From: a virus
Virus record (IMG/VR): IMGVR_UViG_3300028844_003918
Span: 1-37,268 of that record
Direction: 5' to 3' (one strand)
DNA length: 37,268 nt
Shown piece after piece: positions 1 to 37,268 of this stretch. The notes under the pieces were generated by a model, which worked only from the letters and a program-made list of their open reading frames with translations, ran no database searches and was not told where the DNA came from. The position numbers were made by a program, and so were the translations under genes. Positions within the stretch are counted from its first letter, which is position 1. The number at the start of each line of letters is the position of its first letter.

Positions 1-2
1 AT

Positions 3-914
3 TTAACTGTAGGCGGAAATATTACAGTTGAAGGAAGTACTACATACCTTAATACAGAGACTATGAGAGTACAAGATCCTAACATTGAACTTGGAATACA
101 AGACGATAGCACAGAATTAAATGATACAGGAGTTGATGGTGGAGGTATAACCTTAAGATCAACAGACGGCAGTAAAGATATTCACTGGGTAAACAGTACA
201 GGTAACTGGACTTTTAACCAAAATATTGATTTAATCCAAGGAAAAGAATACAGGATAGAAAATGTACAAATCTTATCTAAAACTAAATTAGGTGATACTG
301 TTGCTACTGCTAATGGATTAACAAGTATAGGTACTTTGGGTTCGTTAAGTGTAACAGGTAATGGAGCATTTGGAAGTATTAGTTCACCCGGAGCATTAAA
401 TATTAGCTCAACTGGTGATATAACAATTAATAATCAAAAAATTACAGGACTAGCAACACCTACTAATAATACTGATGCAGCTACAAAAGCATATGTTGAT
501 AGTGCTACAGCCGGAACAGACATAGCATTTGCACTAGATATTACTGGACTAACAACTCCAAATGGTGCTGGAGTATCAAATGGACCAATAACTGATGTGA
601 GAAATATTTTAGAAAGCATTTCTCCAGCAAATAGTACAAGAGAAAATGCAATAGCAAGAATTCATTGTACAAGTTATGCAGGAGCAACAGTAACAGGAAT
701 CGGTATTAGTGTAACTACAGATGCAACTGGAACACTACAAAAATCTAGTATAGCAGTTGATGCTGCAGGAACACAAAACGAAACAGTAATACAAGATATT
801 GCGGCTGCGAACACAGCTTCGGGTAATATTACACTTACTCCGAGCAGATATACAATGGTATTTACTGTAACAGGAGCAACTTGGACATTTACAAGCACAA
901 GTAATTATCCGTAG
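3..914 (+). CDS. Tail-fibre-like virion protein (5' partial)
   Basis: The reading frame is open to the left edge of the window, so the gene begins upstream; the internal ATG at 63 is not the true start because coding sequence of the same style (residues LTVGGNITVEG) precedes it. The product is rich in G, T, N and S with short beta-type repeats (GNITV, GSLSVTGNGAFGS, GALNISSTGDITINN), typical of phage fibre shafts. A segment near its middle (KITGLATPTNNTDAATKAYVDS) resembles the linker motif seen in many tail-fibre and collar proteins. It probably forms part of an adsorption fibre on the virion. It is followed by two more virion genes in the same direction. The exact fibre type cannot be assigned because the N-terminal attachment domain lies outside the window. 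Confidence 0.8.
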   Translation, partial: LTVGGNITVEGSTTYLNTETMRVQDPNIELGIQDDSTELNDTGVDGGGITLRSTDGSKDIHWVNSTGNWTFNQNIDLIQGKEYRIENVQILSKTKLGDTVATANGLTSIGTLGSLSVTGNGAFGSISSPGALNISSTGDITINNQKITGLATPTNNTDAATKAYVDSATAGTDIAFALDITGLTTPNGAGVSNGPITDVRNILESISPANSTRENAIARIHCTSYAGATVTGIGISVTTDATGTLQKSSIAVDAAGTQNETVIQDIAAANTASGNITLTPSRYTMVFTVTGATWTFTSTSNYP

Positions 915-919
915 GTTAC

Positions 920-927
920 GATAAATA
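920..927 (+). promoter_or_regulatory. T4-type late promoter
   Basis: GATAAATA followed by CT matches the T4 late promoter octamer TATAAATA except at the first base. It lies in the 41-base gap between two virion genes, 28 bases before the ATG at 956, the same spacing as other structural-gene late promoters in this window. Confidence 0.7.
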
Positions 928-955
928 CTATTAACAACAAAGGGTTATAAAAACT

Positions 956-2470
956 ATGGCGTACACAATTAACACATATAACACTAATCAATTAACCGTA
1001 GTACAAGACGGGACAATTGATCAGACTACAGACATTAAGTTAGTTGGTAAAAACTATGCAGGGTATGGTGAGATACAAAACGAAAACTTTGTATTCTTAT
1101 TAGAAAACTTTGCTGGCGGCAACCAACCACCTAGAGCTATTACAGGGCAAATTTGGTTTGACACTGTAAACAGCAAACTTAAATTTTACGATAGCACAAA
1201 ATGGCGCACAACTGGTGGCGCTGAAATTAGTGCTACTGCTCCAGCAGGCCTAGCTACAGGTGATTTTTGGTGGGATACAGGAAATGAACAACTAAAAGTA
1301 TATAATGGAACTGACTTTGTACTAGTTGGTCCACAAGATGCAGGTGCTGGTATTACACAAATGCAAAGTGCTAGTGTACTAGATACCGGTGCTGTTGCAA
1401 GATCAGTTATAAAAGCTACTGTGAATGACGAAGTAATTTTTATTATTAGCCCAAGTGAATTTACTATTGACTCAACTGATTCAGAAAACGCCATTTCTGG
1501 ATTTGATATTGTACGTGCAGGTGTAACTCTTAAAAATACAACAAATGCAACAGCAGGTGTAACAAGCGGAAGTCAAAGATTTTGGGGAACTGCTTCTAAC
1601 GCATTAAAGTTAAATGGTATTGATGCAAGTAATTATGTGCAAGCTAATCCAGGAAACCCAACTGTATTTTCAGAGCTTACAAACTTTCAAACTGATTCAG
1701 GAATTGCAATTGGTCAAGGGCTTGATTTAAAGATCTTTGTTGAAAACGACAACCAAGGTGTTATTAGTAATTCACAAGGTGACGAAATACGTTTTAGAGC
1801 AAAACAAACTGGTGGTGTTGTCAAAAATATTGTTACAATGGAGCCAGGCAAAATTAAACCAGGCTTAAATGCAGCAGCAACAGGAGTTGAGTTAGTTGAT
1901 TTAGGTAGTACTACTGAAAAATTTAATGCAGTTTATGCAACTAACCTCTACGGAACATCAGAAAAAGCATCTGCACTAATAGTTGGCGGAAGCGCACGAT
2001 CTGGTGCAGTAGACTCAACAGGTACTGGTACAGGTAACAGCGTTGCAGTAAGAGATAGTTCAGGAAATTTAAATGCAGTACTTTTCCAAGGTACAGCAAC
2101 AAGTGCAAGATATGCTGATTTAGCAGAAAAATATTCAACAGCTAAAGATTTAGCTCCAGGAACAGTAGTATGCGTTGCTACTACAACAGAATACGAAGTA
2201 GAACCTGTACGTATTGGTGCAACAGCAATTGGAGTTGTGTCAACAGATCCAGCTGTAATGATGAATAGTGATGCTGAAGGACAATATATTGGTCTAAAAG
2301 GAAGACTACCAGTTAAAGTTATAGGATCAGTCAACAAAGGCGATAAAGTGTACGTTGACGACGGCGGTTGTGCAAGCACAGCAGTAAATGGTGGTTCACT
2401 AGTTGGTATAGCTTTAGAATCTAGCACAGATGAGTCAGAAAAATTAATTGAGTGCGTTTTAAAAGTATAA
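956..2470 (+). CDS. Tail-fibre/virion structural protein
   Basis: A 504-residue protein. The N-terminal part (about 1-110) has two WFDT/WWDT-type repeats (GQIWFDTVNSKLKFYD and GDFWWDTGNEQLKVYN), a pattern common in virion proteins of marine T4-like phages. The middle is low-complexity beta-rich sequence. The C-terminal part (about 370-504) holds SARYADLAEKY followed by a compact domain ending ECVLKV, often found at fibre C-termini. No enzyme motif is seen. The likely role is an adsorption or baseplate-associated fibre. The ATG at 956 has AAAGGG about 13 bases upstream and a late promoter 28 bases upstream. The stop codon overlaps the next late promoter. The structural class is well supported; the exact virion position is not. 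Confidence 0.8.
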   Translation: MAYTINTYNTNQLTVVQDGTIDQTTDIKLVGKNYAGYGEIQNENFVFLLENFAGGNQPPRAITGQIWFDTVNSKLKFYDSTKWRTTGGAEISATAPAGLATGDFWWDTGNEQLKVYNGTDFVLVGPQDAGAGITQMQSASVLDTGAVARSVIKATVNDEVIFIISPSEFTIDSTDSENAISGFDIVRAGVTLKNTTNATAGVTSGSQRFWGTASNALKLNGIDASNYVQANPGNPTVFSELTNFQTDSGIAIGQGLDLKIFVENDNQGVISNSQGDEIRFRAKQTGGVVKNIVTMEPGKIKPGLNAAATGVELVDLGSTTEKFNAVYATNLYGTSEKASALIVGGSARSGAVDSTGTGTGNSVAVRDSSGNLNAVLFQGTATSARYADLAEKYSTAKDLAPGTVVCVATTTEYEVEPVRIGATAIGVVSTDPAVMMNSDAEGQYIGLKGRLPVKVIGSVNKGDKVYVDDGGCASTAVNGGSLVGIALESSTDESEKLIECVLKV

Positions 2471-2473
2471 ATA
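2466..2473 (+). promoter_or_regulatory. T4-type late promoter
   Basis: A perfect TATAAATA octamer overlapping the TAA stop of the preceding gene and 28 bases before the ATG at 2502. Position and spacing match a late promoter driving the third virion gene. Confidence 0.8.
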
Positions 2474-2501
2474 TATACGTACTTATTATAGAGGAAAGAT
2501 A

Positions 2502-3425
2502 ATGGCAGTAACAGTTGGAACAACTATAGGCGAATCAGAATATACTACTCTGCGTAGTAAAATGCTAACAGTTATGAGTACACCATCCGGAACAGGAACA
2601 GCCGCGGCAGGATATTTACAAGCAACAACAGCTCCAGCAGTTAGTCCAGGTGACAAAATTACAGCTGCACAATGGAACGCAGTAAAAGATGACATCACAA
2701 AAGCATTTACACACCAAACAGGTGCAGCACCAGCTGCTCCAGCCTTAGTTACAGTTGATACAGATACTGGTATAACAGCTGCAATACACAATGATTATGA
2801 AACTGTTGCAAACTTTATTGCAAACGATGCAAATAGATTTAGTTTAGGATCAGGACAGAGTTCAACAGAATCTGCAAGGTCTAGCAGTGCTACTAATTGG
2901 AACGGTACAATTATACACGATGTTACATTTACATGGGCAAGTGCCAATGATGCAAAAGCATTTTTTAATTCAGGTAGTTATATAAGAATGAGTTCAACAC
3001 TTTCTTATACAGGTAGCGAAGCAAAAACACTACAATGGAAAAACATGTTGTCTGACTCTAGTGTAATAGCACTTAATCATATAAGTGCTTACAAAGAAAC
3101 TGGTACAAGTGGTACAATTAGCAACAATGATGGCTTTTATGATATTGACAGCACAGAGCGTGAACTATATGTACAAGATAATTCTGCAAATCCTTATTCA
3201 GAGAACAGATATAAAATTATGGCAAGATCTATTACTAATGGATTACGTATAAGACTATTATACGAAGATAATGATGTTGGTGATCAAACTGGGTCAGGCC
3301 CAGCAGTTGACGAAAATGTTGCAGGCACGCTAACTAGCGCATTTTCACTAGTACGTGCTACAGGAGCAGCAGTTGAAGTAGCAGCACCTACTATTGCTAC
3401 TGGCGGCACAAATACTTTCACATAA
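2502..3425 (+). CDS. Virion structural protein
   Basis: A 307-residue protein with an A/T/G-rich N-terminal half (residues 1-95) containing DKITAAQWNAVKDDITKAFTHQTG, a phrase I associate with conserved virion proteins of marine T4-like phages. The remainder looks beta-rich (SGSYIRMSSTLSYTGS, ENRYKIMARSITNGLRIRLLYEDND). No signal peptide, membrane segment or catalytic motif is visible. A clear GAGGAAAG ribosome site lies before the ATG, and a perfect late promoter lies 28 bases upstream. It is the last structural gene before the sigma70-type promoter and the accessory block. A fibre or neck component is plausible; the specific role is unknown. Confidence 0.75.
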   Translation: MAVTVGTTIGESEYTTLRSKMLTVMSTPSGTGTAAAGYLQATTAPAVSPGDKITAAQWNAVKDDITKAFTHQTGAAPAAPALVTVDTDTGITAAIHNDYETVANFIANDANRFSLGSGQSSTESARSSSATNWNGTIIHDVTFTWASANDAKAFFNSGSYIRMSSTLSYTGSEAKTLQWKNMLSDSSVIALNHISAYKETGTSGTISNNDGFYDIDSTERELYVQDNSANPYSENRYKIMARSITNGLRIRLLYEDNDVGDQTGSGPAVDENVAGTLTSAFSLVRATGAAVEVAAPTIATGGTNTFT

Positions 3426-3428
3426 TAC

Positions 3429-3457
3429 TTGACAAACTAGTAGTTTTAGTATATACT
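3429..3457 (+). promoter_or_regulatory. Sigma70-type promoter heading the accessory block
   Basis: TTGACA at 3429-3434, a 17-base spacer, and TATACT at 3452-3457 give a near-consensus host sigma70 promoter. The predicted start is near 3464, leaving about a 20-base leader that contains AAGGAG before the ATG at 3483. A 10-base perfect palindrome (AGTATATACT, 3448-3457) overlaps the -10 box and could be an operator. Late promoters precede the virion genes on either side, so this suggests the accessory block can be transcribed early by host polymerase. Confidence 0.8.
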
Positions 3458-3482
3458 ATAACAGTATACACAAGGAGATCCT

Positions 3483-3830
3483 ATGGACGAACGACTAGAA
3501 AAAGCTCTAGAATTTTCTAATTTTTTAGAAACACAAAACAATCAAAAGCGTATCTTTTTAGAACAATATAAGAATAACTTAATCCATTATGTAAACGGAA
3601 ATAAAATTTCTGTAACTATGGAATTGATTACTTTTTGTAAAAGTATGATATTACTAGATCAAGAATCAATAGTTTTACTAGATGATAATAATACCCCCTT
3701 TGATGTACAAGACCTAAAAGAATTCACCCGTGAATTATTAGGTGTTTATACATTTGCATCTAGAAAATACTTATATGATTATAATAAAATTAAAAATAAT
3801 AGATCAGTTGAAGGATTAACTAATCTATGA
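3483..3830 (+). CDS. Small conserved-looking phage protein, function unknown
   Basis: A 115-residue, mostly helical, charged protein with no recognised catalytic motif, signal peptide or membrane segment. It has a strong AAGGAG ribosome site 6 bases before the ATG and is the first gene behind the sigma70-type promoter. Its stop overlaps the start of the following glycosyltransferase-like gene (ATGA). The helical character (FSNFLETQNNQKRIFLEQYK and a LLDDNNTPFDVQDLKEFTREL segment) would fit a chaperone or assembly factor for the neighbouring fibre genes, but that is only a guess from position. Confidence 0.7.
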   Translation: MDERLEKALEFSNFLETQNNQKRIFLEQYKNNLIHYVNGNKISVTMELITFCKSMILLDQESIVLLDDNNTPFDVQDLKEFTRELLGVYTFASRKYLYDYNKIKNNRSVEGLTNL

Positions 3831-4675
3831 AACAGGGTGTAATTTTATTTGCATTTAACAATAAACAAATTGATTATGTAAAGCAGGCTGTTTATTGTGC
3901 AAAACGTATAAAAAAATATCTCAACTTGCCGGTGCAGTTAATTACAGACAACGAAGAATACCTTATAGATGCATTTCCGTTCTACAAAAACTATATAGAT
4001 ATAGTTACTCCTAGTACAGCACCGACTGCTTCAAGAAAAACATTTTATGACGGTATATACTCAAACAGAGGTAAACTAGAATGGAAGAATAGTGCAAGAG
4101 ATTGTGCATTTGATTTAACAGAATTTGATCAAACACTAGTACTAGATACTGATTTGTTGATCAGTAATGATAAACTATTAACTTGTTTTAACACCCCAGA
4201 AGATTTTATGATTGCAAATGATTATAATCTAGTTAATGAAAATACTCTAATAAATTTTGATAGAGTAAGCGATAAAACCATACCAATGTACTGGGCAACT
4301 ATTTTATATTTTACAAAAAGCACTACAGCAAAAACAGTTTTTGATTTAGTACAACATATTAAAGACAACTATGAATATTATAGATTAGTCTACGATATTA
4401 CAGAAACAAAATTTAGAAATGATTATGCATTCAGTATAGCAGTACATATGATGCGTGGGTTTGTTGAAGATAGTAATTGGCCTTTACCGATACCCGGTGA
4501 TATGTGGGTATCAACTGATAGAGATATACTTATAGATATCAAAGATGATAGTATACAATTATTAGCACGACGAGATTACGATTATATTTCTACAAAATTG
4601 ACAGATGCTACTACCCATGTTATGAATAAATTTAGTTTAGATAGATTTATTGACAAGGAGTTTGCTAATGAGTAA
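3827..4675 (+). CDS. Glycosyltransferase-like protein (GT-A type), copy 1
   Basis: A 282-residue protein that starts with a strand-helix unit (GVILFAFNN, then a helix and VQLITDNEE). A LVLDTDLLI segment at about residues 104-112 provides a DxD motif of the kind that binds nucleotide-sugar and metal in GT-A glycosyltransferases. The overall plan resembles GT8-like enzymes. Sugar donor and acceptor cannot be inferred. The next gene encodes a paralogue with the same opening (GICLVAQNN, LITNDD) and an MDVDML motif, indicating tandem duplication. Its start overlaps the preceding stop (ATGA). Confidence is good for the fold class and modest for activity. Confidence 0.7.
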   Translation: MKQGVILFAFNNKQIDYVKQAVYCAKRIKKYLNLPVQLITDNEEYLIDAFPFYKNYIDIVTPSTAPTASRKTFYDGIYSNRGKLEWKNSARDCAFDLTEFDQTLVLDTDLLISNDKLLTCFNTPEDFMIANDYNLVNENTLINFDRVSDKTIPMYWATILYFTKSTTAKTVFDLVQHIKDNYEYYRLVYDITETKFRNDYAFSIAVHMMRGFVEDSNWPLPIPGDMWVSTDRDILIDIKDDSIQLLARRDYDYISTKLTDATTHVMNKFSLDRFIDKEFANE

Positions 4676-5495
4676 CGGTATTTGTTTAGTAGCACAAAAT
4701 AATACTAAAACTGACTATGTTAGACAGGCTTATGCACTAGCATTAAGTGTACTTGCTAACAATCCAGATACAAACATAAGTTTAATTACAAATGATGATG
4801 TTTGTAAAAAATACACTAGTGTATTTGATAAAATTATTCCGATTCCTTGGGGCGATCTATCTTCAGAAAACGAGTGGAAAATAGACAATCGTTGGAAAGT
4901 GTATCACGTAACTCCGTACAAAAACACAATTGTAATGGATGTAGATATGCTAGTGTTAGATAGTATTAATATAATGTGGCAAGACATAAAAACTCCACCT
5001 TCATTATTGTTTACTAAAAACGTTAAAACTTACCGTAACGCTACTGTAACTTCTAGATACTATCGACGAGCATTTGACGATAATAATTTACCTGATGCAT
5101 ATTCTGGAGTTTATCAGTTTAGTAAATGTAATCAAACAAGAACATTCTTTGTACTATTAGATGTTATTATGCAAAATTGGCAAACTTTCTACAATAAATT
5201 TGCACCAAATAGTAAGCAAAACTGGTGTAGTGTAGATTTAAGTGTAGCAATAGCATTGAAAATTTTAGATATGCAAGGATACTGCTTAGATAAAAGTCGG
5301 TTAACATTTACACATATGAAACCTCAGTTACAAAATTTATATAATCCGCCTATAAAATGGATGGATGCATTACCAGTTGAGTTTGGAGACAACGGCATAT
5401 ATATTAATGGATACAAACAATCAGGTATATTGCACTATGTCGAAGATGAGTTTTTAACAGACAATATGTTAGCATGGTTAGAGGAGAAAGTGTAA
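4668..5495 (+). CDS. Glycosyltransferase-like protein (GT-A type), copy 2
   Basis: A 275-residue paralogue of the upstream gene: same N-terminal fold signature, a helix of the type TDYVRQAYALALSVL, and an IVMDVDMLVLD segment at about residues 86-96 giving the DxD motif. The start at 4668 is chosen over an ATG at 4650 because AAGGAG lies 7 bases before it and because it gives the short overlap typical of this operon. The middle (YSGVYQFSKCNQTRTFF and a following NWCSVDLSVAIAL) resembles the acceptor-side portion of GT8-like enzymes. It probably transfers a sugar onto a phage or host surface structure; the substrate is unknown. Confidence 0.7.
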   Translation: MSNGICLVAQNNTKTDYVRQAYALALSVLANNPDTNISLITNDDVCKKYTSVFDKIIPIPWGDLSSENEWKIDNRWKVYHVTPYKNTIVMDVDMLVLDSINIMWQDIKTPPSLLFTKNVKTYRNATVTSRYYRRAFDDNNLPDAYSGVYQFSKCNQTRTFFVLLDVIMQNWQTFYNKFAPNSKQNWCSVDLSVAIALKILDMQGYCLDKSRLTFTHMKPQLQNLYNPPIKWMDALPVEFGDNGIYINGYKQSGILHYVEDEFLTDNMLAWLEEKV

Positions 5496-6040
5496 TGTTT
5501 TATATTCATTATAACGAAGACGGAGATATTATCTCAGTTGCTAATCACAATAATGCTACTTTGTCTATACCTACTACTAAGGAACTGTATGATGATTTTT
5601 CGTTTGGTAAAAAACATTTTCATGAATACAAAATTATTGAAGATGTATTCATTAAAGGAAAAATGCATGTTGTTCCTACTATATTTGACTTTAATACAGA
5701 TATTAAACACAAAACGGGTATAATAGAATTAGCAGACGTTTGTGATAGTGGAATTCAAATTGTACAAGAAAGTAACTCCTGGATAGTAAATAACTTTATA
5801 GATTATTTTACAATAACTAAACTATCTATAAGTGAAGGACATATAACAGAATATTATATTGTAGATCCAAACAACCGATTTATATTATTAGATAAATTTA
5901 GTCTTGATTTAAAAGATATTGCAATGAAGAAACAAACAATAATTAATAACACTGTTAAGAATAAAAAAATATCTATAATTACTCGAAGTAGCACTATACC
6001 ACATGTACACACAATAGGATTAAACAATGAAAATAATTGA
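5495..6040 (+). CDS. Hypothetical accessory protein
   Basis: A 181-residue protein that opens MFYIHYNEDGDIISVAN and looks mainly beta-rich. I do not recognise the family. The start at 5495 is chosen over the ATG at 5474 because it gives a TAATG junction with the previous stop and has GAGGAG 8 bases upstream. The segment around residues 30-90 contains YDDFSFGKKHFHEYKI and a short alternating strand pattern. The C-terminus is basic (KNKKISIITRSST). No signal peptide or transmembrane segment is seen. Its place between two glycosyltransferase-like pairs suggests a partner role in the same pathway, but this is inference. Confidence 0.65.
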   Translation: MFYIHYNEDGDIISVANHNNATLSIPTTKELYDDFSFGKKHFHEYKIIEDVFIKGKMHVVPTIFDFNTDIKHKTGIIELADVCDSGIQIVQESNSWIVNNFIDYFTITKLSISEGHITEYYIVDPNNRFILLDKFSLDLKDIAMKKQTIINNTVKNKKISIITRSSTIPHVHTIGLNNENN

Positions 6041-6941
6041 TTACGATATTATATATTTAAGTTATGATGAACCTAATGCAGAAAAAAATTATGCAGATCT
6101 TCTTACTAAAGTGCCTTGGGCAAAACGTGTACATGGAGTAGAAGGTTCAGATGCTGCTCACAAAGCCTGTGCAGAAATATCAGAAACTGATAGATTTATT
6201 ACAGTAGACGGCGACAATATTATAAGACCTAGTTTCATACAGCAAAACTTAGATTTATCAAAAAACGATGATTTAAAAACTAGTGTAATTAGCTGGTGTG
6301 GCAAAAATGTAATCAACGGGTTAATGTACGGCAACGGCGGACTCAAATGTTGGCCTAAAGAATATGTGCTGAACATGCGCACACACGAAAATGCAGAAGA
6401 GAATAATGTAGCTGCACAAGTAGATTTTTGTTGGGATCTAAAATATATACAACAAAATAGTTGTTATAGCGATGTTTACAATAATGAAACACCACAACAG
6501 GCATGGAGAGCAGGATTTAGAGAGGGTGTCAAAATGGCACTTGACCGAGGAGCAAAACCTACCAAAGAAGAATTCCTTAAAGGTCATTGGAAAAATTTAC
6601 ACAGGCTTTGGATTTGGTTAACTGTAGGCGCAGATGTTGAAAATGGTCTTTGGGCAATTTACGGCGCTAGAGAAGGTTTATATAAAACAATGTGTTCTGA
6701 CTGGGACTTTGTAAATGTGAGAGATTTTGAATATCTTAATAATATGTGGAATGAAAAACAAGATTCATCCTCGAATGAATTAATAGAGGCAATTGAAGTA
6801 TTAGGTGCTGCATTAATTAATGAACTTGAACTTCCGATTTCACAAGCTCCACTAGATCAACAGCAAAGTAAATTTTTTAAAACAGTATATCAAAATCCTA
6901 GCAGAAACCCACAGCAACAGTTTGTTATTGATCCAGAATGA
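6027..6941 (+). CDS. Glycosyltransferase-like protein, family B copy 1
   Basis: A 304-residue protein related to the gene at 8268. Both open with a short strand (YDIIYLSYDEP here), then PWAKRVHGVEG, then a helix leading to a DxD-type motif (FITVDGDNII, about residues 58-67), and share INGL(M/I)YG(N/Y)GG(L/I)K. That pattern suggests a GT-A/GT2-like nucleotide-sugar transferase fold. Compared with its paralogue it carries an extra C-terminal tail of about 60 residues (from roughly residue 240), rich in Q, N and S. The gene overlaps the previous stop by 14 bases. Donor and acceptor are unknown. Confidence 0.6.
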   Translation: MKIIDYDIIYLSYDEPNAEKNYADLLTKVPWAKRVHGVEGSDAAHKACAEISETDRFITVDGDNIIRPSFIQQNLDLSKNDDLKTSVISWCGKNVINGLMYGNGGLKCWPKEYVLNMRTHENAEENNVAAQVDFCWDLKYIQQNSCYSDVYNNETPQQAWRAGFREGVKMALDRGAKPTKEEFLKGHWKNLHRLWIWLTVGADVENGLWAIYGAREGLYKTMCSDWDFVNVRDFEYLNNMWNEKQDSSSNELIEAIEVLGAALINELELPISQAPLDQQQSKFFKTVYQNPSRNPQQQFVIDPE

Positions 6942-8275
6942 ATATAGATAGTTTACCGTCAGTTAAAAAAGAATTAGATAGTATAGGCAAAGGAATGTGC
7001 TTTGCAAAATGGTCTCAAGTTACTATACATCTTGGAGCAGGTATAACACATAGCTGTCATCATGTAGGTGCTCATAAAATTCCTTTAGATGAATTAGCAA
7101 AAGATCCAGGTGCTCTACATAATACAAGCGAAAAAAAGCTACGTAGAAAAGAAATGCTTGCAGGAAAACGCCCAGTTGAATGTGATTATTGTTGGCGTAT
7201 TGAAGATAATACAAAAGAATATAGTGACAGAGTGTTAAAAAGTTCATCACCTTGGAGTCAAGTTGATAAAGATGTCATAATGACAAGCACAGGCGACGAA
7301 AACATTTATCCAAGATACGTAGAAGTAAGTTTTAGTAATGTTTGTAACTTTAAATGTTCTTATTGTGGTCCGGCATTTAGTAGTAAATGGACAGAGGAAA
7401 TAAAAGCAAAAGGTCAATATCAATTATTTACTAAAGGATACAATGGAATAAAAGATCATGAGATTCCTTATACTAATAAGGAAGAAAATCCTTATGTTGA
7501 AGCATTTTGGAAATGGTTTCCTGATGCTGTTACTCATATGCATATTTTTAGAATTACAGGAGGCGAACCCCTGTTAAGTAAGCATACGTTTAAAGTAATT
7601 AACTATTTATTAGAGAATCCGCAACCTAACTTAGTTTTTGCTATTAATTCTAATGCTTGTCCGCCGAATGATATATGGAAGAGATTTGTAAAACTGATTA
7701 AAAAACTTGAAGATACAGGCAGTGTAAAAAGATTTGATTTTTTTACAAGTGCTGAAAGTTATGGTGAACAAGCTGAGTATTCTAGAGACGGCATGGATTG
7801 GAAGTTATTCGAAGATAATATTAATTATTTTTTAGAAAATAATAATTCTAATATTATTATAATGAGTGCATTTAATATCCTTAGTTTACCTACACTCAAT
7901 AGTTATCTTAGATTTGTAAATTCATACAAACGAAAATTTGGAAGTAAGCGTATAACAGTAGATTTTGCATATGTCCGTCATCCAGAATTTTTAGATATTA
8001 AAATAGCAACACCAAATCTAATTGACAAATATTTAAAACCTTGTATAATATACATAAAAGAAATGTCACGTTTTTCTCAGTTCGAATATTTAAAATTTAA
8101 TCGTATATATGAAGATTGTTTATCTTTACTAGATAAAGACACTGATGTAAGTTTAGATAGATTAAGATTTTATCAATTTATTAAAGAATATGATTCTAGA
8201 CGTGGCAAAAATTTTATACAAACCTTTCCTGAATATAAAAATTTTTTAGAAATGTGCAGAGGTAAAGATGTTTGA
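6938..8275 (+). CDS. Radical SAM protein with N-terminal twitch-like module (A)
   Basis: A 445-residue radical SAM enzyme. The [4Fe-4S]-SAM motif CNFKCSYC is at residues 136-143 and the SAM-binding GGEP lies in RITGGEPLLS. Before the core, cysteines C21, C40, C82 and C85 (the last two as CDYC) form a set suited to an auxiliary iron-sulfur cluster, in the order seen in proteins with an N-terminal twitch or SPASM-like module. The family usually performs 5'-deoxyadenosyl-radical chemistry; no substrate can be named. It overlaps the upstream glycosyltransferase-like gene (ATGA) and the downstream one by 8 bases, so it sits directly inside a glycosyltransferase pair, which hints at a sugar-linked substrate. 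The C-terminus ends FPEYKNFLEMCR, a pattern echoed in its paralogues. Confidence 0.85.
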   Translation: MNIDSLPSVKKELDSIGKGMCFAKWSQVTIHLGAGITHSCHHVGAHKIPLDELAKDPGALHNTSEKKLRRKEMLAGKRPVECDYCWRIEDNTKEYSDRVLKSSSPWSQVDKDVIMTSTGDENIYPRYVEVSFSNVCNFKCSYCGPAFSSKWTEEIKAKGQYQLFTKGYNGIKDHEIPYTNKEENPYVEAFWKWFPDAVTHMHIFRITGGEPLLSKHTFKVINYLLENPQPNLVFAINSNACPPNDIWKRFVKLIKKLEDTGSVKRFDFFTSAESYGEQAEYSRDGMDWKLFEDNINYFLENNNSNIIIMSAFNILSLPTLNSYLRFVNSYKRKFGSKRITVDFAYVRHPEFLDIKIATPNLIDKYLKPCIIYIKEMSRFSQFEYLKFNRIYEDCLSLLDKDTDVSLDRLRFYQFIKEYDSRRGKNFIQTFPEYKNFLEMCRGKDV

Positions 8276-8939
8276 CATTGCATTTATTAGTTATAACGAA
8301 AAAGAAGCAGACGTTAATTGGAAAAAATTAAAAGATAAATTTCCTTATGCCAAACGAACACACGGTGTAAAAGGTATACATCAAGCGCATATACAAGCTG
8401 CGAAAACAGCGTGTACAGAAATGTTTTTTATTGTTGATGCAGATGCATACGTTGTAGAAGATTTTGATTTTAGTTATATTCCGCCAGTAAATTATAGAGA
8501 TGCTGTACACGTATGGAGAAGCCAAAATCCTATAAATGGATTAATATATGGATATGGAGGAATAAAACTATTTCCAAGAAATGCAACTATTAATATGGAT
8601 ACTAGTAAACCAGATATGACTACTAGTATTAGTGACAACTTTGTGCTTATGAACGATATTAGTAATACTACGGCATTTAACGTTGACGAGTTCAGTACTT
8701 GGCGTAGTGCGTTTAGAGAGTGTACAAAATTAGCAAGTAAAATTATTGACAGACAAAATGAGGAAGAAACAAATGAAAGATTACAAATTTGGACAACAGT
8801 GGGAGGAGATGCTCCCTTCGGCGAATATGCTATTAAAGGTGCTATTGCTGGCAGGAAGTACGGGCTTTCTAATGGCGTTGATCTGGGGTTAATAAACAAC
8901 TTTGAATGGCTAAAGGAACAATTTGATGCAGACGTTTGA
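8268..8939 (+). CDS. Glycosyltransferase-like protein, family B copy 2
   Basis: A 223-residue shorter paralogue of the gene at 6027. It shows the same sequence of signatures: FDIAFISYNEKEAD, PYAKRTHGVKG, a DxD-type motif in FFIVDADAYVV at about residues 52-62, and INGLIYGYGGIKLFP. A later WTTVGGDAPFGEYAIKGA segment matches the WLTVGADVENGLWAIYGA region of the paralogue, which supports common origin rather than chance. It lacks the long Q-rich tail. The ATG at 8268 follows GAGGTAAAG and overlaps the radical SAM gene before it by 8 bases. Likely a GT-A-fold transferase; the substrate is unknown. Confidence 0.6.
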   Translation: MFDIAFISYNEKEADVNWKKLKDKFPYAKRTHGVKGIHQAHIQAAKTACTEMFFIVDADAYVVEDFDFSYIPPVNYRDAVHVWRSQNPINGLIYGYGGIKLFPRNATINMDTSKPDMTTSISDNFVLMNDISNTTAFNVDEFSTWRSAFRECTKLASKIIDRQNEEETNERLQIWTTVGGDAPFGEYAIKGAIAGRKYGLSNGVDLGLINNFEWLKEQFDADV

Positions 8940-9972
8940 ATTATTAGATAGATTAGAATTATTGTATTCTGACAACAGCAATCTATCTGATCTGCGTAGG
9001 CTTTATATCGATAATGATTTAAGTAGTTTGTTTAGATTAACCAACGGTGACGAAGAATTACGTAAAGCAGTTATTGAAAAAAATATGCATAGTATTTTTA
9101 GATTAGTAGACGGAAATATTTCAGGAGATATCGAAGATTTAAGAAAGGCAGTAGTTGAACAAAATTTACATAGTTTATTTAGATTAATACAAGGCAATGA
9201 TGATATTCGTAGTGCAGTAACAGAAGAAAACTTACACAGTATTTTTAGATTAGTTGACGACGAAGATTTAAGAAAACTTGTATTAGAAGACAACAATTGG
9301 AAACTTTGGCCTATACTTGATAGATATGTTGACACACAATTTACAGCAGCGTTCAAAAGTTTTTTTGTTAATAACACAGAAATATGGAATGATTGTTTCA
9401 GTAGAGGACAATTACAAAGTAAATTATGGTTAGTGCATGAACTTAAAAAATGTAATGTAGATCTCGGCACTGTGTTTTTGTGCGCAGGATGGTATGCTAC
9501 GCTTGCTACAATGTTATTTGAAAGTAACATTAAGTTAGATAATGTTAGATCTTTTGACGTTGATCCAAGTTGTGTAGATATAGCAGAAGTATTTAACAAG
9601 CCTTGGTTTGTAGATCAATGGCGATTTAAAAGTATTACACAAGATATAATGGATATTAACTACAACGAGCATACGTGGCAGTATTGGAGTAACGCAAACA
9701 ATAGAATGAGTTATCCAATTACAGATAGTCCTAATACTATTATAAACACAAGTTGCGAACATATTGAAAACTTTACAGAATGGTATGCTAAGATTCCAGA
9801 TGGTAAATTAGTTATATTACAAAGTAACAATTTCTTTGAAGTTGACGAACACGTGAATTGTAGTATTGATTTAGATGATTTTAGTAGACAAACACCATTA
9901 AATAGTGTATTATATAGTGATAGTCTTCAATTAGAGAAGTATACAAGGTACATGCGAATTGGAATTAAATAA
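8926..9972 (+). CDS. Repeat-bearing methyltransferase-like protein
   Basis: A 348-residue two-part protein. Residues 22-133 hold five copies of a roughly 20-residue unit with consensus [DE]LRKAVxExNLHSIFRLVxG. The C-terminal half has a Rossmann-like segment (GTVFLCAGWYATLATMLFE, then VRSFDVDPSCVDIAE) that resembles motifs I and II of class I SAM-dependent methyltransferases, and INTSCEHIENFTEWY near the expected motif IV. The motif I glycines are atypical, so activity is uncertain. The ATG at 8926 is preferred over the TTG at 8923 and follows AAAGGAA. The repeats could serve as a protein-binding or oligomerisation arm. It overlaps its upstream and downstream neighbours by 14 bases each. Confidence 0.65.
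   Translation: MQTFELLDRLELLYSDNSNLSDLRRLYIDNDLSSLFRLTNGDEELRKAVIEKNMHSIFRLVDGNISGDIEDLRKAVVEQNLHSLFRLIQGNDDIRSAVTEENLHSIFRLVDDEDLRKLVLEDNNWKLWPILDRYVDTQFTAAFKSFFVNNTEIWNDCFSRGQLQSKLWLVHELKKCNVDLGTVFLCAGWYATLATMLFESNIKLDNVRSFDVDPSCVDIAEVFNKPWFVDQWRFKSITQDIMDINYNEHTWQYWSNANNRMSYPITDSPNTIINTSCEHIENFTEWYAKIPDGKLVILQSNNFFEVDEHVNCSIDLDDFSRQTPLNSVLYSDSLQLEKYTRYMRIGIK
8989..9324 (+). repeat. Five degenerate in-frame repeats in methyltransferase-like gene
   Basis: Five units encode residues 22-41, 44-63, 71-90, 93-112 and 114-133 of the protein above. Start-to-start spacing is 22, 27, 22 and 21 codons. Units 2-4 are most alike (LRKAV.E.NLHSIFRLV); unit 1 and especially unit 5 have diverged. The DNA copies differ at many third positions, so this is an old expansion rather than a recent slippage event. 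Confidence 0.8.
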
Positions 9973-10192
9973 TTTATCAGTCAGAAGGTTACAGCAAGAA
10001 AGTGCTAGAGCACTAAGTACTATGCAAGCAACTAATAATAACATTTATCAGTTTAACAAACTAGCACACCATAATAGTCAAAACTGGTATAAAGCTGTAA
10101 TTGATTGGTATGTAGAGCAATATGGTGACTTGCCAAGCAAAGTTGGCCCAGGAAAAGAAGTAAAATTGGTATTAGATGAAACATCTGACTAA
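9959..10192 (+). CDS. Small hypothetical protein with TTG start
   Basis: A 77-residue open frame that exactly fills the space between the methyltransferase-like gene and the next radical SAM gene, overlapping both (14 and 17 bases). No ATG exists near the expected start; TTG at 9959 has AAGG 10 bases upstream. An internal ATG at 10022 would give a 56-residue product. The protein is polar and helical at its N-terminus (RRLQQESARALSTMQATNN), and its C-terminus (LPSKVGPGKEVKLVLDE) looks extended. No leader-peptide hallmark such as a GG cleavage site or a cysteine-rich core is present. Function unknown; its tight placement in the operon is the main argument that it is real. Confidence 0.55.
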   Translation: MELNNLSVRRLQQESARALSTMQATNNNIYQFNKLAHHNSQNWYKAVIDWYVEQYGDLPSKVGPGKEVKLVLDETSD

Positions 10193-11114
10193 CGACAGAC
10201 CAGATAGTATGCATGCTGAATGGGTAATAAGTAATGTGTGTAACTATACTTGTAACTATTGCGACCCAAAACTATACGGGGGCTCATCAGGCTGGCCTGA
10301 TTTACAAAAAAGTTTAGACTTTTGGCAGTACATACACACAGATGTTAACCCTAATGCTAAAATGTTAACACTTAGTGGCGGTGAGCCAACTATATGGCCA
10401 AAACTAAGTGAATTTTTTAATAGGTTAGATCCTAGTTACAAAAAAGCTATAGTTACAAACGGTAGTAGGACATTACGTTGGTGGCGCAAGTTTATTGATA
10501 ATACTCAAATGACACAAATTGCAATTAGTGTTCATCTTGAATTTGCAGATGTTAATCATATTAAAGAAGTTATTAAAATTATAGGACCTCATTGTAGAGT
10601 TACAGTCTTAATGATGTTAGACGAAAATTCAGTTACAAAAGGTCGACATTTTGCAGAAACTCTGTCTAATGAAGATTTATATTGTAAAATTGTAGTCAAA
10701 CCTATAACACGTAGGTGGAATGGTATTAACGAAACATGTACATATGATAACGAAGTATTAGATTGGATTAAAACTTTTGATTACGATAAAAATAGTCCTG
10801 CTATGAAAAATGAGAATCGTACAACAGCAGTTAACATAATTATCGACGGCGAAGAAAAACCTGTGTTTTATATGTATGAAATGATCTCAAAAAATATGCA
10901 TAAATTTAAAGGATGGCGCTGTCATGCAGGAACACACAGACTAGTTGTGTGGCACGATGGTAATGTGTATGGTGCACAGTGTACTACTGCTAAAAGAAAT
11001 AAATTAGGTAATATAGCCAACGGAAGGTTAGATAAAAAGATTGAACCATTAATTTGTGATACAGAATTCTGTGCTTGTGTTCCTGACATACGCATACCTA
11101 AGGAGATAGTATGA
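10176..11114 (+). CDS. Radical SAM protein with C-terminal cysteine module (B)
   Basis: A 312-residue radical SAM enzyme with the CNYTCNYC motif at residues 22-29 and LTLSGGEPTIW, followed by VTNGSRTLRWW. It belongs with the genes at 24414 and 25569, which share the CNxxCxYC start, GGEPT, the SRT/CSRNMRWF-type segment, and a C-terminal (G)WxCxAG plus a final cysteine cluster (CDTEFCACVPDIRIPK here) that probably binds an auxiliary iron-sulfur cluster in a SPASM-like fold. This is the shortest of the three and lacks their long charged insertions. Its start overlaps the small upstream gene by 17 bases, and its stop overlaps the following SGNH-like gene (ATGA). Substrate unknown. Confidence 0.85.
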   Translation: MKHLTNDRPDSMHAEWVISNVCNYTCNYCDPKLYGGSSGWPDLQKSLDFWQYIHTDVNPNAKMLTLSGGEPTIWPKLSEFFNRLDPSYKKAIVTNGSRTLRWWRKFIDNTQMTQIAISVHLEFADVNHIKEVIKIIGPHCRVTVLMMLDENSVTKGRHFAETLSNEDLYCKIVVKPITRRWNGINETCTYDNEVLDWIKTFDYDKNSPAMKNENRTTAVNIIIDGEEKPVFYMYEMISKNMHKFKGWRCHAGTHRLVVWHDGNVYGAQCTTAKRNKLGNIANGRLDKKIEPLICDTEFCACVPDIRIPKEIV

Positions 11115-11869
11115 TTTATATAGACGGTGATAGTTGTCTGTATGGCAGCGGAATTGAACAACACGTATATGGATTTACAAAATTTTATACTGGGCGTGAA
11201 AATAAAGAAAGATTTATGAACGGAAAAATCCAGAAAGCCAATGTTAAAATGAATGATATTAGGAAGAAATCAAGAAAAATAACAGACGACCATGTAGAGT
11301 TCATAGAAGCAAATAACGTTGCGGCCCAGCTCCGTAAAAGGGGCGTAGAGTCATATACGAGAGCTGCAGGAGGCAGTAGTAATCAAGCTATTTGTATGCG
11401 TATAATAGAAGCAGTGATACAAGATAATATAAAAACAGTTATATTTTGCCCTACAAACTTTCAAAGAATACTTTATCCTAAGCTAAAAGCTCAGAGTTTA
11501 ACCTTTGGAAGCGGTGAGTTTAACAAAGAATATGAGACATATTTAAAAAATTGGATAAGGCATTTTAGTTCTAGTCAAACTATGTATTTAGAAGCAAATG
11601 CACTGCTAGGATTAATAAATTTTTGCAAAGATAACAATGTAGAGTTATTAGGCACTAAAACTGCAAACTACGTACATGGATATACAACCACAACTTTAAT
11701 GTCTCCGCAAATACAAAAAATAGTAGATCAAATAAATGAACTTTGTATATTTGATTTAGGTTCTGATTTTGACGATGATGAAAAAAGAATATTTACTGAA
11801 TGTGGACATCCTAGTTTAGAACGCCATGTCAAACTTGCGGAGGATATATGTACGCACTTGAAAATATAA
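11111..11869 (+). CDS. SGNH/GDSL-like hydrolase
   Basis: A 252-residue protein with the block signatures of SGNH hydrolases: GDS at residues 6-8 (candidate nucleophile Ser8), AAGGSSN at 85-91 (glycine of block II), an IFCPTN segment at 111-116 (candidate block III Asn), and GHPSLERH at 232-239, which matches the block V histidine context (DxHPS..GH). The residue three before His233 is Glu230 rather than the usual Asp. Enzymes of this fold often remove or transfer acyl groups on sugars and lipids, which would fit a glycan-modifying operon. A strong AAGGAG lies upstream of the ATG. The fold is likely; the substrate is unknown. Confidence 0.65.
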   Translation: MIYIDGDSCLYGSGIEQHVYGFTKFYTGRENKERFMNGKIQKANVKMNDIRKKSRKITDDHVEFIEANNVAAQLRKRGVESYTRAAGGSSNQAICMRIIEAVIQDNIKTVIFCPTNFQRILYPKLKAQSLTFGSGEFNKEYETYLKNWIRHFSSSQTMYLEANALLGLINFCKDNNVELLGTKTANYVHGYTTTTLMSPQIQKIVDQINELCIFDLGSDFDDDEKRIFTECGHPSLERHVKLAEDICTHLKI

Positions 11870-12915
11870 GAAGTGTTCATCTTGAAGTGACACAAAACTG
11901 TCAAGCAAGTTGTCCTATGTGCGACCGTAACATGAACGGCGAAGGAATTAATCCTCACATTAATTTAGACGAATTGTCTATTAAAGATTGTAAGGATATA
12001 TTTTCTATAGATTTTATTAAACAATTAGATACAATGTATATGTGTGGTAACTTAGGTGATCCTATTGTTGCTCGAGACACACTAGAAATATTCAAATACT
12101 TTAGACAACACAATCCTAACATGTGGTTAAGTATGAATACAAACGCAGGTGCAAGAGACGAAGCATGGTGGAGTGAACTTGCTAAAGTTTTTGGCAGGAT
12201 GGGTTCTGTTATTTTTAGTGTAGACGGCCTTAGAGATACTAACCACTTATACAGGCAGGGGGTTAACTGGGACAATGTAGTAAGAAGTGCTAAGGCATTT
12301 TTACGTGCAGGCGGAAGAGCCCGTTGGGACTTTCTTATTTTCGAACATAACCAACATCAAGTACAAGCAGCAGAAGCAATAGCAAAGGAATGGGGTTTTG
12401 AAAAGTTTATTGCTAAGAAAACAGGTAGATTTATAAATGCTAGTAGCGAAAAGAAAGATACACATCAAGCTGTAAGTAGAAAAGGCGAAAAAACTACAGA
12501 ACTTAAAAAGCCTGACACAAAGTATCAAAACAAAGAGTTAAGCAAACAAGAACAATTGATTAAAAAATACGGCAGCATGGATGCTTATTACGATGCAGTA
12601 CCTATTAACTGTAAAGTAAAAGACAAAGGCGAAATATATGTTACAGCAGAAGGTTTAGTTTTGCCATGTTGCTGGACTGCTGGCCGTATGTACAAATGGT
12701 GGCATAAAGATCCTAAGGTAGAACAAATATGGGATTTTATTGGCGATAAAGAATCTATAAGTGCAAAGCAAGGTATAGAACATGTTTTTACAAGTGGTAT
12801 TTTTGATAAGATACAAGACAGTTGGAATATACAAGGATGTGATAACGGCAAACTAAAAGTTTGCAGTATGAAATGCGGTGCGGAGTTTGATCCGTTTGCT
12901 GCACAGTTTAAGTAG
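11848..12915 (+). CDS. SPASM radical SAM protein, GNxGDP type (C)
   Basis: A 355-residue radical SAM enzyme. CQASCPMC at residues 18-25 binds the catalytic cluster. The usual GGEP is replaced by CGNLGDP (66-72). A shared block, IFSVDGLRDTNHLYR (122-136) and FEHNQHQ (165-171), links it to the genes at 13489 and 19794. Residues about 195-245 are a lysine/glutamate-rich linker. The C-terminal SPASM region has C255, C274/C275, C331, C339 and C343, enough for one or two auxiliary clusters. SPASM enzymes are best known for peptide or protein modification. A GGAGG ribosome site lies 4 bases before the ATG, inside the end of the SGNH-like gene. Substrate not visible. Confidence 0.88.
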   Translation: MYALENIRSVHLEVTQNCQASCPMCDRNMNGEGINPHINLDELSIKDCKDIFSIDFIKQLDTMYMCGNLGDPIVARDTLEIFKYFRQHNPNMWLSMNTNAGARDEAWWSELAKVFGRMGSVIFSVDGLRDTNHLYRQGVNWDNVVRSAKAFLRAGGRARWDFLIFEHNQHQVQAAEAIAKEWGFEKFIAKKTGRFINASSEKKDTHQAVSRKGEKTTELKKPDTKYQNKELSKQEQLIKKYGSMDAYYDAVPINCKVKDKGEIYVTAEGLVLPCCWTAGRMYKWWHKDPKVEQIWDFIGDKESISAKQGIEHVFTSGIFDKIQDSWNIQGCDNGKLKVCSMKCGAEFDPFAAQFK

Positions 12916-12922
12916 TAAAAAA

Positions 12923-13489
12923 ATGACATTTACAATATTGGAAAACTTTCCACAAGACTTATTAGACGAACTAAAGGCAATTTGGTATGAAGGTGATTGG
13001 AAACGCGAAATAGAAGCTAGTCCTGGTTCTATGTGGCACCATCATTTAAGAGCTAGTCATCCTATATTTGAAAGATTCCCAGAAGAAACCCGCACACTAG
13101 AATATTATAGTAATCCTCCACATTGTGGAAACGGTCCGCACTTAGATAGAGGCAGATGGAGTGCAATGAATATACCTATTGAAATGGATCACGAAAATAG
13201 TTACTTTTTAGCCGGCAAGACTCACTTATTAAAAGGATATACTAGAAAGCGTCATTTAGATCAATACAAAGACGGTCATAAAGTAAACAGTACAGGACCT
13301 ATTGGATTTTTTAAAGAAGAAGAAGATAAGTTTGATTATTATAACTTAGAAAAGCCTGTTCTGTTTAGTACAAAAACACCTCACGGATTTGCCAATAATA
13401 GTGATCGTCCTAGAGTATTGCTTAGTGCTACCTTTAATTTAACTTATGAACAAATGCTTAATATTTTGCCAGAGGAATGGTTTGCATAA
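12923..13489 (+). CDS. 2OG-Fe(II) oxygenase-like protein 1
   Basis: A 188-residue protein with the order of metal and 2-oxoglutarate ligands expected in the double-stranded beta-helix oxygenases: HLD in GPHLDRGRWSAMNIPIEM, then PHGFANNSDRPRVLLSATFN, which supplies the distal His and an Arg for 2-oxoglutarate. Such enzymes hydroxylate proteins, sugars, lipids or small molecules. The ATG at 12923 is chosen over an in-frame GTG at 12878, which would overlap the previous gene by 38 bases. No strong Shine-Dalgarno sequence is visible. The gene lies between two closely related SPASM radical SAM genes, so it may act on the same product. The fold is likely; the reaction is unknown. Confidence 0.7.
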   Translation: MTFTILENFPQDLLDELKAIWYEGDWKREIEASPGSMWHHHLRASHPIFERFPEETRTLEYYSNPPHCGNGPHLDRGRWSAMNIPIEMDHENSYFLAGKTHLLKGYTRKRHLDQYKDGHKVNSTGPIGFFKEEEDKFDYYNLEKPVLFSTKTPHGFANNSDRPRVLLSATFNLTYEQMLNILPEEWFA

Positions 13490-14487
13490 TGTTTTATTCG
13501 TTGCCTTTAAGTCACATACATATAGAACTAACAACTAAGTGTAATGCTGCATGTCCGATGTGTATGAGAAACTTAAATGGTGACGTAGATCATCCTAATC
13601 TAATTAAAACAGACTTTGATGTAAACTGGTTTGATAATATAGATTTACCTGCAAACAAACTTACGCTATGTGGTAACTACGGTGATCCGTGTGTACATCC
13701 TGACCTGCATCTTGTTGTTGAAAGATGGATACAGCAATACAACAAGCCTATTCTAATGATGACCAATGGCGGTGCTAGAAAGCCTGATTACTGGCGTTCT
13801 CTAGCAGAAACAGCAGGTGACAAGATGCATGTAGTATTTGGTATAGATGGTCTTGCAGACACAAATCATCTTTATCGTAGACATGTGCAATGGGACAAAC
13901 TAATAGAAAATGCACAAGCATATATAGACGCCGGCGGCAGTGCAACTTGGAAGTATATTATATTTGAACATAACAAGCATCAAGTTGAAAAAGCCGCAGA
14001 ACTTGCAAAAAAGCTAGGTTTCAAAAAATTTGAGAAAATTAAAACAAATAGATTTGAAAAAGATTACTTGCCTGTTGTTGACAAAAACAATAAAGAAATA
14101 TACAGGCTATACGAAGCAAAAGTTGAAGAAGATGGATATACGTCAAAAAATCCTAATCGTATACAAACTACAAAAGAATGGACAGGCGAGATAGCTTGTT
14201 ATGCAAAGAAAGAAAGCAGTGTATACATAGCTGCTGACGGCAGAGTGTATCCGTGTTGCAACACTGGATATCACTACAATACTGATAGATCGTTGAATAA
14301 AGAAATACATGAACTACAACAGCAAGTGGGTGCTCCTAATATTTCAAAAGAAAAGTTAAGTGATGTAGTGCAAAGTGATTTCTTTGCAACAGTAGAAGAT
14401 CGCTGGAGTTCTCAACCCCTTAAAAAATGCAAGAAAACCTGTGGAGTGTTGCGTGATAATTTACACAAGGTAGAAATTTTTGAGTAA
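13489..14487 (+). CDS. SPASM radical SAM protein, GNxGDP type (D)
   Basis: A 332-residue paralogue of the genes at 11848 and 19794. CNAACPMC is at residues 18-25, CGNYGDP at 61-67, FGIDGLADTNHLYR at 117-130 and FEHNKHQ at 159-165. SPASM cysteines are C237, C256/C257, C314 and C318. It is shorter than its paralogues because the lysine-rich linker between core and SPASM domain is reduced. The start at 13489 (TAATG junction, AGAGGA upstream) is preferred over the ATG at 13477. The product ends the first promoter-proximal run of overlapping genes; the next gene follows a 23-base gap that contains a late promoter. Confidence 0.88.
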   Translation: MFYSLPLSHIHIELTTKCNAACPMCMRNLNGDVDHPNLIKTDFDVNWFDNIDLPANKLTLCGNYGDPCVHPDLHLVVERWIQQYNKPILMMTNGGARKPDYWRSLAETAGDKMHVVFGIDGLADTNHLYRRHVQWDKLIENAQAYIDAGGSATWKYIIFEHNKHQVEKAAELAKKLGFKKFEKIKTNRFEKDYLPVVDKNNKEIYRLYEAKVEEDGYTSKNPNRIQTTKEWTGEIACYAKKESSVYIAADGRVYPCCNTGYHYNTDRSLNKEIHELQQQVGAPNISKEKLSDVVQSDFFATVEDRWSSQPLKKCKKTCGVLRDNLHKVEIFE

Positions 14488-14498
14488 ACTACATATAT

Positions 14499-14506
14499 TA
14501 TAAATA
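14499..14506 (+). promoter_or_regulatory. T4-type late promoter, 4 bases before a start codon
   Basis: A perfect TATAAATA in the 23-base gap before the ATG at 14511. Only CATT separates it from the ATG, and no ribosome site is present. Since T4 late transcripts begin roughly 5-7 bases after this octamer, the transcript would start at or next to the start codon. Confidence 0.65.
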
Positions 14507-14510
14507 CATT

Positions 14511-15920
14511 ATGAGCAATAAAACATTACCATCAGAGACATTTTGTGCATTACCGTGGATGCACCTCAGCAGTAGACCCGACGGAAAAATGCGTACATGT
14601 TGCACATCTAATGCAAGTAGTGTACAAGATCCGGATTCAAATAAAAAAGTCGGCGGCGGCGAAGTTGGCGTAGTAAAAAATGATGACGGCGTTCCAGCTA
14701 ACTTTAATCATACTACGTTGGAAGAAGCATGGAATAGTGGTTATATGCGTAATGTTCGTAAGATGATGCTGCGCGGCGAAAAACCTGCTAGTTGTTTAAA
14801 GTGTTACAAAGAAGAGGAACAAGGACATCTAAGTAAACGTAACTGGGAAACAGAATACTGGGGCAATAGATTTAATATAGATGAACTAGTTGCTGAAACA
14901 AAAGAAGATGGAAGCATACCTCCTAAGATTAGGTATATTGATTTACGTTTAGGTAGTAAGTGTCAACTTGCTTGCGTAATGTGTTCACCACATGATAGTA
15001 CAGGATGGATCAAAGACTGGAAAGCTATTAACCCTAAAATTAAAAACGAAAAACTTGCTAACACTAGTCAGTGGCATAATAAAGGACGCAATGACGGAGC
15101 AAGTTATAATTGGCATAAAAACAATCCTCGCTTTTGGGCAGATTTAATGGATCAAATTCCTCACATGTATCAATTATATTTTGCTGGCGGCGAAAGTTTA
15201 ATTATTGAGGAACATTATGAATTGCTTGAAGAATGTATTAAACGTGGTCATGCTAAAAATATGGAACTACGTTACAATTCAAATGCTGTAGAATGGCGTG
15301 AAGATTTGCCAGAATTATGGAGTCACTTTAAACGAGTAAGATTTCATTACAGCATTGACGCTTACGGCGAACAAAACGATTATATACGTTATCCTAGTAC
15401 TTGGGAACATCAAGAACGTGTGTTCCATATGCTAGATAATACAGCACCACAAGTAGAAGTTACTACAGCAACTACTATTATGGCACTTAATGTTGCATAC
15501 TTACCTGAGTTTGTAAAATGGAAAGTACAACAGGGCTTTAAAAAATTAAACAAATGGCCATTAGGAGCTGGAGGCATAAACATGCATTTTGCATATTGGC
15601 CACCACAGTTAAATGTAAAAGTGCTACCTGAACATATCAAAAAAGAAATTACAGACAAGTACGAAAATGAATTTTTTCCTTGGATGGAAGAAAATTGGCA
15701 ACTATTTACAGGTGTAGAAGAAGCCGGTATTACTAAAGAGCAATGGTTAAATGCGCCATATGGAATGAAACGCTTTAAAGGTATTATTAGGTTTATGAAT
15801 AGTGAAGACTGGAGTGCTAGGCTTCCGGAAACAAAAGAATACTTAAATTTAGTAAACGAACGTAGAGGCTGGACAGAAAGGTTTCCAGAAGTATTTCCTA
15901 TACTAAAGGATATAGTATGA
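14511..15920 (+). CDS. Radical SAM protein with N-terminal twitch-like module (E)
   Basis: A 469-residue enzyme, the longest of its group. The N-terminal module has C12 (in FCALPW), C30/C31, C95 and C98 (CLKC), a pattern like an SPASM/twitch auxiliary-cluster domain but placed before the radical SAM core. The catalytic motif CQLACVMC is at residues 151-158. The SAM-contact motif reads GGES rather than GGEP. LSSRPDGKMRTCC resembles the strand-turn of SPASM domains. It has a late promoter directly before its ATG and no Shine-Dalgarno sequence. Its stop overlaps the start of the next paralogue (ATGA). The two adjacent genes share the layout and may function as a pair. Confidence 0.87.
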   Translation: MSNKTLPSETFCALPWMHLSSRPDGKMRTCCTSNASSVQDPDSNKKVGGGEVGVVKNDDGVPANFNHTTLEEAWNSGYMRNVRKMMLRGEKPASCLKCYKEEEQGHLSKRNWETEYWGNRFNIDELVAETKEDGSIPPKIRYIDLRLGSKCQLACVMCSPHDSTGWIKDWKAINPKIKNEKLANTSQWHNKGRNDGASYNWHKNNPRFWADLMDQIPHMYQLYFAGGESLIIEEHYELLEECIKRGHAKNMELRYNSNAVEWREDLPELWSHFKRVRFHYSIDAYGEQNDYIRYPSTWEHQERVFHMLDNTAPQVEVTTATTIMALNVAYLPEFVKWKVQQGFKKLNKWPLGAGGINMHFAYWPPQLNVKVLPEHIKKEITDKYENEFFPWMEENWQLFTGVEEAGITKEQWLNAPYGMKRFKGIIRFMNSEDWSARLPETKEYLNLVNERRGWTERFPEVFPILKDIV

Positions 15921-17239
15921 ATGTAAAAGATGAAAATTTTTGCATTGTTCCTTTTGTACAGTTAAACACTAGAGGCAAAGGAGATGCTAGAGTATGTTGT
16001 AGTATTGAAGGTATTGACTTTGGCATTCCAAAAGAAATGACTATTGACGAAATAACTTCTGATAATTATTCTAGTGACACTGATGTATATAATTTAAGTA
16101 AAGATAAAATAGAAGACTTATGGAATGGTCCTTTTATGAAAGACTTCCGTATGAAAATGCTTAACGGCGAAAAACTTAGTAACTGTGAATTTTGCTACAG
16201 AATGGAAAACAGTGGATTTGGAAGTAAGCGTACTGGCAAGAATAAAAGGTTTTTAGAACGTGTAAAACCGCATTTACAAAAGTATTATGATGCAAATGGT
16301 TATGTTGATGTTATGCCACAATGGTGGGAAGTAAGACTTAGCACTAAATGTAACCTAAGTTGTGTTATGTGTTCTCCTAACCTTAGTAGTATGATGTACA
16401 AAGAATACAACAAATGGGGCAATAAAATAACTGGACAAATGCAAGGTAGTTTAGACATTGCAAAACGTTCAGGTGAAGAATATCTAAGTCAAAGTAAGTT
16501 TTTTAAAGAACAAATAATGACAAATCTTGAACATGTATTATACATGGAATTTAGAGGTGGAGAAGTATTTGCAGATCGACACAGCATTGACTTTATTTGG
16601 AGTATAGCTAAAACAGACTATGCAAAAAATATTAGTTTAGATATAAGCACTAATGCAACATTGATAACAGATGAAATAGTAGATTTATTAAATCATTTCA
16701 AAGGCGGATTATTGCGTTTTAGTATTGATGCTGGACAAGAAAAAGATGAACTAATACGTTATCACACCAATTGGGATAGCGTCATAACTAGCATTGAAAA
16801 TTCAAACAACTTACATAGCGAATGGGAAATGGTAACACAAACTTGTTTACAAGCTCTTAATTGTATAGGACTAGTACCTATGCTAGAATATTTTGATGAT
16901 ATGTGTAATCGTACTAATAATGAACGCTTTCATTTAGGATTTACAAGTGTACGTGGTAAAGAATGGATGCGTCATGAACTTGTACCTATAGAATATAGAC
17001 AAAAAGAAATTGCTGATCTTGAAAAGTTTATAAAAAATAGTTGGTTATGTAATACTAGTAAACACAAAAAAAGAGAAACTAAAACAATACAAGGGTTAAT
17101 GAAAGCACTTTCTACAGAAACACGTATTAATGATGACTTAAATAAGAAAGCCAAAGAGTATTATCTAAAATTAAACGAACTACGGAATGTAGATTATTGG
17201 AAAACATTCCCGCACTTGGAGTACTTAAATGGATTTTAG
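15917..17239 (+). CDS. Radical SAM protein with N-terminal twitch-like module (F)
   Basis: A 440-residue paralogue of the previous gene. N-terminal cysteines are C9 (FCIVPF), C27/C28, C90 and C93; the catalytic CNLSCVMC spans residues 145-152. The SAM-contact motif is GGEV (FRGGEVFAD), a departure from GGEP. The C-terminus (WKTFPHLEYLNGF) keeps the short aromatic end pattern of the group. AAAGGA lies before the ATG, which overlaps the upstream stop by 4 bases. The downstream methyltransferase-like gene overlaps it by 11 bases. The radical SAM fold is clear; the substrate is not. Confidence 0.87.
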   Translation: MNVKDENFCIVPFVQLNTRGKGDARVCCSIEGIDFGIPKEMTIDEITSDNYSSDTDVYNLSKDKIEDLWNGPFMKDFRMKMLNGEKLSNCEFCYRMENSGFGSKRTGKNKRFLERVKPHLQKYYDANGYVDVMPQWWEVRLSTKCNLSCVMCSPNLSSMMYKEYNKWGNKITGQMQGSLDIAKRSGEEYLSQSKFFKEQIMTNLEHVLYMEFRGGEVFADRHSIDFIWSIAKTDYAKNISLDISTNATLITDEIVDLLNHFKGGLLRFSIDAGQEKDELIRYHTNWDSVITSIENSNNLHSEWEMVTQTCLQALNCIGLVPMLEYFDDMCNRTNNERFHLGFTSVRGKEWMRHELVPIEYRQKEIADLEKFIKNSWLCNTSKHKKRETKTIQGLMKALSTETRINDDLNKKAKEYYLKLNELRNVDYWKTFPHLEYLNGF

Positions 17240-17879
17240 TGATTGGAAAATACATAAGTTTGACGACACATTTAATCAAATAGATGTAAAAAATAAAACT
17301 GTTGCAGATCTATGTTGTTTACATGGTAGAGCTGGTGCAAGAAGTTTAGAAAGAGGCGCAAAATACATAAAATTTATTGATGCTATAGATCCTATAGACG
17401 AACTGAAAACATATTTTACAATCTATGATAAAGATAAATGGCAGCATATAAAACTTGATCTTAGTAACGAAGCTCAAGACTTAATTAAACACTTACAAGA
17501 TGTTGATATATGTTTTTATTACGGACATTTATATCATGCTACAAATCATTTTGACATTTTAAAATTTTTATCTTTAAGTAATATTAAAAATTTAATTATA
17601 GACACTTCATGGCCGTTATGGTTAGGTGATTATGATATGTGGAATGACAAAAACGGAATAATGATACATGATTTTGAAACTACGGATAACCATATGCATG
17701 CCTTCAGTAATGAATATGATAAGTTATATATAGGAATACCAAACAAGCAATGGATTAACTCGGTGGTTATTGATCAGTTTAATTGGAATGTTATGTCAGA
17801 AGATGAAATGATAATAGATTTTAAAAATCGACAACAAGTGAGATATATGATTAGACTTGCAAGGAGAAACAATGAATAA
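17229..17879 (+). CDS. Class I methyltransferase-like protein
   Basis: A 216-residue protein with a Rossmann-type order: VADLCCLHGRAGARSLERGA (about residues 25-44) in the place of motif I, an acidic strand end in FIDAIDP, and DICFYYGHLYHATNHFDILKF (about 94-114), which resembles the segment after motif IV in small-molecule and tRNA uridine methyltransferases of the CmoB-like kind. The glycine-rich loop is altered (CCLHGRAG rather than GxGxG). It could methylate a small molecule or sugar, or be a non-catalytic relative. It lies between two N-twitch-type radical SAM genes and overlaps both by 8-11 bases, implying co-translation. Confidence 0.6.
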   Translation: MDFSDWKIHKFDDTFNQIDVKNKTVADLCCLHGRAGARSLERGAKYIKFIDAIDPIDELKTYFTIYDKDKWQHIKLDLSNEAQDLIKHLQDVDICFYYGHLYHATNHFDILKFLSLSNIKNLIIDTSWPLWLGDYDMWNDKNGIMIHDFETTDNHMHAFSNEYDKLYIGIPNKQWINSVVIDQFNWNVMSEDEMIIDFKNRQQVRYMIRLARRNNE

Positions 17880-19242
17880 AACATTATGCCCTGTGCCATG
17901 GATGAGCCAAAGTCTTAGAGCGAACGGCGACATCCGTGTATGTTGTCAGGCACAGCATGGCCCAACAGGCGGAATACTGAGAGACGAAGACGGAAAAGAG
18001 TACAATGCTCGTACAGCTGATCTTAAAAAAGTACGCAATAGTGAATTGTCGAAAGAAATACGTAAGTATATGATGGAAGGCAAATGGCATCCTGAGTGTG
18101 TTCGTTGCCAAACAGAAATGGAATCAGGCATGAATGCTCGTATTGATTATGAAAATAAAATTTGGATCGAACGTGGTGAATTTAATTGGGAAGATTTATT
18201 ATCTAAAACAGCAGCCGACGGCACAATAGAAGAAGATGAAATTAATTGTAGTTTTTATGATGTACGTTTTGGCAACTTATGTAATTTAAAATGTAGAATG
18301 TGCGGTCCTACTGATAGTAGTATGTGGTACGAGGATCAGGTTAAACTATGGGGAGATAGTTATAAAGACAGCCATGGCAAAGTCAAACTTATTAAAAATG
18401 ACAAAGGCAAGTATGAGCCTGAAACAAATTTATATGATTGGCACGAAAGCGACCATTACTGGGTACAAATGGATAATAACATCGATCAGATACGAAAGCT
18501 ATACATCGTCGGCGGCGAGCCGCTAATGATCGACAGGCATTACGAATTCTTACAAAAATGTGTTGATCAAGACTGTGCAAAAAATATTATTGTAGAATAC
18601 AATACTAATATGACAAACATACCGCAACGTGCTTGGGACATTTGGAAGCATTTTAAACAAGTTAATTTAGGTGCAAGTGTTGACGGCGTAGGCGATTTGC
18701 AATACTATATGCGTCCTCCTAGTAGATTTGATAAAATTCATGAAAACCTACTTAAAGTAAGTCAGGCAGAAGGTAACTTTAAAGTATGGATTGCAGCAAC
18801 TATTAATGTATTCAATGTTTTACATTTTCCAGAATTTATGGAATGGTTATTACTTAATAAAATACCTCGTGTAAATGACGATGAATGGCGCCCTATAATT
18901 ACACCACATCCGTTACATGGCCCAAAATTCTATAATATTAGAATGTTACCAGGTTGGGCAAAAGATCATATCAAACAAAAGTACGAAGATTACAAACCGA
19001 GACTGTTAAAAATAATTGATGAAAGTGATTTTACAGAAGAACGTAAAAAAGCTAGTAGGAGAGATGCAGTAGGATTACTAGATCAATATGTAGACTACAT
19101 GTATGCTAAAGATTTTAGTGAAGCACTACCGATGTTTTGGAAGGCTACTAGAAAATTAGATAAAATTCGCGGACATAGTATTGAAAAGTCTATTCCAGAG
19201 TTATACGAACTTCTAAAGGATACCGAAGTTAATGAGCTATAA
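17872..19242 (+). CDS. Radical SAM protein with N-terminal twitch-like module (G)
   Basis: A 456-residue enzyme. The N-terminal module has C6 (LCPVPW), C24/C25, C76 and C79 (CVRC); the catalytic CNLKCRMC is at residues 137-144 and GGEP lies in IVGGEPLMI. The start at 17872 has AAGGAG 6 bases upstream and is preferred over the ATG at 17857. The middle of the protein (YDVRFGNLCN, SVDGVGDLQYYMR, IAATINVFNVLHFPEF) parallels positions in the 14511 product. The enclosing operon order is methyltransferase, radical SAM, jelly-roll protein, SPASM radical SAM, all overlapping by about 8-11 bases. Substrate unknown. Confidence 0.87.
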   Translation: MNKTLCPVPWMSQSLRANGDIRVCCQAQHGPTGGILRDEDGKEYNARTADLKKVRNSELSKEIRKYMMEGKWHPECVRCQTEMESGMNARIDYENKIWIERGEFNWEDLLSKTAADGTIEEDEINCSFYDVRFGNLCNLKCRMCGPTDSSMWYEDQVKLWGDSYKDSHGKVKLIKNDKGKYEPETNLYDWHESDHYWVQMDNNIDQIRKLYIVGGEPLMIDRHYEFLQKCVDQDCAKNIIVEYNTNMTNIPQRAWDIWKHFKQVNLGASVDGVGDLQYYMRPPSRFDKIHENLLKVSQAEGNFKVWIAATINVFNVLHFPEFMEWLLLNKIPRVNDDEWRPIITPHPLHGPKFYNIRMLPGWAKDHIKQKYEDYKPRLLKIIDESDFTEERKKASRRDAVGLLDQYVDYMYAKDFSEALPMFWKATRKLDKIRGHSIEKSIPELYELLKDTEVNEL

Positions 19243-19804
19243 GTGGCATGAAAGTTGTTCACCAGGATGGAAACAGCAAGATAATACTTTTGAATTTTAT
19301 TTAACAAAAGGAATTGCAGGAAACTGTCCTAGTGACAACACACCTATAAAAGGAAAGTTCGAGTTTAAAGAAAGACAAGAACTAATGAGTGATATGTTAG
19401 ACCCCGGCACATATGTTTGGTCTGCAGATGTTGAAACTATAAGTGACAAATTAGTACATGCTGAATATTTTAGTTTGTTTCAAATACACGACAAGCGTCC
19501 AAACGGTAGACCTCCTCATGGTATACAAGTAAGAAATGGAGACATTTTTTTAATACAAGAAGATGATGCTACGGATTTATATGTATCAAAATATAAAGGA
19601 CAACTAAGTATTGCAACAAAAGTGCATGTAAAAGGAAAAAGTGTGTCTGTTGAATATATTATTGACGGCGTTAATGTAGCAAAACTGAAATCAAAAGTAA
19701 TAGGAAAACCTTTTATAAAGTTTGGAGCATATAGGTGGAATGCTGTATGTGATGTAAAGCAGATTTATAGGAATTTAAGATTTGAAAGAACAAATGTTTC
19801 TTAA
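19232..19804 (+). CDS. Jelly-roll (concanavalin-like) glycan-binding or lyase-like protein
   Basis: A 190-residue protein that appears to be an all-beta jelly roll. FSLFQIHDKRP and PPHGIQVRNGDIFL, followed near the C-terminus by IKFGAYRWN, resemble conserved strands of polysaccharide lyase families with a concanavalin-like fold (heparin-lyase-like and PL7/PL20-like proteins). Catalytic residues cannot be confirmed by eye. No signal peptide is evident, so it would act in the cytoplasm or as a virion-associated part. The ATG at 19232 overlaps the preceding radical SAM gene by 11 bases. Either glycan binding or cleavage fits the glycan-rich neighbourhood; neither is proven. Confidence 0.5.
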   Translation: MSYKWHESCSPGWKQQDNTFEFYLTKGIAGNCPSDNTPIKGKFEFKERQELMSDMLDPGTYVWSADVETISDKLVHAEYFSLFQIHDKRPNGRPPHGIQVRNGDIFLIQEDDATDLYVSKYKGQLSIATKVHVKGKSVSVEYIIDGVNVAKLKSKVIGKPFIKFGAYRWNAVCDVKQIYRNLRFERTNVS

Positions 19805-20852
19805 TATTGATCAAATAAAAACAATACAAATGGATCACACTAGTAGGTGTCAGCTTGCTTGTCCTCAGTGTGCTAGATTCCACGGTAGTCAAACTGAGCT
19901 AAATCCATATATGCCTATAGACGATACAACAGTAGACGACTATAAAATTATACTCGAACCGTTTGAACGCGATAGTGTAAAATTATTCCACTGTGGAAAC
20001 TTTGGCGATAGTTTAGCAAGTCCTACCTTTGATGCATCTTTAGACTATTGTATAGATCAAGGTGTTAAAGAATTTAAAATGGCTGTTAACGGTAGTGCAA
20101 GGAGTAAAGAATGGTGGCGTGATCTTGCACAAAAAAGTAACCGCATAGTTGTAAACTTTAGTATAGACGGATTAGAAGACACTAATCACTTGTATAGAGT
20201 AAACAGTAACTTTAAAAAGATAATGGAAAATGCAAAGGCATTTATTGACGCAGGCGGAAATGCACGTTGGTACTTTATTGAATTTGAACATAACTATCAT
20301 CAAATAGACGAAGCAAAACGCATAGCAAGCGACATGGGATTTAAGCAATTTAATGCAAAGTACACAGGAAGATTTGCAGAACAACAGCAAAACAAAGTAG
20401 AAACTAAAAAAGGCACTTTAGTAGAAGATAAAAAAGACAACCACAACCAAAAAGACATGCAGGAAATAAAGCAAACCTATGATAGCTTTGAGCAGTATAT
20501 TGAACAAACACCTATAACTTGCAAATATAAACAAGAGAACAGTATGTTTATCGATATGCAAATGAAGTTGTGGCCTTGTACTTGGATGGGAGCACCTGCA
20601 TATTTTGGTCCTAATAATCCACAACGTAAGAGCTTTGATGCAATATATAACTTATATGGCGAAGATTTTAACGACATGCGTAAGTATGGATGGGACATAT
20701 TACAACATGAGTTCTTTGCAAAATATTTAGATAGATCCTGGAACGACCAAGACGACAAGTTCAAACGAATATATACTTGTGGAAGGACTTGCGGAGATAA
20801 ATTTGAGTTTAGCAGCGGCTATGGTAAAAACACAAAGAGAGAAAATTTATGA
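19794..20852 (+). CDS. SPASM radical SAM protein, GNxGD type (H)
   Basis: A 352-residue third member of the group at 11848 and 13489. CQLACPQC is at residues 19-26; the GGEP position reads CGNFGDS; the SIDGLEDTNHLYR and FEHNYHQ blocks are retained. A lysine/glutamine-rich linker (around residues 200-225) separates the core from the SPASM region, where TCKYKQENSMFI, LWPCTWMG and CGRTCGDKFEF supply cysteines; one of the paired cysteines found in its relatives is missing (PCT rather than PCC). The start at 19794 (ATG) is chosen over a TTG at 19782. The stop overlaps the next start (ATGA). Confidence 0.87.
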   Translation: MFLNIDQIKTIQMDHTSRCQLACPQCARFHGSQTELNPYMPIDDTTVDDYKIILEPFERDSVKLFHCGNFGDSLASPTFDASLDYCIDQGVKEFKMAVNGSARSKEWWRDLAQKSNRIVVNFSIDGLEDTNHLYRVNSNFKKIMENAKAFIDAGGNARWYFIEFEHNYHQIDEAKRIASDMGFKQFNAKYTGRFAEQQQNKVETKKGTLVEDKKDNHNQKDMQEIKQTYDSFEQYIEQTPITCKYKQENSMFIDMQMKLWPCTWMGAPAYFGPNNPQRKSFDAIYNLYGEDFNDMRKYGWDILQHEFFAKYLDRSWNDQDDKFKRIYTCGRTCGDKFEFSSGYGKNTKRENL

Positions 20853-21520
20853 TAATTGAAAACAGCCAGGACATAATTACTTTTGAGTTACCTAAAGAAT
20901 ATACAAATATTGGTATCAAATTGTCCGGCGGAGCCGATAGTGCAATAGTATTATACATGCTATGCAAATATCTTAAAGAAACAAATAGAAGTTGTGAAAT
21001 TATTCCAATGACAGTGTGTCATGCAGGGAAAGCATTCCAACTACAGTTTGCTACAAAAGTTATATTTTTTATGCAAGATACATTTGGAACTAAGTTTGGT
21101 AAACATTATACTGGAGTAAATTATCATAGTAAATCATATACAACAGTTCAAGATACGGTTGTCCAAAATTGTTATAAGAATAATTTTATAGATTGTCATT
21201 TTAGTGGTATAACAGCTAATCCTTCAAAAGAAGTAATGGACAGTTTTAACACTGCTGGCCCTGCTGATGACAGAAACAGATTAACAGATAGACGCCCTAC
21301 GCAACGAGGAAAATTTTACGTTCCTCTTATTAACATAGATAAGCAAGGTGTAAGGGAGTTATACGAAAAATACAATCTAATGGACACACTTTTTCCGCTA
21401 ACTAGAAGTTGTGAAACATTTACTGATGACTTTAGTAAACATTGCGGTGAGTACAAAGATGAAAAAGATGTATGTTGGTTTTGTAAAGAAAGACATTGGG
21501 GATTTGGCAGATATGTATAA
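20849..21520 (+). CDS. PP-loop ATPase related to QueC
   Basis: A 223-residue N-type ATP pyrophosphatase. The PP-loop reads SGGADS at residues 26-31 after a short strand. The C-terminus carries four cysteines, C188, C199, C209 and C212, in SCE, HCG and CWFCKERHWGF, which parallels the zinc-binding end of 7-cyano-7-deazaguanine synthase, but the second-to-third spacing is 9 residues rather than about 2. QueC converts carboxy-deazaguanine to preQ0; phage relatives can serve DNA modification. Other PP-loop enzymes activate carbonyls in sugars or proteins, so the substrate here is open. No QueD, QueE or FolE gene is seen nearby. It overlaps both neighbours. Confidence 0.7.
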   Translation: MIIENSQDIITFELPKEYTNIGIKLSGGADSAIVLYMLCKYLKETNRSCEIIPMTVCHAGKAFQLQFATKVIFFMQDTFGTKFGKHYTGVNYHSKSYTTVQDTVVQNCYKNNFIDCHFSGITANPSKEVMDSFNTAGPADDRNRLTDRRPTQRGKFYVPLINIDKQGVRELYEKYNLMDTLFPLTRSCETFTDDFSKHCGEYKDEKDVCWFCKERHWGFGRYV

Positions 21521-22706
21521 TACAATGTGTCCTTTGATTTATAATGGAATAGCAACTGATCCTAGTGGCGGTGTTCGGCCGTGTTGTATTTTTGATCAGA
21601 AATATAATTTTCGTGGCGATGTAAAGGACTATAAATTAAGTAAAGAATTTCAAGAAATTGAATCAGCATTTTTAGCTGGCGGGTACCACCCCGGGTGTCA
21701 TCATTGCGAACGATTGGATAACAACGGAGCCAGTAGTAAGCGTACTAGAGAAATAAGAAATTATTTACACAAATACAAAAAAGACAAAGTTGACTGGGAA
21801 CATATAAAAACAGTAGGTTATGATTTAATTGATTTACGTCTAAGTAATAAATGTAATTTAAGTTGTATTACTTGCAATCCAAAAAGCAGCAGTATGATAT
21901 ACGACGAAACTAAAAAGAATAAAGATTCTACAATGTTTCATTACGCAAATATTTACGAGTTAACTGGCCATAAAGATTTAACTAATCCTTATGACGACGA
22001 CAATATTGATCAGTTATTAGATTGTATTAACGAAACTAGTAGACTTTATTTTACTGGCGGCGAACCTAGCATAGTTAAAGGTGTATTTAAAGTTTTACAG
22101 CATTGTATTGATAATGGGTTAAACGAACACGTATATGTAGAATTTAACAGCAACTTTCAAACAGAAAATCCTAAGTTTATAAATTTACTATCCTATTTTC
22201 CAAAAGGATTAATGATGCCAAGTATAGACGTAGTTGGTCCAAGAGCAAAATATGTAAGATATCCAAGTAATTGGAATCAAATAGATAAAAATATAAAAAG
22301 ATTTAAACAAGCGTGTCCTGATTGGAAGTTTAACTTAGCGCCTACAATTAGTATGCTTACAATTTTTTATCTTGACGAAGTTGCTGAATATTGCGAAACT
22401 AACAATTTTAAATTAAATTTGTCTAACCAATTATGGGGACCAAAATATTTTCAAACTAGTATTATGTCAGACAAATGGAAAGAGATTGCTCTAAAAAAAT
22501 TAGAAAAATTAAAAGATTACCGATGCTTTGGTAACAACTATCAAATATACTACGATACTATTTCTAATTATATTTACAGTGAAAAACAGGATTTAGATAG
22601 GCTAGAGGCCTGTAGAACAAACTTAAATAGGATTGATGATATAAGAGGCATATCATATAAGGACCATTTACCTATACTAAAGGAGATATTTGACGAATGC
22701 TTGTAG
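21513..22706 (+). CDS. Radical SAM protein with N-terminal twitch-like module (I)
   Basis: A 397-residue enzyme. N-terminal cysteines C6 (MCPLIY), C24/C25, C62 and C65 (CHHC) precede the catalytic CNLSCITC at residues 114-121 and TGGEPSI. The start at 21513 is chosen because the longer open frame (from 21411) lies inside the PP-loop gene and has no support; the module pattern begins within the first six residues, as in its paralogues. This gives an 8-base overlap with the PP-loop gene. It is slightly shorter than most of its group in the region between the CC pair and the CxxC. The downstream SDR gene overlaps its end by 10 bases. Confidence 0.85.
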   Translation: MYNTMCPLIYNGIATDPSGGVRPCCIFDQKYNFRGDVKDYKLSKEFQEIESAFLAGGYHPGCHHCERLDNNGASSKRTREIRNYLHKYKKDKVDWEHIKTVGYDLIDLRLSNKCNLSCITCNPKSSSMIYDETKKNKDSTMFHYANIYELTGHKDLTNPYDDDNIDQLLDCINETSRLYFTGGEPSIVKGVFKVLQHCIDNGLNEHVYVEFNSNFQTENPKFINLLSYFPKGLMMPSIDVVGPRAKYVRYPSNWNQIDKNIKRFKQACPDWKFNLAPTISMLTIFYLDEVAEYCETNNFKLNLSNQLWGPKYFQTSIMSDKWKEIALKKLEKLKDYRCFGNNYQIYYDTISNYIYSEKQDLDRLEACRTNLNRIDDIRGISYKDHLPILKEIFDECL

Positions 22707-23251
22707 TAGGAAATAAAGATTACGGATTAGCAAAGAGTGTAGCAGCATTATATCCAGACGCTCATTATATGTCTAGAACAACTGGTTATAACTTAGGAAA
22801 AAGAGATGTTAGAGAACTAGTAGCAAAAGAAAGTCTTGATCATAATGTTGTAATGTTAATTAGTGCGCTAGGTGATTTTAGTCAAGTTTTACTTGCTGAA
22901 GCTATAGCAAAAGAATGGGTTAAAAATAATCATAACGGATATTTGTTAGCAATAGGTTCTAGTGCCGACACCGGAGTTAAAGGTTCAAAATGGATTTACC
23001 CTGTTGAGAAAAAAGCATTACGCAATTATATGCGTCAACTTAGCCAAGGTGTGAGCAGTGATAATCCTCCTGCATTTAAAACAACTTACTTATCTCCTGG
23101 TAACTTACATACTCCTAGACAAGATGAAAAGATGCCTGATACACTAAAACTTGATACAGATTACGTATCTGGATTATTGAAATGGCTAATAGAACAGCCG
23201 CACGATATAAACATAAGTGAACTTTGTTTAGATCGTATTCAAAAATTATAG
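22697..23251 (+). CDS. Short-chain dehydrogenase/reductase-like protein
   Basis: A 184-residue compact SDR-like protein. The N-terminal strand and loop (MLVVGNKDYGLAKSVAALYP) replace the classical TGxxxGIG. Further on, LAIGSSAD holds the expected catalytic serine region, and YPVEKKALRNYMRQL contains YxxxK, the SDR active-site pair. LSPGNLHTPRQ matches the PGxxxT segment after the substrate loop. At 184 residues it is short for the family (usually about 240), so part of the coenzyme or substrate region may be reduced. It may reduce or oxidise a sugar or small intermediate. AAGGAG precedes the ATG. Its 3' end overlaps the opposite-strand gene by 13 bases. Confidence 0.7.
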   Translation: MLVVGNKDYGLAKSVAALYPDAHYMSRTTGYNLGKRDVRELVAKESLDHNVVMLISALGDFSQVLLAEAIAKEWVKNNHNGYLLAIGSSADTGVKGSKWIYPVEKKALRNYMRQLSQGVSSDNPPAFKTTYLSPGNLHTPRQDEKMPDTLKLDTDYVSGLLKWLIEQPHDINISELCLDRIQKL

Positions 23252-24375
23252 TAGGGACAGGCTGTAGTAAAGTCTTGTGATCTAGACTTATCCCAAAACT
23301 GTGTATGCGATTTAAATTTAGGTAGTAAATCTGTTTTATCTTCACTATCCATGTAAGTAACAATATAATCACAAAACTTTTTGATTTCGTCATTCTTGTA
23401 TGAATATTGTGCATACTTGTTACGGATGATGTCTTTTTGATTTTCTGGTAGCACAGTAACACTTAAATATAGCGGATATGTTAGATGGGTAGGATTTAGT
23501 CTTACTTTTCTGTCATCTAACCATTCAAGTGTTTCTGGCAAGTGATAAGCATTATATATTGTTATAGTTGGTCTTGCTAATACTGTCATACTTACTTCAT
23601 CGGCTACCTCTACATACTTTTCTATATTAGTAAGTGCTTGGCTGTGGTTAGTTAAGTGTCTCTGATATTCATTTTCTTCTTTTACAATGCTGTCTAAACT
23701 TACAGCAAGCTCTATGTGATCAAACTCTTTCCAAATATCGACTATTTTTTGTTTTGGAAACACAGTACAGTTGGTACTATAATTTAGCCGTATATTTTTT
23801 GCATAACCTTTTTCAACAGCATATTCTAAGAGTGTCCAATGGTCGGGAATAATTAAAGGTTCACCACCTGTAAATTTTATATATTTCATATCTTTAAGAT
23901 GCGGGTATATACTGTCTAGATTTGCTTTAGTGCGTTTTGTTTTACTAAATGTCTTACCGTGATATTCCTGCTCTTCGTCAAACAGTTTGTGGCTATATCG
24001 ACTGTCGCACATTCTACACATAAGATTACAGTCGTTACTTAGGCTAAGTTCTAAGTACTCTAGTTTATTATCGTTTGTGTCAACATGTTTCTCGCCTACT
24101 TTAGTGTGTTCATTAAGACGCATACGTAGACTTTTCTTATTGTTATCTTCTTCTTCATAACATCGTTTACAACCTTCTAAACGTTCACCGCGAAGTACAC
24201 GCTTACGCAAATCATTTTGAAAGTCACTGTCAAATATATCTTGAATACTATGGTTATCTAGTGTATGATTTTTAGGACGATGGTCTTCTAAGAATCTACA
24301 ACAGGGTTTTACTCTACCAGTACCGTCTACCATCTGGTGATTCCATAATACTGAACAAAATGTTTTGCTTCTCAT
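23239..24375 (-). CDS. Radical SAM protein with N-terminal twitch-like module (J)
   Basis: A 378-residue enzyme and the only one of this group on the minus strand, set against the operon. N-terminal cysteines C7 (FCSVLW), C25/C26, C69 and C72 (CKRC) precede the catalytic CNLMCRMC at residues 116-123, then FTGGEPLII. A late promoter octamer lies 5 bases before its ATG, and no Shine-Dalgarno sequence is present. It diverges from the radical SAM gene at 24414 across a 38-base gap and converges with the SDR gene, with a 13-base 3' overlap. Its minus-strand position suggests independent regulation from the plus-strand run. Confidence 0.87.
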   Translation of the reverse strand: MRSKTFCSVLWNHQMVDGTGRVKPCCRFLEDHRPKNHTLDNHSIQDIFDSDFQNDLRKRVLRGERLEGCKRCYEEEDNNKKSLRMRLNEHTKVGEKHVDTNDNKLEYLELSLSNDCNLMCRMCDSRYSHKLFDEEQEYHGKTFSKTKRTKANLDSIYPHLKDMKYIKFTGGEPLIIPDHWTLLEYAVEKGYAKNIRLNYSTNCTVFPKQKIVDIWKEFDHIELAVSLDSIVKEENEYQRHLTNHSQALTNIEKYVEVADEVSMTVLARPTITIYNAYHLPETLEWLDDRKVRLNPTHLTYPLYLSVTVLPENQKDIIRNKYAQYSYKNDEIKKFCDYIVTYMDSEDKTDLLPKFKSHTQFWDKSRSQDFTTACPYYNF

Positions 24376-24380
24376 AAATA
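24373..24380 (+). promoter_or_regulatory. T4-type late promoter, rightward half of a divergent pair
   Basis: CATAAATA reads rightward here, 33 bases before the GTG at 24414. It abuts the leftward octamer at 24381-24388, so both form a near-palindrome in the short gap between divergent radical SAM genes. Confidence 0.5.
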
Positions 24381-24388
24381 TATTTATA
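24381..24388 (-). promoter_or_regulatory. T4-type late promoter, 5 bases before a start codon (leftward)
   Basis: On the minus strand this is a perfect TATAAATA, 5 bases (TATTT) before the ATG at 24375. No ribosome site lies between. A transcript begun at the usual distance would start at the start codon. Confidence 0.65.
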
Positions 24389-24413
24389 TGCGTATATTAT
24401 TAAAGGATAAAAT

Positions 24414-25538
24414 GTGGAACCAGTAGCAAGTTATTTCAAATGGAACCCTACAGGGGCATTTAGTGTAGATTGGTATATAGGAAAACGTTGTAACTTTGCT
24501 TGTAGTTATTGTGTTGATTATTTACATGACTATACTAGTCCACACGTTCCTCTAGACAACATGAAAAAATTAGTTGATCTTATTTACGAAAAAGAAGGAT
24601 CAAATGTCTTATGGAGTTTAACAGGGGGCGAACCAACATTAAATCCTAAGTTTTTAGATCTGTGTTCTTATATACGTGAAAAAGGTCGTAAGTATATTAG
24701 TGTAACTACTAACGGATCACGTACATTAAAGTATCATAAAGACTTGTTTGATCTAGTTGACGGAATTACACAAAGTTTCCATTTTGAATTTATGGAAAAT
24801 CGTATTGAAGAATACATAGAAAAGTTTATAGAATTAGAAAAGTATAGATTAGAACTTAATGCAAATCTTAAAAAAGGCGAGCCTAAAAAAACTTTAATTC
24901 TTAGATTTATGGTTGAAACAGGACAACTTGAAAATGTAGAACGTATGGATAGAGCATATAGAGAAGCGGGTATAACGAATATAGAACATAGATATATTAG
25001 GCCACCAGGCAAAGATAAAGGCAAAGGTATGCAGCCTGAGGAAAAATATAACTTTAAAGATAAAAAAGATCCTAATCAAATTACTGACAAAGCAAAAGTA
25101 GAAAAAATAGAATCTAAAGAAGCAAGTTATTACGGTCATAACGAACAAGGTGCAATTAAACAAATTTATAAAAGTACAGCTGATCCAGATAAGCGTAAAT
25201 TAAAGTTTTGGTTTCAAGATGATAATGGAGATTACCACGAAGAGGATTATCATTACAACGAACTAAATTATGATAAGAAAAATAACTACGAAGGCTGGCT
25301 ATGTTGGGCAGGACTTAAACACCTTAAAGTAACACCACCCGGAGACATATACATTGGTAGTTGTCATGTTGGCGGTAAACGTGGAAACATATACGAAAAA
25401 GATAGTATTGATTTACCTACTGAACCAATCCGTTGTAGCAAATGGCGTTGTACTGATAACACTGATTTGAAAGTTCCTAAAATAAAAAATTGGGATCACT
25501 ATCATTTAGTTAAAGATATGATAGAATGGAAGCCTTGA
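24414..25538 (+). CDS. Radical SAM protein with C-terminal cysteine module (K)
   Basis: A 374-residue enzyme starting at GTG: AAAGGA lies 5 bases upstream, while the ATG at 24412 is out of frame and hits a stop at once. CNFACSYC spans residues 26-33, and LTGGEPTL and TTNGSRTLKYH follow. The region from about 190 to 300 holds a strongly charged insertion (KGKGMQPEEKY, KDKKDPNQ) and a DDNGDYHEEDYHYNE stretch that is probably a beta hairpin. The end has GWLCWAG, SCHVGGKRGN and RCSKWRCTDN, cysteines suited to an auxiliary cluster. It groups with 10176 and 25569. A divergent late promoter lies upstream. Confidence 0.85.
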   Translation: MEPVASYFKWNPTGAFSVDWYIGKRCNFACSYCVDYLHDYTSPHVPLDNMKKLVDLIYEKEGSNVLWSLTGGEPTLNPKFLDLCSYIREKGRKYISVTTNGSRTLKYHKDLFDLVDGITQSFHFEFMENRIEEYIEKFIELEKYRLELNANLKKGEPKKTLILRFMVETGQLENVERMDRAYREAGITNIEHRYIRPPGKDKGKGMQPEEKYNFKDKKDPNQITDKAKVEKIESKEASYYGHNEQGAIKQIYKSTADPDKRKLKFWFQDDNGDYHEEDYHYNELNYDKKNNYEGWLCWAGLKHLKVTPPGDIYIGSCHVGGKRGNIYEKDSIDLPTEPIRCSKWRCTDNTDLKVPKIKNWDHYHLVKDMIEWKP

Positions 25539-25563
25539 CATTATTGACAAAGGATGTTATAAT
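25535..25563 (+). promoter_or_regulatory. Perfect consensus sigma70 promoter
   Basis: TTGACA at 25535-25540, a spacer of exactly 17 bases, and TATAAT at 25558-25563. The ATG of the next gene is at 25569, only 5 bases after the -10 box, so the expected start of transcription falls at about the ATG itself. The -35 box overlaps the stop codon region of the previous gene. A weak AAAGGA (25549-25554) is 14 bases from the ATG and would serve only read-through transcripts. Confidence 0.8.
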
Positions 25564-25568
25564 TACGT

Positions 25569-26690
25569 ATGACTGAAGATTTAAAATGGAGCAACTATGA
25601 CTTTACAAAAATCCCGTTTGACGACATTGTTAGCGTCGGACAAAGGACACTCATATATAGAGACTTGTTTACTGTCAGCTGGCTGCTTGGAAGATTCTGT
25701 AACTACAAATGTAGCTACTGTTGGCCCTACGCAAGAAGCGACCGCAAAGATCATAGACCTACAGAACTATGTGTCAAAACAATTGACGAAATAAAAAGGC
25801 AAGCTCGTGAAAACGGATTTAATAGTTTTCATTTTTCTCTTAGTGGTGGCGAGCCTACTTTTCACCCTGGGTATTTGGATATCTTACAGCATTTGGCTGA
25901 TGATATAGACAACACTAACTATACTAGCGTACATATGACGTCGAACTGTAGTCGTAACATGCGTTGGTTTGAACAGTATGTAGAAGCAGTTAAGCCCTTT
26001 CATAGAGCTAGTATTACAGCAAGTCTGCACACAGAACACGTAAACAGTAAAGAGAAGATGCAAGACTTTGCAGACAAGTTGATCTTCTGTCAGGAGCATG
26101 ATGTACAAGTTACAATTAATCAAGTTATGGTACCAGAATGGTTTGAACGTGATTGGGAGAATGCTTTGTTCTTTCACGAACAAGGAATCAACGTTACCCT
26201 TAAACCGCAATCCGATCCTACTGCGAGCCGGGTGGTTGAAGGCTACAAAGAAGAAGATCTTAAAAAGTTATGGAACGGAATGCCACAGCGAGCATACACA
26301 GAAAACAAAAGGGTTTGGGCAGAAAGGCCTAAGCCGTCATTCCAGATACCTCAAGGAGTAGAAGGTAAATTAGATACAAGTATTCCTTGGCATATGCAAG
26401 TAGAGCTTAAAGACTCTAAAGGTAAAAAGTGGTATATGGACCAAGCAGAACGCTTTAATGCCTTTAATTTCAACAATTTCGAAGGATGGGCATGCAATGC
26501 CGGTTACAGCGGAATAATAATACGGGAGCCTGACGGTTCGATAAAAAGAAGCTATTCATGTCATGATGCACCCCTTGGTAACATCGAAACAGGTTTTGAA
26601 CTTTTTAAAACACCTAAAACTTGTATAACAAAAAGTTGTGTAAGTTCAGCAGATTCAAAGATACCTAAAGTAAAAAATGAAAAATTATAG
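25569..26690 (+). CDS. Radical SAM protein with C-terminal cysteine module (L)
   Basis: A 373-residue enzyme of the 10176/24414 group. CNYKCSYC is at residues 44-51 after a longer N-terminal extension, then LSGGEPTFH and SNCSRNMRWF. An insertion (about 210-300) includes ELKDSKGKKWYMDQAERF, placed like the hairpin regions of the two relatives, before EGWACNAG, SCHDAPLGN and CITKSCVSSADSKIPK. The end IPKVKN is shared with the previous gene's product (VPKIKN). An ideal sigma70 promoter lies directly before the ATG. The 3' end overlaps the sulfotransferase-like gene by 14 bases. Confidence 0.86.
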   Translation: MTEDLKWSNYDFTKIPFDDIVSVGQRTLIYRDLFTVSWLLGRFCNYKCSYCWPYARSDRKDHRPTELCVKTIDEIKRQARENGFNSFHFSLSGGEPTFHPGYLDILQHLADDIDNTNYTSVHMTSNCSRNMRWFEQYVEAVKPFHRASITASLHTEHVNSKEKMQDFADKLIFCQEHDVQVTINQVMVPEWFERDWENALFFHEQGINVTLKPQSDPTASRVVEGYKEEDLKKLWNGMPQRAYTENKRVWAERPKPSFQIPQGVEGKLDTSIPWHMQVELKDSKGKKWYMDQAERFNAFNFNNFEGWACNAGYSGIIIREPDGSIKRSYSCHDAPLGNIETGFELFKTPKTCITKSCVSSADSKIPKVKNEKL

Positions 26691-27495
26691 CATATTAAGT
26701 TATAACAGGACAGGTAGCACAGTTGTAGGACAGATGTTAGCAGGGTATTTTGGAAAAGAATATCAAGCAGAAATAACAAATATGTCAACTGTTTTAATGA
26801 GGTATGACGAAACTGGTAAAGATGTAAATGTACCTTTTTCAGATAATTTGCCTAAAGGTACATATGTAAAAACATATGATGTTATCGACGAAGAAGTTAA
26901 GAGGATTTTTAATTACAATAATCCTAAGCCGTTTGAAATAGGAACTTATGAGTATAAGCAAGAAGTAGACAAAAGAAAAAGATTACTTGAATATAATAAG
27001 AATAGTGATAATAAAAGTATTTTTAAAATTCAACCCCAAACATACTTAACACATTTTAGAGATTTAGAATTTTTAGAAAATTATGATTTTATATTCTGTG
27101 CTAGAAGAGATATAAGAGAACAAATATTAAGTTATCTCATTGCAATGCAAACAAAAATATTTCATATTGGATTTAATAGTCAAGTAGTAGATGTACCTAA
27201 AATAACAATAAATCGAAAAAACTTTGAGTATTGCTTAGAAGGACTAATTATTACAAATAAACTTTTTAAATATTTTAAAGAAAGAAAACAAATAGATCAA
27301 ATTATTTTTTACGAAGACTGGGAAGATGACACTAATAAAATATTGCCACTACTTGGATTCAAAAATACTCCTACAAAAACTTTTAAAAAGATAAAATATA
27401 CTGTAGGAGAAAAACATAAACTTGTAAATAACTTACAAGAAGTATATGATTGGATGGATAATGAAGAAGAATTTAATTACACCTATAAGCTATAA
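26677..27495 (+). CDS. Sulfotransferase-like protein
   Basis: A 272-residue protein. The N-terminus has LSYNRTGSTVVGQMLAGYFG at about residues 7-26, where RTGST resembles the 5'-phosphosulfate-binding loop of PAPS-dependent sulfotransferases. FCARRDIREQILSYLIAM (about 141-158) resembles the 3'-phosphate-binding segment (RxPxxxxxS form). These two signatures in order make a sulfotransferase fold likely; NTPase activity is less likely because no Walker B strand is evident. The usual acceptors are sugars, lipids or tyrosines. It overlaps its upstream radical SAM neighbour by 14 bases and its downstream oxygenase-like neighbour by about 35. Substrate unknown. Confidence 0.65.
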   Translation: MKNYSILSYNRTGSTVVGQMLAGYFGKEYQAEITNMSTVLMRYDETGKDVNVPFSDNLPKGTYVKTYDVIDEEVKRIFNYNNPKPFEIGTYEYKQEVDKRKRLLEYNKNSDNKSIFKIQPQTYLTHFRDLEFLENYDFIFCARRDIREQILSYLIAMQTKIFHIGFNSQVVDVPKITINRKNFEYCLEGLIITNKLFKYFKERKQIDQIIFYEDWEDDTNKILPLLGFKNTPTKTFKKIKYTVGEKHKLVNNLQEVYDWMDNEEEFNYTYKL

Positions 27496-27985
27496 AATTA
27501 ATATAGACCAACTAAAGCATGATAGTGCTGTTGTTTTAGACAAATATCCATTCAACAACCATAATCAAATATGTTTTCAAAATACACAAGGTGTTGAATC
27601 TGATCCGTATCAAGGCACCGGTGATAGTAGATTAGACCATTGTCCTATGTATGGGCTAGAAGAATCTGATTTTACTGAGTTTAATCCTGAGTTTAACGGA
27701 ACAGTGTTTGAAGAAATATTCAAAACATTTCCACATACAATAGGAAGAATGAGATTAATGAAAGTGCCTGCAAAAAAATGTTATTGGATGCATAATGATC
27801 CTGGAATGGTGCGTTATCATTTTGCTGTAGATACTAATGCAGACTGTTTTATTCTATATAGAGATCATGGTCATTATCATATTCCTGCTGATGGTGTATG
27901 TTATAAAATGGATACCGACGAACACCATACGGCTGTTAATGCAAGTAGAGATGATCGTATACATTTAGTGATAAGTGGCATATGA
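27461..27985 (+). CDS. 2OG-Fe(II) oxygenase-like protein 2 (Asp/Asn hydroxylase type)
   Basis: A 174-residue protein whose middle resembles the aspartyl/asparaginyl beta-hydroxylase family: CYWMHNDPG supplies the HxD metal pair, then YHFAVDTN, GHYHIP, and HHTAVNASRDDRIHLVISG supplies the distal histidine and the basic residue for 2-oxoglutarate. The family hydroxylates protein side chains or small amino-acid derivatives. The ATG at 27461 is preferred over that at 27446 because it follows GGATGGATA and leaves a shorter overlap. It lies between a sulfotransferase-like gene and a short unknown gene. The fold is well supported; the substrate is not. Confidence 0.75.
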   Translation: MKKNLITPISYKINIDQLKHDSAVVLDKYPFNNHNQICFQNTQGVESDPYQGTGDSRLDHCPMYGLEESDFTEFNPEFNGTVFEEIFKTFPHTIGRMRLMKVPAKKCYWMHNDPGMVRYHFAVDTNADCFILYRDHGHYHIPADGVCYKMDTDEHHTAVNASRDDRIHLVISGI

Positions 27986-28440
27986 TTAATTTTGAAAACT
28001 TTTATAAAACAAGACAAAGCCTTTCTGGATTTGAAGAATATAAAATTGTAAACTCTTTGTTAAAATCGTTTGCTAATGCAAGAGCTAACGATACTTCTAT
28101 TGCAGAACCTAAATTTTCTAATTGCTATTATGATAAAGAATGGAAACTAGACTTTGCAAAAAAGCCCGTAGATATTTTTGAATATAGTTTTAATTGTTTA
28201 AGAATTTATCTTACTTACAACCATGAAGAACTAGAAAATGCAAAATTTTTTAGAAGTGTTGATTTATTTTTTAAATGTTTACAACAACATTTTAATCTAG
28301 ATAAAAGAGAATGGTTAGATAAAATGTATAGCTGTGCTCAAGAAAGTGAACATCATAAGGCTTTTGTATTTTTACAAAATATGGATCAATATTTTGAAAA
28401 ATTAAAAATTATGGATGATATGAAATGTTTGATAAAATAG
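27982..28440 (+). CDS. Hypothetical helical protein
   Basis: A 152-residue, mainly helical, polar protein (ENFYKTRQSLSGFEEYKIV at its start, many F/Y/K residues). No membrane segment or catalytic motif is recognised. It is joined to the preceding gene by an ATGA overlap and to the following hydrolase-like gene by a 16-base overlap, so it belongs to the operon. Aromatic and charged composition with few glycines suggests a compact helical adaptor, but no function can be given. Confidence 0.65.
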   Translation: MINFENFYKTRQSLSGFEEYKIVNSLLKSFANARANDTSIAEPKFSNCYYDKEWKLDFAKKPVDIFEYSFNCLRIYLTYNHEELENAKFFRSVDLFFKCLQQHFNLDKREWLDKMYSCAQESEHHKAFVFLQNMDQYFEKLKIMDDMKCLIK

Positions 28441-29129
28441 AAGTCCATCAAGATCATTTGTATTGCACTCCGTCTCGATACAACAAAAATTTACCTTTAT
28501 TGGTTATGAGTCATGGTTCAGGAGGTATTAGTGATATTGATTTAGATTTTGCAAACATAGCATGCTCTAAAGGATATCAAGTTGCTGTTATAGATCATTT
28601 TACAAAACGAAATGTAAAAAATCAAATGTGGCATAATGTAGAAAATATCTATCCTAGTTTTGATGATAGGGCTATAGATATTTTTGAAGTTCTAAAAAAA
28701 TATAAATCAGAAAGAAATGTATTGTTTGGGATTAGTGCCGGTGGAACTGCAAGTTTAATTTGTAGCAGCGAATTTGATAAAACATTTATAGTGTATCCTG
28801 CTCTTGTAGGAATTACAGAACAAATGCTTTCTGCAAAAAATGTGACAGTTGTCACAGGAAAAGATGATGACTGGACACCGCTTAATCAAGCCTCTCGATA
28901 TGCAGAACATGCAGATATTGATTTGCACATTGTTGATGGTTATCATGGATATTTAAATCCTAGAGAAGACAGATATTTAGACAATGTAATTAGTTTACGT
29001 AATATAAACTTGCCTATTCCATTTGTAGGCACACTTGAAGAAATAAATTATGAAAAAGGTGTGACTACAAAATTCAACCAAAAAAGTAGGACTTACACTG
29101 AAAACTTATTTTTAGATTGGTTATCTTAG
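28425..29129 (+). CDS. Alpha/beta hydrolase, dienelactone-hydrolase-like
   Basis: A 234-residue protein with a clear alpha/beta hydrolase plan: an oxyanion loop SHGSGG (about residues 29-34), a nucleophile elbow GISAGG at about 105-110, a candidate acid in TGKDDDWTP, and a candidate histidine in GYHGY. The order fits dienelactone-hydrolase-like enzymes, which hydrolyse esters, lactones or acyl groups. It is the last gene of the long plus-strand run from 24414 and overlaps a minus-strand gene by 9 bases at its 3' end. Removal of an acyl group from a glycan or small molecule is possible; the substrate is unknown. Confidence 0.72.
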   Translation: MFDKIEVHQDHLYCTPSRYNKNLPLLVMSHGSGGISDIDLDFANIACSKGYQVAVIDHFTKRNVKNQMWHNVENIYPSFDDRAIDIFEVLKKYKSERNVLFGISAGGTASLICSSEFDKTFIVYPALVGITEQMLSAKNVTVVTGKDDDWTPLNQASRYAEHADIDLHIVDGYHGYLNPREDRYLDNVISLRNINLPIPFVGTLEEINYEKGVTTKFNQKSRTYTENLFLDWLS

Positions 29130-29777
29130 ACGCTGTATGCGGGCTTTTTGCGTGTCTGCATAGGTTTTATTATACTCCGCTATATTGATACTCGGAAGGC
29201 TAAAAGGCGCTTGTATGACGCTCTTAAGCTGTGTAAAGCATACATTTTGCCAGCATTTAGGGTCTTTGTTAACACCTATATAATCGCCTTTATCGTTGTG
29301 TTGTCTGCAAGTATTACACATATCTTGATGTAAAATCCACTGTCTATCCTTGCCCAAATAAGCAACTAAATCCTGCATACTACGCCGGCGCATTAATAGC
29401 TCTATGCTAATAAAAGCATAATCGTATCCTAAATCAATAGCTCGATTTACTTCATATGGAATAAACCAATCTTCGCTCCATCTAGCTGTTCTGCTAGATC
29501 CTTTGTTTCTATAATCAGGATGGTAGTATGTGCGGGTACTGCACCTTGCAATATTTTTTGGATATGTGCCGTTGTTCCACAATCCACTAAATGCAACTAT
29601 TTTATCATCATCATATATTATTTCAAAACTATCAAATTTGTCTACAGTGTTTTGTAGATTATAATAGTTTTTTGCATTACGATGATTATCGTTTGCTTCA
29701 ATCCATTTACATAGTTTGGCTAAATTTTCTATATGCTTTGCAAAATCTTCTGCTTGTAATATATCAACAATTTCCAT
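29121..29777 (-). CDS. GNAT acetyltransferase-like protein
   Basis: A 218-residue protein with a GNAT-like centre: IIYDDDKIVAFSGLW, then CSTRTYYHPDYRNKGSSRTARW, in which the YRNKGS segment resembles the acetyl-CoA pyrophosphate loop (Q/RxxGxG/A). The following helix and ISIELLMRRRS fit the later strands. The start at 29777 is chosen over that at 29849 because the extra 24 residues lie within the coding end of the upstream gene, which it overlaps by 14 bases. Transcription is probably coupled with the dehydrogenase gene before it. It may acetylate an amino sugar, but no substrate is visible. Its 3' end converges on the hydrolase gene. Confidence 0.6.
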   Translation of the reverse strand: MEIVDILQAEDFAKHIENLAKLCKWIEANDNHRNAKNYYNLQNTVDKFDSFEIIYDDDKIVAFSGLWNNGTYPKNIARCSTRTYYHPDYRNKGSSRTARWSEDWFIPYEVNRAIDLGYDYAFISIELLMRRRSMQDLVAYLGKDRQWILHQDMCNTCRQHNDKGDYIGVNKDPKCWQNVCFTQLKSVIQAPFSLPSINIAEYNKTYADTQKARIQRLR

Positions 29778-30825
29778 AATTAGTCCATGGGTTAAAATTA
29801 TAAACACCTTGCATAGGCTTGTCATGTTTATGAACTTGCACATAAACACTAGGATTTTCTTTTACAACCCCTCCACCGTGTTGTTTTATATAGTGCTGTA
29901 CGAGTAAACTAAATGAACCGTCTGTATATTCTACATCAGGTTTATAAGTATCACTGCTGAACATGATTTTATTACCGTGTTTTAAAATCTCTATTGCCAT
30001 ATTTTCTGCTTGCTTCTCTCTTGCTATAGTTATAGCACCAAATAAATCGTATTGCAAGTTTAATCTTTCTGCTAGATTACTTAATGCAATGTTATCTCTA
30101 GGATGACACGGTCCCCCATCACCCATACCTGCTTCCATATATGCTTTACTTACAATACGCTGACTACTGTTTGCAAGTGCCTCTGTCACTATATCTACAT
30201 CCATGTTTCCTAGCTTTACTGCAACGTCTTGTATCATATTAACAATAGATAGTTTTGCACTGATAAATGTGTTGTAAAAAACTTTGATACTTTCAGCTTC
30301 TTCGTATGTGCCGTAAACATATCTTGCTTGTGTACAAATAGTTTCGTAAAACTTTTTTAGTTGGCTTTTCCCACCAATTATTATCATTTCTGGATTTAAA
30401 AAGTCTTCTTTCACAGACCCCATTGCAATTAGATAAGGATTGTAAACAAAATTTGTGTTAGTGCATAACTTTGCAAGGCGCCGACAAGTGCCAGGCAGCA
30501 CTGTACTAATAAGCACTAGTTCTTGATTTTTGTTCATGTGCTTGTTGCATTCTATTAGTACTTCTTCAACAATACTGTAGTTAAAATCTTTTGTAGGCAA
30601 ATGGCTTATAGGTTGGCTACCGTCATATTCTTTAGAGTGTGGTGTAGGAACTGCAACAAATACTATTTTTCGGCCTAGTACTGCACCTTGTATACTAGGA
30701 AATTGATAAACACCTTTTGTTTTTATTTTCTTTATATCGTACGCAGTCACATCATGACCCTTTTCTGCAATAGCTTCTGCACAAGGCAGTCCTAATTTTC
30801 CTAATCCTATAAATGCTATATCCAT
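29764..30825 (-). CDS. UDP-glucose 6-dehydrogenase family protein
   Basis: A 353-residue nucleotide-sugar dehydrogenase. The NAD-binding loop GLGKLG is at residues 7-12 with Asp30 after the second strand, VAVPTP at 58-62, and a central KVFYNTFISAKLS segment (181-193). The catalytic cysteine lies in GMGDGGPCHPRDN at Cys240; the family's usual lysine after the cysteine (CxPKD) is arginine here (Arg243). The length is slightly below the usual 390-450 residues, with the loss in the C-terminal UDP-sugar domain. Expected reaction: oxidation of UDP-glucose or a similar nucleotide sugar to a uronate with two NAD+. The Lys-to-Arg change may affect rate or specificity. Confidence 0.82.
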   Translation of the reverse strand: MDIAFIGLGKLGLPCAEAIAEKGHDVTAYDIKKIKTKGVYQFPSIQGAVLGRKIVFVAVPTPHSKEYDGSQPISHLPTKDFNYSIVEEVLIECNKHMNKNQELVLISTVLPGTCRRLAKLCTNTNFVYNPYLIAMGSVKEDFLNPEMIIIGGKSQLKKFYETICTQARYVYGTYEEAESIKVFYNTFISAKLSIVNMIQDVAVKLGNMDVDIVTEALANSSQRIVSKAYMEAGMGDGGPCHPRDNIALSNLAERLNLQYDLFGAITIAREKQAENMAIEILKHGNKIMFSSDTYKPDVEYTDGSFSLLVQHYIKQHGGGVVKENPSVYVQVHKHDKPMQGVYNFNPWTNYGNC

Positions 30826-30892
30826 TTTTTATCCTGTATAATTGAGTACAAATAATCAGCATAAGTACTACTATTACTTATAAGGTGCTATA
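30826..30892. other. Divergent intergenic gap
   Basis: This 67-base gap, the longest in the window, separates divergent genes. It has AGGATAAAAA before the minus-strand ATG and AAGG 7 bases before the plus-strand ATG. TATACA on the minus strand is a weak -10 candidate without a good -35, and no late octamer or hairpin is seen. The controlling promoters remain unidentified. Confidence 0.6.
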
Positions 30893-31864
30893 ATGATTGA
30901 CATAAGACGTGAAAAGATGTTTCCTAATGATGTTTTTGTAATGGATCATCTTGTACCAAATGTAAATTATCTTAATGATGTTGATAAAATAAAAAAGGTT
31001 TATTCTAAAAAATTGCACAAAGCTCGTAAAAGCGGATTGTATAAAAACTATGTTTTTTATACTGCAACAGACGGTTGGCATGATATATTTGATAGTTTTT
31101 TAGATAGTAATGATATAATAGCAATCACTGGCAATTATGGTCATTCAGAAAAATGGCGTTGGTTCCCTCATTGGCAAGTTGTTGTAGATAGCACTGATCC
31201 TTTACCTACGACTAAGAATGTTCCTAAATATAGATGGCAATATTGGGTACGTAGACCAAGACCGCATAGGATACAGCTTTTGCAAGAGATTGCAAAACTT
31301 GATATTATTGGAGGAGATATAATTTTTCCTACACATTTAATAGAACCTAGTGGGCGCACATTTCCTCCTACTGAAGATCTTTTTACAGATAAAAAATTGT
31401 ATAATCAAATTAGTAGGCAATTTAATCCTCCAATTGATATTGCACAAGGAACAAACGGTGCATATGTTGCCAGCTATGAAACAAGGCATGACAGAGCTAT
31501 AGATGTTGTGACTGAAACAATGTGGAACAGTGACGGAAGCATTTTTATAAGTGAAAAAACTTTCAAAGCAATTAGAGCAGGTCAATTATTTTTTGTCTTA
31601 GGACAGAAAGGAAGTATCAAAGCATTAAAAGACTATGGATTCAAAGTCTTTGATAAATGGATAGATCATAGTTATGATAGTGAAAACGATATGAATAAAA
31701 GAGCCACTATGATTGCAAATGAATTAAAAAGGATTTCTTTATTTTCTGATTCAGAATATAAAAGTATGTGGATAGATACATATGAAGATAGACTTTACAA
31801 TCAGTCATTTAAAAATTTTAAATTGCCGTATTGGAAAAAATATTTAAATAGTTTCTTTGTTTAA
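30893..31864 (+). CDS. Glycosyltransferase-like protein (GT-B-like C-terminus)
   Basis: A 323-residue protein. The most telling part is near residues 204-265: FISEKTFKAIRAGQLFFVLGQKGS followed by LKDYGFKVFDKWIDHSYD. The SEKTF(K)...AGQ pattern recurs in proteins that carry nucleotide-sugar-binding GT-B C-terminal domains, including fucosyltransferase-like ones (EK...AG..PVVLG). The N-terminal half has no clear motif. A glycosyltransferase role is plausible beside the nucleotide-sugar dehydrogenase gene with which it diverges. AAGG lies before the ATG. Its 3' end overlaps the opposite radical SAM gene by 21 bases. Medium confidence in the fold, low in the reaction. Confidence 0.55.
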   Translation: MIDIRREKMFPNDVFVMDHLVPNVNYLNDVDKIKKVYSKKLHKARKSGLYKNYVFYTATDGWHDIFDSFLDSNDIIAITGNYGHSEKWRWFPHWQVVVDSTDPLPTTKNVPKYRWQYWVRRPRPHRIQLLQEIAKLDIIGGDIIFPTHLIEPSGRTFPPTEDLFTDKKLYNQISRQFNPPIDIAQGTNGAYVASYETRHDRAIDVVTETMWNSDGSIFISEKTFKAIRAGQLFFVLGQKGSIKALKDYGFKVFDKWIDHSYDSENDMNKRATMIANELKRISLFSDSEYKSMWIDTYEDRLYNQSFKNFKLPYWKKYLNSFFV

Positions 31865-33322
31865 CTTTAGGTTTTCGTGTAATGTTTTAAGTGTAGTCAG
31901 TGGCCATCTAACCATATAGCCTAGTTCTTCGCATTTCTCCTGTGCAAGTATTCTGCGCTTAACTCTTTCTTTAAATGTCAAACTAGGATTTTTTGTTGAG
32001 AACCAATTATTATTTTCATCGTATTCTATACCCCAATGACTCATGTTCTGTCCTATAGGAGAACCTGGAAGCACAACCATTGTTTTGCCTAGATTTACTC
32101 CGCTAATTGTTCCTTGTTCATTATAAGATGATAATCGATCTAACAGCGAAAGAGTTTCGTTAAAATCTTTTTCAGTTTCAGTTGGGTATCCTACTATCAT
32201 AAGCATGTCGCATTGTATTTCATATTTTGTTAACATAGCAATAGTAAAATCTATATCATCATTAGATAGTTTTTTACCCATGTCGTGCATTACTGATTCG
32301 CTACCACTTTCAATTCCTATGTGTAATTGTTTTGCGCCTGCAATTTTCATTTTAGCAAACCATTTTTCAGTAAATTGATGTATAGGTCTACAAATAAATT
32401 GTCCACTCCAAACAACACTTTCAGATAATTTACCACTTTGTTTGGCATCTACCATTGCATCTAAAAATTCTTCAAAGGCTTTTAGACTTCCATTAATAAG
32501 ACTGTCAGTAAAATAAAATTCTTTACTACCAAAGTGTTTATAATGATGTATAATTTCATCTGCTAAACTAATACCGCTTCTATATCTATAATGTTTCCAT
32601 GCACTTTTAATATCGCAAAATGTACAATTACGTACACAGCCTCTACTTCCTGTAATTGCTACAGCCTGATTTTTATTTGTGTATTTGCTGAAATCAAAAT
32701 CACTATAGTCAGGATTAGGCAATTCGTCTAAATTATCTATTTGTTGATAACCATTATATTTTTCGCCTTTAAGTAATGCAACAATACTACGTTCTCCTTC
32801 ACCAGAAATGTATGCATCTGATAGTTTAGTTGCAATCATAAACTCACCAAAATTACTTGCACCGCTAATTCCGAAGGTACTTACACCAGGTCCACCTAGT
32901 AGTATCTTACAGTTAGATTTTTGTTTTAAAACTTCGCATAGGTCAACAGTATATAATACACTATTAACACTTAACACACTAACGCCTATCCACTCATTGT
33001 TCAACGACATTATATAATCTGCCCAGTAGTGTAAGTGACTCATATATAAGTCTAAAGCTGATTTTGAAAGAATATTTTTTTGTTCTAATAATGGAGAAAG
33101 ATCTAATTCGTCTTGTGAAATGTAACGTAAATCTGTTTGAAAGTAAGAATCTATTTCTTTAAATTCGTTATAATTTTTTTTAAGATCGGTATAAAGTTCT
33201 ATGTTAAGGTCTATTGTATTACAAACAAACCCTGCTTTTTCTACACAAGGTTTCAGTGCAGCTAGTGCAGGACTAGGCATATGGTTAGCCGTACGAGGTG
33301 ATGCAACTAAAGTTAAGCTCAT
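31844..33322 (-). CDS. B12-binding-like radical SAM protein (M)
   Basis: A 492-residue enzyme unlike the other twelve. The N-terminal part (about 1-190) has the plan of a cobalamin-binding domain (WIGVSVLSVNS, ILLGGPGVST, YISGEGERSI) but lacks an obvious DxHxxG cobalamin-ligand motif. The radical SAM motif CVRNCTFC is at residues 229-236. A later segment (GIESGSESVMHDMGKKLS, then IVGYPTETEKDFNETL) matches the C-terminal half of B12-dependent-type enzymes such as the BchE- and MiaB-like superfamily. Such proteins methylate or rearrange unactivated carbons. The late promoter lies 4 bases before the ATG and no ribosome site is seen. Confidence 0.83.
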   Translation of the reverse strand: MSLTLVASPRTANHMPSPALAALKPCVEKAGFVCNTIDLNIELYTDLKKNYNEFKEIDSYFQTDLRYISQDELDLSPLLEQKNILSKSALDLYMSHLHYWADYIMSLNNEWIGVSVLSVNSVLYTVDLCEVLKQKSNCKILLGGPGVSTFGISGASNFGEFMIATKLSDAYISGEGERSIVALLKGEKYNGYQQIDNLDELPNPDYSDFDFSKYTNKNQAVAITGSRGCVRNCTFCDIKSAWKHYRYRSGISLADEIIHHYKHFGSKEFYFTDSLINGSLKAFEEFLDAMVDAKQSGKLSESVVWSGQFICRPIHQFTEKWFAKMKIAGAKQLHIGIESGSESVMHDMGKKLSNDDIDFTIAMLTKYEIQCDMLMIVGYPTETEKDFNETLSLLDRLSSYNEQGTISGVNLGKTMVVLPGSPIGQNMSHWGIEYDENNNWFSTKNPSLTFKERVKRRILAQEKCEELGYMVRWPLTTLKTLHENLKLNKETI

Positions 33323-33326
33323 ATAG

Positions 33327-33334
33327 TATTTAAG
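33327..33334 (-). promoter_or_regulatory. Late-promoter-like element, 4 bases before a start codon
   Basis: On the minus strand this reads CTTAAATA followed by CTAT and the ATG of the radical SAM gene at 33322. The octamer differs from TATAAATA at its first base and at its A/T third base but resembles the TTAAATA form used elsewhere here. No ribosome site lies between. Confidence 0.5.
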
Positions 33335-33350
33335 TAAGTTTTTTGAATGG

Positions 33351-34706
33351 TTAGATTAAGTTGGCCCAAGCACCGTTTTCGTAGCCTTGGAATTTGTTAT
33401 CAGTTGTATTGTAGATAATCATTCCATTAGCTGCTGTTAGTGCGTTTCTTTCAGTAGTTGTTAGATTACCTAGTAATACTGCGCCGCCCACATTTACTTT
33501 AGCACTTGCATTAGGTTCAATACCAAGTCCGTAGTTACCTGTAGCAGTAGCCATATGGAATGTTTCAGCAGTATTCTTTGAACCTACAGCAATAATAAAT
33601 TCATCTTTTCGCGCAATAGCAACTACTGGAGTTTCAGTACCACCTGCATCAATGCTTCTAAATAGTATACGACCTATGTTATCTGTACCTGCAAGTGTTC
33701 TTGTTGTATCGTTGGTTGTGATCCACAATCCTGAACCTGCCGAACCATTACTTTCTAAAACTATGCGAGGCTGAGAATTACCGCCGTCATTGTTTAGGTT
33801 TACAGTAAGTATACCGCTATCGTCTCTATCTTGTATACTATTATTATTAAGTGTAGTAACATTTGCAATAGAAGTTGTTACGTTACCTGTTAATCCGTCG
33901 ATTATTTGTGTACTATCATCTGCAAATATTGATCCGCTTAAATCACCGTCAAACGTACCGTCAAACGTACCGTTGTAACTATTTCCATTAGCAAGTTCTC
34001 GTGATGTAATAACATTTTCAGCTACCATAGTTGCTGTGATAGCATCAGCTGCTCCACTAGTAACTGCATCAGTAATGCCGTATCCTGAAAGTGTTGTAGG
34101 CGTACTTGTAACACCGCTGAAAGGAACTGCGCCTGCTGTACCACTAACATCGCCTGTTACATTACCTGTTACATTACCAGTAAATGTACCACTTACTTGT
34201 TCAGCGGCAATAAGTCCTGTAGATGCAGAAAATACAACAGTACTATCGTCGGCAATAATATCTGCCTGTATTCGTTCAGCTGTAATTTGACTATCAACTG
34301 TAAGTTGGTTAATCCACGCATCATTCCAATATTTTGTAGGGGAACCAATGTTTGAATCGCTGTCGTTTTGAGGTACAAGGTGGCCTGCAATTGCTCCTGT
34401 TAATGAAATAATGTCACCAACATCGTCACCTAAGTTAATGTTTCCTGTAGCAGTAATTGTACCTGTAATGTTAATATTACCAGTACCTGTAATGTCGTTG
34501 TTGTTTAAGTCTAGTGTGCCGCCTAATTGTGGGCTAGTATCTGCTAAAACAGAATCAATAGTGTTTGCAATAGTGGTTGTTCCACCAGCAGTAGTTCCGT
34601 CACCAACATATAGTTGCTTAGTATCTGTTACATATATAAGTTCACCTGCTAAAGGTGTAATGCCTAATCGTTCTGCATTAGTGCCGCGTCTAACTTGTAA
34701 AGCCAT
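33351..34706 (-). CDS. Tail fibre protein with mtd_N-type N-terminus
   Basis: A 451-residue fibre. Residues 1-45 (MALQVRRGTNAERL, PLAGELIYVTDTKQLYVGDG) match the N-terminal domain of phage tropism-determinant and tail-fibre proteins. The shaft is built of glycine-, threonine- and asparagine-rich short repeats (GTFTGNVTGNVTGDVSG, GTFDGTFDGDLSG). The C-terminal end (GMIIYNTTDNKFQGYENGAWANLI) is a common fibre ending. Its likely job is host-receptor contact. A ribosome site (CAGGAG) and a late promoter 27 bases upstream are present. A 12-base tandem repeat in the shaft offers a route for slippage-driven variation. Confidence 0.88.
   Translation of the reverse strand: MALQVRRGTNAERLGITPLAGELIYVTDTKQLYVGDGTTAGGTTTIANTIDSVLADTSPQLGGTLDLNNNDITGTGNINITGTITATGNINLGDDVGDIISLTGAIAGHLVPQNDSDSNIGSPTKYWNDAWINQLTVDSQITAERIQADIIADDSTVVFSASTGLIAAEQVSGTFTGNVTGNVTGDVSGTAGAVPFSGVTSTPTTLSGYGITDAVTSGAADAITATMVAENVITSRELANGNSYNGTFDGTFDGDLSGSIFADDSTQIIDGLTGNVTTSIANVTTLNNNSIQDRDDSGILTVNLNNDGGNSQPRIVLESNGSAGSGLWITTNDTTRTLAGTDNIGRILFRSIDAGGTETPVVAIARKDEFIIAVGSKNTAETFHMATATGNYGLGIEPNASAKVNVGGAVLLGNLTTTERNALTAANGMIIYNTTDNKFQGYENGAWANLI
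33946..33972. repeat. 12-base tandem repeat in fibre shaft
   Basis: The unit ccgtcaaacgta occurs twice in tandem (33946-33957, 33958-33969) with a partial third copy. On the coding strand it encodes the repeated GTFD tetrapeptide, so copy-number change would keep the frame and lengthen or shorten the fibre. Confidence 0.75.
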
Positions 34707-34733
34707 CTATTAACTCCTGAGTGTTTGTTATAT

Positions 34734-34741
34734 GTATTTAT
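34734..34741 (-). promoter_or_regulatory. T4-type late promoter
   Basis: On the minus strand ATAAATAC, preceded by C (giving CATAAATA), lies 27 bases before the ATG of the fibre gene at 34706. Spacing equals that of the other virion late promoters. Confidence 0.75.
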
Positions 34742-34746
34742 GCCGA

Positions 34747-35058
34747 TTACTTTCTTTTCTTCATAAAGATAGCAGTACGCTTCTTAATATCCTTTTTAAC
34801 CTTGGCTGTATCCAGCCTAAAATCAACAGTGTCTATTACTTTTTCGTAGTGCTGTAATAGATCTTCTAGTGCTGTTTCGATGTTAAGATTGGGCTTTGTT
34901 AAGGATTTTTTAACATCTATTTCCCATACTTTACCGTCCTTAAATCGTACATGTACGCTATGTAAGTACTCAATAGGAACTACATCTATCCTAACATCTT
35001 TAAAAATTTCAGGCCAACTATTTACTATTTCGGGATCAAGAGAGCGGCGTTTAGGCAC
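34747..35058 (-). CDS. Conserved small phage core protein
   Basis: A 103-residue basic protein (KKDIKKRTAIFMKKRK at its end) with a beta-type centre: HSVHVRFKDGKVWEIDV. The sequence style and its place beside the other small core genes resemble a protein conserved in marine T4-like phages, for which I know no assigned function. It overlaps the stop of the gene upstream on its strand by 8 bases and has a 40-base gap before the fibre gene downstream. No enzyme motif is visible; a nucleic-acid or virion-binding role would suit the charge. Confidence 0.75.
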   Translation of the reverse strand: MPKRRSLDPEIVNSWPEIFKDVRIDVVPIEYLHSVHVRFKDGKVWEIDVKKSLTKPNLNIETALEDLLQHYEKVIDTVDFRLDTAKVKKDIKKRTAIFMKKRK

Positions 35059-35653
35059 TCTCTTTGGTCTTTACTGTCTTCTTAGTAGGAACAAGTTCTT
35101 CTGCTTGGCGTCTTAATTGTGCCGCTTCTTTACTTAACCTATCTGCTTGTGATCTATAAGACTTAGCAAGATCTGCATCACTTAGTACACCATCATTTGA
35201 ATCAGCGTAAACCTCTGTTGCATCTATAGGTGTGTCTTTACCTTCTGGTACAGTTTGTCCTTTTGAATCTTTAATAGCAAGATCATTTACAGTAACACCT
35301 TTTTGTTCAGCGATAGCACTGTTTAGTACATCTAATTGAACAGTAGTAGTATTGTTAGGTGTCATTTCAACTTGGTTAGTTGCAATTTTTACAAGTTTAC
35401 CAGTTTTATGAAACCCAGCTAACATATTTCTACCATCAGGCAGTGATGCTCTAGCCATTGCTTCTCCTAGCTCATCAGATTGCTGAGCAGTAGATGAATC
35501 AACTAAACTAATTAATGCATCGTGTTCACTAGCATCAAGTGATTGTGTTAATACAACTAACGCAGTATTAGGATCACCAGGTAATACTCTGTATACTACA
35601 CAGCATTTCTTTTGATTTGTTTTTAATCTTCCAACATGTTTTAATGCGGCCAT
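35051..35653 (-). CDS. Conserved phage core protein (virion-associated type)
   Basis: A 200-residue protein opening MAALKHVGRLKTNQKKCCVVYRVLPGDP, a beginning I recognise from conserved proteins of marine T4-like phages. The start at 35653 has AAAGGAG 7 bases upstream and is preferred to an upstream ATG at 35707 that lies inside the previous gene. The first 125 residues contain beta segments (VVYRVLPGDPNTALVVLT) and the phrase QVEMTPNNTTTVQLDVLN; the rest, to residue 200, is a charged helical tail (YRSQADRLSKEAAQLRRQAEE) that could coil with a partner. Function is unassigned. Confidence 0.8.
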   Translation of the reverse strand: MAALKHVGRLKTNQKKCCVVYRVLPGDPNTALVVLTQSLDASEHDALISLVDSSTAQQSDELGEAMARASLPDGRNMLAGFHKTGKLVKIATNQVEMTPNNTTTVQLDVLNSAIAEQKGVTVNDLAIKDSKGQTVPEGKDTPIDATEVYADSNDGVLSDADLAKSYRSQADRLSKEAAQLRRQAEELVPTKKTVKTKESA

Positions 35654-35654
35654 A

Positions 35655-35939
35655 TTATTCTCCTTTTGGCTGTTCTGGTTTTGCTTGCTGTGCAACATTG
35701 ACAGCATTTAAGAACGCCTCTAATTTGCCGTAAGTTTGGCCAACAGTCATCATTTCATTTGGTTTAAATGCGCCGCGGCTACTTGCTACGTCAATTATTT
35801 GTTTAATTGCAGTAAGATCTGTAATTGTTAGATCTGGAGCAGGTTGTGCTCCGTTTGGAGCAGGTTGCGCTCCATCTACTGGTGCAGCAGTTGCTTCGGT
35901 AGCCGGTGCTGCTTCTTGGTTTTTAGCTTCTTCAGTCAT
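35655..35939 (-). CDS. Conserved small phage core protein with A/P-rich N-terminus
   Basis: A 94-residue protein. Residues 1-35 are low-complexity, rich in A, P, E and T (APATEATAAPVDGAQPAPNG). Residues 36-85 form a conserved-looking helical part with DLTAIKQIIDVASSRGAFKP and VGQTYGKLEAFLNAV, which I associate with marine T4-like phage core clusters. It is tightly linked to the next gene (one base between stop and next start). AGGAG precedes the ATG, and a late-promoter-like octamer lies 27 bases upstream. No biochemical role is known to me. Confidence 0.8.
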   Translation of the reverse strand: MTEEAKNQEAAPATEATAAPVDGAQPAPNGAQPAPDLTITDLTAIKQIIDVASSRGAFKPNEMMTVGQTYGKLEAFLNAVNVAQQAKPEQPKGE

Positions 35940-35966
35940 ATTATCTCCTGTGTTGAATTGCTATTA

Positions 35967-35974
35967 TATTTAAT
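35967..35974 (-). promoter_or_regulatory. Late-promoter-like octamer
   Basis: On the minus strand ATTAAATA lies 27 bases before the ATG at 35939, overlapping the stop region of the gene just upstream. It differs from TATAAATA but keeps the same spacing as the other structural promoters here. Confidence 0.55.
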
Positions 35975-36260
35975 TATATTTCAAATATGGACACGCCAAT
36001 GTGAAATAAGAAAGCTCTTTTGGATCTTCAAATCCTATTTTTAGTACTTTTGCAATAGATTTTGTTTCTTTTGTTTGTACTGTAAGAGCTATTCCTATGT
36101 AAAATCGACCTTTTAAATTGTCTTGTATCCAATTAGTCATGGGAAGTTCTAAATTGTATTTTAATGGTATTTGAATATATTCAAAATACGGAAGAGGATA
36201 TTTTGCTTTCCGTATTTCAAAAAAGTTTAACGCATTAGGATCTTTAGTTTTAAGCAACAT
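35970..36260 (-). CDS. Conserved small phage core protein
   Basis: A 96-residue protein with FFEIRKAKYPLPYFEYIQIPLKYNLE and an ending DPKELSYFTLACPYLKY that I recognise as a conserved phrase in marine T4-like phages. The start at 36260 is preferred over 36269 because GAGGAAA lies just before it. It overlaps the upstream VWA gene by 11 bases. Beta-rich with few charged clusters, it has no known activity. Confidence 0.75.
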   Translation of the reverse strand: MLLKTKDPNALNFFEIRKAKYPLPYFEYIQIPLKYNLELPMTNWIQDNLKGRFYIGIALTVQTKETKSIAKVLKIGFEDPKELSYFTLACPYLKYN

Positions 36261-37268
36261 TTTCCTCATAGTGTGCAGTCATTCCAAATGGAGCTTCTAA
36301 GGCTTTATCATGATTACTATGTATAACAAATACAGTATCACAATAATCTTCATCTCCCCAGCTACCAAATGGATATCCGTCTGTAAACATTAGGAACTTT
36401 TTAGGTTGGATATCATTTTCTTTCATATATGTCCAGTTAGCATCAAAGTCGGTACCACCGCCTCCTATAACTTCATAGTCGGTAAGTTCTCTGCCATCAT
36501 CTGCACTAAAGTCATCTTCATTATATACATTAGTATCAAAGCACCATATTTTAATCTTGTAATCTTTGTATTCGTCCATGATACCTTTTACTTCGCCTAA
36601 GAAATCTTGTCCTTGTTTATTACTAATTGATCCACTCATATCAATTGCAACACAAAGATCTATTGTTTCATCAAAGTTCATTCCGGGAAGTATAGCACCA
36701 GTGTGCCAACCTTTACGTGAAGGACGACTAAATGTATAATCATTTCGAATAGTTGATTGTATTTGTTGACGTAGTATTTCACGCCAATTCATTTTAGGTT
36801 CTGTAAGATCTTTAATCATACGTGCAACTTCTTTAGGAGTGTTGCCGGCTCCTGCGGCTTGTGCCGCTGAAATCATTGACTCTTTGATTTCGTCTTTAAT
36901 CTTTTTCATTTCTTCTTTAGAAAACTTAGGCTTTTGTTTACTTACTTTATTACCTTTGCTGTCTTTTTCTTCGCCGTTATCACTACTACCATCGCTTTGG
37001 CCTTCATTGTCGCCTAAGCCGTCAAGGTGTTCGTCTAGCATTTCACCTAGTTGATCTAAAAAGTCTTGTCCGTTTTGTTTTGCTTGTTCAAAAATATCAT
37101 CATATACAGCTTCTGATGACCAATTGTCATATTTAAAGTCTTGGTAACAATCAATGAAGCTGGGTTTTTCACCAATACGATCACGTACTAATAGATTATT
37201 AACAATATAATCAGCGGCAATGTTATATAACTTAGGATCACGTCCTTCTCTACGTCCTAAGTGATCAA
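36250..37268 (-). CDS. VWA-like protein of the putative metallopeptidase family (5' partial)
   Basis: The frame stays open to the right edge, so the N-terminus is missing; the ATG at 37041 is internal. Just inside the edge, HLGRREGRDPKLYNIAADYI resembles the end of the putative metallopeptidase domain that normally precedes this region (the expected zinc-binding HExxH is outside the window). A charged, G/D-rich linker (about 36930-37040) follows, then a VWA-like domain with a MIDAS motif DMSGS in LCVAIDMSGSISNKQGQ and GGGTDFDANW later. Such proteins are conserved in marine T4-like phages; the function is unproven. Confidence 0.85.
   Translation of the reverse strand, partial: DHLGRREGRDPKLYNIAADYIVNNLLVRDRIGEKPSFIDCYQDFKYDNWSSEAVYDDIFEQAKQNGQDFLDQLGEMLDEHLDGLGDNEGQSDGSSDNGEEKDSKGNKVSKQKPKFSKEEMKKIKDEIKESMISAAQAAGAGNTPKEVARMIKDLTEPKMNWREILRQQIQSTIRNDYTFSRPSRKGWHTGAILPGMNFDETIDLCVAIDMSGSISNKQGQDFLGEVKGIMDEYKDYKIKIWCFDTNVYNEDDFSADDGRELTDYEVIGGGGTDFDANWTYMKENDIQPKKFLMFTDGYPFGSWGDEDYCDTVFVIHSNHDKALEAPFGMTAHYEENVA

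Follow-up and report, generated by a model that had tools for sequence, protein, structure and literature searches.

Six radical SAM enzymes with a predicted N-terminal twitch domain in a marine jumbo phage, and a possible role in tailoring surface glycans

Six proteins encoded in the window (the whole stretch of viral DNA analysed here, 37,268 nucleotides, IMG/VR record IMGVR_UViG_3300028844_003918) were shown by sequence and profile comparison to be radical SAM enzymes whose predicted twitch domain has been brought to the N-terminus by circular permutation, with four invariant cysteines that match one-for-one the ligands of the fully Cys-ligated auxiliary [4Fe-4S] cluster of BtrN. The best explanation of this set, to which we give roughly even chances, is that it carries out twitch-type C-H oxidation or tailoring of surface glycans or their precursors.

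An N-terminal twitch domain in six enzymes

The predicted N-twitch enzymes, with the cysteines of their N-terminal modules, are as follows:

14511..15920, + strand: N-twitch radical SAM enzyme A, 469 aa (NF033640, 422 bits; AF2 pLDDT 91.6; GGES at residue 226)
14544..14804, + strand: N-terminal twitch module of enzyme A, C12-x17-C30(C31)...C95-x2-C98 (PF13186 SPASM at residues 12-99; BtrN twitch profile match)
14961..14984, + strand: radical SAM motif CQLACVMC of enzyme A (C151, C155, C158)
15917..17239, + strand: N-twitch radical SAM enzyme B, 440 aa, with GGEV (NF033640, 277 bits; SPASM at residues 9-93)
15941-16195: twitch cysteines 9, 27(28), 90 and 93 of enzyme B
17872..19242, + strand: N-twitch radical SAM enzyme C, 456 aa (NF033640, 365 bits)
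17887-18108: twitch cysteines 6, 24(25), 76 and 79 of enzyme C
21513..22706, + strand: N-twitch radical SAM enzyme D, 397 aa (NF033640, 271 bits; twitch cysteines 6, 24(25), 62 and 65)
23239..24375, - strand: N-twitch radical SAM enzyme E, 378 aa (NF033640, 318 bits; AF2 pLDDT 95.8; full-length viral fold matches)
24160-24357: twitch cysteines 7, 25(26), 69 and 72 of enzyme E
6938..8275, + strand: N-twitch radical SAM enzyme F, 445 aa, the most divergent (NF033640, 307 bits; C21-x18-C40, a single Cys, and C82-x2-C85)

All six passed the curated cut-off of family NF033640 (N_Twi_rSAM) with 271-422 bits against 170, over approximately positions 1-398, so that the domain order, which the first-pass annotation had implied to be novel, is one already catalogued. 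Pfam family PF04055 also matched all six (four above cut-off), with CX3CX2C and GGE in place; the predicted SAM-cleaving site is CxxxCxxC together with GGE. The SPASM family PF13186 was found at the N-terminus of four of the six (residues 6-99; three above curated cut-off). Auxiliary clusters at the N-terminus have precedents in LipA and MiaB. Neither a description of an N-terminal twitch nor a substrate or activity for any NF033640 member was found in the literature searched.

In a BtrN-type twitch, cysteines lie before and after a beta-hairpin and two more follow helix alpha2', with one auxiliary cluster (PMC6231123). A profile of the N-terminal module (~110 residues) aligned with the C-terminal twitch of BtrN with all four cysteines in register (E 5e-4), and the full-length profile matched BtrN with E 5.8e-7. 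The AF2 models are confident and place a hairpin, a helix and the CxxC in that order in the N-terminal module; their cysteines and secondary structure are consistent with the four-Cys layout of BtrN, although the module is N-terminal to the core in all six, where the BtrN type has it C-terminal. Foldseek searches of the PDB produced nothing above low TM, and the core dominated the matches; this is what a permuted domain should give, and the searches are therefore no test of the twitch. A full SPASM domain was rejected: only the first half of the seven-Cys motif CX9-15GX4C-gap-CX2CX5CX3C-gap-C is present, leaving too few conserved cysteines for more than one auxiliary cluster. What had been described as a SPASM-like module ahead of the core can thus be sharpened to a predicted twitch.

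Conservation of the cysteine motifs

All six genes encode the pattern C-x17/18-C(C)...C-x2-C, confined to the first 98 residues and followed by CxxxCxxC, at a chance frequency of at most 1 in 20,000 shuffles for each protein. The seven cysteines and GGE are invariant in alignments A1 and A2 and are kept in 185-187 of 187 non-redundant relatives (<85% identity), so that the placement of a cysteine module before the radical SAM core, as first noted, extends to essentially all of them; each cysteine of CX3CX2C, and likewise GGE, is found in 187/187. No further column exceeds 30% Cys among these relatives, and exactly one auxiliary cluster is therefore predicted.

Some details of the initial description needed correction. 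The first cysteine, said to sit 9 to 18 residues ahead of a CC pair, is exactly 17 residues ahead of it in five proteins and 18 ahead of a single Cys in enzyme F. In the proposed FCxxPW...GxxxxCC context, the invariant cysteine of the pair is the first (GX4C); the second (157/187) is missing in enzyme F, and strict FCxxPW occurs only in enzyme A, the others having FCIVPF, LCPVPW, MCPLIY, FCSVLW and MCFAKW. The reported GGES of enzyme A and GGEV of enzyme B are real and are shared within clades, S being found in 24 of 32 members of the enzyme A clade and V in 8 of 13 of the enzyme B clade. A missing GGEP was rejected as a mark of inactivity, the fourth residue varying by clade while GGE is universal. 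Enzyme A also contains an earlier GGEV at residue 49, outside the aligned motif.

Phage lineage and exchange of enzyme genes

The lineage is one of uncultured marine jumbo phages of the T4 superfamily, with a portal protein nearest those of Atu_ph07 and PA5oct. Relatives of enzyme A were found in 187 viral stretches, with identities of 63-100% for the best 80 of the 187, and contigs of the lineage carry 7-21 matches to NF033640 each. Scanning genome contigs with the A3 set turned up no sufficiently conserved stretch, and a single-protein scan yielded one contig, phage-like in character, from the bin of a Rickettsiales MAG; a plasmid search with enzyme C gave no match. Cassettes and alleles of N-twitch genes are swapped between relatives: in one of them (L001), identity to the window is 98-99% for enzymes A, B, C and E and one extra N-twitch gene is inserted, while enzyme D is 61% identical amid neighbouring genes at 93-98%.

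The N-twitch genes lie in an island flanked by tail-fibre genes and adjoining nucleotide-sugar and glycosyltransferase genes, with a gene resembling 2OG-oxygenases (Asp/Asn hydroxylases) also present. Other genes of the window include:

8268..8939, + strand: putative GT-A glycosyltransferase (DAD motif), syntenic core, 63 loci
8923..9972, + strand: putative methyltransferase, syntenic core, 68 loci
9959..10192, + strand: 77-aa protein without Cys, single copy, 64 loci, median identity 76%
10176..11114, + strand: radical SAM enzyme, 312 aa (PF04055)
11848..12915, + strand: radical SAM partner without N-terminal module, 355 aa (PF04055), 82 loci, median identity 69%
13477..14487, + strand: radical SAM enzyme with conventional C-terminal SPASM at residues 244-322 (PF13186, PF04055)
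19797..20852, + strand: radical SAM enzyme without N-terminal module (PF04055, borderline at 29.3 bits)
24414-25538 and 25569-26690, + strand: two radical SAM enzymes (PF04055, NCBIfam)
29764..30825, - strand: UDP-glucose/GDP-mannose dehydrogenase (PF03721, PF00984)
31844..33322, - strand: radical SAM enzyme, probably of B12-binding type (PF04055; best NCBIfam matches to B12-binding families, all below cut-offs)

Profiles of 8268, 8923 and 9959 returned nothing usable from the PDB and Pfam; matches of 9959 to OR366 and OR497 were rejected as short chance matches to designed helical proteins. One member of the 8268 alignment (A5) weakly matches Glycos_transf_2 (E 0.02), and the 8923 product shares 25% identity with a protein of Pelagibacter phage Mosig named as a "putative methyltransferase".

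Surface glycans as probable substrates

Cellular N-twitch genes are rare, and all three non-phage loci found have glycosyltransferase and NDP-sugar genes nearby (a raw count): one (L110) with RmlD, RmlC, an ABC-2 permease, WbsX and TylF, another (L111) with a GT2 and an NDP-sugar epimerase, and the third (L113) with a GT2, an epimerase and a methyltransferase. At L110 a single 854-aa chain comprises ABC_tran, Wzt_C, SPASM and Radical_SAM domains and is, from its domain matches, a predicted N-twitch enzyme fused to a Wzt O-antigen-export ATPase. Among the phages, the island of one relative (G003) contains UDPGDH, a DegT aminotransferase and an epimerase, and a cytidylyltransferase (CTP_transf_3) is encoded, along with a mannose-6-P isomerase cupin, on a phage-like contig (L115). 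The phage stretches examined showed no recognisable polysaccharide exporter. The host-recognition islands of pelagimyophages are rich in LPS-type glycosyltransferases and differ by radical SAM cassettes (PMC7029224). The glycan assignment draws on the three cellular loci, the Wzt fusion, the phage NDP-sugar genes, the allele swapping and this pelagimyophage precedent.

Cleavage of SAM would generate a 5'-deoxyadenosyl radical that would abstract hydrogen at a C-H bond in a sugar, a nucleotide-sugar or a glycan; the auxiliary cluster would take the second electron, making this a two-electron oxidation overall, as has been proposed for BtrN, or may steer the radical in some other way. The enzymes would constitute a swappable set, in a tail-fibre-flanked island, alongside the glycosyltransferase-like, UDP-sugar dehydrogenase, methyltransferase-like and 2OG-oxygenase-like genes. 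Their target would most likely be a surface glycan, either host LPS or capsule during infection or glycans of the virion, and its tailoring would affect receptor recognition and superinfection. Twitch and SPASM enzymes are also known to modify peptides, the phage core cluster includes a conserved small protein, and just three loci stand behind the cellular context.

That small protein, the 9959 product, is central to the main rival, a possible but rather unlikely one, in which the radical SAM set (chiefly the 11848/14511 pair) would be peptide or protein maturases modifying it or tail-fibre proteins, acting alongside the glycosyltransferase-like and methyltransferase-like proteins encoded nearby. 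In its favour, the strongly conserved 9959 gene occurs singly in 16 of 17 contigs and lies a short way upstream of the pair (in most relatives 11848 itself closely precedes the 14511 orthologue). The peptide maturases SkfB, CteB and SuiB are among the matches when the core is used in sequence and fold searches, and an aspartyl/asparaginyl hydroxylase-like gene is nearby. However, one small gene would have to serve 7-21 N-twitch enzymes, its product is conserved throughout rather than divided into leader and variable core, and no similar small gene was seen next to the cellular N-twitch genes, which sit in glycan clusters. RiPP maturases have a precursor peptide and, as a rule, an RRE within or next to the enzyme; no RRE-type family match was found, and 9959 is a candidate partner only.

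It is less probable still that diverse C-H oxidations by BtrN-, SpeY-, MoaA- or viperin-like chemistry yield a diffusible metabolite or nucleotide analogue for host takeover or competition between phages. Fold and profile matches do include BtrN, SpeY, MoaA, viperin and BlsE, but those other than BtrN cover the common radical SAM core, the gene context favours glycans, and hypervariable allele swapping would be expected of surface recognition more than of a fixed metabolite. A chance arrangement of cysteines, or an unrelated metal-binding module without a cluster, can practically be dismissed in view of the near-complete invariance among relatives, the register with the BtrN ligands and the shuffles.

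A more elaborate scheme, of which we are doubtful, is that the conserved core (8268, 8923, 9959 and the 11848/14511 pair) and a swappable set of up to ~20 permuted-twitch enzymes form a radical assembly line whose product, a heavily modified glycan or glycopeptide, would be destined for the phage or its host's surface; we know of no virus for which such chemistry has been described. The abundance of N-twitch enzymes in one lineage suggests that phages remodel surface glycans by radical chemistry, and the Wzt fusion and the three polysaccharide-type loci give the NF033640 family a testable assignment.

Comparison with known systems

The twitch dehydrogenases BtrN and SpeY, a class defined by oxidation of an aminocyclitol or sugar alcohol, likewise have a four-Cys twitch, CX3CX2C and a single auxiliary cluster (predicted in the phage proteins), but the twitch of BtrN is C-terminal and the sequences are very distant. 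With the SPASM enzymes PqqE, anSME, CteB and SuiB the phage proteins share the radical SAM core and the first motif half (CX9-15GX4C, then CX2C), whereas the second half (CX5CX3C-gap-C) is absent and the domain order is reversed. Vibrio phage KVP40 and its relatives have MoaA/NifB/PqqE-family proteins that match over the full-length fold (TM 0.61-0.72), and KVP40-related Vibrio phage K566 has the same cysteine layout; these proteins are ~19-28% identical, occur in fewer copies and belong to another phage lineage. The pelagimyophage host recognition cluster (PMC7029224) is likewise a hypervariable island flanked by tail-fibre genes with glycosyltransferases and radical SAM cassettes, but the relatives of the window are nearer by portal to jumbo phages like Atu_ph07 and PA5oct and have many more radical SAM genes. 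From NF033640, which matches over the full length with the same domain order, there is no architectural difference; what is added is the density of these enzymes in a marine jumbo-phage lineage, their allele swapping, the Wzt fusion and the setting of the cellular copies in polysaccharide-type loci.

Organisation of the radical SAM genes

Within the 37,268-base window, an IMG/VR virus record that contains no tRNA genes, 13 radical SAM matches lie between left-end genes resembling tail-fibre or structural proteins and a region of tail-fibre-like repeats. Six of the genes encode a predicted auxiliary-cluster (twitch) domain N-terminal to the radical SAM core (N-twitch). The features discussed are:

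6938 (+), N-twitch radical SAM protein
8268, glycosyltransferase-like protein
8923, methyltransferase-like protein
9959-10192, 77-residue cysteine-free protein in which ATNNNI.QFNK.AHHNS.NWY is nearly invariant
10176, further radical SAM protein
11848, radical SAM protein without the N-terminal module
14511 (+), 15917 (+) and 17872 (+), N-twitch radical SAM proteins
17229, methyltransferase-like protein
20849-21520, weak QueC/TilS-like ATP-pyrophosphatase matches; relatives in other phages repeatedly adjoin radical SAM genes
21513 (+), N-twitch radical SAM protein
23239-24375 (-), N-twitch radical SAM protein
33351-34706, tail-fibre-like repeats (by eye)
36250-37041, VWA-like/putative metallopeptidase protein (DUF2201 by Pfam); the PHROGs label of HNH endonuclease (phrog_1314) looks wrong

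Cysteine pattern and conservation

Translation and cysteine listing of the six proteins bore out the first-pass annotation, which had described N-terminal cysteines followed by CxxxCxxC. Between the first cysteine and a following Cys or Cys-Cys lie 17 residues in five proteins and 18 in that of 6938, and in all six a CxxC follows 37-64 residues past the first cysteine of the pair, with CxxxCxxC further on. For any one protein, the complete pattern occurred in at most 1 of 20,000 shuffled sequences. Relatives of the 14511 protein occur in at least 187 viral stretches, with identities of 63-100% among the best 80. All N-twitch proteins from these relatives and the 23239 loci were thinned to 187 representatives of <85% identity and aligned; among these, C95, C98, C151, C155, C158 (14511 numbering) and GGE are present in every one, and C12 and C30 in 185, the other two having gaps. 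The second cysteine of the pair is kept in only 157, so the first is the invariant member; its GX4C context is that of the SPASM/twitch motif (quoted in PMC6231123). No further cysteine column exceeds 30% in this alignment, and the four N-terminal cysteines would be enough to ligate one auxiliary cluster fully. A full SPASM domain was rejected, as the second half of the seven-cysteine motif is absent from the family. The residue following GGE is P in 147 representatives, S in 24, V in 8 and A in 4; the GGES of 14511 and GGEV of 15917, also noted earlier, are real and characterise the respective clades.

The N-terminal module as a permuted twitch domain

The earlier proposal of a SPASM-like module ahead of the core agrees with Pfam SPASM matches to the N-terminal residues (14511, 15917 and 23239 above cut-off, 17872 below) and with profile alignment to the twitch of BtrN. 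The whole-family profile matches BtrN only at positions 4-75 (E 5.8e-7) and SkfB over positions 118-306. For a profile of the first ~110 residues, BtrN is the sole plausible match (E 5e-4); the alignment runs through the C-terminal twitch of BtrN, puts the four cysteines of each in register and includes a common 'DiW...k...Rk...G' stretch. In confident AlphaFold models (pLDDT 91.6 and 95.8), a hairpin, a helix and the CxxC follow one another as in published descriptions of twitch domains. Foldseek matches in the PDB had low TM scores and came mostly from the core, as expected of a permuted domain.

The first reading of the sequence was correct overall, and the architecture itself is already catalogued, since all six proteins score far above the cut-off (170 bits) of NCBIfam NF033640 (N_Twi_rSAM). 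The 23239 model has full-length matches (TM about 0.7-0.85) to many deposited uncultured-phage proteins, and also matches proteins of Vibrio phages phi-pp2 and KVP40, where relatives are annotated moaA/nifB/pqqE. N-terminal auxiliary clusters also occur in other classes, such as LipA and MiaB.

Phage lineage and island

Longer relatives (records of up to 330 kb) have a T4-type portal, that of G003 being nearest to Agrobacterium phage Atu_ph07, Sinorhizobium phage Phosso and Pseudomonas PA5oct-like jumbo phages (47-53%). The lineage is absent from the annotated phage collection, where a 14511 search found only two Vibrio phages (21%). There are 7-21 NF033640 matches per contig in 17 related contigs, a few of the weakest being below the family cut-off or core-only. 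The gene order 8268, 8923, 9959, (10176), 11848, 14511 is repeated in dozens of loci, and the set of N-twitch enzymes varies around it. Between the window and the related contig L001, the 14511, 15917, 17872 and 23239 enzymes are 98-99% identical and the 21513 allele 61% identical; L001 has an additional N-twitch gene inserted and lacks methyltransferase-like 17229. The G003 island, which adjoins very long structural genes, includes a UDP-sugar dehydrogenase, a DegT aminotransferase and an NDP-sugar epimerase. Long ORFs (836-910 aa) at three loci (L007:718-3228, L010:5073-7805, G003:64616-67189) contain the glycosyltransferase-like 6027/8268 protein, apparently fused with neighbouring core genes.

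Cellular loci

Strong matches were found in 3 of 399 sampled Pseudomonadota genomes, one being a MAG whose matching contig is phage-like; 78 further genomes of one class added no match and 385 of another added one (G763). Two phage-like contigs with N-twitch genes (L088, L115) are binned into Rickettsiales MAG MED657, and L115 also encodes a CMP-sugar-type cytidylyltransferase and a mannose-6-phosphate isomerase cupin. The non-phage loci found number three, and each is a sugar cluster; this is a raw count, from genomes that may be incomplete or contaminated. L110 has four consecutive N-twitch genes with RmlD, RmlC, an ABC-2 permease, a WbsX glycosyltransferase and a TylF methyltransferase; L111 has GT2 and an NDP-sugar epimerase; and L113 has GT2, an epimerase and a methyltransferase. 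The cysteine layout is identical in all three. One of the four L110 genes (8582-11143, -), in a rhamnose/O-antigen-type cluster, encodes an 854-residue chain (ABC_tran, Wzt_C, SPASM and Radical_SAM domains) in which an ABC transporter ATPase with a Wzt C-terminal domain is fused to a full N-twitch enzyme, SPASM again preceding the core.

Proposed function and comparison with known systems

At the level of sequence, each protein has the predicted ligand sets for two clusters, a radical SAM site and an N-terminal module homologous to the BtrN twitch. The predicted full ligation of the auxiliary cluster suggests that it may act as electron acceptor in a two-electron oxidation, as has been argued for BtrN. 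Gene neighbourhoods point to a sugar, nucleotide sugar or glycan as substrate, and the enzymes may diversify a surface glycan of host or virion. The main rival is that they modify a protein or peptide, the 77-residue 9959 product being the candidate target; this product is conserved and single-copy in 16 of the 17 related contigs, and searches found no family or meaningful structure match for it. The setting of the six enzymes makes the function of a catalogued architecture testable. The twitch is C-terminal in BtrN, whereas the homologous module is N-terminal in the six phage proteins. The island, with its changing N-twitch set, resembles the host recognition cluster of pelagimyophages, in which close relatives are distinguished by radical SAM cassettes (PMC7029224).
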